Shown: in pieces, positions 1 to 64,000 of the stretch
Layout of the letters: the number at the start of each line of letters is the position of its first letter
Position numbering within the stretch: position 1 is the first letter of the stretch
IMG/VR virus record: IMGVR_UViG_3300044731_001110
Location: 1-64,000 of that record
Source of the DNA: a virus
DNA length: 64,000 bases
Strand: one strand, 5' to 3'
Made by a program: the position numbers and the translations under genes
The notes under the pieces: generated by a model
Told to the model about the DNA's origin: nothing
The model's input: only the letters and a program-made list of their open reading frames with translations
Databases searched by the model: none

Positions 1-298
1 CTTGTATTTCATAACCATCTGGAATATCAAAATGTAATCCAGTTGGGACAAGTACTCTACCAAACGGCCCAATAATTAATTCTTCTGTTGAGTGTAAGTC
101 AAACCCAGAATCTGTTGGGTATGCGTATTTTGGTTCAGTAAAATCTTTATTACTAGTTGAATATCTAACTTTCATTGTTGGTTGATAAGCACCCATTTCT
201 TTTTCTAATTCACGAATATCAAAACCAAACTCTTCTGTTAATTTTTCATAATCTGTTTCAGATATATTATCGTCAAAAAATTCCTCAATTCCTTCCAT
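1..298 (-). CDS. dut: dUTPase, N-terminal part (runs off the left edge)
   Basis: Translating the minus strand from the ATG at 298 gives 99 residues that stay open to the window edge. Residues 58-70 carry dUTPase motif I (YAYPTDSGFDLHS), followed by the usual VPTGLHFDIPDGYEIQ stretch before motif II. Trimeric dUTPases hydrolyse dUTP to dUMP and keep uracil out of phage DNA. About 40 acidic residues precede the usual enzyme start; the Met at residue 42 is an alternative start giving a family-typical N terminus. The ATG overlaps the stop of the upstream exonuclease gene (TAATG), so the two are probably translationally coupled. Motifs II-V lie outside the window, so activity cannot be judged. Confidence 0.88.
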   Translation of the reverse strand, partial: MEGIEEFFDDNISETDYEKLTEEFGFDIRELEKEMGAYQPTMKVRYSTSNKDFTEPKYAYPTDSGFDLHSTEELIIGPFGRVLVPTGLHFDIPDGYEIQ

Positions 299-1017
299 TA
301 TTCTAAACTTTTTAATTTCATTATGGCGTCAATTAATACATTAACATCCTTTTCGCAGTATTCTGCAATTTCTTTTATTTTTTGTTCTTCCCAATATGCC
401 TTATGAACGTTTGCTCCGGTTATCTCACCATCTTTTGGTGTTGGTATTTCTAAACAAGAACATAACAAATCCAATGAACCAATTGACGTATAAGAACCGT
501 ATTGCCAGATTTCTTTTGTATCAATAGCTTTAATCTCCCAAGGTTTTGTATCATAAGATGGTAGAATTTTTGATGGACGTATTCCATTTATAATCATTCT
601 TTTTGCTAGCATTGGAATATCAAAATTCTTTAGATTGTGTCCGCATAAAAAGAATCCAAGTTTTTCACAACGATCCAAAAGTGTTCTTACTTCTTTTAAT
701 AATTTTTTCTCATCATCACCAAAAAAAGATTGTTTTTTTGTTTCACCATTGTCCAAAACAAAAGCAACTGATACGCAAACAATTTTTGCAAACTCTGGAA
801 CAAGTGCTGCTCTTTTTTTAAACACTTCATTTTTCCATTCAGTTTCAGACTCCCCAAGAGCATTATCTTCAGGGAATCTTTTTAAAAACCAATCAAAGTA
901 TTTGTGAAATTGTTCGGCAATTTGTGGACTAAATTTCTCACAAGAGTCAAAGTCCGGACAACCACCAACAGTTTCAATATCTAAAAATAAAATTTTTGTT
1001 ATAGGTATATTAATCAT
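298..1017 (-). CDS. DnaQ-like 3'-5' exonuclease related to PolB exonuclease domains
   Basis: A 239-residue protein with the three DEDDy exonuclease motifs: Exo I near the N terminus (FLDIETVGG), Exo II (GHNLKNFDIPML) around residue 128, and Exo III (YCEKDV) near residue 220. It resembles the stand-alone 'predicted 3'-5' exonuclease related to DNA polymerase B' family (PF10108 type). Likely roles are proofreading, primer trimming or degradation of DNA ends during phage replication. It lies between a glycosyltransferase gene and dut and shares a TAATG junction with dut. The phage polymerase at 36879 has its own exonuclease domain, so this is a second, separate nuclease. Confidence 0.85.
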   Translation of the reverse strand: MINIPITKILFLDIETVGGCPDFDSCEKFSPQIAEQFHKYFDWFLKRFPEDNALGESETEWKNEVFKKRAALVPEFAKIVCVSVAFVLDNGETKKQSFFGDDEKKLLKEVRTLLDRCEKLGFFLCGHNLKNFDIPMLAKRMIINGIRPSKILPSYDTKPWEIKAIDTKEIWQYGSYTSIGSLDLLCSCLEIPTPKDGEITGANVHKAYWEEQKIKEIAEYCEKDVNVLIDAIMKLKSLE

Positions 1018-1020
1018 AAA

Positions 1021-2235
1021 TTATTTAATTAAAGATTTGTAAAAAGATGCTCTTTCATGAGTAACATTATTTAAATCATATTTGTCTTTAACAGTTTCAT
1101 ATAATCTTTCACCAAGATCTGTTATCATATTTGGGTTCTCAACTAATTTTTTAATATTCTTTGCCCAATCACTATGGTTATTATTTTCATTAACTAATAA
1201 CGCATTTCCATCTGTAAATTCTCCATTTTTAAGTGCGTGTTTTAAATCAATTGTGTACGGACCAACGTTTGATGCGATTAAAGCTTTTTTATAAAATCCA
1301 GCCTCGATAACTTTAAGTTGAGACTTCATTCGGTTAAAGATATGGTTTTTAATTGGTGCTAAAGAAATATCAAATTTAGAATAGTTTTTTGCATAACTTG
1401 TAACCGGTCTTGTCCAAACTCTTACATAGTTCTCATCTAAAACACTAGGATAATCATTTTCTGTAAATGTATCTAAATAATCTTTGTACTTTGGTGTAAT
1501 AATTTTGTAATTGTCCGTAAAAATTTGTTCGTATTTAACCCAAACAGTTTCTTCCGGTTTTATTGATCTTTGTGTTTTTTGTCCTGTTTGTTGGTTAATT
1601 TCTGTTACTGTACCACGAATATCAAAACCACAAACATAATATTGTAATTTCTCTTGCATTGATGATAATTTTGTAACCATACCATCAAGTAATTTTAAAT
1701 CGTGTAAGTGAGATGAACCACCGAGCCAACCAATTCTTACTTTATCAGAAGGTAACGTTGGTTCATTAAATTGTGGATCCTGGGGATCAACGGCATTTGG
1801 TAAAACAATTACATTTTTATTAAACTTTCTAATTTCGTTTGCAAAAATTTCTGTTGTTGTAATGACATAATCAGAAACTTTAAGGTTTGCAATAATTTTT
1901 TCTTGTAATTTATTTTGAATAATAAGTTGGTGTATTGGGTGTTCTTTTGTCGGTAACCAATAATCATCAATATCACCAATCACAACAATTCCCATTGATT
2001 TTAACATCTCAATAATTTTTGGTGAGTTGTCATAATCAGTCCCAATACTTCTATGGAAGTGTACTATTTGGTATTTTTTCCAATAGTTTAAATCATTTAT
2101 ATTTGGTTGATAATCAATATCAACATGAAATTCATCTGGATATAAATTTTGTAATTTAACATGGGGGTCAACAGAACGAAATTTACCAACGCCACTTGTA
2201 TCAGATGGTAATACTAAAACATTTATTTTATTCAT
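1021..2235 (-). CDS. Glycosyltransferase, GT4/GT-B-like
   Basis: A protein of about 404 residues resembling GT-B glycosyltransferases. It has an N-terminal Rossmann-like start (INVLVLPSDTSGVGKFRS), a mid-protein NAVDP segment preceding a VRIGWLGGSSHLHD sugar-nucleotide-domain start, and a C-terminal EAGFYKKALIASNVGPY segment like the acceptor/donor loop of GT4 enzymes. I place the start at the ATG at 2235. The frame is open upstream to 2334, but that extension would translate a terminator hairpin and give an unrelated hydrophobic peptide. It ends 3 bp before the exonuclease start region. Donor and acceptor are unknown. It may modify phage DNA, virion proteins or host envelope sugars, and it is far from the two other sugar-enzyme clusters. 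Confidence 0.75.
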   Translation of the reverse strand: MNKINVLVLPSDTSGVGKFRSVDPHVKLQNLYPDEFHVDIDYQPNINDLNYWKKYQIVHFHRSIGTDYDNSPKIIEMLKSMGIVVIGDIDDYWLPTKEHPIHQLIIQNKLQEKIIANLKVSDYVITTTEIFANEIRKFNKNVIVLPNAVDPQDPQFNEPTLPSDKVRIGWLGGSSHLHDLKLLDGMVTKLSSMQEKLQYYVCGFDIRGTVTEINQQTGQKTQRSIKPEETVWVKYEQIFTDNYKIITPKYKDYLDTFTENDYPSVLDENYVRVWTRPVTSYAKNYSKFDISLAPIKNHIFNRMKSQLKVIEAGFYKKALIASNVGPYTIDLKHALKNGEFTDGNALLVNENNNHSDWAKNIKKLVENPNMITDLGERLYETVKDKYDLNNVTHERASFYKSLIK

Positions 2236-2297
2236 AGATTTTTTTAATTTAGTTAAATTATACCGATAAATTATCAAAATATCAATAACTAAAAATA

Positions 2298-2327
2298 AAA
2301 AACCCCCAATCATAAGAAAGGGGTTGT
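2298..2327 (-). terminator. Rho-independent terminator
   Basis: Read on the minus strand, a CCCC/GGGG-centred stem (arms at 2320-2325 and 2301-2307, with A/T-rich loop) is followed by a T-rich run. It sits just after the 2349-5197 operon and before the glycosyltransferase start at 2235, so it ends the operon transcript. Confidence 0.8.
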
Positions 2328-2348
2328 TAAACAAATTCGATAATACGT

Positions 2349-2939
2349 TTATTTATTTATCTTTTTAATATTTGTTACTTTACCTTCAAAAATATGTTGA
2401 CCAACTCTAAATTTAAAAACTTCATTACTTTTTGTTGTTGACTCAACTAATAAACCGTTTTCTTTTAAAACATCCTCAACCGTCTCTCTTATTACGTTTC
2501 GTAACTCATTCATATTAAAATTTGGTTTTGGTTGGTTACTTTTATTAACATTCTCATTAACGTTTTGTGATTTATTAGTCCCCATTAATCTTGACGCTTT
2601 CTCAACTAAATCATTAGATAATACTGCACCACCATTCATACTTGTTGGTTGTTCTATTGGGTGTTCTAACATTAATTTTTTTATTTCATCTGGTAACTTG
2701 GAATTCATTATTCGCTCTTCCGTTGGTACCTGACTTTGAGTTGATGATATTTTAAAGTCTTGTTCTTGTAATAAACCATTTGGTATGTTGTAATTTCCTT
2801 GTATAGGTTGGAAATTTTCAACTGTCGGTGTATTAATATTTATTTGTGGAGTTCCATTACCTCTACCAATATCATTGTGTTTTTCCATAATTTTTTTGGA
2901 AATCATTAATTTTTGTAATAATTGTTCTTCTGAATTCAT
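2349..2939 (-). CDS. Hypothetical protein, polar and Asn/Gln-rich
   Basis: A 196-residue protein I do not recognise. The N terminus is helical and charged (EEQLLQKLMISKKIMEK), the middle is low-complexity and rich in Asn, Gln and Pro. The C-terminal 60 residues look folded: a helix (LRNVIRETVEDVLKENG) followed by a short beta segment (KFRVGQHIFEGKVTNI). No catalytic motif is visible. It is the last gene of a minus-strand operon of five, directly upstream of a terminator. The disordered centre with structured ends would suit a scaffold, chaperone or internal virion protein, but that is only inference. Confidence 0.6.
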   Translation of the reverse strand: MNSEEQLLQKLMISKKIMEKHNDIGRGNGTPQININTPTVENFQPIQGNYNIPNGLLQEQDFKISSTQSQVPTEERIMNSKLPDEIKKLMLEHPIEQPTSMNGGAVLSNDLVEKASRLMGTNKSQNVNENVNKSNQPKPNFNMNELRNVIRETVEDVLKENGLLVESTTKSNEVFKFRVGQHIFEGKVTNIKKINK

Positions 2940-2945
2940 AATATT

Positions 2946-3326
2946 TTAAAATACTGCATTTATAATAACTTTTGTCATACTTTTATCTCCAGCTGGATTG
3001 TAATTTGGTCTTGGTTCGTTAAATGTTTCTGTTGTTGGTTTTAAAGTTATAATCTTATCAACTCTAAACAACCTCCAACTAGGTAATGGTTTTTTACCAA
3101 GGTACGCTCTATGTGAGGCACCCTCTAAATCCCAAGCTCGTAAAACTGGATTACCAGCTTTACTATATCCATAACAAACAGGTTCAACAATACGTAATCC
3201 TTTCCCACCTGGTTCATCACCATCGTAATAAACAATAACCCTTTGTCTTTTCTTAATAGAATCAACAATAGCATTAACCGATGCTATTTCAAGGATAAGA
3301 TTGTTATAAACATTGTAAAGTTTCAT
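2946..3326 (-). CDS. WYL-like domain protein
   Basis: A 126-residue protein whose residues 18-95 follow the WYL-domain pattern: a helix ending in KKRQRVIVYY, a strand with RIVEPVCYGY, a PVLRAWDLEG segment and a terminal RLFRVDKI. WYL domains are SH3-like folds that bind nucleic acids or ligands and often act as sensors in defence or transcription regulators. This one is a single domain with no helix-turn-helix. It overlaps the upstream gene by TAATG and lies in an operon of otherwise unknown, possibly virion-associated, proteins. Whether it is regulatory or structural here is open. Confidence 0.7.
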   Translation of the reverse strand: MKLYNVYNNLILEIASVNAIVDSIKKRQRVIVYYDGDEPGGKGLRIVEPVCYGYSKAGNPVLRAWDLEGASHRAYLGKKPLPSWRLFRVDKIITLKPTTETFNEPRPNYNPAGDKSMTKVIINAVF

Positions 3327-3613
3327 TAAGCTGTTGGTGTTGTGTACGGTTTGTCTTTTTGATATTCATTAATTTTAATCTCGTTAATTCTTTCAAACGA
3401 ATCGACTGACGACCCACCATTAGCGGTATCTAAAAAAATACCAGTCCCTTTACCAAATTCATCACCATCAGAAATTGCATCTTTATTTGTTGCTGAATAA
3501 GAATTTGTTGGTTTGTAATCATTTTTAGGAATAAGTTTTTTTCTTTGGTCTTCACCAATCATACCAAGTTCATTCATTGGTTGACTAAAATCCAATCTTT
3601 CACTAGTTGCCAT
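3326..3613 (-). CDS. Hypothetical protein, small and polar
   Basis: A 95-residue protein without recognisable motifs. It is rich in Asp, Gly, Ser, Thr and Asn, apparently largely disordered, with a helical segment near residues 70-85 (SFERINEIKINEYQ). It is coupled to both neighbours by TAATG junctions (3326 and 3613), which supports it as a real gene in the operon. No function can be assigned. Confidence 0.6.
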   Translation of the reverse strand: MATSERLDFSQPMNELGMIGEDQRKKLIPKNDYKPTNSYSATNKDAISDGDEFGKGTGIFLDTANGGSSVDSFERINEIKINEYQKDKPYTTPTA

Positions 3614-4083
3614 TAGATAATTTTTTTAATTATTTCGTTTATCCTATTAAGGTTTTCTGTGATTTTAACATCATCAGTAAATTTACTATGTTCTTTTGAT
3701 GGTCTATTCATATCCGCTAACCAACCCATATCATCAATTAATTTATCATCAATTGGTTCCGGCACATATTCTTGTTTTATTTGTTTTGTCATACCATCAC
3801 TATTTCGCATAGAGTCCAAAGTATTGTCAACCCAACTTCTCATATAATCGGCACCATTTAATATATAAGGAGCGTCTTTACCATCACCATTATAATTATC
3901 AAACCAATTTTTAATTCTACCTAACTGTTGATACGTAACATAACCGGTATCTCTTAATTCTTGATTTCTATTATATCCTTCAGTGTTTGAATCTGAATTT
4001 GTTGCATAATTAAAACAAGTTTCAAGGTACTCAACAATCTCTTTTGGAAGTTGTATTTGTTGACCGTATAAATCTTTATTCAC
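3613..4083 (-). CDS. Hypothetical protein of the 2.3-5.2 kb operon
   Basis: A 156-residue acidic protein. The N-terminal 60 residues look helical and globular (QLPKEIVEYLETCFNYA), the centre has aromatic residues (GRIKNWFDNYNG), and the C terminus ends in a helix (ENLNRINEIIKKII). That end resembles short amphipathic tails seen in other proteins of this window. It overlaps the upstream LETM1-like gene by 8 bp and the downstream gene by TAATG. I do not recognise the family. Confidence 0.6.
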   Translation of the reverse strand: MNKDLYGQQIQLPKEIVEYLETCFNYATNSDSNTEGYNRNQELRDTGYVTYQQLGRIKNWFDNYNGDGKDAPYILNGADYMRSWVDNTLDSMRNSDGMTKQIKQEYVPEPIDDKLIDDMGWLADMNRPSKEHSKFTDDVKITENLNRINEIIKKII

Positions 4084-5197
4084 CTTTTTTTAAATGTTTT
4101 ATTAATTTATTTATATCAACACCTTCTTTTTCTGCAATTTTTTTAATTGATTCAATGTTTCTCATTAATATTTTTGATATTACAGAATCATCCTCTTTTG
4201 AATTATTTTTAACAACGTCAGTTTCTTTTGATTTTTTATTTAAAAGTAACTCATCAATCATTTGTTTCATTTTATCTTTTTGTAGTTCAACAATTCTTTG
4301 CTTTCCTTCTTCATCTAATTCCGGATCAAAACCAAAAGACATACATCTTTCATATCTTTCAAACGGGTCTTTTATTTCCAAATTTTTAAAAACACGAAGA
4401 CAACCTTTAAACGATTTAATATTATCATCTTCGATTTCTTCATAACCATAAGCATCAGAAAAATCTTCTTCGTCTAAAACTTTTTCTTTTTTTTCTGACT
4501 CACTAAAATAAATTCTAGATCTATATGGAAAATTACCACTAGCCATTCTGTTTAGTCCAGATCTCATATCTTGTGTCCATTGTGTATGTTGTCCTTGGTC
4601 TAAAATTGGTATTGTTGAATTTGATAAACTTCCGTCATTATCGATAAATTCATCAAGTTCACCACTTTCTTTTTCGGGTTCTGTCTTTTTGTATTTTTCT
4701 GGGATTTTACTATTTAATTTAATACCCAATTTTTTTCCTAATTCTAAAATAAATGGTGTTGCAATTGTTGAACCAGGAACAATTTGGAAAATTATAATTG
4801 GTAATAATTTTAGTATGTCTCTAGATTGTGATTTTAAAAAGTCAGAATCTTCCTTTTCTAACTCAAACTCCCCAGTCTTCAAAAAACTAGTTAAAGATTT
4901 TGACAATATTTTTGCAACTAATTTTGTTTCTAAAATTTCGTGCTTAGAGTCATCTAACAATTTTTTTAAATTTTTTTGTATGACTTCAGGACTTATTTTT
5001 TTTCCACTATTTAAAATTTTTGACACAAAACTTTTAACTTTATTTTCTTTTGTTTTTGGAAAATCAATCTTTGAATCTTCTTTTTTTGCTTCAGTTATAG
5101 TGTTAGAAACAGAGTAATACAATGATATCTTATTCCCCCTATCTTTAAGGAAGAAATAATATGGTTTTTGAAAATACTCTTTGTTAAATTCAATCAT
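4076..5197 (-). CDS. LETM1-like domain protein
   Basis: A 373-residue protein. Residues 119-170 resemble the core of the LETM1 domain: a charged helix (SQSRDILKLLP), a hydrophobic helix with a conserved turn (IIIFQIVPGSTIATPFILEL), then KLGIKLNSKIPEKY. LETM1 proteins are membrane- or ribosome-associated factors of mitochondria and some bacteria. The rest is highly charged and probably helical or disordered, with a DPFERYERCMSFGFDP segment near residue 290 and a Lys/Glu-rich C terminus. It is first in the minus-strand operon, preceded by a TATTTAT element at 5214-5220. It could be a membrane-associated or internal virion protein; the domain match is by eye. Confidence 0.6.
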   Translation of the reverse strand: MIEFNKEYFQKPYYFFLKDRGNKISLYYSVSNTITEAKKEDSKIDFPKTKENKVKSFVSKILNSGKKISPEVIQKNLKKLLDDSKHEILETKLVAKILSKSLTSFLKTGEFELEKEDSDFLKSQSRDILKLLPIIIFQIVPGSTIATPFILELGKKLGIKLNSKIPEKYKKTEPEKESGELDEFIDNDGSLSNSTIPILDQGQHTQWTQDMRSGLNRMASGNFPYRSRIYFSESEKKEKVLDEEDFSDAYGYEEIEDDNIKSFKGCLRVFKNLEIKDPFERYERCMSFGFDPELDEEGKQRIVELQKDKMKQMIDELLLNKKSKETDVVKNNSKEDDSVISKILMRNIESIKKIAEKEGVDINKLIKHLKKGE

Positions 5198-5213
5198 AAA
5201 AATAGTTTTTAAT

Positions 5214-5220
5214 ATAAATA
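5214..5220 (-). promoter_or_regulatory. TATTTAT element upstream of the LETM1-like gene
   Basis: TATTTAT read on the minus strand, 16 bp upstream of the ATG at 5197 and back to back with the plus-strand copy at 5234. Candidate phage promoter (-10-like). Confidence 0.5.
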
Positions 5221-5233
5221 CTTTGATTTGTTG

Positions 5234-5240
5234 TATTTAT
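5234..5240 (+). promoter_or_regulatory. TATTTAT element upstream of the papain-fusion gene
   Basis: GTATTTATTAATAAAAAG lies immediately before the ATG at 5252, with 11 bp from the element to the start. It forms a divergent pair with 5214-5220. Confidence 0.5.
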
Positions 5241-5251
5241 TAATAAAAAGA

Positions 5252-8143
5252 ATGGCAGAGCAGAATATTAATCAATATGTTTATAAAAAATATAAACTTA
5301 ATTTAGTTTCTGATAGTATGGATATGTCTTTAACTTCTGACGAAAAAGACTATCAAGAAGAAGTAATATTTTCACCATATATTATTGCACAAACATATGG
5401 TAATAAGTTACCAATATATTTTGATATAAATAATCCATTAACAGCACAAGATTTAACATTAACCTATAAAAATTTTAACCCAAATAATGTTTTTGTTTCA
5501 CAAAATTATTATAACCCAAAAAATAATAATTTTTGTAATTATACAGCATCAACTGTTTGTGATATCGGTTTAACAGGAATTGATAATGGATTAACAGATA
5601 AGATGTATGACGAAGAGCTATATTTTACAAATGGTTTATTTGATGATAGTGTAAAATTTGATAGATTACACGTCGATAGAAGATTAAAATTAATACAAGT
5701 TACTGGACATACTGGTCAGAATAGTAAATTTTATGGAATACCGGACTACACATTATATGAGGTTGTCAGTAAAAATGACCCAATTGCTGGAAAATATCAC
5801 GAATTATATGGTGGGTTTTATCAAGGTTTTTATAAATTATTTGGTTATGATTACGATGTTTTACCAGAAAGAATGAATAAAGGTTGGTCCGTTGAACTTG
5901 TTTTAAAACCAAGATTATGTGATCAATATGTACCAAATTCTGGTGAAACCACATTAAATGATATTTATCCAAATAATAAAAACACATTTTTTTATTTTGG
6001 GACTAGAGCTGAAAATAAATTTTATCACTATGCCGATGGTTCACCAAAATGTTTTACCGGTTATACAAGAGTAACAACACCATTATCTGGTTGTCTACAA
6101 ACTTGTGCATGTTGTAATAAAACAGTAACAGATAGTAGATGTATATATGTGTATCCACCAAGACCCACTAATGGTAAATGGGATCCACACTCAAATTATG
6201 GATGTCCGGTTTGTGGTGGAGTTTCTGGTAGAAAACTTTCTTGTGGTTGTAATTGTGGTGAAGATGAATGTTTAGAATGTGGTTGGGAATGTTTTACACA
6301 CCCTTGCCCCACAGTAATCCAACCGACACCAACACCGACACCAACACCTAGCCCAACCCCAACTTGTGATTACATACCACCAGTTTGTACACCAACTTGT
6401 ACTACTTGTTCTGGTTGTACAGAATGTGTTGATTGTATACCTAGTGGTTTTACATCTATTGAGGATACTTGTGAAAAAGACCCATTATTTGATTCTATGT
6501 CAAATAACATCTCATTTAAACTTTGTGGTGACCCAAAAAATCCAGGAATTGGTGTTAAAGTTTTAAGATTTACGGGTGAGTGTATCACAACTGGGACAAC
6601 AACAACTGGGACCGGAACAACTTTTGTAACTGGATATACAATACAAGAATGGTGTACGCCACCAATTTATTCTTATTGTGAAAATGTAAATCCAGCATTT
6701 ATAAATCAAGAACATTGGTTTTTACTTGATGTTGTTTGGGAAAGGTACACATATTTAGATGAATGTGATTTATGGTATCGAGGTGGACTTGGTGATATTA
6801 CAGAAAAAAAATATTTAGAATCATTAGCAAATAATACAGTTGTTTTAATTGCACCACCATATACTAATAATAAAAAAGAAAGTGAAAAAATTGATTTAGT
6901 TAATCTAAACTATAAATGGATTGAGGATAAAAATTTTAGAAATGGTAGATTAAAAATCTATGTTAATGGTAAAAAGATTTATACAATAGAGGATTTTGAG
7001 GAGGTTATACCAAGGGCTTTAAATACAGATAAAGAAAAACAATTAGGGGTTCCGTTTAATATTTCTTGGGGTGGCGGAACACAAGGTCTACACGAAAATT
7101 TAACTTTTTCATCCTGCTCTGCCTTAACATCAAATTATATTCAAGACCCGGAGTGTTTTCCAACATCATTACTTAGTGGAACAACATTATCTGGTTTAAC
7201 CACAAATATTTTACTTGAAAAAGAGTTTGGTGGTACTTTTGAAGGTGGGATTTCTCAATTTAGAATGTACGTTGAACCGATAACATCTTCTGAAATTAGA
7301 CACAATTTTAATGTGTTAAAAAATAAATTTAGTTTATTTGATCCTTTTTGTCCTAATTGTAATACGGTTTTTTGTGAACCAAATGATTTTACATATATAA
7401 TAGACGATGTTACAACAACTACAACAACTGAATTTCCTATAACAACAACTACAACAAGTGGAGTTTTATTACCATTCCAATTAGGTAGGGTTTATATTAA
7501 AGATGAGAGAGATGGTAAATATTTAATAAAAAACAATCAACAATCCTTACAAAGATTAACAACACCACCAAAAGTATTGACCGAAAGATACTGGGATGCA
7601 AATGGTTGGTGGGGTGACCAAAGAAATACACCACAATGTGTTGGGTACTCTTGGGCTCATTGGTTAGAAGATGGACCAGTACAACAATCTGGAATTCCAC
7701 CAATTATAAAACCGATTGACATTTATAAAAACGCACAAAAATTAGATGAATGGTATGGTGAAAACTATGATGGTACATCTGTTAGAGGTGCGGTAAAATA
7801 CCTTAAAAATATTGGTAAGGTAAAATCATATTATTGGGCTTTTGATTTGCAAACATTAATAGATACTGTAATGAAACTAGGACCGGTTGTTGTCGGTACT
7901 AATTGGTACAATGGGATGTTCTATCCAAATGGAAATGGTCTAATTAAAATTGGTGGAAGTTTAGTTGGTGGACATGCTTATGTAATTAATGGTGTTAACA
8001 CAAAAACAAAACAATTTAGAATAAAAAATAGTTGGGGTAAAGCCTGGGGTAAAGGTGGTCACGCATTTATTTCATTTAATGATATGACTAGATTAATTAG
8101 AGAACAAGGTGAAATTTGTTTAGCAACAGAAATAGGCTCTTAA
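5252..8143 (+). CDS. Virion/tail-fibre-like protein with C-terminal papain-family (C1) cysteine protease
   Basis: A 963-residue multidomain protein; I start it at the ATG at 5252 rather than an upstream in-frame codon at 5228 that lies inside the promoter-like element. Order: an N-terminal part of about 250 residues; a Cys-rich segment (about 280-360) with many CxxC pairs suggesting zinc binding; a Thr/Pro linker; a LamG-like beta region (about 400-690); a Thr-rich linker; and a papain-like domain from about 770. The protease has Q790, C796 (QRNTPQCVGYSW), H908 (GGHAYVING) and N926 (IKNSWGKAWGKGGHAF) in papain order and spacing. It probably processes virion proteins or digests host surface protein. 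It opens the adhesin region. Confidence 0.82.
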   Translation: MAEQNINQYVYKKYKLNLVSDSMDMSLTSDEKDYQEEVIFSPYIIAQTYGNKLPIYFDINNPLTAQDLTLTYKNFNPNNVFVSQNYYNPKNNNFCNYTASTVCDIGLTGIDNGLTDKMYDEELYFTNGLFDDSVKFDRLHVDRRLKLIQVTGHTGQNSKFYGIPDYTLYEVVSKNDPIAGKYHELYGGFYQGFYKLFGYDYDVLPERMNKGWSVELVLKPRLCDQYVPNSGETTLNDIYPNNKNTFFYFGTRAENKFYHYADGSPKCFTGYTRVTTPLSGCLQTCACCNKTVTDSRCIYVYPPRPTNGKWDPHSNYGCPVCGGVSGRKLSCGCNCGEDECLECGWECFTHPCPTVIQPTPTPTPTPSPTPTCDYIPPVCTPTCTTCSGCTECVDCIPSGFTSIEDTCEKDPLFDSMSNNISFKLCGDPKNPGIGVKVLRFTGECITTGTTTTGTGTTFVTGYTIQEWCTPPIYSYCENVNPAFINQEHWFLLDVVWERYTYLDECDLWYRGGLGDITEKKYLESLANNTVVLIAPPYTNNKKESEKIDLVNLNYKWIEDKNFRNGRLKIYVNGKKIYTIEDFEEVIPRALNTDKEKQLGVPFNISWGGGTQGLHENLTFSSCSALTSNYIQDPECFPTSLLSGTTLSGLTTNILLEKEFGGTFEGGISQFRMYVEPITSSEIRHNFNVLKNKFSLFDPFCPNCNTVFCEPNDFTYIIDDVTTTTTTEFPITTTTTSGVLLPFQLGRVYIKDERDGKYLIKNNQQSLQRLTTPPKVLTERYWDANGWWGDQRNTPQCVGYSWAHWLEDGPVQQSGIPPIIKPIDIYKNAQKLDEWYGENYDGTSVRGAVKYLKNIGKVKSYYWAFDLQTLIDTVMKLGPVVVGTNWYNGMFYPNGNGLIKIGGSLVGGHAYVINGVNTKTKQFRIKNSWGKAWGKGGHAFISFNDMTRLIREQGEICLATEIGS

Positions 8144-8184
8144 TTTTTTTTTTCAAAAAAATAAATAATCAACAAACAACTTAC

Positions 8185-8191
8185 TATTTAT
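8185..8191 (+). promoter_or_regulatory. TATTTAT element upstream of giant fibre 1
   Basis: CTATTTATATAAAAATAAAA lies 31 bp upstream of the ATG at 8223, in an intergenic stretch of only A/T-rich sequence. Candidate promoter. Confidence 0.45.
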
Positions 8192-8222
8192 ATAAAAATA
8201 AAAATTAAAAAAAAAATAAAAA

Positions 8223-11200
8223 ATGTCTTTTGTAATTATTAGTGACTTATCTGGTGGTACGACATCAACAGTTAGGTGTGGGCAAAACAATCTTGCTGGT
8301 GCCGAATATTCAACAGTTTCCGGTGGTATTAAAAATACTGCGTCAGGAATTTATTCAAACGTAAGTGGTGGTTGGAAAAACACAGCGACCAATGTTGGTT
8401 CAACAATAAATGGTGGTACTTGTAATACTGCAACCGGAAGATTTTCTAGTATTTTAGGTGGATTTAAAAACAGAGCTTTAGATTGTAAATCTGTCGTTGT
8501 TGGTGGAGATAATGGATTGGCTAGGAGTGGATCAACAATTACCGGTGGCGATAACAATACTGCTTTAGGTTTTAATTCGTTTGTTGGTAATGGTTATTTT
8601 AACAAAGTTACTGGTAATTATTCTGGAATTATCGGTGGTAGTAACAATGTTTTAATAGGATCAAATTCTGCAATTATAGGTGGGTCATTATTAACTGGTA
8701 CGTCATCAAATACTGTTTATGTACCAAAATTAAATATTGATTTAGTAGGAACAACAACTTCGGTTAATAATTTAGGTATAGACGTTAATGGTAATGTTGT
8801 TACGGGTAATGATGTATATTTAAGTGCCGCAACATTAAATAATGTTGGTTTATTAACTTTAATAAACAGTAATGGTGTTACAGTATCTACAAGTGGTTTT
8901 ATAACTTACGATAACTACGTAACTGGTGGTACTTTAGATTATTCAGCTGGAGCTCTTACTTTAGATTTAAGAGATGGTAGTAATGTTATTGTTCCTGGAT
9001 TAGAAGATAAGTATTTTACTGGTGTAACATTTGATACGAATAGTTTTGATTTAACTATTGGAAGAAACGATGGCTTTACAGATACAATTAATCTTGGTGT
9101 TCTAGCAACTGACTTAGGTTTAACCGGTGGTACTTATGACGCTAACACTGGTGTTGTAACATTTATAAACACTTCAGGTCAAACAGTTCAAGTTTCTGGA
9201 TTTACAACTGGATATACAGACACATATTTAACTGGAGGTACATTTACCGCTGGCGATTTAACATTAATAAATACAGATGGATCAACAGTTTTAGTAACTG
9301 GGTTTACATCTATTGATACGTATGTTACTGGAGGTACGTATGATAACTCAACTGGTAGTGCAACCTTTGAAAATAACCAGGGTGGTTCTTTTGTTGTAAC
9401 TGGATTTACAACTGGGTTTACCGATGTATATGTAACAGGAATGACATTTGATACTGGTAACTATGAGTTATCAATTGAAAGGAATGATGGATTTATTGAT
9501 TCGGTTAATTTAGGAATATTATCTTCAGATTTAACAATTACTGGTGGTACATATGACTTAAACTCAGGTACCGCAACATTTACAAATAATAGTGGTGGAA
9601 CATTTAGTGTTACTGGTTTCTTAACTGGTTATACAGATGTTTATGTTACTGGTGGATATTATACACCATCAACTGGGACTATAACAATCCAACAACAAAA
9701 TGGTAATGTTAATATTTCTGGTATTGATGATGCTGTTATGGTACAAGGCGGTGGTTCCCAATCGACAGTTAGAAAAAATAATTTAAATAGTGCCACTGGA
9801 CAAGCATCAACTGTTAGCGGTGGTTACAATAACTCTGCAACACAATACGGTGCAACAGTAGGTGGTGGTTCACTTAATAGAGCAATAAATTATAATGATA
9901 CCGTTGCTGGTGGTTTTGTTAACTGTGCGACTGGTGCGTATTCATTTGTTGGTGGTGGTTACACAAACCAAGCAACAGGTTATATGTCAAGTATTGTTGG
10001 TGGTTGGGGTAATAGAACTTGTAACAATCAAGCCGTTGTTGGTGGTGGTTGTTTAAATACCGCTTTTGGATTACAAAGTGTTGTTGGTGGTGGTCATTTA
10101 AATACCGCAAATAATAGTTGCTCAACAGTAGTTGGTGGTTATGGAAATATTTCTAATTGTTTTTATACATTTATTGGTGGTGGTTTTTTAAATACGGCAA
10201 ATGGTTATATGGCAACAGCAACTGGTGGTAGATGTAATAGAGCAGTTGGTTGGTATTCGACAATTGGCGGAGGTCGAGAAAATACAGCATCTGGTCTTTA
10301 TTCAATGATTTTAGGTGGTTACCAAAACGTAGCACTTGGTACTAGAACAGCTGTTATTGGCGGACAAAATATTACAGGTGCAACAAATGATACTGTTTAT
10401 GTACCACAATTAAATATACAAACTGTTGGAGCTACATCACCAGTTATAAATTTAGGTTTAGATTCGTCTGGTAATGTTGTAACTGGAACAACACCTTCAG
10501 TTGATTATTATTTAACTGGATTAACTTTTGACAATGGTACTTTTGACTTAACTGCTTCTGTTAACGATGGGAATGATTATACAGTAAATCTTGGTATTTT
10601 ATCATCCGATATGACTGTAACTGGTGGTACTTATAACCCAACAACTGGTGATGCAACATTTGTTACAAATTCTGGAAATACATTTAGTGTTTCTGGATTC
10701 TTAACTGGATATACTGATGTTATATTAACTGGTGCAACAAAAGTTGGTGAAACATTAACATTAACAAATAGCGATGGCTCAATAGTTACTGCAACAGGAT
10801 TTACTGATTATTATGTAACTGGAGGTACTTACGATGTTGGGGCTGGTGAAATCTACTTGGATAGACAAAATGGAACTGTTACAATAACAGGTATTTTTGA
10901 CACCGATACTTATTTGACTGGTGGAACGTATAACTCGAATACAGGACAGTTAACTTTAGGTCAAAACAATGGTCAACCAGACATTTCAGTTATTGGTTTC
11001 CAAACACAAAATACATTTGTTACTGGTGCAACATATTCTAATGGTATATTAACATTAGGTAGAAACGATGGTGGTGTAGTAACAGCTTCAGGATTCATAA
11101 ATAATGATTTCTTTGTAACTGGTGGTACATATAACAATGCTAATGGTCTAATAACATTAAATAGACAAAATGGTGTTGCGTCAGTTAGCGGTTTACCAGC

Positions 11201-11894
11201 AGGACTTGCATCAATACCGGCTCAAATTGTTTTAGCTGGTACAGGAGCAATTTCGACTCTTAGAACTGGTGCCTCAAACCTTGCTAGTGCACCTTGTGCT
11301 ACTGTTTTTGGTAATGCTAACAATGCAGCTGGAACGGTTTCTGGTATATTAGGTGGTATTTCAAGTTGTATCACAACTTTGGGTTATGGCTCAACAGTTG
11401 GTGGTGGTGCAACAAACACTATTACAAATTGTTATTCTAAAATTGGTGGTGGTCAATTTAACTGTGTTGCACAGCCTTGGTCAAGTATTCTTGGTGGTAA
11501 GAACAATGTTATTAATTCTTGTTCTAGTGCAATCGGTGGTGGTGAAAATAACGTAATTACAGCTAGTGTTCCTTGGTCAACAATAGCAGGTGGTTGTGGA
11601 AATAATATCGGTTCGTTAGCATCATATTCATCTGCCGTTGGTAGATTAAATACTGTTTGTCTAAGTGACACACACGTATTGGGATGTAATATAACAACAG
11701 ACCAATGTTTTACAACATTTGTAAATAACCTTACGGTTAATGGTGGTGGTATTCCTTCACCAAACACATGTTCAAGAGTTACATTAAAAAGTTTACCAAC
11801 CGAATCTGAAATTGGTTCATTACCAAGTGGTACAGTTTATCGATGTACAACAAGTGCGTCAGGTGGTGGTACTCAACTTTGGATTAAACTTTAA
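8223..11894 (+). CDS. Giant beta-roll tail fibre/adhesin 1
   Basis: A 1223-residue fibre. Two blocks of about 15-residue repeats of the SGGxxNTAxGxxST(V/I) type (about 10-160 and 510-720) recall the YadA-head beta-roll. Between and after them are repeats of TGGTYDxxTGxxTFxNxSGGTFxVTGF, about 30-40 residues each, which look like a beta-prism or spiral shaft. A DTVYVPxLNI segment closes each beta-roll block. A third beta-roll block precedes a C-terminal cap with LPSGTVYRC and LWIKL, a tip shared in outline with the fibres at 11962 and 31055. The leader is A-rich with no Shine-Dalgarno sequence. It is probably a trimeric receptor-binding or surface fibre. Confidence 0.85.
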   Translation: MSFVIISDLSGGTTSTVRCGQNNLAGAEYSTVSGGIKNTASGIYSNVSGGWKNTATNVGSTINGGTCNTATGRFSSILGGFKNRALDCKSVVVGGDNGLARSGSTITGGDNNTALGFNSFVGNGYFNKVTGNYSGIIGGSNNVLIGSNSAIIGGSLLTGTSSNTVYVPKLNIDLVGTTTSVNNLGIDVNGNVVTGNDVYLSAATLNNVGLLTLINSNGVTVSTSGFITYDNYVTGGTLDYSAGALTLDLRDGSNVIVPGLEDKYFTGVTFDTNSFDLTIGRNDGFTDTINLGVLATDLGLTGGTYDANTGVVTFINTSGQTVQVSGFTTGYTDTYLTGGTFTAGDLTLINTDGSTVLVTGFTSIDTYVTGGTYDNSTGSATFENNQGGSFVVTGFTTGFTDVYVTGMTFDTGNYELSIERNDGFIDSVNLGILSSDLTITGGTYDLNSGTATFTNNSGGTFSVTGFLTGYTDVYVTGGYYTPSTGTITIQQQNGNVNISGIDDAVMVQGGGSQSTVRKNNLNSATGQASTVSGGYNNSATQYGATVGGGSLNRAINYNDTVAGGFVNCATGAYSFVGGGYTNQATGYMSSIVGGWGNRTCNNQAVVGGGCLNTAFGLQSVVGGGHLNTANNSCSTVVGGYGNISNCFYTFIGGGFLNTANGYMATATGGRCNRAVGWYSTIGGGRENTASGLYSMILGGYQNVALGTRTAVIGGQNITGATNDTVYVPQLNIQTVGATSPVINLGLDSSGNVVTGTTPSVDYYLTGLTFDNGTFDLTASVNDGNDYTVNLGILSSDMTVTGGTYNPTTGDATFVTNSGNTFSVSGFLTGYTDVILTGATKVGETLTLTNSDGSIVTATGFTDYYVTGGTYDVGAGEIYLDRQNGTVTITGIFDTDTYLTGGTYNSNTGQLTLGQNNGQPDISVIGFQTQNTFVTGATYSNGILTLGRNDGGVVTASGFINNDFFVTGGTYNNANGLITLNRQNGVASVSGLPAGLASIPAQIVLAGTGAISTLRTGASNLASAPCATVFGNANNAAGTVSGILGGISSCITTLGYGSTVGGGATNTITNCYSKIGGGQFNCVAQPWSSILGGKNNVINSCSSAIGGGENNVITASVPWSTIAGGCGNNIGSLASYSSAVGRLNTVCLSDTHVLGCNITTDQCFTTFVNNLTVNGGGIPSPNTCSRVTLKSLPTESEIGSLPSGTVYRCTTSASGGGTQLWIKL

Positions 11895-11903
11895 TAAAAA
11901 AAC

Positions 11904-11931
11904 AAAACCCCCATTTAATAGTGGGGGTTTA
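11904..11931 (+). terminator. Hairpin terminator after fibre 1
   Basis: Nine-base arms (AAACCCCCA and TGGGGGTTT) around a 7-base A/T loop, just 3' of the fibre 1 stop. The trailing T-run is short, so the terminator may be leaky into fibre 2. Confidence 0.75.
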
Positions 11932-11961
11932 AACATAAATTAAAAATAAAAAAAAATAAAA

Positions 11962-14900
11962 ATGGCATATGTTATTATAAATGATCCAAACGGTGGGTCA
12001 ACCTCAACAGTAAGATGTGGTACTTTAAATTCTGCCGCATGTCCATATTCAGTTGTTACTGGTGGATATGCAAATAGTGCTAATTCTAGATTTGGGATTG
12101 TAACTGGTGGTTATTACAACACTACAACTGGTTGTATGGCAAATATTTCTGGTGGTAGACAAAATAAATCATCTGGCTTTTATTCAACAGTTTCTGGTGG
12201 TAGACAAAATACAAATAACTCAATTTTTGGTGTAATTGCCGGTGGTTACTTAAACACAAATATTGGTGGTAATTCATCTATTGGTGGTGGTGTTTTAAAT
12301 ACAACAACTGGATCTGTTGCAACAATTGCTGGTGGTTGTGATAATTTAAGTTTAGGTGATTGTGGGTCAATAGTTGGTGGTTATAGAAATTCGGTAGAAC
12401 AAATTTTTGGTACTGTTGGTGGTGGTTGTGAAAACTCAGCGTCTGGCGAATATTCATTTGTAGGTGGAGGAGCACAAAATACAGCTTCAAGTTATAACTC
12501 AACAATTTCCGGTGGTTTTTGTAACGTTGCAACTAATGCTTGTTCAACAATTGCCGGTGGAGCACAAAATAGTGCAATAGGTGATTTTTCATTTATCGGT
12601 GGTGGTAGATTCAATACTGCAACAGATACAACTTCAACCATAGCTGGGGGTAATTCAAATATTGCCGACTGTGAATTTACAATTGTTGGTGGTGGTGAAT
12701 ATAATACAGTAGATTCTGTTTATAGTGCAATTCTTGGTGGATTTTGTAATACATCAATTGCAAACTTTTCTTCTGTTGTTGGTGGATGTAATAACGCAAA
12801 TTTAGGTGCCGGATCATTTGTTGGTGGAGGGTGTTCAAATAGTGCAATATCAAACATATCGGTAATTGCCGGTGGTGCTAGAAATCAAAACTTTGGGACT
12901 TACGCATCAATTCTTGGTGGATTATGTAACAAAACATATTTTGACGGTACAGTAATAGCTGGAGGTCAATTTAATACTGCAATTGGTTTTAATAGTAATA
13001 TTGCTGGCGGTTATGGAAATACCGTCTCTGGATATTGTTCTGCAATTGTTGGTGGTAATCAAAACTTAGTATTAGGTGACTGCTCAATGATATTTTCAAA
13101 TAACTCAACTTTGGTTGCTGATAGAAGTGTTATTTTAGGAGGACAAAATATTTCTGGAACAACAGATGATACTGTTTATGTTCCTTATTTAAATATTCAA
13201 AATGTAACAACTGGTACATCGATTTCTAATTTGGGGATTGATTCTTCTGGTAATGTAATTTTTGGTCAAGATTTAACTGGTTCAACAGCACTTTATGAAG
13301 TTGGTTCTGGTACCGACTCAACACAAAGAATTGGTGTTAATTCTGATGCTAGTGGTAATTGCTCTGTAGTTTCTGGTGGTTTAAATAATACAAGTAGTGG
13401 TTATTATTCTTTTATTGGTGGTGGTGGTGGAAACACTGCGAGTGGTAATACCTCAACTATTGCCGGTGGTGGACAAAACACAACAATATGTAATTATTCT
13501 TTTATTGGTGGTGGATCAGGCAATACTACGGAAGGTGAAAATTCAACAATTGGTGGTGGAAATGTAAACTTAGCTATTGGTGACTATTCATTTATTGCTG
13601 GTGGAACTGCAAATACGGTTTCTGGTGATTATTCATCAATTATATCATCAAATTCAATATTAACAGCAAATTATAGTATTATATTAGGTGGTAATGGACT
13701 TACTGGTACGTGTGATAATCACGCATATGTTCCTGGTTTGAACATTAACTTTTTAAGTAGTGGAACTTCAATCAACACTTTAGGTATTGATGTTAATGGT
13801 TATGTTGTTGCTACTGGAACTGGAAATACAGCAAGTGGATGTTATTCTTTTGTTGGTGGTGGTAAAGATAATACCGCAAGTGGTAATTATTCTTTTGTTG
13901 GTGGTGGTAGAGAGAATAAAGCGAGTAGTGATTTTACAACAATTGGTGGTGGTGAATGTAATAAAGCTGAGTTTACAAACTCAACCGTAAGTGGAGGAAG
14001 AAATAATACAGTAAGTAGTGTTTACGCTACAATAGGCGGTGGTCAAAGTAATTTTATAGATGGACTTCAATCAGTCATAGGTGGTGGTGCTGGTAACACA
14101 TCAAGTGGTTATTACTCAACCGTAAGTGGTGGTGTTGGTAATGCGTCAAAAGGAGGTTGTTCAACCGTAAGTGGTGGTGTTGGTAACACAGCAAGTTGTA
14201 GATATTCAACCGTAAGTGGTGGTGTTGGTAACATGTCACGTAGCTGTGGTTCATCAATTGGTGGTGGTAAACAAAACGCTGCTGGTACGAGTGGAACTGT
14301 AAGTGCTTACTATGGATTAAGTACAAGTGGGTCAACAACAACAGGTATTTTTCCTGGGGTTTCTTCTTCATTTACAGATAGTGTTAATGGTTCTGGTTCT
14401 TTGTTTCAATTTGATTTAACAGCAGGTGTTGTTAACAGTATTAATATTACAAATGTAGGTCAAGATTATATTAATGGTGATTTTTTATTATTTGACGGAA
14501 CATTGTTTGGTGGGACTTCTGGAACTGACGATATATCATTCCTTGTTTTAACATCTGATTATACGTTTGCAACCGTAAGTGGTGGTCAATGTAATACATC
14601 AAGTAATTGTTGGTCAACCGTAAGTGGTGGATATCTTAACACATCAAGTGGATATAATTCAACCGTAAGTGGTGGTCGTCAAAACACGTCAAGTGGTTGT
14701 TGGTCATTTATTGGTGGAGGATCGGTTAACACAGCAAGTGGAGACTATTCAACTGTAAGTGGTGGTCGTCTTAATACATCAATAGGACCTGCTTCATTAA
14801 TTGGTGGTGGTATATGTAATACATCAATATGTAATGCTGTAACAATTGGTGGTGGTATATGTAATACAGTGTGTGGTGATTGTTCAACAATTAGTGGTGG

Positions 14901-15666
14901 TATAAACAATACGGTTAGTAGTAGTTACGGATTTATTGGTGGTGGTTTATATGGTGTTATAACACAATGTTTTGGAACTGTAAGCGGTGGATATAAAAAC
15001 ACCGTTCTAGGTTCTTGTGGAACTGTAAGTGGTGGTTATAGAAATACTGCTTGTTTTTTATCAACAGTAAGTGGTGGTGAGTGTAACACATCAAGTGATT
15101 ATGGATCAACTATTGGTGGTGGAAGTTTTAACACATCATCAGAATATTATGCCTTTGTTGGTGGTGGTCTTTGTAATACGTCATCAAACTATTATTCAAC
15201 AATTGTTGGTGGTCGTGAAAATACATCAAGTGGTTACAATTCATTTATTGGTGGAGGTCTTCAAAATAAATCATTAAATCACTGTACAACTATTAGTGGT
15301 GGATTCCAAAATACAACACTTAATATTGGTGCCACAGTTGGTGGTGGTGGTCGTAATACGGCAGAAGGTATTTGTAGTACTGTAAGTGGTGGCTATCGCA
15401 ATACTGTAAGCGGTGATACCTCAACAATTGCTGGCGGCCTTTGTAATACAATTACAACATCATTCTCAAGTATTCTTGGTTGTAACAACAAAGTAGTTCA
15501 CACGTCAGCACATATTATTGGTGATAGTATAACATCAACAGCTAATTGTATGACTTTTGTAAATCAATTATCTGTTATGAATTTACAAGACGGTTCGGTT
15601 GGTTTACCATCTAAAGCTCTATATTATTGTTCAACAGACTCTAATAGAGTTTATTTTGTACCATAA
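11962..15666 (+). CDS. Giant beta-roll tail fibre/adhesin 2
   Basis: A 1234-residue fibre composed almost wholly of 15-residue repeats (GGxxNTxxGxxSTIxGG). They are interrupted by two DTVYVPxLNI / DNHAYVPGLNI joints near residues 400 and 600, by an LYEVGSGTDSTQR joint also present in fibre 3, and by one inserted beta module (about residues 775-870). Many repeats carry Cys. The C terminus (MTFVNQLSVM, then GLPSKALYYC and YFVP) matches the tip layout of fibres 1 and 3. A cluster of near-identical 45-bp DNA repeats lies at 14116-14250. It is expected to be a rigid trimeric beta-roll exposed on the virion and is directly followed by the glycosylation cluster. Confidence 0.85.
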   Translation: MAYVIINDPNGGSTSTVRCGTLNSAACPYSVVTGGYANSANSRFGIVTGGYYNTTTGCMANISGGRQNKSSGFYSTVSGGRQNTNNSIFGVIAGGYLNTNIGGNSSIGGGVLNTTTGSVATIAGGCDNLSLGDCGSIVGGYRNSVEQIFGTVGGGCENSASGEYSFVGGGAQNTASSYNSTISGGFCNVATNACSTIAGGAQNSAIGDFSFIGGGRFNTATDTTSTIAGGNSNIADCEFTIVGGGEYNTVDSVYSAILGGFCNTSIANFSSVVGGCNNANLGAGSFVGGGCSNSAISNISVIAGGARNQNFGTYASILGGLCNKTYFDGTVIAGGQFNTAIGFNSNIAGGYGNTVSGYCSAIVGGNQNLVLGDCSMIFSNNSTLVADRSVILGGQNISGTTDDTVYVPYLNIQNVTTGTSISNLGIDSSGNVIFGQDLTGSTALYEVGSGTDSTQRIGVNSDASGNCSVVSGGLNNTSSGYYSFIGGGGGNTASGNTSTIAGGGQNTTICNYSFIGGGSGNTTEGENSTIGGGNVNLAIGDYSFIAGGTANTVSGDYSSIISSNSILTANYSIILGGNGLTGTCDNHAYVPGLNINFLSSGTSINTLGIDVNGYVVATGTGNTASGCYSFVGGGKDNTASGNYSFVGGGRENKASSDFTTIGGGECNKAEFTNSTVSGGRNNTVSSVYATIGGGQSNFIDGLQSVIGGGAGNTSSGYYSTVSGGVGNASKGGCSTVSGGVGNTASCRYSTVSGGVGNMSRSCGSSIGGGKQNAAGTSGTVSAYYGLSTSGSTTTGIFPGVSSSFTDSVNGSGSLFQFDLTAGVVNSINITNVGQDYINGDFLLFDGTLFGGTSGTDDISFLVLTSDYTFATVSGGQCNTSSNCWSTVSGGYLNTSSGYNSTVSGGRQNTSSGCWSFIGGGSVNTASGDYSTVSGGRLNTSIGPASLIGGGICNTSICNAVTIGGGICNTVCGDCSTISGGINNTVSSSYGFIGGGLYGVITQCFGTVSGGYKNTVLGSCGTVSGGYRNTACFLSTVSGGECNTSSDYGSTIGGGSFNTSSEYYAFVGGGLCNTSSNYYSTIVGGRENTSSGYNSFIGGGLQNKSLNHCTTISGGFQNTTLNIGATVGGGGRNTAEGICSTVSGGYRNTVSGDTSTIAGGLCNTITTSFSSILGCNNKVVHTSAHIIGDSITSTANCMTFVNQLSVMNLQDGSVGLPSKALYYCSTDSNRVYFVP
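14116..14250 (+). repeat. 45-bp tandem DNA repeats within fibre 2
   Basis: TCAACCGTAAGTGGTGGTG starts at 14116, 14161 and 14206, an exact 45-bp period matching the 15-residue protein repeat. The near-identity suggests recent duplication or gene conversion. Confidence 0.85.
14284..14570 (+). other. Inserted beta module in fibre 2
   Basis: About 95 residues that break the 15-residue repeat pattern, ending in a GxxYxxGDxLxFxGxxFGG-like segment followed by DD and a hydrophobic strand. The same module type occurs four times in fibre 3. Confidence 0.7.
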
Positions 15667-15687
15667 TAAAATAAAATTAATTTTTTT

Positions 15688-15725
15688 AATAACCCCAATC
15701 CAAAGTTGGGGTTATTTATTTTTGT
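15688..15725 (+). terminator. Rho-independent terminator after fibre 2
   Basis: An 11-base perfect stem (AATAACCCCAA/TTGGGGTTATT) with a 7-base loop, followed by a T-rich run. It separates the fibre transcript from the glycosyltransferase cluster. Confidence 0.85.
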
Positions 15726-15748
15726 AATTTTTATTTTATATTTTCAAT

Positions 15749-16492
15749 ATGTTTGTAACTGTATGTAATAAAGATTATCTCATAGGATTTGAGGTAATGT
15801 TAAAATCTTTAATTGATAACAACCCAAGAGTTATTAATGATAATTTACCTTTTGTAATTATCACAAATGATATAAATCCGGAAGATTTAATCACCTCAAG
15901 AAAAATTTATAACAATATACACATAAAAAGATTTGATACTGAAAAATATTCTGAAATTGATGAACTAAAGAAAAAACAAATGGCATTTGGTGATTATACT
16001 AAATATGAAATTTTTTCTTTGGTTGAGTTTAATAAAATCATATTTTTAGATTCTGATATTGTTGTATTAGGGAATATTGATTATTTAATTGACTTTGATG
16101 GTGATATTGGTGGTGTTAGAGATTTATATATTGATCAGTATAATACTGGAGTTTTAGTAATCTCAAAAAAGTACTTATCAGAAAAAATTACAAATGATTT
16201 AATACATCTTACAACAATCTATGGTATTACAGAACATCTTGACCAAGACATAATAAATAATTATTTTTATGATGAAATAACTGAAATACCAGTTTCATAT
16301 AATTATCTTAAAACATACTCAAAAGAAATTTTTCAAAACACAGGTCTTCCTAAACATATTAAAATTTTACATTATATTGTAAAAAAACCTTGGCAACAGA
16401 AACCATTGGTTTATTTAGAAGAAGGTACAATCTGGCAAGAAAGATATTGGTTTGAATATTACTCTAAACTTTTAAAATATAAAAATGATTAA
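15749..16492 (+). CDS. GT8-family glycosyltransferase
   Basis: A 247-residue GT-A enzyme of the glycogenin/LgtC (GT8) type. It has an N-terminal strand with early acceptor/donor residues (FVTVCNKDYLIGFEVMLKSL), the metal-binding DxD as FLDSDIVV (D101, D103), a glycogenin-like YNTGVLVISKKYL segment, and a C-terminal ILHYIVKKPW whose His is the usual third metal ligand. It is first in a co-directional sugar-enzyme cluster and overlaps the next gene by 8 bp. GT8 enzymes transfer Glc, Gal or GlcA with retention; the donor here cannot be read from sequence. It may extend a sugar placed on phage adhesins. Confidence 0.85.
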   Translation: MFVTVCNKDYLIGFEVMLKSLIDNNPRVINDNLPFVIITNDINPEDLITSRKIYNNIHIKRFDTEKYSEIDELKKKQMAFGDYTKYEIFSLVEFNKIIFLDSDIVVLGNIDYLIDFDGDIGGVRDLYIDQYNTGVLVISKKYLSEKITNDLIHLTTIYGITEHLDQDIINNYFYDEITEIPVSYNYLKTYSKEIFQNTGLPKHIKILHYIVKKPWQQKPLVYLEEGTIWQERYWFEYYSKLLKYKND

Positions 16493-17399
16493 AAGACATT
16501 ATGATAATTCAGAGTTAATGAATTATAAAGAAAGAGAACCTAACTTAGAAAATTTTGAAGGAAAAGAATTATTATTACATTTTGATTCATTTTGTTTAGG
16601 CGATACAATTTGTTTTTCATCATTAATTGATGCTTTTATGGATTATCACAAACCAAAATACGTTTGGATAACCACATTTTTTCCGCATTTATTAAAATCT
16701 CACAGACCGGATTATAAATTTATAAATGCAAATGAAAGTGGATTTATTGAAATTGATAAACTTATTGATGTTGGTTATGATAAAAATAATATAGCCCACA
16801 CACTTGGTGGAATGTTTTATGCCGCAAAAGACACAATGAGACTACCACAGGAAACAAAACCAGGTAAATGTCCCGTAATACCAAAAGTAAGAATTATAAA
16901 CCCAAAAAAGATTACAATTGGTCCAGAAACAATAAAAGAAATTTCACAATGGAATTATGGTGGAACTAGTGGTTGGCAAGAAGTTGTTAATTCATTACAT
17001 AATGGTGGGTATAATGTTTATAATATTTCTTATGAAAACACAATGAATTTACAAAATGTAAAAGGATTTCACGGACACGACGATATAAATGTTGCAATTG
17101 ACCATATTGTTAGTTCAAGATTTTTTGTTGGGTTATCATCTGGTCTTTCTTGGGTTGCCTGGGCTTATGGTGTCCCGGTAGTTATGATTTCAAACTTTAC
17201 AAAAAAACAAAATGAATTTGATTGTTTCAGAGTTACAAACCCATATGTTTGTAATGGATGTTTTAATATCTTCCCAAATATAAAAACTAAATGTCCAATA
17301 TTTCTTGGTACCGATAGGGAAAGTGAATGTCATTTATCAATAACACCAGATATGGTTATTGATGAAATAAACAAAGCAATCTTATTTACAAATAATTAA
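16485..17399 (+). CDS. Heptosyltransferase-like protein resembling autotransporter-adhesin (BAHT) glycosyltransferases
   Basis: A 304-residue protein resembling bacterial autotransporter heptosyltransferases (Aah/TibC type), which O-glycosylate repeats of AIDA-I and TibA. Visible features are HFDSFCLGDTICFSSLI near residue 33, a GT9-like C-terminal domain (SSRFFVGLSSGLSWVAWAYGVPVVMI), then an ISNFTKKQNEFDCFRV segment. It ends with four cysteines, C256, C259, C270 and C282 (CNGC-x10-CP-x10-EC), matching the iron-binding Cys pattern I know for TibC. It is shorter than TibC (about 400 residues), lacking an N-terminal extension. It overlaps the GT8 gene and directly follows beta-roll adhesin genes, its plausible substrates. 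Confidence 0.72.
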   Translation: MIKRHYDNSELMNYKEREPNLENFEGKELLLHFDSFCLGDTICFSSLIDAFMDYHKPKYVWITTFFPHLLKSHRPDYKFINANESGFIEIDKLIDVGYDKNNIAHTLGGMFYAAKDTMRLPQETKPGKCPVIPKVRIINPKKITIGPETIKEISQWNYGGTSGWQEVVNSLHNGGYNVYNISYENTMNLQNVKGFHGHDDINVAIDHIVSSRFFVGLSSGLSWVAWAYGVPVVMISNFTKKQNEFDCFRVTNPYVCNGCFNIFPNIKTKCPIFLGTDRESECHLSITPDMVIDEINKAILFTNN

Positions 17400-17418
17400 A
17401 ATTTTATATAATAAAAGT

Positions 17419-18300
17419 ATGGAAAAAAAATATAGTATTTTTCACCTTGAGGGTGGTTTAGGAAAACACGTACTATCAACCGCTGTTGCAAAATGTATTA
17501 AAAACAATCACCCAGATAGAGAATTAATTATTGTTTGTGCATATCCGGAGGTATTTTTAAATTTAGATTTTGTTGACAGAGTTTATAGAATTGGTATGAC
17601 ACCATATTTTTATGATGATTATATTAAAAATAAAGAAAGTTTAATATTTAAACACGAACCATATTTTACATCTGATCACATAAATAAAAAATTACCACTT
17701 ATAATTAATTGGTGTAAATTACTTGGTCTTGATTATAATAATGAACAACCGGTACTATCTTTTAATTTAAGACAACAACAAATTGCAAATGCAAAATGGA
17801 AAAGAGAAAAACCGGTAATGGTTATTCAAACAAATGGTGGACCACTACAAGAACAACCATACCCATATTCTTGGACAAGAGATATTCCATATGATGTTGC
17901 ACAAAACATTGTAAATCATTTTTCAAACTACTACCACATAATTCAAATTTGTAGGGACCAATCAAATGTTTTACAAAATGTTGAGGCTCATTTTGAACCA
18001 ATGTCAAATATGGAATTATTTTCATTATTAGCTTATGCACAAAAAAGGTTATTAATTGATTCTTGTTTACAGCATGCTGCAGCAGCAATGAAATTACCAT
18101 CAACAGTATTATGGATTGGTACATCACCAGTTGTGTTTGGTTATAATATGCACAATAATATTACTGCTGAATTACCAAATACAGTTAAATTACCAGATAG
18201 TTATTTATTTGACTATAACTTTAATGGTATGGTTCACGAGTGTCCTTTATTTGATACAAACATATTCAATATAAATGAAATAATAGAAAGTTTAAAATAA
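17419..18300 (+). CDS. GT9-like glycosyltransferase (heptosyltransferase superfamily)
   Basis: A 293-residue GT-B protein. The N terminus (FHLEGGLGKHVLSTAVAKCI) resembles the ADP-heptose/LPS heptosyltransferase first domain. The second domain starts at KPVMVIQTNGGP and ends with LLIDSCLQHAAAAMKLPSTVLWIGTSP, the GT9 donor-site region (DS.xxHxAAA, then hydrophobic strand and G/T). It lies 19 bp after the BAHT-like gene, with TATATAAT in the short gap. It probably uses a nucleotide-activated heptose or related sugar. Two heptosyltransferase-like genes in a row suggest a short chain or two linkage types. Confidence 0.78.
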   Translation: MEKKYSIFHLEGGLGKHVLSTAVAKCIKNNHPDRELIIVCAYPEVFLNLDFVDRVYRIGMTPYFYDDYIKNKESLIFKHEPYFTSDHINKKLPLIINWCKLLGLDYNNEQPVLSFNLRQQQIANAKWKREKPVMVIQTNGGPLQEQPYPYSWTRDIPYDVAQNIVNHFSNYYHIIQICRDQSNVLQNVEAHFEPMSNMELFSLLAYAQKRLLIDSCLQHAAAAMKLPSTVLWIGTSPVVFGYNMHNNITAELPNTVKLPDSYLFDYNFNGMVHECPLFDTNIFNINEIIESLK

Positions 18301-18305
18301 TAATT

Positions 18306-19124
18306 ATGGTACAAAAAATCTTTTTTCAAAGCTCACTACCAAGAGCTGGTTCAACATTACTTCAAAACGTAATGGGACAAAACCCAGAATTTTATGTAAC
18401 ACCAACATCTGGGGTATTAGAATTGGTGTATGCCGCTAGAGCAAATTACACATCATCACCGGAATTTAAAGCACAAAATCCAAATTTAATGAGAAACGGA
18501 TTTTTAAATTTTTGTAAAGAAGGTATCTTTGGGTACTACAATGGAATAACAGATAAACCTTACGTTTTAGATAAAAGTAGAGGTTGGGGTGTTCATTATG
18601 GATTTTTAAATTCTTTTTATCCAGAACCAAAAATTATTTGTATGGTTAGGGATTTAAGAGGAATTTTTGCATCAATGGAGAAAAACTTTAGAAAGAATCA
18701 AGATAAAGATTCTGGTCTTGTTAATCATGCACAAATGCAAGGAACAACAACAGAAAAAAGAATTGATATCTGGGCTCAATCACAACCGGTTGGTATGGCA
18801 ATTGAGAGATTATATCAAATACATAAAGAAGGCATTAATCAAAAGATGTTATTTGTAAAATTTGAGGATTTTACATCGAATCCAAAAAAAGAAATGGAAA
18901 GAATTTACCAATACTTGGGTCTTCCTTATTTTGAACACGATTTTAATAATGTAGAACAAATTACACAAGAGGATGATTCTGTATATGGTATATATGGTGA
19001 CCACACAATAAAAAGTAAAATAGAACCAATTAAACCAGATTATAAAGAAGTTTTAGGTGTTAACGCATCTAACTGGGTTAAATCTAATTATCAATGGTTT
19101 TATGATCAATTCGGTTATTTTTGA
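18306..19124 (+). CDS. PAPS-dependent sulfotransferase
   Basis: A 272-residue sulfotransferase. The 5'-phosphosulfate loop is at residues 11-19 (LPRAGSTLL), and the 3'-phosphate-binding segment is IICMVRDLRGIFASMEKNF near residue 105. The C-terminal MLFVKFEDFTSNPKKEMERIYQYLGL helix-strand is typical of Sulfotransfer_1/3 families. It would move sulfate from PAPS to a hydroxyl or amine on a sugar, or to a tyrosine. The APS kinase gene begins 4 bp later, so donor synthesis and use are co-encoded. Neighbouring glycosyltransferases suggest a sulfated glycan. Confidence 0.88.
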   Translation: MVQKIFFQSSLPRAGSTLLQNVMGQNPEFYVTPTSGVLELVYAARANYTSSPEFKAQNPNLMRNGFLNFCKEGIFGYYNGITDKPYVLDKSRGWGVHYGFLNSFYPEPKIICMVRDLRGIFASMEKNFRKNQDKDSGLVNHAQMQGTTTEKRIDIWAQSQPVGMAIERLYQIHKEGINQKMLFVKFEDFTSNPKKEMERIYQYLGLPYFEHDFNNVEQITQEDDSVYGIYGDHTIKSKIEPIKPDYKEVLGVNASNWVKSNYQWFYDQFGYF

Positions 19125-19127
19125 TTT

Positions 19128-19583
19128 ATGAAAGAGAAAAAAATATATTGGTTTACCGGTCAACCAGGAGCAGGAAAAACGGTTTTAGCTTTAATGTTAA
19201 AAACAATTTTAGAAAAAGAATATGGAAATAATGTTTTTCATATTGATGGTGATGAATTAAGAAGACTATTTAACAATCAAAAATACGGTAGAGAAGGTCG
19301 TGAAGAAAATATTAAACGAGCTCAAGATATTGCCAAGTTTCTTTTGGTACAAGGTTATGATGTTGTTGTTAGTCTTGTAGCACCTTATAAAGAATTAAGA
19401 GAAAGTTTTAAATATGATTTACAAAATTTATTAGTTGAATTTTATGTTCATACAACAGATGTTAGGGGTAGAGAACATTTTCATACTGATGAATATGAAT
19501 CACCAACAGAAAACTTCATTGACATTGATACGACAAATATTGATCCGCAAGAATCATTAAATCAAATTATTAAATATATATGA
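19128..19583 (+). CDS. cysC: Adenylylsulfate (APS) kinase
   Basis: A 151-residue P-loop kinase, shorter than typical CysC (about 200). The Walker A is GQPGAGKT (residues 11-18). The APS-kinase segments FHIDGDELRRLF and GREGREENIKRAQDIAKFL are clear, while the later lid/APS region (RGREHFHTDEYESPTEN) is shortened and diverged. It phosphorylates APS to PAPS, the donor for the sulfotransferase just upstream. It overlaps the next gene by ATGA. The shortened C terminus leaves some room for another small-molecule kinase, but the sulfotransferase neighbour supports CysC. Confidence 0.85.
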   Translation: MKEKKIYWFTGQPGAGKTVLALMLKTILEKEYGNNVFHIDGDELRRLFNNQKYGREGREENIKRAQDIAKFLLVQGYDVVVSLVAPYKELRESFKYDLQNLLVEFYVHTTDVRGREHFHTDEYESPTENFIDIDTTNIDPQESLNQIIKYI

Positions 19584-20044
19584 CTTGGTCTGTAAAAAAT
19601 CACGGTGGATTCCCAACATCAAACACCGATAAAAAATATGCAATATTTATAGGTAGATTCCAACCCTATCATTTAGGACATATCGAAATGGTACAACAAA
19701 AATTAAACGAAGGTATACCGGCATTAGTTATGGTTAGGGACATTGAACCTGACGAGAAAAATCCTTTTACAACAGAACAAACAGTATCAATGATTGAAAA
19801 ATATCATAAATCAAAAGGTGATGATGTAAAAGTTGTTATTATTCCAGATATAGAGTCTGTTAATTACGGTCGTGGTGTTGGTTATGAAATAAATGAGTTT
19901 ACACCACCAAAAGACATTGGTGGTATTTCTGCAACCGGAATTAGAAATTGTATTAAAAATAATGATGAATATTGGAAAAAATTGGTTGATGAGTCAATAC
20001 AAGAAGATGTTGTAAACTATTTAAATTATGAAAACACAAAGTAA
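19580..20044 (+). CDS. NadM-like nucleotidyltransferase (HxGH family)
   Basis: A 154-residue cytidylyltransferase-like protein with IGRFQPYHLGH (H31, H34), NPFTTEQTVSMI and a closing SATGIRNCI (ISxTxIR-type motif). The pattern is closest to archaeal-type NMN adenylyltransferases (NadM). Such enzymes transfer an NMP from ATP or CTP. It overlaps cysC by 4 bp and the DUF2061 gene by 17 bp, so it belongs to the sulfation operon. Possible roles are NAD synthesis, making an activated precursor, or supplying APS in place of ATP sulfurylase. I see no ATP-sulfurylase-specific residues, so the last is speculative. Confidence 0.75.
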   Translation: MTWSVKNHGGFPTSNTDKKYAIFIGRFQPYHLGHIEMVQQKLNEGIPALVMVRDIEPDEKNPFTTEQTVSMIEKYHKSKGDDVKVVIIPDIESVNYGRGVGYEINEFTPPKDIGGISATGIRNCIKNNDEYWKKLVDESIQEDVVNYLNYENTK

Positions 20045-20468
20045 AACTTATCAAATTAGGTATAATACGATATCAAAAAACGATACCGAAAGATGGCGAC
20101 TCATTGAGAATGGAAATGAAATTTTAGTTTCCGATATTATAATTGATGGTCACACAAATACAACAAAAGACTGGATGCCAGAAATAAATGATTATAAATG
20201 GCATATAAGTTGTGTTGGTCATTGTGTTGTTAAAGACAATATTGCATACATTACAACAATAAAGGAAGAGTCTGTTGTTGTTAGACATATTTTAAAAACA
20301 TTAACATATAGATTTTTTGCTACTTTAACAACAATTACAACAGCTCTTTTACTTGGTGCGTCAGTTGAGGTTTCATCATTAATTGGTTTAGGTGAGTTAT
20401 TAGTAAAACCAATTATTTATTTTTTACACGAAAGAGTGTGGTATAAATTAATTAAAATTAAAAAATAA
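20028..20468 (+). CDS. DUF2061 membrane protein with N-terminal extension
   Basis: A 146-residue protein. Residues 1-80 form a soluble, beta-rich domain with Cys and Trp (TTKDWMPEINDYKWHISCVG). Residues 82-146 match DUF2061: VVRHILKTLTYRFFATLTTI, a second hydrophobic segment (ALLLGASVEVSSLIGLGELL) and the terminal YFLHERVWYKLI. Two membrane helices are likely. DUF2061 has no proven function. Its overlap with the APS kinase/nucleotidyltransferase genes points to a role linked to sulfate activation or to membrane placement of the modification machinery. Confidence 0.8.
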   Translation: MKTQSKTYQIRYNTISKNDTERWRLIENGNEILVSDIIIDGHTNTTKDWMPEINDYKWHISCVGHCVVKDNIAYITTIKEESVVVRHILKTLTYRFFATLTTITTALLLGASVEVSSLIGLGELLVKPIIYFLHERVWYKLIKIKK

Positions 20469-20481
20469 GTTTATTTCATTG

Positions 20482-20488
20482 TATTTAT
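20482..20488 (+). promoter_or_regulatory. TATTTAT element upstream of the PT-repeat protein
   Basis: GTATTTATAAAAAAATACA lies 11 bp before the ATG at 20500. GTATTT and AAATAC also form a short inverted repeat. Candidate promoter. Confidence 0.5.
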
Positions 20489-20499
20489 AAAAAAATACA

Positions 20500-21477
20500 A
20501 TGAGTCAAATAATTACAATACAAAGTATAAATTTTGATGGCGAAATAGCTAATATTTTATTTAAGCCAGACAATTCGGATATCACAATAAATTTAGGTGA
20601 TGTAACATTACCTTTTGTTTTTGATCCTAGTTTGTTAACACCATCAAGAGAGGTTTATGGTTTTTATACAATTTTGGTTGAGGGTTTAGATTGTCCAAAT
20701 GTTTTGAATGTACCAAGACTCACACCAACACCTACGCCAACAAGTACTCCTACAAGAACACCAACTCCGACTCCAACGACAACACCAACAAATACTCCGT
20801 CTAATACACCGACGAATACACCAACTCCTACACCAACAAATACTTCGACGGCAACACCGACGGCAACACCAACTCCTACACCAACTCCTACTTGGGATTT
20901 GTGTGTAACACCGTTGCCACCAAATTTTACTCCGTCTAATACACCAACTAATACACCAACACCAACAAGGACACCAACTAATACACCAACACCAACAAGG
21001 ACACCGGATTGTTACCCAACTCAAACAGCTACGGCAACACCTACTGCAACACCTACAAGGACTCCAACACCGACTCCTACAAGGACTCCAACACCGACTC
21101 CAACACCTGGTGTTACAGTAACTCCAACACCATCACCAGTTCCTGCACCATCAAGAATTTACTATGGTAAATTCACCGGTTCAACAGTGACAAGTGGTGA
21201 TATATTAACATTTAATGTTGTTGTTACAAATGACCCAACAAATTCATATGTAACATTTAATACTGGTAGTGCGTATGGGTATATTTTAATACCAAATTCA
21301 TTACCTCAACCATCTGAGTTTAGAGATAGTAATACTGGTTGTTCTGGTAGTAATATACCGATAAATAATATTGGTACAGTTGTAATTGTAGATGCAAATG
21401 GTTTTTCAATAACATATAACATATATAGGACATTCTTCAGTTTCTTTGGTCAAGTTGATTGCTGGATGTGCGTTTAA
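20500..21477 (+). CDS. Thr/Pro-rich (mucin-like) virion protein
   Basis: A 325-residue protein. The N-terminal 70 residues form a small beta domain ending in [11 protein letters not shown]. Residues 74-208 are almost only [12 protein letters not shown] and PTRTPT units. A C-terminal beta domain of about 110 residues ([19 protein letters not shown]...) ends with CWMCV. There is no signal peptide. The long PT stretch should be an extended linker with a very high density of possible O-glycosylation sites. It sits between the sulfation operon and a fibre gene, so it is probably a virion decoration or fibre-connector protein. Confidence 0.75.
20720..21135 (+). repeat. PT-encoding low-complexity DNA repeat
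   Basis: Short direct repeats such as ACACCAACTAATACACCAAC and ACTCCTACAAGGACTCCAAC recur here and encode the Pro-Thr tract. It is prone to slippage and therefore to linker length variation. Confidence 0.85.
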
Positions 21478-21488
21478 ATAAATAAATT

Positions 21489-24230
21489 ATGATGAGTTTT
21501 TATCTTTCTGGTGGGGTTGAGGTTCTTGGTTTTATATCACCAACAGAACCAACGGATGAATATCCGGTAATAGATCCTTTATATGGTATTGATGGTTTTA
21601 GAAACGTTAATACATTATCTGACTTAAACTCTATCCCAAATCTAAGAAGAAGAGCTGGGATGGTTGTTGGGGTTAGTGGTGGTGCCCAATATTATAAATT
21701 AAATCCTTCGCCATGGAATGGATCAATAACTGATTGGTCAATATTTAATTCTGGAAGTGGTGGTGGTGAAACATTCACTGGTGGTACCGTAACTGGTGAT
21801 ACAATATTTACACAAGGAGTTACAGCTACAACATTTTCAGCAGCGACATATCTTGGATTACCTTTAGATGTTTATGTAACTGGTGGTACGTACTCAAACG
21901 GTATTTTAACTTTCACAAATAATAGTGGCGGAACATTTAATGTTATTGGTTTAAACACAGGAACAACAATAAACTTAAGTGGTGGTACTGGTATTTCTGT
22001 AAGTGGAACAAGCCCAAACTTTATAGTTGAAAACACATTACCAGACCAAATTGTAAATTTAAGTGGTGGGACTAATATAAATGTAACTGGCACGTACCCA
22101 AACTTTGGAATTGAATTTACTGGGGTTGCGTCTAGTTCTTTTACTGGTGGGACCGTTACTGGTGATACAATTTTTACTCAAGGAGTTACCGCAACAACAA
22201 TTAGTGCTACAACATATCAAAATTTACCATTAGATGTTTATGTAACTGGAGGTACATATTCAAATGGAGCAATTGTATTTACAAATAATAGTGGTAGTAC
22301 ATTTAATGTTACCGGTCTTTATACCGGTCAAACAAGTTATGTAAACTCATTAACAACTGGTGTTGGCTTATCAGCCGATACAACAACTGGTAATATAACA
22401 ATTATAAATACAGATCCGGACCAAACTGTAACATTAAGTGGTGGAACCGGAATATTAACCGGGGGAACATATCCTAATTTTACAATAGAAAATAGTTTAC
22501 CAGACCAAACAGTTGTTTTAAATAATGGGTCAAACATTAGTGTTACCGGAACATACCCAAACTTTACAATTGATGTTACCGGTCTTACGGATAATGATAT
22601 ATACGTTACTGGTTTTACATATGATAATAATAACACTTTTACTATAAGTCAAAATTCTGGTACACCTTTAACTGCAACAATAAATGTTGTATCAGGTTTA
22701 ACAGTTAATGGTGATTTAATTATTACTGGAAATACAACTTTAAATACTTTATCAGCAACAACAATTGGTAGTAGTGGTGATTGTGTTAATGACATTTATG
22801 TGTCAAACATTCATTCTTGTTCACCGTTAAATATAAATCCATTAGACGAAGGTAATGTATATTTTGGATCAACAAGTGGTGTTACAATTGATTTAACTAA
22901 TACAAGAATTGGTATTGGAACAATAAGTCCTCAAGCTAAACTACACGTAAGTGGTGATACATTAATTAGTGGTAACACTTCTACCGATATGTTACGTATA
23001 ACCCAAACTGGAACAGGAAACGCGTTTGTTGTTGAAGATTCAACAAATCCTGATACAACACCTTTCATAATAAATTCTGCGGGTACTACAAATATAGGTT
23101 CAACTAACGTTTATACCGACTCAACAAATTTAGCGGCAAAATTACAAGTATCTAATGGAGTGTTTGGTGGGTCATTGTCAGGATTAGCATCAAGTACAAC
23201 GGCAATTATACAAGCTAATACAACAAACTCTTTAGGTTTATTATCGCCAAACGCAAATACATCAACATTATATTTAGGCACACCATCAGATGTTTATGGG
23301 TCAATAATGCAATGGCAATACACAAATAAAAGACTTTATTTTGGTACTCAATCAAGTAATAGTCAAATAAGATTTACAACTGGTGCTGGGACTGAGAGAG
23401 TTATTTTTGATGAGAATGGTAATGTGGGTATTGGTACATTATCCCCAACTGAAAAACTACAAGTATCTGGTAACGCGTTAATATCAGGAAATTTAACTGC
23501 AACAACAATTAGTGCTACAACATATCAAAATTTACCAACAGATATTAGAGTTACTGGTGCTACATACTCAAATAATAATTTTACATTCACAAATAATACT
23601 GGTGGTACTTTTAATGTGTCATTTAATAGTGTAACAGGATTAACTGTTAATGGAAATTTAACTGTTACTGGTAATACAAATGTTAGAGCGGTAACAGGAA
23701 CAACAGCATTATTTTCGGGTTCCGGACAAAATATTTTAACAGTAATTGGTTCTGGTAATACAACATCATCACCATTATTTACAGTTCAAGGATCAAGTGG
23801 TGAATTATTTAGTGTTACAGATAGTTTAGTTGGTTCATTATATAGTGTTAATGATATATCCGGATTACCAATTTTGGAAGTATTTTCAGATAATACAATA
23901 TTGATGGGGTCATATCAAGCACCATCATTAAATACAACAACAAAAGTTACAGCTACAACTGGAACAACAAATGTATACTCAATACCAACAAGTGCCTATA
24001 CCGGAGCTTTCTTTGATTACATAGTAAGTGATGGTACAAATTTAAGAGCTGGAAATATTATGTCCATATGGAGTGGTTCATCAGTTAATTATACAGAAAC
24101 ACAAACAACAGATTTTGGTAATACATCTGGATTAACATTTAATATGGTTGTATCAAGTGGTAATGCAATTTTAAGAACTTCTGGTGTAACTGGTAACTGG
24201 ACTGTTAAAACAATTGTAAGGAGTATATAA
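21489..24230 (+). CDS. Tail fibre protein with TGGTYSNG repeats
   Basis: A 913-residue fibre. The N-terminal 100 residues are unique (adaptor-like). Then come repeats built from TGGTVTGDTIFTQGVTATT, a SATTYQNLPLDVYVTGGTYS block, and FTNNSGGTFNVTGL, and LSGGTGIxVxGTxPNFTIE units, all beta-rich. Two copies of the fibre motif IGTxSPxxKLxVSG lie in the second half (about residues 475 and 650). The C-terminal 90 residues form a compact domain ending ...NWTVKTIVRSI. It shares the TGGTYxNGxxTFxNNSGGTF unit with fibre 1. Two adjacent ATG codons (21489, 21492) are equally possible starts. It is followed 3 bp later by LamG-like genes. Confidence 0.82.
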   Translation: MMSFYLSGGVEVLGFISPTEPTDEYPVIDPLYGIDGFRNVNTLSDLNSIPNLRRRAGMVVGVSGGAQYYKLNPSPWNGSITDWSIFNSGSGGGETFTGGTVTGDTIFTQGVTATTFSAATYLGLPLDVYVTGGTYSNGILTFTNNSGGTFNVIGLNTGTTINLSGGTGISVSGTSPNFIVENTLPDQIVNLSGGTNINVTGTYPNFGIEFTGVASSSFTGGTVTGDTIFTQGVTATTISATTYQNLPLDVYVTGGTYSNGAIVFTNNSGSTFNVTGLYTGQTSYVNSLTTGVGLSADTTTGNITIINTDPDQTVTLSGGTGILTGGTYPNFTIENSLPDQTVVLNNGSNISVTGTYPNFTIDVTGLTDNDIYVTGFTYDNNNTFTISQNSGTPLTATINVVSGLTVNGDLIITGNTTLNTLSATTIGSSGDCVNDIYVSNIHSCSPLNINPLDEGNVYFGSTSGVTIDLTNTRIGIGTISPQAKLHVSGDTLISGNTSTDMLRITQTGTGNAFVVEDSTNPDTTPFIINSAGTTNIGSTNVYTDSTNLAAKLQVSNGVFGGSLSGLASSTTAIIQANTTNSLGLLSPNANTSTLYLGTPSDVYGSIMQWQYTNKRLYFGTQSSNSQIRFTTGAGTERVIFDENGNVGIGTLSPTEKLQVSGNALISGNLTATTISATTYQNLPTDIRVTGATYSNNNFTFTNNTGGTFNVSFNSVTGLTVNGNLTVTGNTNVRAVTGTTALFSGSGQNILTVIGSGNTTSSPLFTVQGSSGELFSVTDSLVGSLYSVNDISGLPILEVFSDNTILMGSYQAPSLNTTTKVTATTGTTNVYSIPTSAYTGAFFDYIVSDGTNLRAGNIMSIWSGSSVNYTETQTTDFGNTSGLTFNMVVSSGNAILRTSGVTGNWTVKTIVRSI

Positions 24231-24232
24231 AA

Positions 24233-24904
24233 ATGGCACATAATTATTCACCTAAAATAATAACTGAAGGTCTTGTATTATATCTTGATGGTGCAAATAC
24301 TCGTTCATATCTTGGTAGTGGTACTGCTTGGGTGGATTTATCTCGCGGTGGAAATAATGGTACATTAACTAATGGCCCTACGTTTAATAGTGGAAATGGT
24401 GGAAATATTTTATTTGATGGTACGGATGATTATGTTAATATTGGCACTCAAGATTTAGGAATAACAAGAGATTTTACAATAAGTTTCTGGGCAAACATAA
24501 CAAAAAATGGTGTTGTTGAAATATTTAATAAAGGGTATAATATCCCGGATTATGGAATTTATTTAGCTAAAGTAACGTCAAATAAATTAACATTACAATC
24601 TTACCCATTTTTAAATCTAGATACTATTTCTACTGTATCATCTGGTATTACATACTATACAGCGGTTAGAAGTAATACAAATTGTTATTGGTATATAAAT
24701 GGGGTACAAGACAATAGTACCGTTATTGTTTCTACAAATATAAATCAATCTAATTTAAAACAATGGAGAATAGGTAGTAATTTTGATGTGGTAAGACCAA
24801 CTTTTGGTGGTAATATATATTCTTTTAGTGTATATAATAAAGGTTTAACACAAACTGAAGTTTTACAAAACTATAACACAACTAAATCAAGATTTGGACT
24901 ATAA
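24233..24904 (+). CDS. LamG/concanavalin-like protein 1
   Basis: A 223-residue single-domain protein of the LamG (concanavalin A-like jelly roll) type common in phage virions: IITEGLVLYLDGANTRSY, DLSRGGNNGTLTNGPTF, NILFDGTDDYVNIG, then strands ending in a YSFSVYNKGLTQTEVLQNYN segment. Such domains bind carbohydrate or decorate capsids and fibres. It overlaps the next gene by TAATG. The three LamG-like genes of this block share the frame-ending EVLQNxNxTKxRF/Y, showing tandem duplication. Confidence 0.82.
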   Translation: MAHNYSPKIITEGLVLYLDGANTRSYLGSGTAWVDLSRGGNNGTLTNGPTFNSGNGGNILFDGTDDYVNIGTQDLGITRDFTISFWANITKNGVVEIFNKGYNIPDYGIYLAKVTSNKLTLQSYPFLNLDTISTVSSGITYYTAVRSNTNCYWYINGVQDNSTVIVSTNINQSNLKQWRIGSNFDVVRPTFGGNIYSFSVYNKGLTQTEVLQNYNTTKSRFGL

Positions 24905-25620
24905 TGGCTGGAAGAGTATCATATTACGGAAACATAGTAAAAGATGGTTTAGTGTTAGATTTAGATGCTGCTAAGTTACAATCATACCCAAGAACCGGAA
25001 CATTATGGAATGATATAAGTGGATTTCAAAATAACGGCACATTAACTAATGGACCGACATTTAATAGTGTAAATGGCGGTAGCATTGTTTTTGATGGGAC
25101 AAATGATTATGTGGATTGTGGTAACGGATCCTCAACTATGTTAACAACTAATGGAACATTATCTGTTTGGTGTAAAATTAACACATATACAGGGACAACA
25201 CCATATTGGAGTATTGTTGGTAGGGGCGGTGAGGCCGGTTTTGATACTAATGGTTATACCATTTGGTATTGGAATGAGTTTGGTAGGATATCGGGAACCA
25301 TTGCAAATAGATCACCCATTGAAAGATTAAGTATAACAAATAGTTTTGGTACATCAGGTTCGGTAGGTAATAATATTACTAATTTTACAATGACTTGGGA
25401 TATGACAAGTCTTAAAATATTTACTAATGGAGTTTTAATTTCAACTAACTTATATTCTTTTGGTGCTGGTGACACTACATCAACTTCTTTTTTTGTCGGT
25501 AAGGGACCTCTTAATCGTTACGCACCCGTCAATGTATATCAAACATTGGTCTACAATAGAACATTATCTAACGCCGAAGTTTTACAAAACTATAATGCAA
25601 CTAAAGGAAGATATTTATAA
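24904..25620 (+). CDS. LamG/concanavalin-like protein 2
   Basis: A 238-residue paralogue of the upstream protein: VKDGLVLDLDAAKLQSYPRTGTLW, DISGFQNNGTLTNGPTF, SIVFDGTNDYVDCGNGS, and the closing LVYNRTLSNAEVLQNYNATK. It has the same jelly-roll order and no linker or signal peptide. It starts inside the stop of protein 1 (TAATG) and is followed 3 bp later by a small gene. Likely a virion-surface lectin-like protein; the ligand is unknown. Confidence 0.82.
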   Translation: MAGRVSYYGNIVKDGLVLDLDAAKLQSYPRTGTLWNDISGFQNNGTLTNGPTFNSVNGGSIVFDGTNDYVDCGNGSSTMLTTNGTLSVWCKINTYTGTTPYWSIVGRGGEAGFDTNGYTIWYWNEFGRISGTIANRSPIERLSITNSFGTSGSVGNNITNFTMTWDMTSLKIFTNGVLISTNLYSFGAGDTTSTSFFVGKGPLNRYAPVNVYQTLVYNRTLSNAEVLQNYNATKGRYL

Positions 25621-25623
25621 TAT

Positions 25624-25887
25624 ATGGAAACACAAGATTACGAACAAAGACAATTTATGATATTTAATGTATCAGAATTAACTAACATTGATTTTTCACA
25701 AGTATTAGAAACATCAATTGACACAGTTAGAAAAAGTATTGACGAAACTAAAACATTTGTAAAATGGGATGGTGATACAATTCCGTCAAGTGTTGATAGT
25801 TTAACAACAAAAGAAGGTCCTTATACCTATCAAGAAATTATTGATATTTTAAATACACCAGAGTGGACATCAAATGAAATGATATGA
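25624..25887 (+). CDS. Small conserved-looking hypothetical protein between LamG genes
   Basis: An 87-residue acidic protein with no domain I can name. The sequence looks folded: FNVSELTNIDFSQVLETSID, a TFVKWDGDTIPSSVDSL segment, and PYTYQEIIDILNTPEWTS. It is coupled on both sides (3 bp gap upstream, ATGA-type overlap with LamG 3 downstream), which supports it as real. It may be an assembly partner of the LamG proteins. Confidence 0.7.
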   Translation: METQDYEQRQFMIFNVSELTNIDFSQVLETSIDTVRKSIDETKTFVKWDGDTIPSSVDSLTTKEGPYTYQEIIDILNTPEWTSNEMI

Positions 25888-26612
25888 GTACGGTACAAGG
25901 AGGTTGGCGAGGACCAAACATTACAAAGGATGGTTTATTAATATATCTGGACCCAAGTTCACCAAATTCGTACTATCAATTACAAGGAGGAACAACCTTA
26001 AAAGATATTTCTGGCGGTGGAAGAAATGGTTCATTAGTTAATACTCCAACATTTAGTACGACGGTTGGTGGTATGTTTACATTTAATGGTACAAATCAAT
26101 ACATTAATTGTGGTAACTCAGCTGCCTTACAAATTACTCAAGGAACAATTAGTGCTTGGGTTAGAGCTACAAGTGGTAATAGTAGTTTTAGGGGTATTGT
26201 TGTAAAACAAAATGCTTGGGGACTTTTTTTAAATAGTAATGTATTAATTGCTTTTGATTGGGGTAACTATTATGCTAGTGGATTTGATATAAATCAAGGA
26301 ATTAGAAGTACCGGAATAAATCTTGGAACAAATACTTGGACAAATGTTACAATGACCTTCTCCCAAACAGTAGGTGTTGCAACACCAGGACCACCAAATA
26401 ATAATGTGATTATTTATGTAAACGGTTTACCAGTATTAACAACAACAACTTTACACCTTGATCACACAGCACCAATCCAACTTGCTTGGGCTAATTTTGC
26501 TGGACAATATTTAATAGGTGATATTGCACAAGGATTGGTATATACCAAAGTTTTAACAGCAACAGAAGTTTTACAAAACTTTAATGCAACTAAATCAAGA
26601 TTTGGTTTGTAG
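25884..26612 (+). CDS. LamG/concanavalin-like protein 3
   Basis: A 242-residue third paralogue: ITKDGLLIYLDPSSPNSYYQ, DISGGGRNGSLVNTPTF, MFTFNGTNQYINCGNSA, and a closing LVYTKVLTATEVLQNFNATK. It is less similar in its middle, with a proline-rich PGPPNNNVIIYVNGLPVL loop. It overlaps the 87-residue gene by 4 bp. Expected to be a virion-surface carbohydrate-binding or decoration protein. Confidence 0.82.
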   Translation: MSTVQGGWRGPNITKDGLLIYLDPSSPNSYYQLQGGTTLKDISGGGRNGSLVNTPTFSTTVGGMFTFNGTNQYINCGNSAALQITQGTISAWVRATSGNSSFRGIVVKQNAWGLFLNSNVLIAFDWGNYYASGFDINQGIRSTGINLGTNTWTNVTMTFSQTVGVATPGPPNNNVIIYVNGLPVLTTTTLHLDHTAPIQLAWANFAGQYLIGDIAQGLVYTKVLTATEVLQNFNATKSRFGL

Positions 26613-26625
26613 TATACTTATCAAT

Positions 26626-26844
26626 ATGTCACATCAACTAACAATATCTGGAACTACTGGTACGCCACCATACGATGTGTATGTTTGTGATATTACAAAC
26701 ACTTATTGTTATTTAGTTTCTGGTGGAACATACATATCCGTATATACCTTTGAGGTCCCACAACCATTAAATAACGTTGGTTCACTACTTGTAAAACTTA
26801 TCGATTCAAACAGTTGTGAAATATTTAATTTTTATGAGTGTTAG
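26626..26844 (+). CDS. Small hypothetical protein (72 aa)
   Basis: I start this at the ATG at 26626 (MSHQLTISGTTGTPPYDVYV), just after the LamG 3 stop, not at an earlier in-frame ATG inside LamG 3. It looks like one small beta domain with four cysteines (VCDITNTYCYLVSGG; DSNSCEIFNFYEC). The family is not recognised. Its stop lies in the 5' arm of a hairpin before the next gene. Confidence 0.65.
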   Translation: MSHQLTISGTTGTPPYDVYVCDITNTYCYLVSGGTYISVYTFEVPQPLNNVGSLLVKLIDSNSCEIFNFYEC

Positions 26845-26859
26845 TTATTTTTAACTAAC
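26840..26859 (+). promoter_or_regulatory. Perfect hairpin in front of the GT60-like gene
   Basis: GTTAGTTA-TTTT-TAACTAAC, a perfect 8-bp stem, ends one base before the ATG at 26861 and overlaps the upstream stop codon. In RNA it would cover the start region and could couple or restrain translation. Confidence 0.6.
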
Positions 26860-26860
26860 T

Positions 26861-28105
26861 ATGACAATATTTGTACAAATCGCATCTTATAGAGACCCCC
26901 AGTTTATACCAACAATTAAAGATATGTTGGATAAAGCAAAATACCCAGAAAATTTAAGATTAGGTATTGCTAGACAATTTCACCCAGATGATAAGTTTGA
27001 TGATTTAAGTGAATATGAAAATGATGAACGTTTTAGAATTTTAAATATCCCTTACACAGAATCAACAGGAGTTTGTTGGGCAAGACATCAAGTACAACAG
27101 TTATATAGTGGTGAAACATATACATTACAGTTGGATTCACATATGCGTTTTGAAAAAAACTGGGATGAAGAGTTAATTAATATGTTAGTTGACTTACAAA
27201 TTGACGGTTATCAAAAACCGTTATTGACTGGTTATGTGTCGTCTTTTGATCCAGAGAATGACCCAGAAGGTAGAGTAACAGAACCGTGGAGAATGGTATT
27301 TGATAGATTTACACCAGAAGGTGTTGTTTTCTTTTTACCAGAAGTAATACCAGGATGGCAAGAATTACAAAAACCAATTCCCTCAAGATTTTATTCGGCA
27401 CACTTTTGTTTTACATTAGGTGAGTTTTCAGTTGAGGTCCAACACGACCCGGAATATTATTTTCACGGAGAAGAAATATCAATTGCTGTTCGAGCTTATA
27501 CACACGGATATGATTTATTCCATCCACATAAAATTGTAATTTATCACGAATACACAAGAAAGAATAGAACAAAACAGTGGGATGATAATAAAGAATGGTG
27601 GAAAAAAAATAATTCATCACACGAAAAAAATAGAAAAGTTTTAGGGGTTGATGGTGAAAAATATAAAGGTAAATTAAAATATGGTTTTGGGAAAATTAGA
27701 ACAATCAAAGACTATGAAAAATATGCAGGAATTAGATTTAAAAATAGATCTGTACAACAATATACAATAGATAAAAATTACCCACCAAATCCACATAACT
27801 TTAAAAATGAAAAGGAATGGGAAGAATCTTTTTTACAAATTTTTAAACATTGTATTGATTTACCACTAGATAAAATCCCATATGGTGATTATGAATTTTT
27901 TGTTGTTGCATTTCATGATAAAAATGATGAAACGTTGTATAGAAGAGATGCACAACCAGATGAAATTAAAACCATAAAAAGTGATCCAGATGGTTATGGA
28001 AAGATATGGCGAGAATTTAACACAAAAGAAAAACCAAAATATTGGGTTGTGTGGCCATATTCAAAATCAAAAGGATGGTGTGATAGATTAGTTGGTGATT
28101 TATGA
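26861..28105 (+). CDS. GT60-like polypeptide GlcNAc transferase
   Basis: A 414-residue protein. The first 240 residues match the GlcNAc-transferase family (PF11397/GT60) pattern: FVQIASYRDPQFIPTIKDML, ENLRLGIARQFHPDD, a GVCWARHQVQQLYSGE segment and the donor/metal motif LQLDSHMRFEKNWDEEL (D92, H94). Known members add GlcNAc to hydroxyproline (Skp1) or to threonine of trypanosome mucins. Residues 240-414 form an extra domain rich in Lys and Tyr. It overlaps the next gene by ATGA. Mucin-like PT/TT proteins flank it on both sides, so the Thr of those linkers is the natural candidate acceptor (inference). Confidence 0.82.
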   Translation: MTIFVQIASYRDPQFIPTIKDMLDKAKYPENLRLGIARQFHPDDKFDDLSEYENDERFRILNIPYTESTGVCWARHQVQQLYSGETYTLQLDSHMRFEKNWDEELINMLVDLQIDGYQKPLLTGYVSSFDPENDPEGRVTEPWRMVFDRFTPEGVVFFLPEVIPGWQELQKPIPSRFYSAHFCFTLGEFSVEVQHDPEYYFHGEEISIAVRAYTHGYDLFHPHKIVIYHEYTRKNRTKQWDDNKEWWKKNNSSHEKNRKVLGVDGEKYKGKLKYGFGKIRTIKDYEKYAGIRFKNRSVQQYTIDKNYPPNPHNFKNEKEWEESFLQIFKHCIDLPLDKIPYGDYEFFVVAFHDKNDETLYRRDAQPDEIKTIKSDPDGYGKIWREFNTKEKPKYWVVWPYSKSKGWCDRLVGDL

Positions 28106-29766
28106 TTACGTTAGTAACCGGTCTTTGGGATATTGGTAGAGGATCCTTAAATGAAGGATGGAATAGATCTTTTAACTATTATTTAGAAAAATTTAATGAA
28201 TTATTAAAAATTGATTGTAACTTAATTATTTTTGGTGATGACAACCTTGAGACTTTTGTTAAAGAAAGAAGGAATATGTCAAAAACAAAATTTATTAAAA
28301 GAAGTTTAGATTGGTTTAAAAATAATGAATTTTATAATAAAATACAAGAAATAAGAACTAACCCCGATTGGTATAATCAAGTTGGTTGGTTAAAAGAATC
28401 CACACAAGCGAGATTAGAATTTTATAATCCACTTGTTATGTCTAAAATGTTTTTATTACACGACGCATTACTTTTGGACCCATTTAACTCCGAAAAATTG
28501 TATTGGATTGATGCTGGAATATCAAACACAGTTAATATCGGTTATTTTACACACGACAATGTTTTAGAAAAAATTGATAACTTATTTGATAAGTTTTCTT
28601 TTATTGTTTTTCCATATGAAGCAAACACAGAAGTTCACGGATTCAATCATTCAAAAATGTGTGATTACGCAAAAGAAAAAACTGAATTTGTTGCAAGAGG
28701 TGGATTTTTTGGTGGCACCAAAGAAACAATAAAAGAAATGAATAGTTTATATTATTTTCTTTTAAAAGACACATTAAAAAATAACTTAATGGGTACCGAA
28801 GAAAGTATATTCACAATTATGACTTATTTGCATCCGTCTCTAATTGATTATACTAAAATAAACTCCGATGGTCTTTTATACAAATTTTTTGAAGACGTAA
28901 AAAATAATAATGTTATTATTGAGACAAACCAAAAAATAATAAAACAAAATTATGGTTCCGGAGTTGGTTTGTATGTTATTACATTTAATTCGCCAAATCA
29001 ATTTGAAACTCTGATTAAATCAATGTTGGGTTATGATCCAGACTTTATTTATAAAACAAAAAAGTTTCTATTAAATAATTCAACCGATTATAATACAACA
29101 CCTAGGTATTTGGAGTTATGTGAAAAATACGGTTTTGAACATATAAAGAAAAATAACATTGGTATTACTGGTGGTAGACAATTTATTGCGGAACATTTTA
29201 ATGAACAAGAAGATTTAGGTTATTATTACTTTTTTGAGGATGATATGTTTTTTACTAACCCAAATTCTGGAGTTTGTAAAAACGGTTTTAATCGAAACGT
29301 TAATAATTTATTTTCAAATTCTTTAACAATATTGAAAAAAGAAAATTTTGATTTTTTAAAATTAAACTTCACAGAATTTTTTGGTAGTAATAATACACAG
29401 TGGGCTTGGTATAATGTCCCACAAGACTTTAGAGAAAAACATTGGTCAAATAAACCAAGCTTACCAAGTGAAGGTTATGATCCGGATGCACCAAAAACAA
29501 ATTTTAAAAATATAAATTCATATAATGGAATCCCATACACAAATGGTGAAATATATTTATGTAATTGGCCGATATTATTATCAAAAGAAGGAAATTACAA
29601 GTGTTATTTAAAACAAAAATTTCAATTTCCATACGAACAAACTTTGATGTCATACAATTTCCAAGAAACAATAAAGGGAAATTTAAATCCTGGATTACTT
29701 TTAATTACACCAACTGAACATAATAGATTTGAATTTTATGACGCTTCATTAAGAAAAGAATGTTGA
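28102..29766 (+). CDS. Two-domain glycosyltransferase: HtrL/WlaTC-like plus GT-A-like domain
   Basis: A 554-residue fusion. Residues 1-280 resemble the HtrL_YibB/WlaTC family: TLVTGLWDIGRGSLNEGW, LIIFGDDNLETFV, PLVMSKMFLLHDAL, then KLYWIDAGISNTVN. WlaTC-like proteins are linked to surface glycan synthesis. Residues 295-554 look like a second GT-A domain: LYVITFNSPNQFETLIKSML, FLLNNSTDYNTTPRYLEL, a NIGITGGRQFIAEHF segment and an acidic FFEDDMFFTNP metal site. It overlaps the GT60-like gene by ATGA, so the two probably act in sequence. Donors are unknown. Confidence 0.75.
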   Translation: MITLVTGLWDIGRGSLNEGWNRSFNYYLEKFNELLKIDCNLIIFGDDNLETFVKERRNMSKTKFIKRSLDWFKNNEFYNKIQEIRTNPDWYNQVGWLKESTQARLEFYNPLVMSKMFLLHDALLLDPFNSEKLYWIDAGISNTVNIGYFTHDNVLEKIDNLFDKFSFIVFPYEANTEVHGFNHSKMCDYAKEKTEFVARGGFFGGTKETIKEMNSLYYFLLKDTLKNNLMGTEESIFTIMTYLHPSLIDYTKINSDGLLYKFFEDVKNNNVIIETNQKIIKQNYGSGVGLYVITFNSPNQFETLIKSMLGYDPDFIYKTKKFLLNNSTDYNTTPRYLELCEKYGFEHIKKNNIGITGGRQFIAEHFNEQEDLGYYYFFEDDMFFTNPNSGVCKNGFNRNVNNLFSNSLTILKKENFDFLKLNFTEFFGSNNTQWAWYNVPQDFREKHWSNKPSLPSEGYDPDAPKTNFKNINSYNGIPYTNGEIYLCNWPILLSKEGNYKCYLKQKFQFPYEQTLMSYNFQETIKGNLNPGLLLITPTEHNRFEFYDASLRKEC

Positions 29767-29772
29767 TTGGTA

Positions 29773-29779
29773 TATTTAT
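29773..29779 (+). promoter_or_regulatory. TATTTAT element
   Basis: TATATTTATAGTAAAAACT lies 14 bp before the ATG at 29794. Candidate promoter. Confidence 0.45.
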
Positions 29780-29793
29780 AGTAAAAACTATTG

Positions 29794-31026
29794 ATGGAAT
29801 TTTTTATTAAAAAAAATGCCACACTTCCTCTTTTAAAAATGCAAGTCGTAAAAGACGGGAGAAGTGACTATAATAATATGATGGATCTTATTGAGGAATC
29901 TTCAATCTTCTTTTCGATGGTTGATGTTGAAACTGGGATTCCAAGAATAAGTACAAGACCAGCGGGTTATGTAAATAAAATATTACTAGACCCAAATGCG
30001 GAACCTGAATATTATGTATACTACCAATTTTCAAATTTTGATACAAGAAAAGTCGGTAGATATGAAGGTCAATTTTTATTTGTTAATGACCAAGGTACTT
30101 TAATTTTACCAATAAGGGATAAGTTATTTATTAATATCCAAGAAAGTTTTATTGGTGATGGTTTGACATACGATAATAATTGTTATGTGATTGATTATCC
30201 TTGTTGTAATCCTTCACCACCAGTTACTGCAACAACAACTACAATTTGTTATGTACCACCAACACCAACACCTTCACCAATTCCATTAGTAATAACATTA
30301 ACAACAGTTGTAACTCCTGGTTCAATCGTTATTGATTATTACTTAACAGCAAATAAAGTTGTTGACCAAAATGTTGATTTATTTTTTGACCACGTTTTAG
30401 GTGTTTATACCGGAAGTCCAATAACAATATCAACTGGTGTTACAATAAATCAAGGTGGAACAACTGGAACAACACAAGTTATATTACCAGATAATTTTGA
30501 TAATTTAACAAGAAATGATCAATACCAAAATGTAACAACAATTCCTAGTGGAATAACATATATAATTTCTGGAGACACATTCCCAGTAACACCAACCCCA
30601 ACACCGAGTCCAACTCCAACACCGAGTCCAACTCCGGAAATAATACAAAATGCAATTCTAACAAATAATAATGAGTATATTGGTATTGGGACAAATGAGT
30701 ATTTAAGTTATGTTGATGTAACTTATTTTGTTGAGACAAATATTCAAAGCGGGTCAACAATTACAACTTTTTCAGTAACCGGTTCGACACCATATAGTAG
30801 TGATGTGATTATACCTTTAAGTGTTGTATTAGATTTAACAACCGGTGGTACAATAACAATAAGTGATTCTGTAACAATACCACAAGGTGAAATAGTTGGT
30901 ACTAAAACAAATACAAACCCATTAAACTATAATAGTTTAAATAAAAATGCGGAATTAAGAATACAACAACCAAATAATACATTTGTTAATTGTTTATTTT
31001 TAGCTTACCCAATAAATTTTGAATAA
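29794..31026 (+). CDS. Virion protein with Thr/Pro linkers and repeated beta domains
   Basis: A 410-residue protein; the ATG at 29794 is preferred over a TTG one codon earlier. Residues 1-130 form an N-terminal domain (FFIKKNATLPLLKMQVVKDG) like phage structural proteins. Short linkers follow (TATTTTICYVPPTPTPSPIP near 150 and TPTPTPSPTPTPSPTPE near 270). Each linker leads into a beta domain of about 110-120 residues, and the two are alike (VDQNVDLFF...GVTINQGG; VTIPQGEIVGTKTN). Probably a fibre-adaptor or decoration protein. It precedes giant fibre 3. Confidence 0.72.
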   Translation: MEFFIKKNATLPLLKMQVVKDGRSDYNNMMDLIEESSIFFSMVDVETGIPRISTRPAGYVNKILLDPNAEPEYYVYYQFSNFDTRKVGRYEGQFLFVNDQGTLILPIRDKLFINIQESFIGDGLTYDNNCYVIDYPCCNPSPPVTATTTTICYVPPTPTPSPIPLVITLTTVVTPGSIVIDYYLTANKVVDQNVDLFFDHVLGVYTGSPITISTGVTINQGGTTGTTQVILPDNFDNLTRNDQYQNVTTIPSGITYIISGDTFPVTPTPTPSPTPTPSPTPEIIQNAILTNNNEYIGIGTNEYLSYVDVTYFVETNIQSGSTITTFSVTGSTPYSSDVIIPLSVVLDLTTGGTITISDSVTIPQGEIVGTKTNTNPLNYNSLNKNAELRIQQPNNTFVNCLFLAYPINFE

Positions 31027-31033
31027 TAAAAAG

Positions 31034-31040
31034 TATTTAT
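31034..31040 (+). promoter_or_regulatory. TATTTAT element upstream of giant fibre 3
   Basis: AGTATTTATAAATAAAAAA lies 14 bp before the ATG at 31055; the leader has no Shine-Dalgarno sequence. Candidate promoter. Confidence 0.5.
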
Positions 31041-31054
31041 AAATAAAAAATAAT

Positions 31055-34000
31055 ATGGCAACTTTAACAGGAAAAACAATTGGTGAATTAACACTTCTAA
31101 CTGGAATTACAAATAATACATTATTTCCGGTAGAATATAATTTAACAACATATCATATTCCATACTCCGGTATTAGTAATTTCCTAACCGGAGGTACCTA
31201 TTCAAATGGTTCAATAACATTTACAAATAATCAAGGAAGTAGTTTTGTTGTATCTGGTTTATACACTGGATCAACAGATTTTTATGTTACTGGTGGTACA
31301 TACTCAAATGGTACAATTACTTTAGACAGACAAAATGGTTCTGTATCAATTACTGGTTTATATACTGGTTCTACCGATGTATTTGTTACTGGTGGTACCT
31401 ATGATAACACAACTGGTACATTAACTCTAGAAGATAATAACGGAACGTCATTTGGTGTAACTGGATTTACAACTGGTGGTACTGGGACTTCTTTATATGA
31501 AGTTGGTTCTGGAACTGACTCAACACAAAGGGTTGGTGTTAACTCGGCAGCATTAGGTAATATTTCAATTATTGCTGGAGGTTCTGGAAATACCGCAAGT
31601 GGTTATGTTTCAGTTATTAGTGGTGGTATACTTAACACATCGTTAGGTGACTGTTCTGTTATTGGTGGTGGTTCTTGTAATACATCCGGAATTAATGGTA
31701 TTGTTGATTCGATATATAACCAAACTTTTACCGGTAATATTCCATCTAGTGGTTTTTATGGTTCATTTTCACCATCATCAACACTTTCTGGTCTTGGTAC
31801 TGGTTCAACTTTTTCTTTTTACTTTTCATCTCCAACAACTTTAAGTAATGTTTATATTGGTAATCAAGGTAGTGGATATGTTAGTGGTGACACTTTAACA
31901 TTTAACGGAACAATATTTGGTGGTGCTGTACCACAAGATAATGTTACACTACAAATCACAACAACAAATGGCGGTTCAAACATTGTTGTTGGTGGTGGTT
32001 GTAGAAATACAGCAAATAGAAACTCATCAACAATCAGTGGTGGGATTTTAAATAAAAGTAACGCAAACTGCTCAACAATCGGTGGCGGTTGTTGTAATAT
32101 TATCACAAAAGACTCTTGTTACTCAACAATTAGTGGTGGTAGAAGAAATACTGGATACGGTTGTTACGGAGTAATTAGTGGTGGTCGTTGTAACGAAGCT
32201 GGTGCTTACGGTACAATAACTGGAACATATAATCAAGTATATACTGGTGGTACCTTAAACGGAACTTTTTCTGGTGGGTACGGCCCAACATCAACAACAT
32301 CTGTTTATGGTGATGATGCCTTATTTGGTTTTGTCTTTAATTCTGGAACTTTATCTAGTGTTAAAATTGTTAATGGTGGTAATCTATATAGTGGAAATGA
32401 TACTTTATTTTTTAATGGTAATATATTTCCTGGTGGAACAACTGGTATTGATGATGTAACATTTCAAGTTAGTACATCAATAAATAACTATGCAACAGTA
32501 GCTGGTGGATGTTGTAATACTGCATCTGGTGAATACTCAACAATTAGTGGTGGGTATGAAAATACAGTATCCGGTGATTATTCAACTATTGGTGGGGGTT
32601 CTTGTAACACAATTAATACTAATTCGTGCTATTCAACTATTGGTGGTGGTGACGATAATACAATCCTTCAAGGTGATGTTGCAACAATTAGTGGTGGTGA
32701 AAATAATACGATAAGTGGTGATTATTCATTTATTGGCGGTGGTTATGATAATATAATAACAAGTTCTTGTGCTACAATTAGTGGTGGATTTAACAATACC
32801 GCTAGTGGTTACAATTCATTTATTGGTGGTGGAGAAAATAACGTTTCTGGGCGAAATAATTTTGTTGACGGAATAAATAGTTCTGTATATACTGGTGGTA
32901 CTTTGAATAATACTTACGGTGGTATCTCACCAACATCAACATCAAGTGGTACTGGGTCTGGAGCATTATTTAGTTTTGATTTTGTTCTTGGTGTATTACA
33001 AACCATCCAAATACAAAACGGAGGTTCTGGTTATTCTAATGGTGAAACACTATATTTTAACGGTGGATTATTTGGTGGTGGTTCATCTCCTTTAGATGAT
33101 GTTTGGTTAAACATCAATACAAACAATAGTACACATACAACAATAAGTGGTGGTCGTCAAAATACATCAAGTAATTTTTATTCAACAGTAAGTGGTGGTA
33201 GACAAAATACAGCAAGTGGAAATTCTTCAACCGTAAGTGGTGGTCTTGAAAATACAGCAAGTTGTTTTGGATCAACAGTAAGTGGTGGTGTCCTTAACAC
33301 ATCAAGTAACAATTATTCAACAATAAGTGGTGGATTTAGAAACACATCAAGTGGTTATAATTCAACCGTAAGTGGTGGTTATCGTAACACATCAAGTAAT
33401 TATTTTTCAACCGTAAGTGGTGGTCGTAATAATGTTTCCGAAAACCAATTTGATACAATTGGTGGTGGGTGTTGTAATACAACAATATTAAGTGGTGGCG
33501 CAACGGGTGCTGCAACAATAAGTGGTGGTGAGTGTAACACATCAGGAAATTACTACACATTTAATGGTGGTGGTTGTAGAAACGTTACACTAGGTGAATT
33601 TTCAACAATAGGAGGTGGATTAGGAAATACAAATTATGGTGGTTTTGTAACCTCAATTAGTTTTAATTCTGGTAGTTTATCTGGAATCACAGATAACACA
33701 TATACAGTTAATCCAACTAGTTTAGTTGGTTATGGTTCAAACTTACAATTTAGTTTTGATGTTAGTGGTGGTGTTGTTAGTAACATTATAATCATAAATC
33801 CAGGTGTAAGATATGAACAAGGAGAACAAGTTTTAGTTTCTGGTAATACTATTGGTGGTTCATCACCAGCAAATGATTTAACCTTTAATTTAGATGATGT
33901 TGTAACTTCAGAATTTTCTTTTATTGGTGGTGGTGGGTGTAACACCTCAATAGGTTTTGCATCATCAATTCTTGGTGGGCTTTCTAATACTGCAAGTGGT

Positions 34001-36004
34001 GATTACTCAACAGTTGGTGGTGGTGGATCATCATCTGGATATAATGGAAATTTAGCATTAGGTGATTATTCTGTAATTGGTGGTGGTAATCAAAACACAT
34101 CTCAAAATGATTTTGCGGCAGTTTTTGCTGGTTCTGGTAACACTTCGTCAGGTTATTATAGCATTATTGGTGGTGGAATAAGAAATACAAATACAAACGA
34201 TCTTGGTTTTCTTGGTGGTGGTTTTTGTAATACATCAAGTGGTTATGATGGAGTACTTGGTGGTGGTGGATGTAATACATTAAATAATTTACTTGGTGGT
34301 GTAATTGCCGGTGGTAGATTAAATACTGTTGTTGGTATATTCACAAACACAATTGGGGGTGGTTTTGGAAATAACGTATCTACATTTGGTGCTGCAACAA
34401 TTAGCGGTGGATATTTTAATACAACAAATAGTGACTACTCAACAATAGGTGGTGGTTCATCAAATACTATAGATTCAATAACAACACAATCTGGCTATTA
34501 TGTTCTTGGGTCAACAATAGGTGGGGGTTCTTTTAATACAATTTCATCATATAGTTCATATTACGATTCTAATGGTAACACAATTGCCGGAGGAAATGGT
34601 AATACAACAGTATCATCTTATTATAATGGACAAACAATTGGTGGAGGTAGTAGGAACATTACATTTAATGATTATACAACAGTTAGTGGTGGTTTTAACA
34701 ATACATCAAGTGGTTGTTTTTCAACCGTAAGTGGTGGTCGTCAAAATACAGCAAGTTGTAATTATTCAAATGTAAGTGGTGGTCGTCAAAATACATCAAG
34801 TGGATATCTTTCAACCGTAAGTGGTGGTCGTTTAAACATATCAAGTGATAATTCTTCAACCGTAAGTGGTGGTTATTGTAACACATCAAGTAATTTGTAT
34901 TCAACAGTAAGTGGGGGACGTAGAAACACATCAAGTGGTCAATATTCAACAATAAGTGGTGGGTACCGTAACCTATCATTAAATGATGGATCATTTATAG
35001 GTGGTGGTTTTTGTAACACATCAAGTGGTCAATATTCAACAATAAGTGGTGGTTATTATAACACCGCTAACGGTAATAATTCATTAGTTTCAGGAGGATT
35101 TTCAAATATAATACTTACATCAACAATTTCTAATTATATTAATTACGGATCGGTAATTGCTGGTGGTAATAATAACTTTATTACTTGTATGGACACAAAT
35201 AGCGCATATTGTATATATGGTCAAACTATTGGTGGTGGTTCTTTTAATACAATATCTAATTATTATGTGGGTGGAACTAATAATATAAACTCTAGCACTA
35301 TTGCGGGTGGTAATTGTAATTTGATTAATAGTGGTATTGGTGGTAATGTTATTAGTGGAGGTATTAATAACACATCAAGTGGTCAATATTCAACCGTAAG
35401 TGGTGGTTTTTGTAACACGTCAAGTGGTTCTAATTCAACCGTAAGTGGTGGTGGTGAAAACACATCAAGTGGTGGTGATTCAACTATTGGAGGTGGTCGT
35501 AATAACATAACATTGTGTAATTTCGCAACTGTAAGTGGTGGTTATCGTAACACATCAAATAGTTGTTGTGGTTCAGTTGGAGGAGGTTCTTGGAACACAA
35601 TTAGTGGTGCTAGATCCGTTATTGCTGGAGGTGGGGGTTCTTGTGCCGCATTAGGAAATAGAGCAATATGTGATTTTACCTCAGTACTCGGTGGTTCCGC
35701 AAATTTAGCTTGTTGTTCTTATGCTACTGTCGGTGGTGGTTTTTGTAACACATCAATTGGGACTCGTTCAACCGTAAGTGGTGGATATCGTAACACAGTA
35801 ATAAATGGTTGTTCTGCAATACTTGGGGGTCAATGTAATACAACCCAACACGATTGTTCATTTATAGTTGGTAGTGGAATATGTAGTACTGCCGCAAACA
35901 CAACTCACGTAAACTGTCTACACTTTAGTAATATACCAACAAGTTCAGCAGGTCTTGCACCAGGAACAGTATGGAATAATGGTGGTGTACTAAACATAGC
36001 ATAA
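31055..36004 (+). CDS. Giant beta-roll tail fibre/adhesin 3 (1649 aa)
   Basis: The largest fibre of the adhesin region. The N-terminal 60 residues are adaptor-like (LTGKTIGELTLLTG), followed by three TGGTYSNG shaft repeats and the LYEVGSGTDSTQR joint shared with fibre 2. From about residue 165 to the C terminus it consists of 15-residue repeats (STVSGGRQNTSSGYN type). They are broken by four inserted beta modules of about 80-95 residues. Many repeats contain Cys (SGGCCNT, CSTIG). The tip (SNIPTSSAGLAPGTVW and GGVLNIA) has the usual phage-fibre end. Near-identical 45-bp repeats at 33.1-33.4, 34.7-35.1 and 35.4 kb imply recent expansion. Confidence 0.87.
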   Translation: MATLTGKTIGELTLLTGITNNTLFPVEYNLTTYHIPYSGISNFLTGGTYSNGSITFTNNQGSSFVVSGLYTGSTDFYVTGGTYSNGTITLDRQNGSVSITGLYTGSTDVFVTGGTYDNTTGTLTLEDNNGTSFGVTGFTTGGTGTSLYEVGSGTDSTQRVGVNSAALGNISIIAGGSGNTASGYVSVISGGILNTSLGDCSVIGGGSCNTSGINGIVDSIYNQTFTGNIPSSGFYGSFSPSSTLSGLGTGSTFSFYFSSPTTLSNVYIGNQGSGYVSGDTLTFNGTIFGGAVPQDNVTLQITTTNGGSNIVVGGGCRNTANRNSSTISGGILNKSNANCSTIGGGCCNIITKDSCYSTISGGRRNTGYGCYGVISGGRCNEAGAYGTITGTYNQVYTGGTLNGTFSGGYGPTSTTSVYGDDALFGFVFNSGTLSSVKIVNGGNLYSGNDTLFFNGNIFPGGTTGIDDVTFQVSTSINNYATVAGGCCNTASGEYSTISGGYENTVSGDYSTIGGGSCNTINTNSCYSTIGGGDDNTILQGDVATISGGENNTISGDYSFIGGGYDNIITSSCATISGGFNNTASGYNSFIGGGENNVSGRNNFVDGINSSVYTGGTLNNTYGGISPTSTSSGTGSGALFSFDFVLGVLQTIQIQNGGSGYSNGETLYFNGGLFGGGSSPLDDVWLNINTNNSTHTTISGGRQNTSSNFYSTVSGGRQNTASGNSSTVSGGLENTASCFGSTVSGGVLNTSSNNYSTISGGFRNTSSGYNSTVSGGYRNTSSNYFSTVSGGRNNVSENQFDTIGGGCCNTTILSGGATGAATISGGECNTSGNYYTFNGGGCRNVTLGEFSTIGGGLGNTNYGGFVTSISFNSGSLSGITDNTYTVNPTSLVGYGSNLQFSFDVSGGVVSNIIIINPGVRYEQGEQVLVSGNTIGGSSPANDLTFNLDDVVTSEFSFIGGGGCNTSIGFASSILGGLSNTASGDYSTVGGGGSSSGYNGNLALGDYSVIGGGNQNTSQNDFAAVFAGSGNTSSGYYSIIGGGIRNTNTNDLGFLGGGFCNTSSGYDGVLGGGGCNTLNNLLGGVIAGGRLNTVVGIFTNTIGGGFGNNVSTFGAATISGGYFNTTNSDYSTIGGGSSNTIDSITTQSGYYVLGSTIGGGSFNTISSYSSYYDSNGNTIAGGNGNTTVSSYYNGQTIGGGSRNITFNDYTTVSGGFNNTSSGCFSTVSGGRQNTASCNYSNVSGGRQNTSSGYLSTVSGGRLNISSDNSSTVSGGYCNTSSNLYSTVSGGRRNTSSGQYSTISGGYRNLSLNDGSFIGGGFCNTSSGQYSTISGGYYNTANGNNSLVSGGFSNIILTSTISNYINYGSVIAGGNNNFITCMDTNSAYCIYGQTIGGGSFNTISNYYVGGTNNINSSTIAGGNCNLINSGIGGNVISGGINNTSSGQYSTVSGGFCNTSSGSNSTVSGGGENTSSGGDSTIGGGRNNITLCNFATVSGGYRNTSNSCCGSVGGGSWNTISGARSVIAGGGGSCAALGNRAICDFTSVLGGSANLACCSYATVGGGFCNTSIGTRSTVSGGYRNTVINGCSAILGGQCNTTQHDCSFIVGSGICSTAANTTHVNCLHFSNIPTSSAGLAPGTVWNNGGVLNIA
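31687..31985 (+). other. Inserted beta module 1 of fibre 3
   Basis: Interrupts the 15-residue repeats with DSIYNQTFTG and later GSGYVSGDTLTFNGTIFGG, then a DNVTLQI strand. Confidence 0.7.
32200..32490 (+). other. Inserted beta module 2 of fibre 3
   Basis: Same layout as module 1: TGTYNQVYTGGTLNGTF, later NGNIFPGGTTGIDDVTFQV. Confidence 0.7.
32855..33130 (+). other. Inserted beta module 3 of fibre 3
   Basis: DGINSSVYTGGTLNNTYGG, then GSGYSNGETLYFNGGLFGGG and LDDVWLNI. Confidence 0.7.
33140..33440 (+). repeat. 45-bp tandem repeats, block 1 of fibre 3
   Basis: Units of the form TCAACCGTAAGTGGTGGT plus 27 variable bases recur every 45 bp (for example 33182 and 33227). They are far more alike than repeats elsewhere in the gene. 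Confidence 0.85.
33635..33905 (+). other. Inserted beta module 4 of fibre 3
   Basis: The most diverged copy: FVTSISFNSGSLSG, then GVRYEQGEQVLVSGNTIGG and NDLTFNL. Confidence 0.65.
34675..35065 (+). repeat. 45-bp tandem repeats, block 2 of fibre 3
   Basis: Nine or so consecutive 45-bp units with near-identical cores (TCAACCGTAAGTGGTGGTCG), each encoding one STVSGGxxNTSSGxx turn. Confidence 0.85.
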
Positions 36005-36021
36005 AATTAAATAAATTTAAA

Positions 36022-36543
36022 ATGAAAAAAGTATTTAAAGATTTTTTAAACAAATATTATAAAGAAAGTTTAGTCAGAAAAAAAGATAAAAATCAAAAAG
36101 ATTTTGGGTCAAAAGTTAATGATTGTATAGTACAAGTCTACAATAAACATTCTGATAAACAAATAACAAGTAAAGACGTTATTTTACCGTCAGGTTGTTA
36201 CTCAATGATGTTAGAAACTGAAGATGAAAATGTATTTACAAAATGTTTGTCTGTTTTACCAAATGTGAACGATATAATTGTGAGTCAAATTAAATCTTGT
36301 ATAAAAGGTCAAAACGTTACTTGTATTAATGGTGTTGGTTTCACAATAGAAAAAGCAGGTGATATGACATATACGGATTGTTGTGGTCAAACTAATACAA
36401 ATTTTTACAATGAAAATAAATATTTTCTTGATATTTGTATAAAGAGTGATTCACTTTTACCTTATGATAAAAAAGGTAGACCGGCTAGCATTGTTAATAT
36501 AGAATATGGTAACCAAAAATGTATTTGTAATAGTAAACAATAA
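36022..36543 (+). CDS. Hypothetical Cys-containing protein after fibre 3
   Basis: A 173-residue protein of unknown family. The N terminus is very basic (KKVFKDFLNKYYKESLVRKK). The rest has ten or so cysteines, including an adjacent pair (TDCCGQTN) and a terminal KCICNSK, and looks like a single beta-rich domain (VILPSGCYSMMLETEDE; GVGFTIEKAG). It lies 18 bp after the fibre 3 stop and upstream of a 60-residue gene and a terminator, so it ends the adhesin transcript. It may be a fibre chaperone or accessory protein (inference only). Confidence 0.65.
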   Translation: MKKVFKDFLNKYYKESLVRKKDKNQKDFGSKVNDCIVQVYNKHSDKQITSKDVILPSGCYSMMLETEDENVFTKCLSVLPNVNDIIVSQIKSCIKGQNVTCINGVGFTIEKAGDMTYTDCCGQTNTNFYNENKYFLDICIKSDSLLPYDKKGRPASIVNIEYGNQKCICNSKQ

Positions 36544-36562
36544 ATCAAAAATAAAAACAAAA

Positions 36563-36745
36563 ATGGAAATTAAATTATTATTTAAGTATGAAGAACCAAA
36601 AACAATTGGTGAACACAAGGTAATTGCAATCAGACAAGTACCAAGAGGAATTAGATTTAGAACTGAAAATGGACCAGTCCTTAAAGAAGTTGCATTTAAA
36701 GAAACTTGGACCGAAGAAGAATTGCACGCATTATTATTAAATTAA
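36563..36745 (+). CDS. Small hypothetical protein (60 aa)
   Basis: I start at the ATG at 36563 (MEIKLLFKYEEPKTIGEHKV), after an A-rich leader; an open frame upstream overlaps the previous gene and is unlikely to be used. The protein is charged and compact (VIAIRQVPRGIRFRTENGP; TWTEEELHALL). No known family. A strong terminator follows. Confidence 0.65.
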   Translation: MEIKLLFKYEEPKTIGEHKVIAIRQVPRGIRFRTENGPVLKEVAFKETWTEEELHALLLN

Positions 36746-36753
36746 TAAATTAA

Positions 36754-36784
36754 AGCCCTCCCCAAAATAAAGGAGGGTTTTTTA
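36754..36784 (+). terminator. Rho-independent terminator of the adhesin region
   Basis: CCCTCC/GGAGGG stem with an A-rich loop, followed by seven T. It separates the adhesin region from the replication genes. Confidence 0.88.
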
Positions 36785-36785
36785 T

Positions 36786-36814
36786 TTGACATTAGTTGGT
36801 TAAATCAATATATT
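36786..36814 (+). promoter_or_regulatory. Sigma70-like promoter for the DNA polymerase gene
   Basis: TTGACA (36786-36791) and TATATT (36809-36814) are separated by 17 bp, close to bacterial consensus. A TATTTAT element overlaps the -10 (36811-36817). It could serve early expression of the polymerase. Confidence 0.6.
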
Positions 36815-36831
36815 TATTTAGGTAAGGTAAA

Positions 36832-36848
36832 TTTCGTAAACTACGAAA
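36832..36848 (+). promoter_or_regulatory. Perfect hairpin in the DNA polymerase leader
   Basis: TTTCGTA-AAC-TACGAAA, 7-bp arms with a 3-base loop, 30 bp upstream of the ATG at 36879. T4-type polymerases repress their own mRNA through a leader hairpin, so an autoregulatory operator is one possibility. Confidence 0.55.
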
Positions 36849-36878
36849 GCAAATAAACCACTCAAAAAAAATATATTT

Positions 36879-39671
36879 ATGATTACAGCAGAGGAAATTA
36901 AATCCTTTCTGGAAGGGAATGATCCAGAAGAACACATTGTGGCGATAGAATTTGACTATCAAAAAGACCACATTTATAAAATCAAAGAAGTACCGGGAAA
37001 AGGAAAATCAATCGTTAGGGATAGTCTAATTGCATTTGCGTGGGTTGGTGACCTACGTGGTCTTAATTTTTATCAAGGATCAAAAGCTTTACAAAAAGAA
37101 GCGATGTCTAAATACGGTATCGTAATTGAAAAATTAAGAACAGATGGTAATGAACAGTTAGAGAACGGATTAACGTTTCTTGTTAAATCGTTAAAAGGGT
37201 ATAGAGCTCTTTCACAATTTTTCCGTGACGGTGGTATTGATCCTTGGGGTGAAAAAGCAAAAGACAAGTTTTTAATGTTAACCCCAACAGAACAATTTCT
37301 AATATCAAAAGAAAAAAGATTATTTAAAGGATTTGATGAATACAATGATATTACAAGACTTGTATTTGACCTTGAGACGACCTCTTTAGAACCAAAGGAT
37401 GGTCGTATCTTTATGATTGGAATTAAAACAAATAAAGGTTACAGAAAAGTAATTGAGTGTTCAAACGAAGATGAAGAAAGACGGGGTCTTGTTGAGTTCT
37501 TTAAAATTATAGACGAGATAAAACCTTCAATTGTTTCCGGGTACAATTCAGCAAACTTTGACTGGTATTGGATTTACGAAAGATGTAAGATGTTAAATCT
37601 TGACATTAAAAAAATTGCAAAGTCACTTCACGGAGAAAGGTCAATAACACAAAAAGATTCAATGTTAAAACTTGGTAATGAGGTTGAGAAATTCACTCAA
37701 ACACAAATGTGGGGATATAACATTATTGATATTATACATTCAGTTCGTAGGGCTCAAGCAATTAATTCATCAATAAAAGAAGCGGGTCTTAAATACATTA
37801 CAAAATTTATTGATGCTGAAGCTGATGACCGGGTGTATATTGATCACGACAAAATTGGGTCAATGTATAGAGAAAAGAATTTATATTGGTTAAATATTGA
37901 AAATGGTAAATATAAAAAGGTCGGTGTTGATGAAAAAATAGATGAGATATGTTCAAGAAGAACTGATATCTATATTCAAACAACTGGTGATGACATTGTA
38001 GAGCGTTATCTTGACGATGACTTAGAAGAAACCCTACTTGTTGACGAAGAGTTCAACCAAGGTTCATTTCTTCTTGCATCACTCCTTCCAACGACATACG
38101 AAAGAGTCTCAACAATGGGAACCGCAACAATCTGGAAACTTGTAATGCTTGCTTGGTCCTATAAGAATGGTCTTGCAATTCCTGCTAAAAAAGAAAAAAG
38201 AGGTTTTGTTGGGGGGTTGTCAAGATTGTTGAGGGTTGGGTATTCTAAAAACATTTTAAAACTGGATTATTCGTCACTTTATCCTTCTATTCAGTTGGTT
38301 CATAATGTATTCCCAGAATCGGATATAACAGGTGTTATGAAGGGTCTATTATCCTATTTTAGGAATACCCGAATTATGTATAAAAATTTGGCTGAAGAAT
38401 ACAGTAAAGTTGACCCAAAAAAATCAAAATCTTTTGATACTAAGCAGTTACCAATTAAGATATTCATAAATTCACTTTTTGGTGCTTTATCCGCACCACA
38501 GGTTTTTCCTTGGGGAGATATGGATAAAGGGGAAATGATTACCAGTACTGGTAGACAATATTTACGAATGATGATAAATTTTTTTGGTGAAAGAGGATAT
38601 TCTGCGACCGTGATGGATACAGATGGGGTTAATTTTTCAGTTCCGGATGGTGTTGAAAATAGAAGATACATTGGTAAAGGTTTAAATTGGAAAGTAAAAA
38701 AAGGTAAAGAGTATTTTGGTGAGGAGGCAGATGTTATGGAATTTAATGATTTAGCAATGAAAGGTGAAATGGCTCTTGATACGGATGGTCAATGGCCAGC
38801 ATGTATTAACCTTGCTCGTAAAAATTATGCGTTAATAACAGAAAAAGGTAAAATTAAATTAACAGGTAATTCAATTAAATCTAAAAAAATGCCAAAATAT
38901 ATTGAGTTATTTTTAGATAAAGCAATTAAATTACTTCTTAATGGTGATGGACAGGGTTTTGTTGAGTGGTATTATGAATATCTACAAAGAATATTTGACC
39001 AAAAAATCCCCCTTATTGATATAGCAAACAAAGCAAAGGTTAAACAAACAATTGATGACTATATTAAACGAAGTAAGACAACAACAAAGGCTGGTTCTTT
39101 AATGTCAAGACAGGCACATATGGAGCTTGTGATTAAAGAAAATCTAAATGTTAGTCTTGGTGATGTTATTTACTATGTGAATAATGGAACAAAAGCGTCT
39201 CACGGTGATGTTCAAAAAGTTAATAAACCAAAAAAAGGGTGGAATGAAGAACAATTAAACACCTTCTTTTCAAATACAAAAATAAATCCGGATACAATAG
39301 AATCTGTAATCCAACTTAATTGTTATAGAATTGACCCACAAGAATTAGAAAGTAACCCAGGATTAACCGGTGAATATAATATCCAAAGAGCAATTACTAC
39401 TTTTAATAAAAGGGTGGAACCGTTACTTGTTTGTTTCAAAGAAGAGGTTAGAGATGGACTACTTGTCAAAAACCCAGAAGAAAGGCCTTTATTCACTAAA
39501 GATCAGTGTGAACTAATAAATGGTGTTCCGTTTGAGGAGGAGGATCAAGATAAATTAGAAGATGTTATGACAATATCCGATGAAGAATTAAAATTTTGGG
39601 AAAGTATTAATACATCACCTTACCATATGTATGAGGGTATTGATCCATATATGCAAAAATTTATTTCATAA
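36879..39671 (+). CDS. 43: DNA polymerase, family B (T4 gp43-like)
   Basis: A 930-residue replicative polymerase. The 3'-5' exonuclease domain shows Exo I (VFDLETTSLEP, about residue 163) and Exo II (SGYNSANFDWYW, about 221). The polymerase domain shows motif A (LKLDYSSLYPSIQ, about 460), motif B (NSLFGALSA, about 530) and motif C (VMDTDGVNF, about 580). Motif C has Gly where Ser is usual (DTDS). The length is close to T4 gp43 (898). It lies alone behind a terminator with its own sigma70-like promoter and a leader hairpin, and is followed by RHH-like and HNH genes. It replicates the phage genome. Confidence 0.95.
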   Translation: MITAEEIKSFLEGNDPEEHIVAIEFDYQKDHIYKIKEVPGKGKSIVRDSLIAFAWVGDLRGLNFYQGSKALQKEAMSKYGIVIEKLRTDGNEQLENGLTFLVKSLKGYRALSQFFRDGGIDPWGEKAKDKFLMLTPTEQFLISKEKRLFKGFDEYNDITRLVFDLETTSLEPKDGRIFMIGIKTNKGYRKVIECSNEDEERRGLVEFFKIIDEIKPSIVSGYNSANFDWYWIYERCKMLNLDIKKIAKSLHGERSITQKDSMLKLGNEVEKFTQTQMWGYNIIDIIHSVRRAQAINSSIKEAGLKYITKFIDAEADDRVYIDHDKIGSMYREKNLYWLNIENGKYKKVGVDEKIDEICSRRTDIYIQTTGDDIVERYLDDDLEETLLVDEEFNQGSFLLASLLPTTYERVSTMGTATIWKLVMLAWSYKNGLAIPAKKEKRGFVGGLSRLLRVGYSKNILKLDYSSLYPSIQLVHNVFPESDITGVMKGLLSYFRNTRIMYKNLAEEYSKVDPKKSKSFDTKQLPIKIFINSLFGALSAPQVFPWGDMDKGEMITSTGRQYLRMMINFFGERGYSATVMDTDGVNFSVPDGVENRRYIGKGLNWKVKKGKEYFGEEADVMEFNDLAMKGEMALDTDGQWPACINLARKNYALITEKGKIKLTGNSIKSKKMPKYIELFLDKAIKLLLNGDGQGFVEWYYEYLQRIFDQKIPLIDIANKAKVKQTIDDYIKRSKTTTKAGSLMSRQAHMELVIKENLNVSLGDVIYYVNNGTKASHGDVQKVNKPKKGWNEEQLNTFFSNTKINPDTIESVIQLNCYRIDPQELESNPGLTGEYNIQRAITTFNKRVEPLLVCFKEEVRDGLLVKNPEERPLFTKDQCELINGVPFEEEDQDKLEDVMTISDEELKFWESINTSPYHMYEGIDPYMQKFIS

Positions 39672-39708
39672 CTTTTTAATAAAAGTGAAACTTTAATAAA
39701 CTAATAGA

Positions 39709-39715
39709 TATTTAT
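39709..39715 (+). promoter_or_regulatory. TATTTAT element upstream of the RHH gene
   Basis: ATATTTATATT lies only 3 bp before the ATG at 39719. If it is a -10 element the transcript would be leaderless or nearly so. Confidence 0.4.
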
Positions 39716-39718
39716 ATT

Positions 39719-39874
39719 ATGGGGAGACCAAAGATTAAACAAGAGGATAAGAAAATAAAATTTGGTATAAGTTTAGATCCTAAATTATACCAAAAAATAA
39801 AAGAAGATGGTCATAAAGTCTCCACATTACTTGAAAAATTAGTTAGGGAGTATTATGGAAACAAAGATTTGTAG
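39719..39874 (+). CDS. Small ribbon-helix-helix-like protein (51 aa)
   Basis: A short frame read directly from the sequence: MGRPKIKQEDKKIKFGISLD, then PKLYQKIKEDGHKVSTLLEK and LVREYYGNKDL. The strand (KIKFGISLD) followed by two helices separated by a turn fits CopG/Arc-like ribbon-helix-helix DNA binders. The MGRPK start is common in such repressors. It overlaps the HNH gene by 20 bp, so it may control or accompany that nuclease. Confidence 0.65.
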   Translation: MGRPKIKQEDKKIKFGISLDPKLYQKIKEDGHKVSTLLEKLVREYYGNKDL

Positions 39875-40505
39875 TAAATGTAAAGAAGAAAAAGAATTAT
39901 GTTTTTTTGGTGTTGACAAAAAAAGAAATGATGGTTTAAGATTACATTGTAATGATTGTAGGAAAATAGAAAGTCTTGAATACAGAAAAAGAAATCCGGA
40001 GAAAAGAAAAGAAACCATAAAAAAATATTATGAAAATAATAAAGAAAAAACAAAAGAAAAAGATAAAGTTAGGTTTTTAGAAAATCCAGAAAAAATTAGG
40101 GCTATTAAATTAAAATCTTATCATAAAAATAAAACTAAAGATGAACAAATTGATAGAAGGAGGAAGTATCGTAAGTACAAACGGAAAACCGACGAAAAAT
40201 ATAAATTGGCTGATACTATTAGAAGTAGAATAAAATTTTACTTACAAAGGAACAATATAACAAAAAAAAATAAAACTTTTGACATTGTCGGTTGTTCACC
40301 GGAATTTTTAAAAGAACATATAGAAAAACAATTTAAAGACGGAATGACCTGGGAAAATTATGGTTTTTATGGGTGGCACATTGATCATATAATACCATTA
40401 TCTTCCGCTAAAACCGATGAAGAATTATATAAGTTGTGCCACTATTCAAACCTACAACCATTGTGGGCTAATGAAAATTTAAGTAAAGGTTCTAAAATCT
40501 TATGA
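39855..40505 (+). CDS. HNH endonuclease
   Basis: A 216-residue protein. Two CxxC pairs at the N terminus (CSKCKEEKELCFFG; CNDC) form a probable zinc site, followed by a very basic helical region (about 35-115). The HNH nuclease is at the C terminus: GWHIDHIIPLSSAKTDEELY, CHYSNLQPLW and NENLSKG. The pattern is that of free-standing HNH homing-type nucleases of phages. It lies directly downstream of the DNA polymerase gene, a frequent target for such elements, and its stop overlaps the convergent gene at 40500. Confidence 0.88.
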   Translation: METKICSKCKEEKELCFFGVDKKRNDGLRLHCNDCRKIESLEYRKRNPEKRKETIKKYYENNKEKTKEKDKVRFLENPEKIRAIKLKSYHKNKTKDEQIDRRRKYRKYKRKTDEKYKLADTIRSRIKFYLQRNNITKKNKTFDIVGCSPEFLKEHIEKQFKDGMTWENYGFYGWHIDHIIPLSSAKTDEELYKLCHYSNLQPLWANENLSKGSKIL

Positions 40506-40871
40506 CATTTTAATACCGTCGGATGAGACGATATACCAATTACCCTCAACAAATTTAAACTTAACACAAGCTCCTTTTTCTAAAAGGAGCTCATCCCACT
40601 CTTCATCTATTAACCCAACATCAGACTTAACTAAAGTTTTTGTAAGAGATTTTACTGTAATTTTTTTTACAATAGTAGAATTTAAAGTAACTTCTGAATA
40701 ATCAACGTCTTTAACAATTAAGAATGTCTCATCATTAGTTGTATAAACTGGTTCGGAAATTACCTTATGAATTTCTTTTGGTTTCTCAATGGTAATCTTT
40801 GGTTCAACAACGGCTTGTGTTTGATATCGAACTATATTTTTTCTCGGTGTTATATTTTCTACCCTTATCAT
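40500..40871 (-). CDS. Hypothetical protein downstream of the neck protein
   Basis: A 123-residue protein that overlaps the gp13-like gene by 4 bp (ATGA). The N terminus is extended and charged (NITPRKNIVRYQTQAVVEPK). The C-terminal half looks like a small beta domain: FLIVKDVDYSEVTLNSTIVK, then GACVKFKFVEGNWYIVSSDG, which resembles the repeated beta barrels of phage head-decoration and fibre proteins. I do not recognise the family. Likely structural by context. Confidence 0.6.
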   Translation of the reverse strand: MIRVENITPRKNIVRYQTQAVVEPKITIEKPKEIHKVISEPVYTTNDETFLIVKDVDYSEVTLNSTIVKKITVKSLTKTLVKSDVGLIDEEWDELLLEKGACVKFKFVEGNWYIVSSDGIKMS

Positions 40872-41998
40872 ATTACATAAATTTGTCTAGGCATAGCCCT
40901 AAACTTTAATTGTTTATTTAAGTTTTCTGCTAATAAAGCTTCCCTTTCCATAACCTTTTCTGGTTTTAACCTAGTGAGTCTACCTTCGGCACCAATAAGC
41001 TCGTCAATTAGTTTTGTCTTCTCATCTTTAGCTTCAGTTGCAAGTGATGTGTAATCCATTGTAAGATCACCACCTTCACCAGTTTTTAAATTACCACTAA
41101 ATTTACCACGAACTCTTGATAGTGTTTCTTTACAATATGCAATAAACCACCTTCTAACCCAAACTTGTGCTGGATTATTTAAATCTAACCAACTCATCTT
41201 ATCAAATGGAACATCTGATGGTAATTTTATAATATCCGGATTATTTGCTAAACATTTATCTCTATCTCCAGGACCAACATCATAGTACCAATACCAAACT
41301 TTACCTTTTGTTAAACTTGCATTACCCCAGTCAAATTTACCACCTGGTGTGTTCATTAAATGAATTGCTTTTTTACCATCAGGTAGTGCGGTAATTCTAT
41401 ATGTTAAATCACCAACAATAATTCTTCTTTGGATATTAATTTCTTGCATTCTAAGTAACATATCAAAAGCCGGCATCATAAAATAACTACCACCCATACT
41501 ACCCATTTGAGCAAGTCCACCTCCACCACCTAGACCACCACCTAGTCCTAAAGCACCAAAAGACCAAGGGTCAAACATAGTATTATTTAAAGTTGGTGGT
41601 GTAAACCAAAGTAATTCATTAATTTCTCTATTTGCTGGAATTTCATATATTTGTTGGTTTGGTACCAACTGAATATAGTCTTTTTTTAATTCCCATTCAC
41701 CACCAGCTTGTAAACCTACAATTTTTGAATAGGCATAAGTATATCTTGTTTCATAATCTAAACTTCTTGTTGTAAAAGCTTTTGTTAATGATTGAGTATC
41801 TAAATTTAGATTATTAAGTGCTGTCCATTGAGATTCAATTAACCAATCTTGTACATATTGTGAATACTCGTCAATTGAAAATTCAAGTAATGTGTCCATT
41901 TGTTCGTCTTCTAATTCGACAGAACGTAATGGTGCACCAAGTAAATGTCTTACTTTTGTGTATAATTTACTTCTTTCTGGTTCGTCAATAATTGCCAT
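40868..41998 (-). CDS. 13: Neck protein, T4 gp13-like
   Basis: A 376-residue protein. Its N terminus follows the gp13/neck-protein pattern found in T4-like phages: YTKVRHLLGAPLRSVELEDEQ, then MDTLLEFSIDEYSQY. The centre has a Gly-rich loop (GALGLGGGLGGGGGL). The C-terminal half contains WYWYYDVGPGD and MDYTSLATEAKDEKTKLIDE. gp13 joins gp14 at the head-tail neck and closes the packaged head. Its gp14- and gp15-like partners are on the opposite strand about 5-7 kb away. A TATTTAT element precedes it. Confidence 0.75.
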   Translation of the reverse strand: MAIIDEPERSKLYTKVRHLLGAPLRSVELEDEQMDTLLEFSIDEYSQYVQDWLIESQWTALNNLNLDTQSLTKAFTTRSLDYETRYTYAYSKIVGLQAGGEWELKKDYIQLVPNQQIYEIPANREINELLWFTPPTLNNTMFDPWSFGALGLGGGLGGGGGLAQMGSMGGSYFMMPAFDMLLRMQEINIQRRIIVGDLTYRITALPDGKKAIHLMNTPGGKFDWGNASLTKGKVWYWYYDVGPGDRDKCLANNPDIIKLPSDVPFDKMSWLDLNNPAQVWVRRWFIAYCKETLSRVRGKFSGNLKTGEGGDLTMDYTSLATEAKDEKTKLIDELIGAEGRLTRLKPEKVMEREALLAENLNKQLKFRAMPRQIYVI

Positions 41999-42011
41999 AT
42001 TGTTTTTTTAT

Positions 42012-42018
42012 ATAAATA
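42012..42018 (-). promoter_or_regulatory. TATTTAT element upstream of the neck gene
   Basis: ATATTTATATAAAAAAACAA, read on the minus strand, lies 13 bp before the ATG at 41998 in a 20-bp intergenic gap. Candidate promoter. Confidence 0.5.
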
Positions 42019-44112
42019 TCAAGATTTTGGTATTACTAATCTTTTAAGGTCAAATTTAAATCTTTCATTTTTTGATAAATCCCTAATAATATCTTGTGGT
42101 ATGTTGTCACCAAGTCTTGGTACACCATATCTTTCACCTAACGAATTAAATAAACTAACAACCTCTTTAGTTTTTTCATCACCAACTAAAAATTCTCTAT
42201 ACTGGTCTACTGTAACATTTGGGAATTTGATAGCACCGACCATTGTTTTATCCATTTTCAATACTTTTGTTGATAGTGATATTGTTTGTGCTTCTCTAGT
42301 TCTTCCAGATTTTAACAAGTTTGGTGTTTTAATAAGTTCAATAATTCTATTTTTATCATAATAATATAAATCAACACTCATATTTTGTTGGTTTGGTACA
42401 CCAACAAGTAAACCTGTAATATCTGTTAGTAAAAAATTTAATAAATCTTCAGCTTGATTTTTTAAATCTTGATTCTCACTTTTAAGTAGTAATTCAAGAA
42501 AATTTGGGTACTGACTCAACTCTATTAATTTATTTTTATTTTCTTGAGAACCATTATATCTTGATACAAATTCACCAACAGATTTTCTAATACTTTTAAG
42601 TGAAATTCTTTCACCAGTATTTCTAATAATCTTACATGAAAGTTTATCACCATTTTTTGTTAATACGTCAAATGGTGAAGACAAACTAGTTGCTAAAGTC
42701 CCATCAAGAAAACCAGTAACCATACCTTCAAAATCAAAACCCCTTGTTTTACTTTTAACAAATCTTTGGAAATAATTATTAAATCTATACCTTGATCTTT
42801 CAGAAACATTATTTAAATCAAGTGACATTAACTCTTGTAAAGTTCTATTAAAATTTATGGTACCTCTCTCGATTTCAGCACTTATAATATTATTTATAGC
42901 TTCAGCCGCGGCTTCAGCATCTAAAGGAATAAGACGAATTTTTTGTAATTCTCTAGACATAATCTTTTTAATGTCCGGATCAAGTTCCTCATTCTCAACA
43001 ATCAATCTTGCTATTGATTCTGATAATTTTTTTCTAGATTTTGAAACAAACAAATCATTTACAAAATCCCAATTAATATGATTCCAAAAATTTTTAATAT
43101 ATTCGTCTCTTTTATTTCTGTATCTTAAATAATAAGCATGTTCCCACAAATCAAGACCAAGTAATGGATAGCCACCATCTTTAATAATATTCATTAAAGG
43201 GTTATCTTGATTTGGTGTTGACATTATTTTTAATCTATTTGTTTTTGTTAACACTAACCAAACCCAACCAGACCCAAATCTTTCTTTGGCAACCTCATTA
43301 AATTCGTCTTTCATTTTTTTAATGTTGCCATATTGTTTTGTAATCTTTTCAAAAATTTCACCTTTTGGTATTTGTTTTTTTGGTGATAACATTTTCCAAA
43401 ATAAGGCATGATTAAAAGCTCCACCGGCATTATTTCTAACACTTGTATCAAATTTACTTATTGATTTAATAATATCTTCAAGGTCTTCATATTTTAAAGT
43501 TGTATTACTTAGCGCCTTGTTTAATTTTTTAACATATCCTTTATAATGTTTGTTATAATGAATATTCATAGTTTCAGTACCAACAAATTTGTTTAGTGCT
43601 GAATATGCGTATGGAAGTTTTTCAATACCAATTTTTTTCATTTCAAGAAGTAGATTGTTTTTAATCTCTTCTTTTTCGGTTAATAATATTTGTTCGTTTA
43701 ATAATTTAATTTTTTTATTAAAACTTTCATACATCATCTCTTCTTTATCTGGATTGTCTTTTTCAAATTGTTTAATCAAAGAACCAGCTTTTGCATTTGC
43801 CTCATCTTCTAGTGGTCCACCTATATCTTGTCCTGGTTTTTTTCCTTGTAAATTTATTTGTTTTTCGTGAATCCATTCGTGTGCCAATGTTCTGGCAATA
43901 TCACGATTCATTCTTCCTTTTGTAAGAATTTTAAGTTCTGAATCTTTTGTTCTACTTCCAGAGGACATTGTACCATATCTCTCACCGGTAAAAATAATTG
44001 TGATATCATCTTTTAATGGATGTTTTTTTTGTAAAAACTTAATAAAATTATTCATAAGTTCTCTGTCTTTTTCAGACATATCACATTTGATGTGTTTAAC
44101 TTTTACTTTCAT
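42019..44112 (-). CDS. Metallopeptidase / Mn-type superoxide dismutase fusion protein
   Basis: A 697-residue three-part protein. Residues 1-120 contain a zincin motif, LAHEWIHEKQ (H78, E79, H82), with GPLEDEANA (E102 or E104) as a likely third ligand. Residues 155-355 are a complete Fe/Mn superoxide dismutase domain with metal ligands H185 (NIHYNKHYKGYV), H235 (AGGAFNHALFW), D321 and H325 (LDLWEHAYYLRY). They also have FGSGWVWLV and NQDNPLM. The Gly-Gly before the second His and the Gln in NQD resemble Mn-type enzymes. Residues 365-697 are an unknown domain with FDFEGMVTGFLDG, SPFDVL and LSCKII, which could be PD-(D/E)XK-like. Its context suggests a virion or internal protein. Confidence 0.85.
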   Translation of the reverse strand: MKVKVKHIKCDMSEKDRELMNNFIKFLQKKHPLKDDITIIFTGERYGTMSSGSRTKDSELKILTKGRMNRDIARTLAHEWIHEKQINLQGKKPGQDIGGPLEDEANAKAGSLIKQFEKDNPDKEEMMYESFNKKIKLLNEQILLTEKEEIKNNLLLEMKKIGIEKLPYAYSALNKFVGTETMNIHYNKHYKGYVKKLNKALSNTTLKYEDLEDIIKSISKFDTSVRNNAGGAFNHALFWKMLSPKKQIPKGEIFEKITKQYGNIKKMKDEFNEVAKERFGSGWVWLVLTKTNRLKIMSTPNQDNPLMNIIKDGGYPLLGLDLWEHAYYLRYRNKRDEYIKNFWNHINWDFVNDLFVSKSRKKLSESIARLIVENEELDPDIKKIMSRELQKIRLIPLDAEAAAEAINNIISAEIERGTINFNRTLQELMSLDLNNVSERSRYRFNNYFQRFVKSKTRGFDFEGMVTGFLDGTLATSLSSPFDVLTKNGDKLSCKIIRNTGERISLKSIRKSVGEFVSRYNGSQENKNKLIELSQYPNFLELLLKSENQDLKNQAEDLLNFLLTDITGLLVGVPNQQNMSVDLYYYDKNRIIELIKTPNLLKSGRTREAQTISLSTKVLKMDKTMVGAIKFPNVTVDQYREFLVGDEKTKEVVSLFNSLGERYGVPRLGDNIPQDIIRDLSKNERFKFDLKRLVIPKS

Positions 44113-44117
44113 CTTTT

Positions 44118-44124
44118 ATAAATA
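44118..44124 (-). promoter_or_regulatory. TATTTAT element upstream of the SOD fusion gene
   Basis: AGTATTTATAAAAG, read on the minus strand, lies 5 bp before the ATG at 44112. Candidate promoter giving a very short leader. Confidence 0.45.
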
Positions 44125-44129
44125 CTTTA

Positions 44130-44161
44130 TAAAATAAAAAACCCACAATAGTGTGGGTTTT
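44130..44161 (-). terminator. Rho-independent terminator
   Basis: Nine-base arms AAAACCCAC/GTGGGTTTT around a 6-base loop, with a T-rich tail on the minus strand. It ends the transcript of the two small genes at 44183-44887. Confidence 0.85.
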
Positions 44162-44182
44162 ACAAAATTAAATTAATATTAT

Positions 44183-44530
44183 TTAAACACCCTGTGTTAC
44201 TTTTGTAAATATACAAGTAGCAATAGCTAATGCTTTATCTTTTGCTCCGGCAGCAACTAATTCTTGACCACATTTTTTATATCTCTGTTCTGGATCTGGC
44301 ATTGGCGGTAATTTCTGATTTGTTACAATTTCAGAAAATAAACTAATACAAGCCGGTATTTTTGTTAAGTCAGTAATTTCAACGTTATTGTTAATACATT
44401 CTTTAACTGTTTCTGGTATTGATTCTACATTTTCGTTTAATTTCATTTTTGAATTTAAATATCTTTGTTCGGAAAGAATATTTAACATTTCCATCTTTCT
44501 TATTTTAGTTTGACTTCTACTATTTAACAT
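44183..44530 (-). CDS. Hypothetical protein, small helical
   Basis: A 115-residue protein of unknown family. A basic, helical N terminus (MLNSRSQTKIRKMEMLNILS) contains ILSEQRYLNSKMKLNENVES, similar in style to short leader peptides on other proteins of this strand. The C-terminal part has paired cysteines (KKCGQELVAAGAKDKALAIA; TCIF) and is probably a small helical bundle. The gene 24 bp upstream encodes a similar-sized protein with the same CxxxG/Cys layout (ECKKDGFNPSLCLSKAM), so they may be distant paralogues. Confidence 0.6.
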   Translation of the reverse strand: MLNSRSQTKIRKMEMLNILSEQRYLNSKMKLNENVESIPETVKECINNNVEITDLTKIPACISLFSEIVTNQKLPPMPDPEQRYKKCGQELVAAGAKDKALAIATCIFTKVTQGV

Positions 44531-44554
44531 AATTTTTATTTTTAATTTAATTTA

Positions 44555-44887
44555 TTAATATCTTCTATAACTTCTTTTATATTTTCTAGACTCTGTCATA
44601 GATGGTAAATCCATAGGAGTTGTTGGAATTTCTGTTTTTGTAAGCCCGGCAACTTCTTGGTACTTTGGAAAAAATTCTTTAACAAAAACATTAAATGGTA
44701 CAGTCTCCATAGCTTTTGAAAGACATAAACTAGGGTTAAAACCGTCTTTTTTACATTCAGTTATTGATTGTACACCTTCTATGTTTGATAATTTATCCAT
44801 AGCTGTAAAATCCATATTTTCTTCTTCTTTAATTATTCTTGAAATTAAACGACTAAGTTCTCTTTCGGATAGTTTAATTCTTTTCAT
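44555..44887 (-). CDS. Hypothetical protein, small helical with basic tail
   Basis: A 110-residue protein of unknown family. The N terminus is an amphipathic helix (IKLSERELSRLISRIIKEEE), a pattern often seen at the start of phage internal or prohead-cleaved proteins. A middle segment has two cysteines (SITECKKDGFNPSLCLSKAM), and the tail is basic (ESRKYKRSYRRY). A TATTTAT element lies 15 bp upstream. It may be an internal capsid protein (inference). Confidence 0.6.
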   Translation of the reverse strand: MKRIKLSERELSRLISRIIKEEENMDFTAMDKLSNIEGVQSITECKKDGFNPSLCLSKAMETVPFNVFVKEFFPKYQEVAGLTKTEIPTTPMDLPSMTESRKYKRSYRRY

Positions 44888-44902
44888 ATTATTAGTTTCC
44901 TA

Positions 44903-44909
44903 ATAAATA
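44903..44909 (-). promoter_or_regulatory. TATTTAT element
   Basis: TATATTTATTAGGAAACT, read on the minus strand, lies 15 bp before the ATG at 44887. Candidate promoter. Confidence 0.5.
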
Positions 44910-44927
44910 TACCAACATTTAAAAAAA

Positions 44928-46688
44928 CTAATTTCTTTTATTAATTAGTTTAAGTATTTCTTCTACAACATCTACAGATTCAGAAACCTCATCACCCATA
45001 ACGGTGCCAATGATTTTCTTTTTGGTGTTTAAGATATCATAGATAACACCCTCAATTGTGTTTTCAAAAATTGGGTAATAAACAAGAACATTATTTTTTT
45101 GTCCGTATCTGTAAGCTCTATCTTCTGCTTGTGCGTGTTCTGCCGGGACAAAAGATAAATCATTCATAATTACAACTTCAGCTGAAGTTAATGTAAGACC
45201 AACACCGGCAGCTTTTAAATTCCCAACAAAAACTTTTATTTTTTCATTATCCTGGAATTGGTCAACAGCGTGTTGTCTTTGTACTTTATTACAACTACCA
45301 TCTAAATAAACAGATTGTTTTCCAAAATGATTATGAATAAGTTGTAGTGTATCTGTAAAATTTGTAAAAATAATAACTTTCTTTCCTTGTTCGATAATAT
45401 TTTCAGCAAACTCAATTGTTTGTTTCACTTTTTCATTTGCAATTACTTTTCTTACTTTCATTAGTTTTGAAAACTGAACGGTAAGTGATGACGACTCTTC
45501 TTTTTTATTTTCTAACCATTCATAATATTCACCCATTAAATCTTTATATTCTTTTGATGAGGTTCTTAAATAAACCGGTGTAATAATTTTATCTGGTAAA
45601 TCTAAAACATCTTCTTTTAATCTACGAAGAATTTGACCTGATGTTCTATCTCTTAACTCTTCCAAGTTTGACGCACCAGTAACATTCCACACTTTTCTAT
45701 TTCCAGCTCTAAATTGATAACCTTGACAATAACGAATTGCGTAAGCCATCCAATTTTGGGCTACCGGACTTTCTATTATGTTTAATAAGTTATAATAATT
45801 CATTGGACGAGATGTCATTGGAGTTCCGGTTAATAACCAAACTCTTTTAACATCTTTTACAAAATTGTTTATAATTTTTGTTCTTTGGGCTTGAGCATTT
45901 GAAATCATATGAGCCTCATCTAAAATCACTAATTCAAACCCTGATTTAACAAGTAATGAATTTTCTTTATCCTTTGGGTCGTGAAAGTTTTTTAATATAT
46001 CATAGTTTACAATAACAAAATCGTGTTCAGTTGAAAATTTCTTACCTTCAGCAATATATACGGTTCTATCCGAATAATTTGCAATTTCTCTTTCCCAATT
46101 TATTTTAAGTGATGCCGGACAAATAATTAAAATCTTTTTTGCTCCGGTCTCAAGTGCTGCAATAATTGTTGAGGTCGTTTTACCAAGACCCATATCATCA
46201 GCTAATATAAATCTTTTTGAACCGACAAGTTTCTCAACAGCATCTTTTTGATGTGATAGTGGTGGTCTATGTTCGTATTTTGAATAATCAATCTCAACTT
46301 TTTCAACCGAGTGTGTTTTAATTAAAGATGATTTTGGAACCCAAAATTCAGATAAATTATCTTTCTCAAAAAATTTTCCCCAGATATGATATGATTTATC
46401 TTTCTCAACTAATAATTTCTCAATATAAACTTTTTGTGGTGTTTCAAACAAATATCTTTCTTGTGCAAACTTTTTAGCAAAATAAGTATCAAGAAAAACC
46501 CACTTACGAGCAACCTTTGGTTTTGTATCAAAATAATTAACAATATAATCAGCTTGAGTCCTTGTTGGAAAAAACTTTTTGTTTGTTTCCATTTTGGATT
46601 TCATATATAGAATATAGTTGTTGGCACCACTATATGACTCCAACAATTCTAATGCCTTGTGTTCTATTAATTGTTTTTGAATTTCCAA
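44928..46688 (-). CDS. SNF2-family DNA helicase/translocase
   Basis: A 586-residue SF2 protein. It has motif I DDMGLGKTTSTIIAA (about residue 165), Ia ILIICPASLKINWEREI, DEAH box VILDEAHMI (about 255), motif III WLLTGTPM, and C-terminal motifs VGNLKAAGVGLTLTSA and AEDRAYRYGQ (about 525). This is the SNF2/SMARCAL1-like layout. Annealing or fork-remodelling activity in replication and recombination is likely, perhaps in place of T4 UvsW. The frame starts with TTG at 46688. The next in-frame ATG codons are near residues 28 and 32, which would remove part of the N-terminal domain. No Shine-Dalgarno sequence is visible. It is the only replication gene within this structural block. Confidence 0.88.
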   Translation of the reverse strand: MEIQKQLIEHKALELLESYSGANNYILYMKSKMETNKKFFPTRTQADYIVNYFDTKPKVARKWVFLDTYFAKKFAQERYLFETPQKVYIEKLLVEKDKSYHIWGKFFEKDNLSEFWVPKSSLIKTHSVEKVEIDYSKYEHRPPLSHQKDAVEKLVGSKRFILADDMGLGKTTSTIIAALETGAKKILIICPASLKINWEREIANYSDRTVYIAEGKKFSTEHDFVIVNYDILKNFHDPKDKENSLLVKSGFELVILDEAHMISNAQAQRTKIINNFVKDVKRVWLLTGTPMTSRPMNYYNLLNIIESPVAQNWMAYAIRYCQGYQFRAGNRKVWNVTGASNLEELRDRTSGQILRRLKEDVLDLPDKIITPVYLRTSSKEYKDLMGEYYEWLENKKEESSSLTVQFSKLMKVRKVIANEKVKQTIEFAENIIEQGKKVIIFTNFTDTLQLIHNHFGKQSVYLDGSCNKVQRQHAVDQFQDNEKIKVFVGNLKAAGVGLTLTSAEVVIMNDLSFVPAEHAQAEDRAYRYGQKNNVLVYYPIFENTIEGVIYDILNTKKKIIGTVMGDEVSESVDVVEEILKLINKRN

Positions 46689-46725
46689 AATTAATACTTA
46701 TATATAAAAATAACAATAAAAAGAA

Positions 46726-46732
46726 TATTTAT
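46726..46732 (+). promoter_or_regulatory. TATTTAT element upstream of the gp14-like gene
   Basis: ATATTTATCAATAAATA: the plus-strand element lies 15 bp before the ATG at 46748 and, with 46735-46741, forms a perfect palindrome. Confidence 0.5.
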
Positions 46733-46734
46733 CA

Positions 46735-46741
46735 ATAAATA
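46735..46741 (-). promoter_or_regulatory. TATTTAT element facing the helicase gene
   Basis: Minus-strand copy 2 bp from the plus-strand copy and 46 bp from the TTG start of the helicase. Candidate divergent promoter. Confidence 0.4.
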
Positions 46742-46747
46742 ACTATT

Positions 46748-47260
46748 ATGGATAATAGAGTTCCTATAACAAGACTTGGTAAATTTTTTGGAGACAATGA
46801 CTTTAGTCTTGAAATTGAGATGGGTCAAGAGTGGTTAATTGGTGATATGAACTTTACTTGTGTTTTATATAAGGTTGATAAAACTAAAACAAAAACTGAT
46901 GATGTTTACGGTGAAACTGTTTCGGATGGTATTAAATTCTTAGCTCCGGTTGAATTTAACGCATTTGTTCAAATTGCAACACCAGAAAATAAAAATGTTG
47001 GGTCAACTAAAAATGCACAAATAGAACCTGGAAATATTACAATTTCTGTTTATTTAAAAACATTGGAAGAATTAGATATTGATATTGATTACGGTGATTA
47101 CGTTGGTTATTATGATACCGAAAATTTTGTAAGATATTATACCGTTGTAAATGATGGTAGGGTATTGTCAGATTTTAAACACACATATAAAGGATATCGT
47201 CCTTTTTACAAGACAATAATTGCGGCTCCGGTTGGGCCAAACGAATTTAGAGCATTATAA
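46748..47260 (+). CDS. Neck protein, T4 gp14-like (tentative)
   Basis: A 170-residue beta-rich protein. The MGQEWLIGDMNFTCVLYKVD, then KTDDVYGETVSDGIKFLAPV segment recalls gp14-type neck proteins, which carry a D-D-x-x-G-E loop before a hydrophobic strand. It is followed at a TAATG junction by a gp15-like gene and then the sheath gene, the T4 order 14-15-18. Shorter than T4 gp14 (256). By position it would form the head-tail connector. Confidence 0.6.
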   Translation: MDNRVPITRLGKFFGDNDFSLEIEMGQEWLIGDMNFTCVLYKVDKTKTKTDDVYGETVSDGIKFLAPVEFNAFVQIATPENKNVGSTKNAQIEPGNITISVYLKTLEELDIDIDYGDYVGYYDTENFVRYYTVVNDGRVLSDFKHTYKGYRPFYKTIIAAPVGPNEFRAL

Positions 47261-48297
47261 TGGGTTTACCAAAAAAAATTAAAAAATATATTCCACTTAC
47301 GGAAGAAAAAACACTTCTACCAAGAAGACGTGAACTTCGTGATCAAATCGAAGCTGATGGTACTTTTTTACCTAAAAGTTTATTACACGCAGATCTTGAC
47401 CGTGGATTTTTAGATTTTGTTCGTGATGAGTTAAAGTGTGTTGTTGAAGGTAAAACAATTCCTATGATTGATATTTTAATCACAACACAAAACTGGGCAC
47501 AGTTTGTTGAGACTTGGGATTTCCAAAACATTGATAAAAACAGCGAACCACCATTTATTACTGTAATTAGAACTCCGGAAGTAAAGTATGGTAATAACCC
47601 ATCTATTATTTATAACATACCAAATAGGAGATTATATTTTTACGCTAAGGTACCAACTTGGGACGGTAATAAAAATGGTTACGACATTTATAAAATACCT
47701 CAACCGGTTCCAGTTGATATTACATATACTGTTGCAATTATTTGTAATAGAATGAGAGAAGTTAATAAATTTAATCAAATCGTTCTTGAAAAATTCGCAT
47801 CACTACAAGCGTATCAAGTTATTAAAGGACATTATATTCCAATTAAAATGAATAGTATTACGGATGAATCTGTTATGGAATTAGAAAAAAGAAAATACTA
47901 CATTCAAAAATATGAATTTACAATGAATGGATTTTTAATTGATGAGGATCAGTTTGAAGTTAGTCCTGCAATAACAAGAACATTTCAAATTTTTGAAACC
48001 GAAACAAAATATAAGAAGAATAAATATCGAGGTAAAGTTCCTCCGGAACCAGCAACATTTGATTTTGTGTTTCCAACAACAAGTGATGAGGTTGAGGAAT
48101 TATTTAACTATACTTTAAATTTAAATTTAACTTTTTCAGATAATGTTAGTTCATTTCAAGTTTATATAAATGGTGATTACTATGGTGGTGATTTGGATAA
48201 AATCCAAGTTAATACAAACGACACTATTCTATTTACAATAGTTAGACTAGACGCAACAAAAGACGCTAAATTAGTTTATACACAGTCACTAGTCTAA
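47260..48297 (+). CDS. Tail terminator/sheath stabiliser, T4 gp15-like
   Basis: A 345-residue protein. Residues 75-230 resemble gp15-like tail terminators: ITVIRTPEVKYGNNPSIIYN, VPVDITYTVAIICNRMREVN, KFNQIVLEKFASLQAYQVIK, then KRKYYIQKYEFTMNGFLID. The last 90 residues form a separate small beta domain (FSDNVSSFQVYINGDYYGGD). gp15 caps the tail tube and sheath and joins the neck. It overlaps the gp14-like stop (TAATG) and its stop overlaps a convergent RHH gene by 4 bp. Confidence 0.68.
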   Translation: MGLPKKIKKYIPLTEEKTLLPRRRELRDQIEADGTFLPKSLLHADLDRGFLDFVRDELKCVVEGKTIPMIDILITTQNWAQFVETWDFQNIDKNSEPPFITVIRTPEVKYGNNPSIIYNIPNRRLYFYAKVPTWDGNKNGYDIYKIPQPVPVDITYTVAIICNRMREVNKFNQIVLEKFASLQAYQVIKGHYIPIKMNSITDESVMELEKRKYYIQKYEFTMNGFLIDEDQFEVSPAITRTFQIFETETKYKKNKYRGKVPPEPATFDFVFPTTSDEVEELFNYTLNLNLTFSDNVSSFQVYINGDYYGGDLDKIQVNTNDTILFTIVRLDATKDAKLVYTQSLV

Positions 48298-48458
48298 TCT
48301 TCACCGTAAATATCTTTCTTTTCTTTACATTTCTCAATAATAAGACTTTCCAAGAACTTATACATTTTAAGTCCTCGTTTATCACAATACTTTTTTAAAA
48401 TGTTGTGAACATCTTTATCAATCTTTAAATTTTTAATGTTTTTAGGTTCTTTATCCAT
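48294..48458 (-). CDS. Small ribbon-helix-helix-like protein (54 aa)
   Basis: Minus-strand frame with start chosen at the ATG at 48458 (MDKEPKNIKNLKIDKDVHNI); an upstream open extension is less likely. The sequence (strand NLKIDKD, helix VHNILKKYCDKRG, helix KMYKFLESLIIEKC) fits RHH-type DNA binders. It is the only minus-strand gene inside the tail operon and overlaps the gp15-like stop by 4 bp. It may regulate the flanking divergent promoters. Confidence 0.6.
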   Translation of the reverse strand: MDKEPKNIKNLKIDKDVHNILKKYCDKRGLKMYKFLESLIIEKCKEKKDIYGED

Positions 48459-48494
48459 AGGTAGAAAAAAGGTAGAAAAAAATCTCACCAAAAT

Positions 48495-48501
48495 ATAAAT
48501 A
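48495..48501 (-). promoter_or_regulatory. TATTTAT element facing the small RHH gene
   Basis: Read on the minus strand, 36 bp upstream of the ATG at 48458. With 48538-48544 it makes a second divergent pair. Confidence 0.45.
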
Positions 48502-48537
48502 GTTTATAATAAGTAAAGTTTTTACTAAAAACACTAA

Positions 48538-48544
48538 TATTTAT
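48538..48544 (+). promoter_or_regulatory. TATTTAT element upstream of the sheath gene
   Basis: AATATTTATTATAAAAATAA lies 34 bp upstream of the ATG at 48579. The strongly expressed sheath gene makes this a good candidate late promoter. Confidence 0.55.
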
Positions 48545-48578
48545 TATAAAAATAAATTTATAAAACATTAAAAAAACA

Positions 48579-51500
48579 ATGGCTACTAATAGTAAAGTTT
48601 TCGTATCCCCAGGTGTTTATACATCAGAAGTTGATTTAAGTTTCGTAGCACAAAGTGTTGGTGTAACAACATTAGGTATTGTAGGTGAAACAATTAAAGG
48701 ACCTGCATTTGAACCAATCTTTGTTAGAAACTATGATGAATTTCAGGCATATTTTGGGGGAACACTACCAGAAAAATTCGTAGGAACTCAAATTCCTAAA
48801 TATGAAGCACCGTATATTGCAAAGGCGTATTTACAACAATCAAATCAATTATTTGTAACTAGAATTTTAGGACTATCTGGTTATGACGCTGGACCATCTT
48901 GGTCTATACTAACTAAAGCAAATCTTGACCCAGCAACATTAGATTACTGGTGTTTAAGCGGTTCTGTTGTTAATTGTGAACCGGTTTGTGTTGTTAAAAA
49001 AGAAAAAACTTTTGCTTTTGATTTTAGTGCTTGTACTAATGGGAATGTCTTGTATTTAGACAATACACAAATACCAAGTGAAATTTTTAACATATTTACA
49101 TCACAATATGAACAATTTAATGGAAATGTGTCAACATTGCAAGATGATATTGATGGAATTATATTAGACGTTGTTCAAGACCCTAATCCTTATATGGCTG
49201 AAGATGAGAATATCAAATATTTTGGTTCAATACCAAAAGTAGATTATGATTATTTAACTATTACTGGATATACAGCATCAACAAATGTTTTTAATGTTGA
49301 TAATGTTTCTTTTGAAGACTCTAATCCAGCATCAGGTTTTAACGACCCGTGGTATTATGCTTTATTTGAAAATATTGGTAATGGTGCGTATTCTGGTTTT
49401 TCATTTTTTACAACAATTACTGGTATTACTTATTTAAACCCAGTAACAACAAGTACAACTACAATTGTACCAACAACCACAACCACAACTACAAATCCTT
49501 GTGTTACCCCAACACCTATCACCACAACTACAACAACAACACCTTTAATTGTTGATTGTTATTCTGGAACCGTAGTTGGTGTTATCTATTATTACACAGG
49601 TACTTCATTTACTGAATATGATGATTTAGTTGTATGCACTTTAAGATCAAGAGGTTTATCAACATATAGTGATGGTATTAACCCAATTTATGAAGTTACT
49701 GGTACAACACAAGTAACATATGATATGTCTGGAGAATACAGTGGAGTATTAAAAAATCCTTATTTACCTTTTGCGATTAATGCTGTAAATAATGATGGTA
49801 CAACATTTAACTTCCAAGTATCAATGAGTAACTCCGATGCTAATAACATTAATAAAGTATTTGGTAGAGGTAATTTTGAAAAACCAAGAACACAAGTTCC
49901 ATTAATGGTTGAGGAGTCTTATAATACTTTATTAAATTATGCTTGGAATAAGGGATATATTAGAGGTTTAAATCCTATTGTAGTCTCTTCTGAGGGTGCA
50001 CAAGGAAATGACCAACAAACTATCGGTTGGTACCTAGATAAATTCCAATCACCAAGTTCACCTTGGGTTGTATCTGAATTAAGAGGTACAAAAGTTTATA
50101 ACTTATTTAAGTTTTATACAATATCCGATGGTAATACCGCAAACTCTGAAGTTAAAATATCGTTAGCGGACCTTTCATTTAACAATGAAACATTCACAGT
50201 ATTAGTTAGAGATTATTTTGATAATGATGCAAACCCAGTTGTACTTGAGAAATATACTAACTGTTCTATGAATCCATCTGAAAATAATTATATCGCTAAA
50301 AAAATAGGAACATTAGATGGTGAATATGAATTAAAATCTAAATACATAATGGTTGAAATTAATGAGGATGCACCGGTAGATGCAATCCCTTGCGGTTTCC
50401 AAGGTTATACATTTAGAGAATATCCAGATGGAAAATCACCATTCCCAATTTATAAAACAAAATATTTCTTACCTGGTGAGCAAGTGTTTAATCCTCCTTT
50501 CGGAACCTCAACTGGTCAAGACGATGCTTTTGTAAGTGGTGGTGACAATATAAGAAGAACTTATTTAGGATTAGGTTCGTATTGGGGTTATGATGGTGAC
50601 TTCTTCCAATATAAAGGAAAAGTTAAACCATTTGATTTATGTAATGGTGAAGGTACAGAATGGAATTTTAGAACAAAAGGTTTCCATATGGACCAATTTG
50701 CAAGTGGTATTACAATATCTAGTTCATTTGCATCAAGTGGTACACCAGCATATGAAGTTGGTGTAACATCATTCTCATCTGAACCAGATAATCCTGAAAA
50801 TCCTTATTACCGATTGAATGCTAGAAAATTCACATTATTTGTATATGGTGGATTTGATGGTTGGGATATATATAGAGAATTTAGAACAAATGCTGACAAG
50901 TACGCACTTGGTAGAAGTGGATTCTTAAATGGAGCTTGTTCATCAACAAGATATCCAAAAGGTAAAGGAAATGGATTGTTTAAACAAATTGCAATTGGTG
51001 ATGGAAGTATTGAATTTGGAAATACAGATTACTACGCATATTTGTTAGGTCAAAGAACGTTTGCAAATCCTGAAGCTGTCAATATAAATGTATTTACAAC
51101 ACCTGGTATTGATATTCAAAACAATTCAGATTTAGTTGAAAGAGCAATTAATATGATTGAAACTGAAAGAGCAGATTCATTATATATTGCAACAATGGCG
51201 GATTACAATATGTTTGTAGCATCAACAACTGAAGGTGATAATTTAATTTACCCGCAAGAAGCTGTTGATATTGTTGAGGAAACTGGAATTGATTCTAACT
51301 ATACTGCAACATATTATCCTTGGGTGTTAACAAGAGATAGTGTAAACAATACACAAATCTATATTCCAGCAACTGCTGAAGTAACAAGAAACTTGGCATT
51401 AACCGATAATATTGCATTCCCTTGGTTTGCGGCAGCTGGTTATACTCGTGGTATTGTAAATTCAATTAAAGCTCGTAAGAAGTTAACACAAGAAGACAGA

Positions 51501-51914
51501 GACGTTCTTTATCTTGGTAGAATTAACCCTATTGCAACATTTGCTGATGTAGGTACCGTAATTTGGGGTAACAAAACACTTCAAGTTAGAGAGTCAGCAC
51601 TTGATAGAATTAACGTAAGAAGATTGTTATTACAAGCAAGAAAATTAATTTCTGCGGTTTCTGTAAGATTGTTGTTTGATCAAAACGACCAACAAGTAAG
51701 ACAAGACTTCTTAAATGCTGTTAATCCAATCTTGGACGCAATTAGAAGAGATAGAGGTCTATATGACTTCCGAGTAACTGTTTCAAGTGATACGGAAGAT
51801 TTAGATAAAAACCAATTAGTTGGTAAAATCTATATTAAACCAACAAGATCTCTTGAATTCATTGACATTACATTCTACATTACACCAACAGGTGCGTCGT
51901 TTGATGATGTATAA
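48579..51914 (+). CDS. 18: Tail sheath protein, T4 gp18-like, with large insertion
   Basis: An 1111-residue sheath protein (T4 gp18 is 659). The N terminus is typical: FVSPGVYTSEVDLSFVAQSV, then GETIKGPAFEPIFVRNYDEF. So is the C terminus: NIAFPWFAAAGYTRGIVNSI, LGRINPIATFADVGTVIWGN, and a terminal FIDITFYITPTGASFDD. Between about residues 290 and 340 are Thr-rich linkers (STTTIVPTTTTTTTNPC, then ITTTTTTTPL) around an inserted domain, which should protrude from the sheath. The A-rich leader lacks a Shine-Dalgarno sequence. It contracts during infection and is followed by a terminator. Confidence 0.95.
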   Translation: MATNSKVFVSPGVYTSEVDLSFVAQSVGVTTLGIVGETIKGPAFEPIFVRNYDEFQAYFGGTLPEKFVGTQIPKYEAPYIAKAYLQQSNQLFVTRILGLSGYDAGPSWSILTKANLDPATLDYWCLSGSVVNCEPVCVVKKEKTFAFDFSACTNGNVLYLDNTQIPSEIFNIFTSQYEQFNGNVSTLQDDIDGIILDVVQDPNPYMAEDENIKYFGSIPKVDYDYLTITGYTASTNVFNVDNVSFEDSNPASGFNDPWYYALFENIGNGAYSGFSFFTTITGITYLNPVTTSTTTIVPTTTTTTTNPCVTPTPITTTTTTTPLIVDCYSGTVVGVIYYYTGTSFTEYDDLVVCTLRSRGLSTYSDGINPIYEVTGTTQVTYDMSGEYSGVLKNPYLPFAINAVNNDGTTFNFQVSMSNSDANNINKVFGRGNFEKPRTQVPLMVEESYNTLLNYAWNKGYIRGLNPIVVSSEGAQGNDQQTIGWYLDKFQSPSSPWVVSELRGTKVYNLFKFYTISDGNTANSEVKISLADLSFNNETFTVLVRDYFDNDANPVVLEKYTNCSMNPSENNYIAKKIGTLDGEYELKSKYIMVEINEDAPVDAIPCGFQGYTFREYPDGKSPFPIYKTKYFLPGEQVFNPPFGTSTGQDDAFVSGGDNIRRTYLGLGSYWGYDGDFFQYKGKVKPFDLCNGEGTEWNFRTKGFHMDQFASGITISSSFASSGTPAYEVGVTSFSSEPDNPENPYYRLNARKFTLFVYGGFDGWDIYREFRTNADKYALGRSGFLNGACSSTRYPKGKGNGLFKQIAIGDGSIEFGNTDYYAYLLGQRTFANPEAVNINVFTTPGIDIQNNSDLVERAINMIETERADSLYIATMADYNMFVASTTEGDNLIYPQEAVDIVEETGIDSNYTATYYPWVLTRDSVNNTQIYIPATAEVTRNLALTDNIAFPWFAAAGYTRGIVNSIKARKKLTQEDRDVLYLGRINPIATFADVGTVIWGNKTLQVRESALDRINVRRLLLQARKLISAVSVRLLFDQNDQQVRQDFLNAVNPILDAIRRDRGLYDFRVTVSSDTEDLDKNQLVGKIYIKPTRSLEFIDITFYITPTGASFDDV

Positions 51915-51931
51915 TAAAATAAAAGAAAATA

Positions 51932-51960
51932 AGAGGGGAGCAATAGTTCCCCTTTTTTTA
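51932..51960 (+). terminator. Rho-independent terminator after the sheath gene
   Basis: AGGGGA/TCCCCT stem with a short loop and a run of seven T, 20 bp after the stop. Confidence 0.87.
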
Positions 51961-51970
51961 TTTTAACAAG

Positions 51971-51977
51971 TATTTAT
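51971..51977 (+). promoter_or_regulatory. TATTTAT element upstream of the HAD gene
   Basis: AGTATTTATTAATATG: the element ends 4 bp before the ATG at 51982, right after a terminator. Candidate promoter for a near-leaderless transcript. Confidence 0.5.
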
Positions 51978-51981
51978 TAAT

Positions 51982-52815
51982 ATGAATTACAAAGTTTTAG
52001 TTAGACAAATCATTAATGAAATAATTGATGAGAAACATACACCGGTAATGAAGTACTACTCATTTGATTGGGATGATAATCTTATGTTTATGCCAACAAA
52101 AATTTATTTAAAAGATAATAACGGAAAATCTGTTGGTATGTCAACGGAAGATTTTGCTGAACATAGGACACAGATTGGTAAAGACGAGTTTGAATATGAG
52201 GGACATACAATCATTGGTTTTGACGAAAATCCTTTTAGGGACTTTAGTGTTGCCGGAGATAAGAAATTCTTAACAGATGCTATGAAAGCACCAACTGGAC
52301 CAGCTTGGTCTGATTTTGTGGAAGCAATTAATAACGGGTCAATATTCTCAATCGTTACTGCAAGAGGACATACACCATCAATTTTAAAACAAGCAGTTTA
52401 TAATCTAATTAAAAAAAATATGCACGGAATTGATTCAAACCAATTAGCAAAAAATTTACTTAAATATAGGAATCTTGCTGATGAAGATAAATTAACAAAA
52501 GATCAGTTAATTAGAACTTATCTTGATATGTGTAGATTTTACCCAGTTTCATTTGGTGAAGGTTCTGCTACAAATCCGGAACAAGGAAAAATAATTGCTA
52601 TGGAGGAATTTGTTAATTACGTTAAACAAATGTCATATCAACTACAAACAAAAGCTTTAATGAAAAATAAAATAAGTAATTATTTTACACCATTTATTGG
52701 TTTTTCAGATGATGATGTAAGAAATGTAGAATCTATGAAAAAACATTTTGATAAAAAAGATGATAATATTTTACAGACTTATTTAACAGCAGGAGGAGAA
52801 AAAAGAAAATATTAA
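51982..52815 (+). CDS. HAD-superfamily phosphatase-like protein
   Basis: A 277-residue protein. HAD motif I is YSFDWDDNLM (D29, D31), motif II is IFSIVTARGHTPS (T126), a motif III Lys may be K203 (NPEQGKIIAMEEF), and motif IV is IGFSDDDVRNVE (D243, D244). This set suggests an active phosphatase, for example on nucleotides or nucleic-acid 3' ends. The N terminus (YKVLVRQIINEIIDEKH) is an amphipathic helix like those on other unknown proteins here. It lies between the sheath and tube genes with its own promoter element, an unusual place for an enzyme. Confidence 0.75.
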   Translation: MNYKVLVRQIINEIIDEKHTPVMKYYSFDWDDNLMFMPTKIYLKDNNGKSVGMSTEDFAEHRTQIGKDEFEYEGHTIIGFDENPFRDFSVAGDKKFLTDAMKAPTGPAWSDFVEAINNGSIFSIVTARGHTPSILKQAVYNLIKKNMHGIDSNQLAKNLLKYRNLADEDKLTKDQLIRTYLDMCRFYPVSFGEGSATNPEQGKIIAMEEFVNYVKQMSYQLQTKALMKNKISNYFTPFIGFSDDDVRNVESMKKHFDKKDDNILQTYLTAGGEKRKY

Positions 52816-52894
52816 ATAATTAATTAAGTAACTTACTATATAAGTATATTTTGAAAATAATTTGAAGTAAATAGAAAAATTTTTCATAAGGATA

Positions 52895-52901
52895 TATTTA
52901 T
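52895..52901 (+). promoter_or_regulatory. TATTTAT element upstream of the tail tube gene
   Basis: GATATATTTATCAAATAAAG lies 40 bp before the ATG at 52942, within a 126-bp intergenic stretch that otherwise holds only A/T-rich leader. Confidence 0.5.
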
Positions 52902-52941
52902 CAAATAAAGAAAATAAACAATTAAAAAAAATTAAATAATT

Positions 52942-53430
52942 ATGGCTGATTTATTAATGAAAATGCCAGTTCCGTATGAACCGAAAAGACAGAACAGGTG
53001 GATTTTGAGATTTCCTTCTTCTTTAGGTATCAATGAATGGTATGTAGAATCAACATCAAGACCAAGTTTAACAATCGGTTCTACTGAAATTCAGTTTTTA
53101 AATACCTCAACATATGTTGCTGGTAGATTTACTTGGGGTGAATTACCGGTTACTTTCCGTGACCCAATTGGGCCATCAGCATCACAAGCATTAATGGAGT
53201 GGATTCGTTTATGTGCTGAGTCAGTTACCGGTCGTATGGGTTATGCTGCAGGATACAAAAAGAATGTAGACCTTGAAATGCTGGATCCAACCGGAGTGGT
53301 TGTTGAGAAATGGATTTTAGAAGGAACATTCTTAACTAAATTTGACGGTGGACAGTTAAGTTATAGTCAAGATGGTATTGCAACAATTTCATCTTCTTTG
53401 AGAATGGACCGTTGTATATTAGTATACTAA
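52942..53430 (+). CDS. 19: Tail tube protein, T4 gp19-like
   Basis: A 162-residue protein, the same size as T4 gp19 (163). The sequence follows the tube fold: PYEPKRQNRWILRFPSSLGI, WYVESTSRPSLTIG, a GELPVTFRDPIGPSASQALM segment, and VDLEMLDPTGVVVEKWILEG. It forms the inner tube through which DNA passes. It has its own promoter element and terminator, in line with high expression. Confidence 0.92.
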   Translation: MADLLMKMPVPYEPKRQNRWILRFPSSLGINEWYVESTSRPSLTIGSTEIQFLNTSTYVAGRFTWGELPVTFRDPIGPSASQALMEWIRLCAESVTGRMGYAAGYKKNVDLEMLDPTGVVVEKWILEGTFLTKFDGGQLSYSQDGIATISSSLRMDRCILVY

Positions 53431-53456
53431 ATTTTTATTCAAAATATATTTTATTT

Positions 53457-53493
53457 TAAACCTATATGTTTTAGAACGTATAGGTTTTTTATT
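53457..53493 (+). terminator. Rho-independent terminator after the tube gene
   Basis: Nine-base arms AAACCTATA/TATAGGTTT with an inner GTT/AAC pairing and a T-run at 53485-53490. Confidence 0.82.
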
Positions 53494-53537
53494 TACAAAA
53501 AACATAAGTGAAGTATTTTTATAATAAAAAGAAAACT

Positions 53538-54302
53538 ATGGAACCAAATGTAAATGAATATGGACAAATCAATTTTAATTTACCACACGATATTGTACCA
53601 CTACCATCCGGAGGTATATTTTATCCAAGTAAGAAAAAAAGTGTAAAAGTTGGTTATCTTACAGCGGCTGATGAAAACATTTTAATAAATTTTAATCCAA
53701 ATAAAACAATAAAGGAAAGTATTATCTTACCATTATTAAGACAAAAACTTTATGAACCAGATTTAAGGCCTGAAGAACTGCTTGATGGTGATATTGAAGC
53801 CATTTTAATATTTTTAAGAAATACATCATTTGGTCCTGAATATAATATTACATTAACTGACCCAAAAACACAAAATCAATTTGTTGCAAAAATTATATTA
53901 GATGAATTAAATATTAAAAAAAATAAAATTGAACCGGATAATAATGGTACATATACAACAGTATTACCAAAAAGTAATGTATCTGTTAAAGTAAAACCAT
54001 TAACAATGCGTGATACAATTGAAATTGAAAATATTCTTGATAAATACCCACAAGGTAGGGTAGCACCTATTGTTACATTACGATTAAGTAAAATGATTGT
54101 CGAAGTTAATGGAAACAACGACAAAGGTGAAATAGCAAAATTTATTGAATCAATGCCTATTGGGGATTCAAAATATCTAAGAAACTTCATTAACGAAAAT
54201 GAACCAAAATTAGATTTAAACCGCGAAGTTATAGCCCCGTCTGGAGAAAAGGTGAATGTACAAATCACCTTTGGGGTGGAATTTTTTCGGCCTTTCTTCT
54301 GA
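53538..54302 (+). CDS. 26: T4 gp26-like baseplate-hub/tail-assembly protein
   Basis: A 254-residue protein of the T4_baseplate (PF12322, gp26) type: FNLPHDIVPLPSGGIFYPSK, then VGYLTAADENILINFNPNKT and LLRQKLYEPDLRPEELLDGD. I start at the ATG at 53538 (MEPNVNEYGQINF); an upstream codon at 53508 lies in the leader. It directly precedes a short overlapping ORF in the +1 frame and then the tape measure. This is the arrangement expected of tail-assembly chaperones, which coat the tape measure during tail assembly. Confidence 0.85.
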   Translation: MEPNVNEYGQINFNLPHDIVPLPSGGIFYPSKKKSVKVGYLTAADENILINFNPNKTIKESIILPLLRQKLYEPDLRPEELLDGDIEAILIFLRNTSFGPEYNITLTDPKTQNQFVAKIILDELNIKKNKIEPDNNGTYTTVLPKSNVSVKVKPLTMRDTIEIENILDKYPQGRVAPIVTLRLSKMIVEVNGNNDKGEIAKFIESMPIGDSKYLRNFINENEPKLDLNREVIAPSGEKVNVQITFGVEFFRPFF

Positions 54303-54441
54303 TTATAGGACATATCTTTTAGACGAATACATTTTTTTAGCTAGGACTTTACGTATGTCGTATTCCGATTTTAGAATACTACCAACATATGAAAGGAAAT
54401 ATATTATTGATAAAGTAATAGAACAAAATAAAAAAGATTAA
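54256..54441 (+). CDS. Overlapping small tail-assembly ORF (gp51-like position)
   Basis: A 61-codon frame overlapping the last 47 bp of the gp26-like gene in the +1 frame. The sequence beyond the overlap is plainly protein-like (LSSDYRTYLLDEYIFLARTL, then RMSYSDFRILPTYERKYIID), reminiscent of the short second component of tail-assembly chaperones. It may start at its own ATG at 54256 or be made as a C-terminal extension by +1 frameshifting at the TTTTTTC run (54282-54288), where the next zero-frame codon is the rare CGG. It lies 24 bp before the tape measure. Confidence 0.72.
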   Translation: MYKSPLGWNFFGLSSDYRTYLLDEYIFLARTLRMSYSDFRILPTYERKYIIDKVIEQNKKD

Positions 54442-54447
54442 TCTAGC

Positions 54448-54454
54448 TATTTAT
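54448..54454 (+). promoter_or_regulatory. TATTTAT element upstream of the tape measure gene
   Basis: GCTATTTATAAAATAAAAAA lies 11 bp before the ATG at 54466. Candidate promoter. Confidence 0.5.
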
Positions 54455-54465
54455 AAAATAAAAAA

Positions 54466-56487
54466 ATGACTGATGATAGTAATGTCTCTGATGCTGGTGT
54501 TGCAGCTGAAAGGTTAAAACTAGAAAATGCTGCCGCCGAAAAAGTTGGTAGAAAAATTGGTGAGGGTTTTGTTGACGCCGCAATGGGAGGTATTGGTGAT
54601 GAACAAGGGGGTCTTACAAAATATTTTAAAGATTTAGCCAATGATTTATTAAGCCCTAAAGCTTACTTAAATAGGGCTATGGATCTAGAAACACAAGCCA
54701 CAAAATTAAGAAATACTTTAGGTTTAGGTGTCGAAAAATCAAGGGAGTTTTCACAAGCTATTGCCGATAACGCAGGAAAGTTTAAAGAATATGGTTTTGA
54801 CCTTGAGGATGTTGTCGATACATATGATGATTTATTTAAGACATTTAAAACAAATGTATCGGTCTCAAATGAGGAATTATTAGAATTAAAAACAACAGCA
54901 GCAGTAACTGGTGTTCAGGTTGATAATTTAGCTGGAAGTTTTAGAGGTGTTGGAATTTCAATTACTGAAGTTGGGGACAATATGTTAGAAGTTGTTAATA
55001 TTGCTAAAGATGCTGGTGTTGCCGTAAGTTCCGTTTCAAAAGAAGTTGTTGGTAATTTAGATAAAATGAATCTTTATAACTTTGAAGGTGGTGTTAAAGG
55101 TTTAGCAAAAATGTCAGCTCAAGCTGTAAGACTTAATATTGATATGAGTAAAATGTTTTCTATTGTAGAAAACGCAATGGACCCTGAAAAAGCAATAAAT
55201 TATGCTGCTAGCTTACAAAGATTAGGTGTACAAACAAGTGCATTATTAGATCCTCTTAGAATGATGGATATGGCACAAAATGACCCAGCAGAATTACAAA
55301 ATCAAATTGTTAATATGACAAAAGATTTTGTTAGATTTAACAAAGAACTTGGTCAATTTGAAATTATGCCAGGAGAAAAAAGAAGGTTAAAAGAAATTGG
55401 TGATGAATTAGGTATGGCTAGTGGTGAATTACAAAAAATGGCATTAAATGCGGCAAATCTGGATTTTAAAATGAAACAGATAAGATTCCCAAGTTCTATC
55501 GCATCTAAAGAAGATAGAGAGTTAATAGCAACTTTAGCCACAGTAAATAAACAAGGTGTTGCTGAGGTTAAAGTAAAAAAAGTTGACGCGCAAGGTAAAC
55601 CAACTGGTGAATTTGATATGGTTGCGGTTGAAAATTTAACGGACGCTCAAATCCAAGGTCTTAAAGAACAACAATCACAAGGTCAAACAATGGAAGAAAT
55701 TGCTAAAGAGCAATTAACGGAACAACAAAGACTTAATTATTTAATTGAATCTGTATTCACTTCAATTGGTTACGGTGTTGCCGGCTCTAAACCTGTTAGA
55801 GGTGTTATGGAACTTGTAACAAAAGATGTTAGACAAAATTTGTTTCAAGAAACTGGAAGAAAAGAAGGTGAACCAAAAGGTCTTATTGGTGAAGAATTTA
55901 GAAATTCTGAAATTTATAGAAAATTTACAAACACCGGGTATGAAACAGCAAAAACTTATGTTACAGAACTTATGAAACAAATGGGTTTACCAACAGATAT
56001 GAAAGACATTAAAGAATTAGTTTTAAATAAAGTTTCTGACTTAATACCAGATATGTCATCAATAGAAGACTACTTACCAGATATATCATCAATAACAGAT
56101 TTATTTAAAAATGTTATACCTATGGGTGGTTCTGAAACTGACCCCCTTTCAAATTTCCAAACAATAACGAAAAGTTTAAATACAATAACTGAAAATACTA
56201 ATACACAAATAAACCAAATATCGAACTTTAGTAGTATGGAGTTTAAACCATTAGAAATTAAAGAGGATATGAAAGTTTCTTTAGATGTTAAATTAGATCC
56301 TGATTCTAAAAATCAAGCGCTCACACAACTTATGACAACAGCTTTAGAAATGTTTTTCCAAGGTGGCGGAAATAAAGATAATGTTAATATGGTATTAGAA
56401 GAATTAAATAAACTTAAAACAAATCAAGGTTTGACGTTAAATCAAACAAAAGAAAGTTTAGTTAATATGCCTGGTAAAAAAGAATAA
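54466..56487 (+). CDS. 29: Tail tape measure protein, T4 gp29-like
   Basis: A 673-residue, mostly helical protein (T4 gp29 is 590). It begins with an Ala/Glu-rich helix (GVAAERLKLENAAAEKVGRK), and continues with KSREFSQAIADNAGKFKEYG, then EELLELKTTAAVTGVQVDNL, a pattern of phage tape-measure cores. The C-terminal 250 residues are polar and low in complexity. It sets tail length and carries the hub to the membrane. It directly follows the gp26-like/overlapping ORF pair and precedes the baseplate genes. Confidence 0.82.
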   Translation: MTDDSNVSDAGVAAERLKLENAAAEKVGRKIGEGFVDAAMGGIGDEQGGLTKYFKDLANDLLSPKAYLNRAMDLETQATKLRNTLGLGVEKSREFSQAIADNAGKFKEYGFDLEDVVDTYDDLFKTFKTNVSVSNEELLELKTTAAVTGVQVDNLAGSFRGVGISITEVGDNMLEVVNIAKDAGVAVSSVSKEVVGNLDKMNLYNFEGGVKGLAKMSAQAVRLNIDMSKMFSIVENAMDPEKAINYAASLQRLGVQTSALLDPLRMMDMAQNDPAELQNQIVNMTKDFVRFNKELGQFEIMPGEKRRLKEIGDELGMASGELQKMALNAANLDFKMKQIRFPSSIASKEDRELIATLATVNKQGVAEVKVKKVDAQGKPTGEFDMVAVENLTDAQIQGLKEQQSQGQTMEEIAKEQLTEQQRLNYLIESVFTSIGYGVAGSKPVRGVMELVTKDVRQNLFQETGRKEGEPKGLIGEEFRNSEIYRKFTNTGYETAKTYVTELMKQMGLPTDMKDIKELVLNKVSDLIPDMSSIEDYLPDISSITDLFKNVIPMGGSETDPLSNFQTITKSLNTITENTNTQINQISNFSSMEFKPLEIKEDMKVSLDVKLDPDSKNQALTQLMTTALEMFFQGGGNKDNVNMVLEELNKLKTNQGLTLNQTKESLVNMPGKKE

Positions 56488-56521
56488 ATCCTAAATTCAT
56501 TTATAAAAATTAGATATTATC

Positions 56522-56528
56522 TATTTAT
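56522..56528 (+). promoter_or_regulatory. TATTTAT element upstream of the large baseplate gene
   Basis: CTATTTATTATAAAAAGAAA lies 18 bp before the ATG at 56547. Candidate promoter. Confidence 0.5.
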
Positions 56529-56546
56529 TATAAAAAGAAACAATAG

Positions 56547-59500
56547 ATGTCAGATAGTTTTTTATCATTTAACGCCAGTTCTTCATTTAGGAATAATTTA
56601 ATGGGTAGAAATTTAGCCCCTTATAATGTTCCTGGAGCATATAGCCCACCATCTGGAAATGTGAATTATGAGGTATCACCATTAAATGATAGTCCTATTG
56701 TTGACTCACCAAATGATTTAATTGGTACAACAGTTCAAGCAAACCAATTATATCCATTAAACGAATATGGTCCAGATGGTGGTTATAATAATATTATATC
56801 AACAAATGGTCCACCATTACCAGTAGACTCAAATCAAGGAGAATATGGTCAAGATGATGCCCAATTAGATTTAGTCAACGAATTTTTTATTGACAACGCT
56901 TATATTAAAAATATTTTTGGACCAGAGGGTGGTTACAAAGATTTGGTTATTGTGACTGATATAATATCAAATTCACAATATTTTTTACCTTATTCGGATA
57001 ATTCAGGATTTCCTTTAATATTCAGCCCATCAACATATACACCCTTTCAAATCCTAATCGAAGACAACCCAACCGGTTCTAATGGACCGTTATCGCAAGA
57101 TTCAGAACTAGCACAAAGAGCGGCTCTAGCCTTACGAGAAGAATTCCAAAGAAGGATTGAATTAGAAACACAACAATTAGTTTCTAGTGTTTTTCAGTTA
57201 GACCAATTGGAAGACCCTTTTGAAGCATCATTAGTTGCTACCGGTCAACAACCTTTAATTGGTAAAAATTGGAAAATTACAGTTCCAGAAAATCCGGTAT
57301 TAGCGGCAGTTTCATTTGCAAATAGAATTACTGGTACATATTTTCCAGTATCACCAATACCTGGTGATTATTTTAATGAGACAAACCAAGTATTACCGGG
57401 ACAAACTGAAGGTGCATTAAATGTTATAAATAATCTAACTGGAGGTTTATTAGGTCCAATATTAAACAAATATAGAAACCCTTCAGAGGTTTTTGTTGAA
57501 AATACTGGTTATGGACAAAAATCAGTATTATTTAAAAGCTTAGACTATAACATATATAGACCAAAATACAATAAAGGTTTAGTATTAGGTGTTACAGATT
57601 TTATATCAAATTTATTAGGTGCTAATGATGATAAAGGTGGTGGTTATTATGTTGGTAGTGATCAAGCTGAACCCTCAACAATTAATACACCGGCAAATGA
57701 AATACCTGTTGATAGATTTGGTAAACAACAACCAAGTCCGGTATATGGTCCATCTGATTTAGCTAAATTATATGAAGGTAATGTAGACCAAATAAAATTT
57801 GGTTTAGCAGCAAGTTCTTATACAAATCAAGGTGGTGTTGCGGGACAATTTGTTTGGTTATCACCAAAATATAAAGATAATTTAGGTTTTAAAGTAAAAC
57901 CAGGCGGCGATCCAGTACAACCACAAGACCAACAATTTGATGCGGTTAAATTTGAATTTAATCAAAGTACACAATCAACAGATTTTAAATTTAAAGGAGG
58001 CTCAATACTTGATAATACACAAAGATTAATAGAATCAGCAGATAATGTAACTGGAGCCAAAAGATTAGAGCATGTTGGTAATGCAATTAATCAAGTTTCA
58101 AAAGTTTTTAATGATGGTTATAAAGAATTAACAAAAGGTTCAAGAGTTATTGCGTACTATGATAGTGTTACAAATTCACAAACAATGTCAATTGATGGAA
58201 CTGAAGTTGGTAGTGAATATTGTAGGATTTTTCAAAAAGATACACCGTATTTAACATATGCCGATTTACAAAAAACAGATGGTATCACAACTTCTGGTCG
58301 AAAATTTTCATATTCAGTTTTTGATAATACATATAATTTAAATATTGCTCCTTTAAGAAATCCTGGATCAACAAATATTATTGACGGAAAAGTTAAAAAA
58401 TATATGTTTTCTTTAGAAAACTTAGCTTGGAGAACATCTAGCGAACCTGGATTTACATACGATGATTTACCAATCTGTGAAAGAGGACCAAATGGTGGTA
58501 GAATTATGTGGTTTCCTCCATATAATTTAACATTTAGTGATTCATCAACCGCTAGTTGGAACTCAACATCATTTTTAGGTAGACCAGAACCAATATATAC
58601 ATACAAGGATACAAAAAGATCCGGATCAATTGGTTGGACAATTGTTGTTGATTCACCAGCATCTATGAACACAATTGTTGAAAAACAATTGGCAAATATG
58701 TCACCAGAACAAGTGGACTCAATTATGGATTCATTTTTTGCTGGTTGTGTTAAATACGACTTATATGATTTAGCGGTTAAATTTAATCAAATCCCAATTA
58801 ATGAGTTATATACTTATCAAGAAATTTTACAAAACCCAAGATTAACTGACGAAGAAAAATTTGGTGTTTTAAAAGAAATCCCAATTAATGAAGGAACTAC
58901 AACTAATGGTGCAAATACTGTACAAGAAGGTGGTGGTGATGGTAAACAAGGTGTTGATAACACAAATAGTAATACAACAAATGGTAGTAATACCACAATA
59001 TCTAGTGATATTGATATTGAATGTCTAAAAGAAGATATACAAGGGTATGTTGGTTATGCTTTTTACTTTCATAACGACTGTCCAGAATGTGTTGGTAGTA
59101 CATCTGTAACATCTAGTCAACCATATAGTTATTGGTATGATTCATATATTAACACATACAAACCATTATATGCTGATAAAGCACCAGCAAATGTAACAAC
59201 TGGACTTAATGGTGAAAGTTTTAGTAGTAATGGTATACCACAATTTTTTTCTAGTGTTATTGAAGGAAACTTTAGTGCAATTAAAAGTGATTTCTTACCT
59301 GTCAAATTAAAACAAGTTTTAGTTGATTTACAAGGTAAAGTTACTATAGAATTAAGAGGTTCAGCTTCAGCACCAGCATCAGAGGATTATAACGTTAACC
59401 TATCAAAAAGAAGAAATAACTCTGTTGAACAATGGTTATTAAAACAAACTGTTGGTGACAAAACATTGGCTGTTTGGAAAACAGAAGGAAAATTTAAGAT

Positions 59501-61823
59501 AACATATGTATCAAGTGGTGAGGGTGCTGTTTTACCTAAAAATTCTGAACAAGAAAGTGAAACCGGCGACCCAGGTGTACAAGGTTATAATTTAACTAAT
59601 AGGATATCATGTACAAAAAATATTTATAATACGGCATCACAAACAGTAACATCTAGATCACAAATATATAGTATTCCGGCAATGGCTTGTAGACGTGTTG
59701 CGATTGATAAAATAACTATTTCTGATATTGTACCACCACCAACGACAACAACGACAACAACAGTAAAACCACCATTAAAATGGAAATGTTTACCAGCGCC
59801 TAGTGGTTGTACCGAAACTGAAGGTCCTGATGGTTATTTAACGCAAGCCGAATGTCTTAGTGCTTGTAGTCAAACACAACAAATTAAATATGCTTGTGTT
59901 AATGGTAAATGTCAAGAAGCCGCAGATGGTCGATTTTTAAGTGAACAAGAATGTATTGATGATGGTTGTGGTGGCGATACACCAACACCACCTAGAATTG
60001 ATCCAGTACCAGACATTAAAAAATCAATTAAAGAGGGAATATCTAAAAAAATATTAAGAAGGTTATTTTCGGAATGTGATTATTTTGAAGTAATAAAAGA
60101 ATCTAACCCAATGGTATATGCTAGTCTAAAAGATAAAATAAAATATTTTAGTCCAACCTTCCATTCAATGACGCCAGAAGGTTTAAACGCCAGATTAACA
60201 TTTCTTAATCAATGCGTTAGACCTGGACAAACAATTCCGGTTATTGGGCCAGACGGAAAACCAAAATACAATGATGCTAGAAATACTTCATTTGGTGCAC
60301 CACCAGTATTGGTGTTAAGAATTGGTGACTTTTATCATACTAAAATTATTCCTAATCAATTATCAATACAATATGAACCATTAATATATGACATCAATCC
60401 AGAAGGAATTGGTATACAACCTATGTTAGCAAAAATAACATTAGGTTTTGATTTTATTGGTGGTCACGGTTTGGCGGGTCCTGTTGCACAATTACAAAAC
60501 GCACTTTCATTTAACTATTATGCGAACACAGAAATTTACGATGAAAGAGCCATAGCAACAGAAAGTACGAAAGAAAGAGATGAACAAATTGTTGCAAAAA
60601 TTATTGATAGACAAGGATCTCAAGCTCCTGTACAAACACCAATAAATAATCAACCAATACCAGAAAGTGGCGGCGCAACAATAGGAACTATTTTAACTAC
60701 AGAAACTTTTGAAGATGGAACTGTCCAAACAGGTACAACAGAGTTTAAAAGTATATTTAAAGAACTATCAGACAAAACAAATAATTATTTCAAAACAATT
60801 GTAAATCAATTAAAAACACTAAACGAAACAACAAACTTACCAATAACACAACTTGTTGTTCTTGATAGATATTTTAAAGATGGTAATTTAAATAATCATA
60901 GTCAAAATTCAAAACAACAAACAGAGTTATTTGGTAAAGCTGAAAAAGTTGAAGATAAAATTGCTAGATTAATTGATAAGTCAATATTAGATGTTGAACA
61001 GAAAAAAAACCCAATAATTTTAGCAATTGAAAATGCTAATGGTGGTTGGTCTTCGGCAACAAGACGAGATGTTATAAATACATTAGTACAAATAATAACA
61101 GATAAAGAAAATGAAATTAACAATACTGTTATTGGACCTTTAAATGAGATTACAAAATATCAAGAAGGTTATGTACAAACATTTAGAAAGTTAGATTTAG
61201 TATCAATTAAAGTTGATGGTTATAAACTAGATACTGGTGAGTATAAAGTTTATAATTTATTAAGTCCACAAAATGTTTTTGATGATTTTACTTTAAAATA
61301 TTCTAATGAAACGGCAAAAATATTAAAAGAATTTAATAGTGAATTAAAAGAGTCACAGTATAAAATATTAAGACCAGAAATTTTAACAGAAAATAACACA
61401 AGCTTTAAACCATTAACTACTTTGTTTTCAACAACAGAGGAAACAAGAAGGTTTTATTTTGTAATGTCAGATGTATTTACAAATGATAATAAATATAACG
61501 AATTTGTTAGTAAATTATTAACAGAAAGGGTAAAAGGAAATTCAGATTTGGTAAAACTAATTGAATCAACTTGTAACAATTTAAAAATAGAATTTACTAG
61601 AGAATACGACTTAGAAAAAAAATTATTTGTAGACTTCCAAGCAGCAGCAAGTTATCAAAAATTTGTCAATTATAAAATTAACGAATTTGAAACAACTGTC
61701 ACATACACAACTAAAAAAGACGATGACAATAACAAAAATAAAAAATTATTAAGACAAACTTATAGTGATTTAAACATAAATAATGATAGGAAAACATTTA
61801 ACGATAAAATAACATTTAATTAA
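56547..61823 (+). CDS. Large baseplate structural protein with OmpA-like domain
   Basis: A 1758-residue multidomain protein. A structural core near residues 610-780 includes KYMFSLENLAWRTS, GGRIMWFPPYNLTFSDSSTA and FLGRPEPIYTYKDTKRSGSI. An OmpA-like peptidoglycan-binding domain lies near 905-1010 (VTIELRGSASAPASEDYNVN, then SKRRNNSVEQWLLK). A TTTTTTT linker leads to two small Cys repeats (about 1075-1145; CLPAPSGC, GYLTQAECLSAC, and GRFLSEQECIDDGC). A conserved segment near 1250 (VLRIGDFYHTKIIPNQLSIQ, then FIGGHGLAGPVAQLQNALSF) follows, then a long helical C terminus. It probably forms the baseplate and contacts the cell wall on infection. Confidence 0.78.
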   Translation: MSDSFLSFNASSSFRNNLMGRNLAPYNVPGAYSPPSGNVNYEVSPLNDSPIVDSPNDLIGTTVQANQLYPLNEYGPDGGYNNIISTNGPPLPVDSNQGEYGQDDAQLDLVNEFFIDNAYIKNIFGPEGGYKDLVIVTDIISNSQYFLPYSDNSGFPLIFSPSTYTPFQILIEDNPTGSNGPLSQDSELAQRAALALREEFQRRIELETQQLVSSVFQLDQLEDPFEASLVATGQQPLIGKNWKITVPENPVLAAVSFANRITGTYFPVSPIPGDYFNETNQVLPGQTEGALNVINNLTGGLLGPILNKYRNPSEVFVENTGYGQKSVLFKSLDYNIYRPKYNKGLVLGVTDFISNLLGANDDKGGGYYVGSDQAEPSTINTPANEIPVDRFGKQQPSPVYGPSDLAKLYEGNVDQIKFGLAASSYTNQGGVAGQFVWLSPKYKDNLGFKVKPGGDPVQPQDQQFDAVKFEFNQSTQSTDFKFKGGSILDNTQRLIESADNVTGAKRLEHVGNAINQVSKVFNDGYKELTKGSRVIAYYDSVTNSQTMSIDGTEVGSEYCRIFQKDTPYLTYADLQKTDGITTSGRKFSYSVFDNTYNLNIAPLRNPGSTNIIDGKVKKYMFSLENLAWRTSSEPGFTYDDLPICERGPNGGRIMWFPPYNLTFSDSSTASWNSTSFLGRPEPIYTYKDTKRSGSIGWTIVVDSPASMNTIVEKQLANMSPEQVDSIMDSFFAGCVKYDLYDLAVKFNQIPINELYTYQEILQNPRLTDEEKFGVLKEIPINEGTTTNGANTVQEGGGDGKQGVDNTNSNTTNGSNTTISSDIDIECLKEDIQGYVGYAFYFHNDCPECVGSTSVTSSQPYSYWYDSYINTYKPLYADKAPANVTTGLNGESFSSNGIPQFFSSVIEGNFSAIKSDFLPVKLKQVLVDLQGKVTIELRGSASAPASEDYNVNLSKRRNNSVEQWLLKQTVGDKTLAVWKTEGKFKITYVSSGEGAVLPKNSEQESETGDPGVQGYNLTNRISCTKNIYNTASQTVTSRSQIYSIPAMACRRVAIDKITISDIVPPPTTTTTTTVKPPLKWKCLPAPSGCTETEGPDGYLTQAECLSACSQTQQIKYACVNGKCQEAADGRFLSEQECIDDGCGGDTPTPPRIDPVPDIKKSIKEGISKKILRRLFSECDYFEVIKESNPMVYASLKDKIKYFSPTFHSMTPEGLNARLTFLNQCVRPGQTIPVIGPDGKPKYNDARNTSFGAPPVLVLRIGDFYHTKIIPNQLSIQYEPLIYDINPEGIGIQPMLAKITLGFDFIGGHGLAGPVAQLQNALSFNYYANTEIYDERAIATESTKERDEQIVAKIIDRQGSQAPVQTPINNQPIPESGGATIGTILTTETFEDGTVQTGTTEFKSIFKELSDKTNNYFKTIVNQLKTLNETTNLPITQLVVLDRYFKDGNLNNHSQNSKQQTELFGKAEKVEDKIARLIDKSILDVEQKKNPIILAIENANGGWSSATRRDVINTLVQIITDKENEINNTVIGPLNEITKYQEGYVQTFRKLDLVSIKVDGYKLDTGEYKVYNLLSPQNVFDDFTLKYSNETAKILKEFNSELKESQYKILRPEILTENNTSFKPLTTLFSTTEETRRFYFVMSDVFTNDNKYNEFVSKLLTERVKGNSDLVKLIESTCNNLKIEFTREYDLEKKLFVDFQAAASYQKFVNYKINEFETTVTYTTKKDDDNNKNKKLLRQTYSDLNINNDRKTFNDKITFN

Positions 61824-61824
61824 T

Positions 61825-62148
61825 ATGGCATTACAATATTATAATAGATATAGTATGTTTTTGGATAATGGAAAACAAAGAGTTGTTCCTTATGTTACAT
61901 TACCTATAAAACCAACAGATAAAAAATATATTTATAAAATTGGTCAATCAAGACTAGATAAAATATCACAACAATATTATGGTTCGCCATTTTTTGGTTG
62001 GTTAATACAACAAGCAAATCCTGGTTATACGGGACTTGAAGCAAACATACCTGATGGTGCTATATTGACAATTCCATTTCCATTACTAACTTCATTACAA
62101 GACTATAAATCAACATTAGATAATCATTTCCTATACTATGGTAAATAA
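61825..62148 (+). CDS. 53: Baseplate wedge protein, T4 gp53-like
   Basis: A 107-residue protein with a LysM-like fold typical of gp53: KKYIYKIGQSRLDKISQQYY, then GSPFFGWLIQQANPGYTGLE, ending IPDGAILTIPFPL. The gp53 pattern (YIKGxxxxxELAxxIYGxPxLYWVLLxxN) is well matched. It is one bp after the previous stop and overlaps the next gene by 11 bp. It contributes to the baseplate wedge. Confidence 0.85.
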   Translation: MALQYYNRYSMFLDNGKQRVVPYVTLPIKPTDKKYIYKIGQSRLDKISQQYYGSPFFGWLIQQANPGYTGLEANIPDGAILTIPFPLLTSLQDYKSTLDNHFLYYGK

Positions 62149-64000
62149 TTCAGAAAATATTTTAGTAGAATTTGACTACCAGAACATATCAGTAATAGAC
62201 CCAAACAAAGTAATAACAACTGATGGCCAAATAAAAGAAAGACTTATTAATCATGAGGACTTGGTTTATTATGCTAATTTAGAATGTACTGTAACACCAA
62301 GAACAAAATTGGCAATTGGTGTACCACAAGATCAGTCAATACAAACAGTTTCTGTTGGTAAAATAAATTTTTTAAACCCAGGTTTTAAAAAGTTTTTAGA
62401 CACAAATTGGTCAGATGAATTAACAGGAAAAGGAACGTTACAAGGTAAAGGTGTTAATCAACCAAAAATTACTGTAACAAAAAATCCAGATGTTAGTGAC
62501 GATTATTATATTAGCCAAACATTAATGTCTAATGGTACACCCGGTGCTGTTGATAATGGACTTTTAGGTATAACACAAATTAATATAAGTTATGGTTTAG
62601 ATTTTTTACCAGAAATTAACATAACTATGGAGGATGTTAAAGGTAGAGCACTATTTGAAGCGGGTAACAGTTCACCATACGCCGCCTTTTTTAATTTACC
62701 ATACCCATTGTTTTATTTAACAATTAAAGGTTATTTAGGTAAAGCCGTTAGGTTACCATTAATGTTACAAACTTTTAACGCGTCTTTTGATCCGTCTTCA
62801 CATAATTTTAGAATACAATGTAAGTTTTATACATACAAATATACGATAATGTCTAATGTAACGTGGAGTCAAATTATGGCAGTACCACAAATGTTTAGAA
62901 TTAAAATTGATAGTACTGATACAATCACTAACAACACAACAAATAATAAAGCCACAACAACAACAAAATATAGTAGTGGTGGATATCAAAAAATGAGAGA
63001 GTTATATGCCGAATATAAATCTAAAGGTTTAATTGATGACAATTTTCCAGAGATTACAATTTTAGAATTAAAAAAAAGACTTGGATTATTAATTACAAAT
63101 ATTATAGATAATTTTAAAAAAAAGAATTTAAATAAATTAAATGACTTAAATAAGTATTCGGAAGTTTTAGGAAACTTCTCAACAGAAGTTTATGTTGGGG
63201 CCAGTTTAAAAACCTGGTCTAGAAAATGGTTAGACTATGAAAACATTTTTATACAAAACGACACAAATAAAACAACATTATATATTTTTAAAAAAGAATT
63301 TAGTGACCCAAATAAACAAAATGAAGCAATAACTGAATTAGAGGGTATAATAAAAGAAAAGATTACATTATTAGAAAAAAATCCTATTGTTGGAAAAAAT
63401 ATTTCAGTACCGGTTAAGGTTGATACTTTTTTTAAAAAAGTTACAATAAACAATATTAATGTCGGTGAAACATTATTTAAAAGAACTGGAAAACAATTAG
63501 AACTTGGTACAAAAGAATATGAAGAATCAAAAAAAATATTAGTAAAAGAAATTATTGAGGGAAATTCTTTAGCAAAATATCCTGGACTTATATTTTTTAG
63601 TGGACCAAACTCTTTTGAATCAATAATTAAACAAGCAGATGAGAAATTTTTAGTTGAAAAACAAAGAATTGAAACCGAATTAACAAAAGAAATAAGTGAT
63701 CAATTTGCCGACAAAAACAATGGACTAGGGTTCCAACCAACAATTAGGAATGTTATGGCGGTATTTTTTGCCCAAGGTGAAGCCTTTTTAAGATTAATGG
63801 ATGATGTACACACAAAAGCTTGGGATTTAAGAGATGATGATAATAGAAGAAGGGCAATCATTAATGAATCGTCAACTGTTAAAAGTGTTGATGTTAAATA
63901 TAGTGAGGTTGACCAACCAGTATATCCTTGGCCACAACTTATTGTTGAAAATTTAGTTGATGGTAAAGAAAAATATGAATTAAAATATCCTGGTGACTAC
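62138..64000 (+). CDS. Large structural protein, truncated at the right edge
   Basis: An open frame starts at the ATG at 62138 inside the gp53-like gene and runs 621 codons to the window end without a stop. Readable features include VEFDYQNISVIDPNKV near the N terminus, then INISYGLDFLPEINITMEDV, GRALFEAGNSSPYAAFFNLP and TIKGYLGKAVRLPLMLQTFN around residues 150-215. A Thr/Asn/Lys segment follows, then a long helical region. The family is not recognised; the gene order next to gp53 suggests a baseplate component. The end of the protein is outside the window. Confidence 0.75.
   Translation, partial: MVNNSENILVEFDYQNISVIDPNKVITTDGQIKERLINHEDLVYYANLECTVTPRTKLAIGVPQDQSIQTVSVGKINFLNPGFKKFLDTNWSDELTGKGTLQGKGVNQPKITVTKNPDVSDDYYISQTLMSNGTPGAVDNGLLGITQINISYGLDFLPEINITMEDVKGRALFEAGNSSPYAAFFNLPYPLFYLTIKGYLGKAVRLPLMLQTFNASFDPSSHNFRIQCKFYTYKYTIMSNVTWSQIMAVPQMFRIKIDSTDTITNNTTNNKATTTTKYSSGGYQKMRELYAEYKSKGLIDDNFPEITILELKKRLGLLITNIIDNFKKKNLNKLNDLNKYSEVLGNFSTEVYVGASLKTWSRKWLDYENIFIQNDTNKTTLYIFKKEFSDPNKQNEAITELEGIIKEKITLLEKNPIVGKNISVPVKVDTFFKKVTINNINVGETLFKRTGKQLELGTKEYEESKKILVKEIIEGNSLAKYPGLIFFSGPNSFESIIKQADEKFLVEKQRIETELTKEISDQFADKNNGLGFQPTIRNVMAVFFAQGEAFLRLMDDVHTKAWDLRDDDNRRRAIINESSTVKSVDVKYSEVDQPVYPWPQLIVENLVDGKEKYELKYPGDY

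Follow-up and report, generated by a model that had tools for sequence, protein, structure and literature searches.

A GT60-family glycosyltransferase gene linked to proline- and threonine-rich proteins in phages and bacteria: a candidate for mucin-type O-glycosylation in prokaryotes

Why does a large lake phage carry a gene of the GT60 family, which is known mainly from protists, in the neighborhood of genes for proteins with proline/threonine tracts? The question is raised by a 64-kb stretch (hereafter, the window) of a 69,146-base IMG/VR virus record (IMGVR_UViG_3300044731_001110; GC content ~0.31). A match to a T4-type tail tube protein, below its cut-off, at 52942-53430 and a match to a baseplate hub protein at 53508-54302 suggest a contractile-tailed phage. 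No tRNA genes were found in the 64-kb window, and megablast of 25 kb of the window against phage sequences gave no match. This phage group may, to judge by habitat and size, correspond to the 'moraphages' (PMC12619734). The GT60 gene, the genes directly upstream and downstream of it, the three genes for tract proteins, and the three Laminin_G_3 genes, all described below, are located on the forward strand.

The gene at 26861-28105 encodes a protein of 414 amino acids, which its Pfam match and its motifs assign to the GT60 family (Pfam GlcNAc) of glycosyltransferases. The sole Pfam match was PF11397 GlcNAc (E 2.1e-70; 238 bits, cut-off 21), and the match to phrog_24687 'glycosyltransferase' (E 6.7e-162) covered the full length. 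The same family search gave matches in 0 of 14 control genomes. An earlier sequence-only reading of this DNA had recognized a GT60-like GlcNAc transferase by two motifs; the open reading frame and both motifs are real, with CWARHQV located at residues 72-78 and LQLDSHMRF at residues 89-97. In an alignment of 30 relatives, which takes in the homologs from XacN1 and RAS14, the elements CWAR (72-75), DSH (the DxH motif, D92-S93-H94), HGEE (202-205), and His229 were invariant in all 30 sequences. The protein thus belongs to GT60 by its sequence profile as well as by its DxH motif. In families GT27 and GT60, DxH replaces the DxD motif, and both are grouped as polypeptide Ser/Thr transferases (PMC7185993). 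The C-terminal extension of the protein, ~120 residues long, is conserved across relatives. A ricin-type lectin domain, the C-terminal feature of GT27, was not among the Pfam matches up to E 0.01, which comprised only GlcNAc.

The AlphaFold2 model of the GT60 protein, built from a 28-row alignment, is of moderate confidence (mean pLDDT 73, with most positions in the segments 121-182 and 203-223 under 50). In a second structural comparison, matches 1 to 29 of the best 50 were all ppGalNAc-transferases (GT27) from human, mouse, fly, and Toxoplasma, with Z scores of 12.5 to 11.0 over 218-247 residues and sequence identities of 10-16%. The best of these alignments had Z 12.5 and rmsd 3.9 over 231 residues, and the next family followed at Z 10.9. 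Foldseek gave a different ranking, with wall-teichoic-acid transferases first and TarS, RmlT, and SpsA placed above GalNAc-T2. Since the families are tied at the border (Z 11.0 versus 10.9), the fold can be described as nearest to GT27 and no more, and the comparison hardly reached the C-terminal 120 residues. With this reading of the Z scores, the model supports a GT-A fold that is near GT27 and polypeptide-transferase-like. The first strand of the modeled fold begins at residue 2, which would leave no room for a signal peptide in the GT60 protein of the window. A sequence search of solved structures found no relative; its best match, to T7 RNA polymerase (E 0.46), was rejected as chance.

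Proline/threonine tracts were sought in all called genes of the window as stretches with at least 12 TP, PT, SP, or PS dipeptides per 40 residues. Three genes were found. The first, at 20500-21477, encodes a candidate acceptor of 325 amino acids with a long Pro/Thr tract (~20719-21223; 26 dipeptides). The second, at 29791-31026, encodes a candidate acceptor of 411 amino acids with a short TPTPTPSPTPTPSPTP tract of ~20 residues (~30577-30643; 16 dipeptides); most relatives retain the N-terminal part of this protein. The third, at 5228-8143 (971 amino acids; tract at ~6278-6398; 16 dipeptides), displays a C-terminal match to the peptidase family phrog_16701. The sequence-only reading had placed Pro/Thr proteins on both sides of the GT60 gene, and they are indeed the first two of these. 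Neither touches it: 20500-21477 lies eight genes upstream and 29791-31026 two genes downstream, starting with TTG at 29791 and not at 29794 as had been given. The immediate 5' neighbor of GT60, at 26584-26844, encodes an 86-amino-acid protein which itself has no tract; gene comparison showed that homologs at the same place do carry one (e.g., L018, L024, and L028).

Several further genes of the window deserve description. Three lectin-like and virion-structural-like Laminin_G_3 proteins are encoded upstream of GT60 (24233-24904, 24904-25620, and 25884-26612). The 1649-residue protein encoded at 31055-36004 is built of SGGxxNTASGxxSTxxGG-type repeats, which we take to resemble the head of trimeric autotransporter adhesins. 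This protein and that encoded at 21489-24230, both near GT60, are rich in Thr and poor in Pro. Genes for a sulfotransferase (PF13469), an adenylylsulfate kinase (PF01583), and a CTP_transf_like protein are arranged in tandem at 18306-20044, flanked by GT8/GT9-like genes and by the Pro/Thr protein gene at 20500; virion glycans of this phage are possibly sulfated. The other glycosyltransferases of the window (15749-18300 and 1021-2334) are one GT8, two GT9-like, and one GT4-like protein, the GT9- and GT4-like matches being below cut-off.

Evidence that tract proteins belong to the virion comes from relatives of the window. PHROGs gave no virion family for 29791-31026, and 20500-21477 matched one family of unknown function. 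The tract proteins of other loci matched virion structural families of PHROGs, namely phrog_8510 (L048), phrog_10938 (L083 and L084), phrog_14478 (L091), and phrog_15100 (L101). In phage XacN1, which possesses both GT60 and its partner gene described below, ORF325 follows directly after two baseplate wedge genes and encodes a protein of 3313 amino acids with tracts at residues 3091-3112 and 3148-3159. Proteomic analysis of XacN1 revealed at least two glycoproteins, whose names and sites are absent from the main text of the report (PMC5852040); the GT60 homolog, ORF334, was named by the same authors, who deposited virion spectra as PXD008065 (PMC5852040).

The linkage between GT60 and tract proteins was examined in the best 80 of 198 IMG/VR relatives plus two phage records, i.e., in 82 loci, which dereplication at 93% GT60 identity reduced to 40 loci besides the window. 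A Pro/Thr protein was present somewhere in the available stretch in 71 loci of the redundant set of 82. In the 40 dereplicated loci from this best-80-plus-two set, it was encoded within three genes of GT60 in 29 and was absent there in 11. Pro/Thr-rich proteins occupied 30 of 76 places one or two genes upstream of GT60 versus 20 of 392 places four or more genes away in the same 40 loci (Fisher 3.7e-14, for loci that are not independent), and the association falls off within three genes. As a group, these loci show what is expected for mucin-like acceptors, a low-complexity tract of Pro and Thr/Ser beside the gene of the presumed initiating transferase.

Whole records of 16 chosen representatives were additionally searched with a strict TPTPTPTP-type DNA pattern. 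Two of the 16 contained no tract of this kind and 14 were informative. In these 14 large records, the nearest tract was closer to GT60 than random (combined p 8e-5), with three in which it was no closer than chance (p 0.44, 0.59, and 0.90). In some genomes, clusters of such tracts also occur ~70 kb from GT60, and we therefore do not assign every tract to this enzyme. For the reverse test, viral stretches were selected by a TP-codon repeat (120 stretches) or, as a control, by the reversed pattern (118 stretches), which is shorter and yields a set higher in GC; GT60 was detected in 8 of the former and in none of the latter. Tract stretches are thus enriched for GT60, though most of them (112 of 120) hold no GT60. 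The loci within groups are related, and the p-values given here accordingly overstate independence.

The gene following GT60, at 28102-29766, overlaps it by four bases and encodes a tandem GT-A protein of 554 amino acids with an N-terminal HtrL_YibB domain and a C-terminal GT2/GT12/GT13-like domain, as recognized by Pfam and by the model (pLDDT 87). The modeled domains comprise residues 1-264, near BoGT6a (Z 13.3), and residues 279-542, near human B4GALNT1 (Z 15.6), POMGnT1 (Z 15.0), and GnT-I (Z 14.6); in the homologs from L085 and L213, Pfam classifies the second domain as GT2. A homolog is located 1-11 genes downstream of GT60 in 39 of the 40 dereplicated loci from the best 80 of 198 relatives plus two phage records. 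Among 50,697 phage records, full-length partner homologs were found only in XacN1, CM1, and RAS14, the same three that possess GT60. Bacterial HtrL_YibB genes adjoin GT60 in L085, L087, L088, L089, and L213. YibB and GT60 form one open frame in L094, and an FkbM methyltransferase is fused to YibB in L087 and L089. Extension of a sugar chain, as proposed in the sequence-only reading, would be a fitting role for this partner.

One genome scan yielded 19 loci for the bacterial sample, two of which (L091 and L101) look viral. GT60 is rare in the bacterial groups searched: it was detected in 7 of 390 genomes from the order of Jiulongibacter and 18 of 398 Burkholderiaceae (E limit 1e-3), and in 3 of 230 Gemmatimonadota, 2 of 248 genomes from the order of the Saprospiraceae MAG, and 1 of 249 from the family of the Sphingomonas MAG (E limit 1e-20). 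Mucin-like neighbors of GT60 were identified in L085 (Saprospiraceae), L086 (another Bacteroidia MAG), L089 (Jiulongibacter sediminis), L151 (a related genome), L096 (Vicinamibacterales), and L103 (Sphingomonas), and those of the Bacteroidota and Acidobacteriota include exported, Tat-type proteins. The one in L085 combines a twin-arginine motif, SPTPTTSVSPSNS repeats, and a Por secretion tail; a sulfotransferase is encoded two genes from GT60 in this locus. In the Gemmatimonadota, PqqD-like twin-arginine proteins with Ser/Thr/Pro tails adjoin GT60 in L090 and L102, and the PqqD-like neighbors in L213 and L214 have short, Ser/Pro-rich tails. The twin-arginine motif occurs in candidate acceptors of seven bacterial loci, so that their modification could take place in the cytoplasm, ahead of export.

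Longest-ORF gene calls fail at high GC because of antisense frames, and all ORFs were therefore used for counts in bacteria. In 17 bacterial loci, Pro/Ser/Thr-rich ORFs (threshold 32 of 50 residues) were concentrated around GT60, with 8 in the 45 kb that lie no more than 1.5 kb from it and 3 in the 205 kb farther away (p 1e-4). The corresponding counts were 9 versus 6 at threshold 28 and 7 versus 2 at threshold 36. One near match, in L092, passes threshold 28, fails at 32, and seems to be an antisense frame. No clear neighbor tract was present in L092, L093, L094, L095, L152, and L215, and the sequence ends at GT60 in L087 and L088.

Some of these loci show additional features. A second, divergent gene of the GT60 family is located on the other side of the mucin-like protein in L089 (7945-8865) and L151 (from 5884). 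The Sphingomonas locus (L103:6387-12480) encodes a 1205-residue protein with a Pro/Thr linker and an Rv2525c glycoside-hydrolase-like domain, the N-terminal part of which resembles, by eye, a baseplate protein of phages or injection systems; two GT60 copies follow.

Another setting was revealed in the Burkholderiaceae. A Trinickia-type subtype of the type VI secretion spike protein VgrG (E <= 1e-230 to the Trinickia protein) is present in exactly the 18 genomes that match PF11397. A Pro-Ser/Thr tail, defined as a stretch past residue 400 with at least 20% Pro and at least 10% Ser/Thr, was detected in 16 of 17 GT60-associated VgrGs from 16 genomes versus 0 of 35 others (Fisher 1.6e-12), the latter drawn from the 85 remaining VgrG matches in the same genomes. 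Two further genomes read by eye both encode tailed VgrGs, one with GPT and PT repeats and one with PT repeats, which raises the proportion to 18 of 19; the lone tailless protein adjoins a tailed copy (L167). The nearest unassociated VgrG (G034:C23; 66% identity) lacks a tail of this kind. In G725, G754, and G656, VgrG and GT60 are on different contigs, so that association rests there on orthology, and the tailed VgrGs form one related group and thus count as one evolutionary association. Within this group (L153-L172, L208, and L209) the tails are long and fast-changing; the repeat units include TP, TEPPP, PPPSET, PPPTEE, TEEPPQ, PEPST, PEPSDEE, DEEPAAS, and GPT, and Pro with Ser/Thr is kept throughout. 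Many of these loci display the order Thr-rich putative secreted protein, GT60, and RHS-like protein.

In a quick tree of 84 GT60 sequences with several long branches, the window protein falls among 22 phage sequences (support 100), a clade to which the Saprospiraceae group is joined. The XacN1 and RAS14 proteins cluster with the type VI group, and separate branches are formed by the groups of Jiulongibacter, Gemmatimonadota, and Acidobacteriota/Sphingomonas. Tract neighbors are therefore present in several separate lineages.

We consider it probable that the gene at 26861-28105 encodes a cytoplasmic GT60 polypeptide O-glycosyltransferase, which initiates mucin-type glycans on the Pro/Thr tracts found in structural proteins of the phage, with the next glycosyltransferase extending the chain and capping varying between genomes. 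The direct basis of this reading is the family, the conservation of motifs, the fold class, the gene pair, and the linkage to Pro-Ser/Thr proteins in distant contexts; we infer the donor, the linkage, the acceptor site, the order of steps, and the benefit to the phage. UDP-GlcNAc is present in bacteria generally. Together with the location of candidate acceptors in the cytoplasm before assembly, firing, or Tat export, and with the activity known from Trypanosoma cruzi, this suggests that GT60 initiates and the partner extends. The enzyme would be metal-dependent and retaining, and would add the first N-acetylhexosamine to Thr, perhaps Ser, in proline-rich repeat tracts before particle assembly. 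The donor would most likely be UDP-GlcNAc of the host, giving alpha-GlcNAc, and the first sugar would be extended by the two-domain protein encoded at 28102-29766. Depending on the genome, capping might be performed by sulfotransferases, carbamoyltransferases, or methyltransferases encoded nearby; candidates are the sulfotransferase and APS kinase of the window, the sulfotransferase of L085, carbamoyltransferases of XacN1 and L089, and the FkbM proteins of L087 and L089. The tracts would thereby become mucin-like, stiff, and shielded spacers between domains of fibers or baseplate proteins.

Known members of GT60 modify hydroxyproline of Skp1 as well as Thr, and an oxygenase gene beside GT60 is the arrangement expected for a Skp1-like hydroxyproline route. 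Genes for 2OG-Fe(II) oxygenases do adjoin GT60 in L152 (9035-10532) and L165 (6033-8279), and these two pairs are a possible bacterial counterpart of the hydroxyproline-GlcNAc route of Skp1. An acceptor of this kind, or Thr/Ser of other neighboring virion proteins such as the Thr-rich products of 21489-24230 and 31055-36004, is nevertheless unlikely for the phage enzyme: a single-sequence search of low sensitivity detected no relative of the L152/L165-type oxygenases in the viral loci or the window, and GT60 is linked to Pro-Ser/Thr tracts in proteins that are otherwise unrelated, the VgrG tails among them.

The remaining alternatives look for the substrate elsewhere. Many phage glycosyltransferases modify the host cell surface, HtrL_YibB genes are linked with LPS loci, and the window also holds GT8, GT9-like, and GT4-like genes. 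GT60 might thus act on LPS or capsule, for instance to exclude other phages, and lie near fiber genes because this is a variable, gene-gaining region; glycosyltransferase clusters of jumbo phages have been interpreted as host-surface modification (PMC7824862). We regard this as improbable, since GT60 and GT27 are polypeptide transferases (PMC7185993) and since the tract association fades within a few genes and recurs in bacterial contigs outside fiber modules. Slightly less probable still is mere hitch-hiking, with the tracts serving as simple fiber linkers and the real substrate of GT60 being unrelated. The many tract stretches lacking GT60 and the distant tract clusters would fit such a view; the outcome of the reverse test speaks against it, as does the retention of Pro and Ser/Thr in VgrG repeat units as unrelated as TP, PPPSET, PEPST, TEEPPQ, and GPT.

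The favored reading, initiation of mucin-type glycans on Pro/Thr tracts, agrees in its core with the mucin-type O-glycosylation of virion linkers that the sequence-only reading had proposed. The GT60 family, the fold, the linkage, the next gene with its two GT-A domains, the virion-like nature of some tract proteins, and the glycoproteins reported for XacN1 support that proposal in part; its restriction to phage virions was too narrow, because GT60 is likewise paired with secreted proteins of bacteria and with type VI VgrGs. We see even chances for a broader view, in which GT60 and the two-domain glycosyltransferase form a sporadic, horizontally moving prokaryotic system for mucin-type O-glycosylation of displayed proteins, i.e., phage fibers and baseplates, the VgrG spike, and surface proteins exported by the Tat or type 9 pathway.

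The nearest known relatives are the alpha-GlcNAc-transferases TcOGNT of T. cruzi and Skp1 GnT1 of Dictyostelium, which share the Pfam family over most of the domain and the DxH motif. In T. cruzi, the target of this activity is Thr of mucin-like proteins, and the assay used KPPTTTTTTTTKPP in the presence of Mn2+ (PMC3769586; PMC9472816); UDP-GlcNAc was the donor and a Pro/Thr peptide the acceptor (PMC3769586). In contrast to these enzymes, the phage and bacterial forms, known here from sequence, appear to be soluble and cytoplasmic, and have the ~120-residue C-terminal extra part and a two-domain glycosyltransferase partner. The GT27 ppGalNAc-transferases, responsible for mucin-type O-glycosylation in animals and Toxoplasma, have the closest solved folds and the common DxH motif (PMC7185993), but differ from the phage protein by the low identity mentioned above and by the ricin-type lectin domain, which Pfam does not show in the latter. 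Phage glycosyltransferases are thought to modify virion proteins in mycobacteriophages, where glycans occur at the C-termini of capsid and tail-tube proteins (Freeman 2023, as cited in PMC12619734), and in XacN1 (PMC5852040), whose ORF334 is a relative of the window GT60. The available portions of these two sources describe no link to Pro/Thr tracts for either case (PMC12619734; PMC5852040). In the openly licensed PMC literature, we found no earlier description of the GT60-Pro/Thr pairing and nothing on GT60 in phages or mucin-like proteins in jumbo phages; PF11397 appeared there for a brown alga and for no phage.

The lipid-linked oligosaccharyltransferases PglL/PilO also place O-glycans on Ser/Thr, often in low-complexity tracts rich in Pro, Ala, and Ser. 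Their transfer is periplasmic and en bloc, whereas the proposed GT60 route would be cytoplasmic and dependent on sugar nucleotides. The established view treats mucin-type O-glycosylation begun by a polypeptide transferase as a eukaryotic trait. What appears new here, judged from sequence comparison, is the setting in which a known enzyme family occurs, together with its conserved partner and a candidate acceptor type that recurs between contexts; the original idea stands in a broader form than stated. If it is true for the cytoplasm of phage-infected cells and bacteria, it would account for the Pro/Thr tracts that are common in structural proteins of phages, and phages and phage-tail-like machines would carry true mucin-like sugar brushes made without lipid-linked intermediates. 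It would also assign a clear function to the prokaryotic GT60 proteins and offer a simple two-gene route to mucin-like proteins in bacteria.

Follow-up and report, generated by a model that had tools for sequence, protein, structure and literature searches.

A putative polyvalent protein of T4-like phages with a superoxide dismutase at its centre and T4-type protease motifs at its seams

The closest named class for the protein described here is that of the phage polyvalent proteins (Iyer et al. 2017, PMC5512222), whose genes lie near virion genes and whose injection is thought likely; self-processing by their metallopeptidase domains has been proposed, as for DdrB of phage P1, and superoxide is not mentioned in the text of that paper. 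The T4 internal proteins and Alt (PMC9026906, PMC3012670) are basic cargo with (L/I)xE sites, and the internal proteins have an N-terminal targeting peptide and hold one protein each. The T4 prohead protease, gp21, cleaves C-terminal to the Glu of L/I-X-E (PMC9026906). Virion packaging of a superoxide dismutase (SOD) has a precedent in Chlorella virus PBCV-1, in which the Cu/Zn enzyme A245R is encoded by a late gene and packaged, and cells infected with PBCV-1 contained less superoxide than cells infected with a virus that lacks the gene (PMC7019647). SOD is also listed for giant-virus virions in a review (PMC9405923).

We analysed a stretch of 64,000 nucleotides, here called the window (IMG/VR record IMGVR_UViG_3300044731_001110, positions 1 to 64,000, the record being a 69-kb fragment). 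At 42019-44112 it encodes a polyprotein in a single open frame on the minus strand, with an ATG start and 697 aa. By analogy with the systems above, we rate this polyprotein as a polyvalent protein built around an SOD, with T4-type protease sites where its modules join. Like the described polyvalent proteins, it joins unrelated enzyme domains in one chain, a predicted zincin included, is encoded in a neighbourhood of virion genes and is predicted to be injected; it differs from them in its putative prohead-protease sites and in modules that appear to be swapped around a conserved SOD. With the T4 internal proteins and Alt it shares (L/I)xE sites and basic cargo; the T4-type protease and gp23 known from T4 occur in its relatives, and many proteins in the genome are tagged. 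It has, however, several cargo domains per chain and internal sites, and we do not file it as a T4 internal protein because its zincin-first form has no N-terminal targeting peptide and begins directly with a folded domain. A245R, likewise virus-encoded, differs in having an unrelated SOD fold and other metals, in being free-standing and in belonging to a eukaryotic virus. Fe/Mn SODs (PDB 6gsc, 5a9g) share with the polyprotein SOD its sequence family, ligands, Mn-type Gln and dimer-interface residues, but they are free proteins of about 200 aa, whereas this one is strongly basic and sits in a 697-aa chain. Beyond the preliminary description of the locus, the analysis adds a modular family, a nuclease-like fold predicted for the C-domain and alternative C-terminal modules; what is new here is that the chain belongs, as one of its forms, to a large modular family of polyproteins from freshwater T4-like phages, in which at least three different C-terminal modules can follow the SOD.

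Domain composition of the polyprotein

The chain holds at least two biochemically unrelated domains, and its main features are as follows.

42019..44112, minus strand: whole polyprotein gene, 697 aa, encoding zincin, Mn-type SOD and restriction-endonuclease-like domain in this order, joined by linkers 1 and 2
43726..44112, minus strand: N-domain, aa 1-129, zincin-like metallopeptidase by invariant columns and predicted fold
43867-43881, minus strand: HExxH motif, H78-E79-x-x-H82, aa 78-82
43042..43641, minus strand: Mn-type superoxide dismutase, aa 158-357, every metal ligand present
42022..42981, minus strand: C-domain, aa 378-697, predicted restriction-endonuclease-like fold with invariant E462, D482 and S492-x-K494

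That an SOD domain lies inside a metallopeptidase fusion, as had been noticed from the window alone, was borne out: zincin, SOD and C-domain share one frame in 31 distinct complete ORFs. Because so many distinct relatives keep the same architecture in one frame, an assembly chimera or frameshift is ruled out as the origin of the fusion.

The SOD is recognized by Pfam within the 697-aa chain above the gathering score (Sod_Fe_N, E=8e-23; Sod_Fe_C, E=6.5e-39) and matches solved MnSODs at E=1e-61. Alignment with these structures places the metal ligands at H185, H235, D321 and H325, the gateway residues at H189 and Y193 and the Mn-type Gln at position 302 of the NQD motif (301-303), all as first described. 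The dimer-interface residues E324 and Y328 are likewise present, and the Mn-type signature consists of AGG ahead of the NH ligand motif plus the Gln in NQD. Ligand and gateway columns are invariant across the aligned SOD members, dN/dS of about 0.1 in five pairs indicates purifying selection, and mean column identity is highest in the SOD (87%, against 71% in the N-domain and 73% in the C-domain). Since the residues are intact, the columns invariant and dN/dS low, we expect a working enzyme. These data also bear on whether the SOD fold is instead a structural part, for example a scaffolding or dimerising component in the core of the prohead, with only incidental activity. The neighbouring head genes would suit such a role, but we consider it highly improbable because the active site is invariant and the SOD is the most conserved domain of the chain.

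The phage SODs are basic (pI 9.47 ± 0.10, n=83), and 14 bacterial SODs average 5.8. The nearest bacterial SOD found, from a Fluviicola genome (49% identity), is equally basic (pI 9.38), so the argument from charge for packing with DNA is weak, and the basic charge may have been inherited.

For the N-domain, the claim of an HExxH peptidase held up, with the motif at aa 78-82 in a predicted zincin fold. In the model (pLDDT 84), HExxH lies in helix 69-89, and E102 and E104, both invariant in the alignment, lie in the following helix (100-119); the zincins of polyvalent proteins similarly have HExxH in one helix and a Glu in the next. The closest folds were YbeY (Z 10.0, rmsd 2.6, 106 aligned), M1 aminopeptidases (Z about 9) and Wss1 (Z 8.3), with PprI below them (Z 6.5). 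The ImmA/IrrE (M78) profile PF06114 gave a weak match (E=0.09), and only for a cyanophage relative of the domain. The model and the alignment thus support assignment of the N-domain as a zincin metallopeptidase. Cyanophage-type relatives of the domain are free-standing, without an SOD (MW015081 164797-165195 in S-SRM01, and L209-L288), and the one in S-SRM01 is placed among replication genes.

The C-terminal part had been described as an unknown domain of 330 residues; its position was right, and it now has a predicted restriction-endonuclease-like fold. Nuclease folds top both structure-match lists for the model (pLDDT 85), and almost every one of the top rows belongs to this single fold. Foldseek probabilities are 0.98-1.00 in the first eight rows, yet E is only about 0.01. 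In the fold comparison, the N-domains of Eco15I and NhoI (Z 8.6) and HinP1I (7.9) are followed by PvuII, DpnI, EcoRV and Hjc; these scores are modest and come from a predicted model, with the top match at rmsd 5.3 over 141 aligned residues and Z up to 8.6. The C-domain would share the fold of these PD-(D/E)xK domains, and its invariant E462, D482 and K494 occur in the expected order, but Ser492 replaces the usual acid of (D/E)xK. Ser in place of D/E exists in NgoMIV/Cfr10I-type enzymes. This assignment is based on the predicted fold; sequence searches gave no nuclease match, either from the C-domain profile in PDB or from the window protein in Pfam, and no sequence relative was found among known nucleases. 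We regard the C-domain as predicted to be restriction-endonuclease-like, with a possible variant PD-(D/E)xK site. A distant relative of the domain (27.5% identity) is encoded on a 635-kb uncultured phage genome (LR745206.1 68360-69013).

Module exchange and junction motifs

A first scan of IMG/VR found 19 relatives with the order N-SOD-C (61-100% identity, mostly complete). Separate scans with single domains found at least 460 relatives of the N-domain and at least 564 of the SOD module, and the 80 best matches from each set were retrieved; these counts of viral contigs are minimum values and include repeated, nearly identical contigs. The distinct complete ORFs comprised, besides the 31 with N-SOD-C, 30 with N-SOD alone, which end where linker 2 begins, and 27 with N-SOD followed by another C-terminal part. 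The latter fall into two sequence clusters (C2, 17 members; C3, 10 members), and some C2-type members have one or two extra X modules ahead of C2. There were also two SOD-C2-C forms, eight of C alone and 54 of N alone, nearly all of the last from the scan with a cyanophage-type relative. C2 and C3 had weak Pfam and PHROG matches only, with no meaningful match in the PDB profile search or PADLOC, and the sole basis for calling them nucleases would be two motifs spotted by eye (QDFDV..QVK and FEVKK). Within single pairs of sequences, dN and dS change abruptly from one domain to the next; between the window and relative L002, for example, dN is 0.39 in the N-domain and 0.04 in the C-domain. These sequence comparisons indicate that modules have been swapped at the linkers and recombine as units.

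The linkers contain the following candidate cleavage sites.

43642..43725, minus strand: linker 1, aa 130-157, two invariant (L/I)xE candidate prohead-protease sites
43693-43701, minus strand: candidate site in linker 1, LNE140 followed by Q
43642-43650, minus strand: candidate site in linker 1, LLE157 followed by M
42982..43041, minus strand: linker 2, aa 358-377, low model confidence, (L/I)xE candidate sites
43018-43026, minus strand: candidate site in linker 2, LSE365 followed by S
42994-43002, minus strand: candidate site in linker 2, IVE373 followed by N

In linker 1, E140 and E157 are invariant and L or I stands at the -2 positions (138 and 155) in 36 of 36 aligned sequences, while most other positions vary. 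In linker 1 the motif has a density of 0.108 per residue and in linker 2 of 0.061; the corresponding values are 0.0149 for the proteome of a 257-kb relative and 0.0067 for the SOD domains. Shuffles that keep composition gave 78 sites where 174 were observed in linker 1, and 24 where 72 were observed in linker 2; none of 2000 trials reached the observed totals. All 129 linkers with a defined start, covering all ten junction types, contain (L/I)xE (an additional leader lacks a defined start), and several of these junction types occur in one architecture only. The motif is short and the sequences are related, so that the counts are not independent; column-wise conservation and agreement across junction types for this reason outweigh the raw totals. 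Cutting at E157 would give an SOD beginning MKKIGIEKLPY, which resembles free SODs. Linker 2 is modelled with pLDDT 35-57 and linker 1 as a long helix with about 64-84. Leaders with (L/I)xE are found only in the SOD-first form and most C-only forms.

The preliminary description had the embedded peptidase perhaps releasing the SOD. On one such reading the chain would be packaged and cut by its own zincin, before packaging or after injection, which would free the SOD and the nuclease-like domain. The predicted fold of the N-domain, its HExxH and the helix with invariant E102 and E104 match those described for the polyvalent-protein metallopeptidases for which self-processing has been proposed, as in P1 DdrB (PMC5512222). 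The conserved linker residues instead fit a prohead-protease site, (L/I)xE, and members without a zincin (SOD-C2-C and C alone) retain the junction sites; for both reasons the zincin is not the best candidate for release of the SOD. The free-standing relative in cyanophages, moreover, has nothing to release. We consider self-processing quite unlikely and the releasing role proposed for the peptidase probably wrong, as the linkers fit a T4-type prohead-protease site.

Genomic setting and a possible route into the virion

The polyprotein gene lies near late and virion genes.

40868..41998, minus strand: next gene downstream, head-tail adaptor/neck protein (phrog_211, E=3e-9)
44117..44125, minus strand: promoter-like box GTATTTATA, immediately 5' of the start codon
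44138..44161, minus strand: intrinsic-terminator-like hairpin AAAACCCACA..TGTGGGTTTT with a T run, parting the gene from its upstream neighbour
44183..44530, minus strand: small gene directly upstream, MLNSRSQTKIRKMEMLNILSEQRYLNSKMKLNE...
44555..44887, minus strand: small upstream gene with tag-like N-terminus MKRIKLSERELSRLISRIIKEE, a segment found on many proteins of these phages

The neck gene also adjoins the polyprotein gene in the relatives inspected, and the order small genes, polyprotein, head-tail adaptor recurs in most of them. Many have small tagged genes upstream of the polyprotein, and in most the homologue of the small gene at 44183..44530 starts (S)NSRSQTKIRK. TATTTAT lies in the 45 nt that precede 36% of the genes in the window and 32% of those in the 257-kb relative, as opposed to 4-5% in shuffles; in that relative the box stands at the capsid gene, the SOD polyprotein and the neck gene. 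It is commoner at tag-bearing genes (12/18 versus 71/254, Fisher p=0.001). Matches in a sigma-70 promoter scan were no commoner than in shuffles. We infer that TATTTAT is a candidate late promoter.

Two types of shared N-terminal segment stand ahead of unrelated protein bodies: MKKxIRLTESDLxRIVKRVINE followed by N or G, and MKKxIITExExSRILGxH..ISEQ. They were seen on many proteins (window 44555-44887; L024, L025, L026, L028, L030 [G001]) and look like capsid-targeting or cleavable propeptides; the string LTESDL did not occur in the literature searched. The idea that linker 2 is an internal copy of the first type was not supported (local alignment versus shuffles, z 0.7; only 12% of linkers reach p<0.05). 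One tag-bearing protein (L027:14484-15479, minus strand) has a peptidoglycan-binding domain and a GH19 chitinase domain and is a candidate head-borne or late lysin. Another, of 152 aa (G001:39737-40192, at the L024/L025 border), has a GLGTDE motif recalling annexin repeats, with no Pfam match for the part tested.

Among seven relative records searched, two have a gp21-type protease (PF03420, E about 1e-23) and four a gp23-type capsid protein (1e-64), whose propeptide ends in LINE followed by ATS or AAS at the predicted maturation site, the same motif as in the linkers. Neither gene is in the window's own 69-kb record, which is a fragment. Of the cultured phages, Flavobacterium phage immuto has one of the best-matching capsid proteins (40.7% identity); it has no annotated SOD and no match to the polyprotein. 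The capsid match and the origin of the best bacterial SOD in a Fluviicola genome suggest hosts in the Bacteroidota.

We think it somewhat more probable than the reverse that the protein is a polyvalent one that is packaged into the prohead, is cleaved there into its modules and is carried by the virion. The polyprotein would be produced late, from a gene adjoining the neck gene, and would go into the prohead core, where the gp21-type protease would cleave the linkers after the Glu of (L/I)xE. Cleavage would free basic modules, namely the zincin, the Mn-type SOD starting near M158 and the restriction-endonuclease-like protein, and these would remain in the head alongside the DNA and probably be ejected with it, so that the SOD would be active from the first minute of infection. 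A head-borne SOD could also shield the packaged genome in water exposed to sunlight. We infer every step of this scheme, from late expression through packaging, cleavage and ejection to enzyme activity and any benefit. The earlier interpretation is partly supported: indirect evidence for a virion-carried enzyme comes from the late-type gene context, the T4-type protease sites at the junctions, the basic domains and the capsid-type promoter-like box; virion proteomics for an SOD-bearing relative was not found in the literature searched.

Phage SODs are usually classed as auxiliary metabolic genes. The SOD could be an unpackaged metabolic enzyme that is made in the infected cell, works at full length and was fused by chance to two other domains. 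Its intact residues and low dN/dS would suit that role, and stand-alone SOD genes have been annotated in other phages, for example in Vibrio phage 2.275.O, where the gene lies next to translation and topoisomerase genes. Alternative C-modules, forms that end at the start of linker 2 and motifs at the seams point instead to separable cargo, and the neck-gene neighbourhood and capsid-type box suggest late expression, when help to host metabolism would be less useful. We regard an auxiliary role as rather unlikely, though less so than self-processing.

Packaging and cleavage in the prohead may be part of a broader pattern, to which we give slightly less than an even chance: freshwater T4-like phages would carry a plug-in cargo of interchangeable modules (SOD, zincin and at least three further ones, at least one of them nuclease-like) that enters the head as a single chain, is cleaved inside it and reaches the host together with the genome. 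If so, an SOD from the phage particle would act ahead of any phage gene expression. If the SOD is head cargo, it would be of benefit during the first minutes of infection or while the particle is free, the interchangeable modules would amount to an inventory of the proteins that such phages deliver, and the linkers would be a natural way to load a T4-type capsid with several proteins from a single gene.

Elsewhere in the window, a sulfotransferase (PF13469, 2e-20), an adenylylsulfate kinase (PF01583, 1e-18) and a cytidylyltransferase-like protein are encoded in a row at 18306-20044, close to tail-fibre-like genes, and form a possible phage-encoded sulfation module. Very long proteins with short GG-N-TASG-type repeats and interspersed homologous stretches (8223-11894, 11962-15666 and 31055-36004) appear tail-fibre or adhesin like; the one checked in Pfam gave no match. 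At 5228-8143, a 971-aa protein has a papain-family peptidase domain at its C-terminus (PF00112, 6e-5) and is probably tail-associated.
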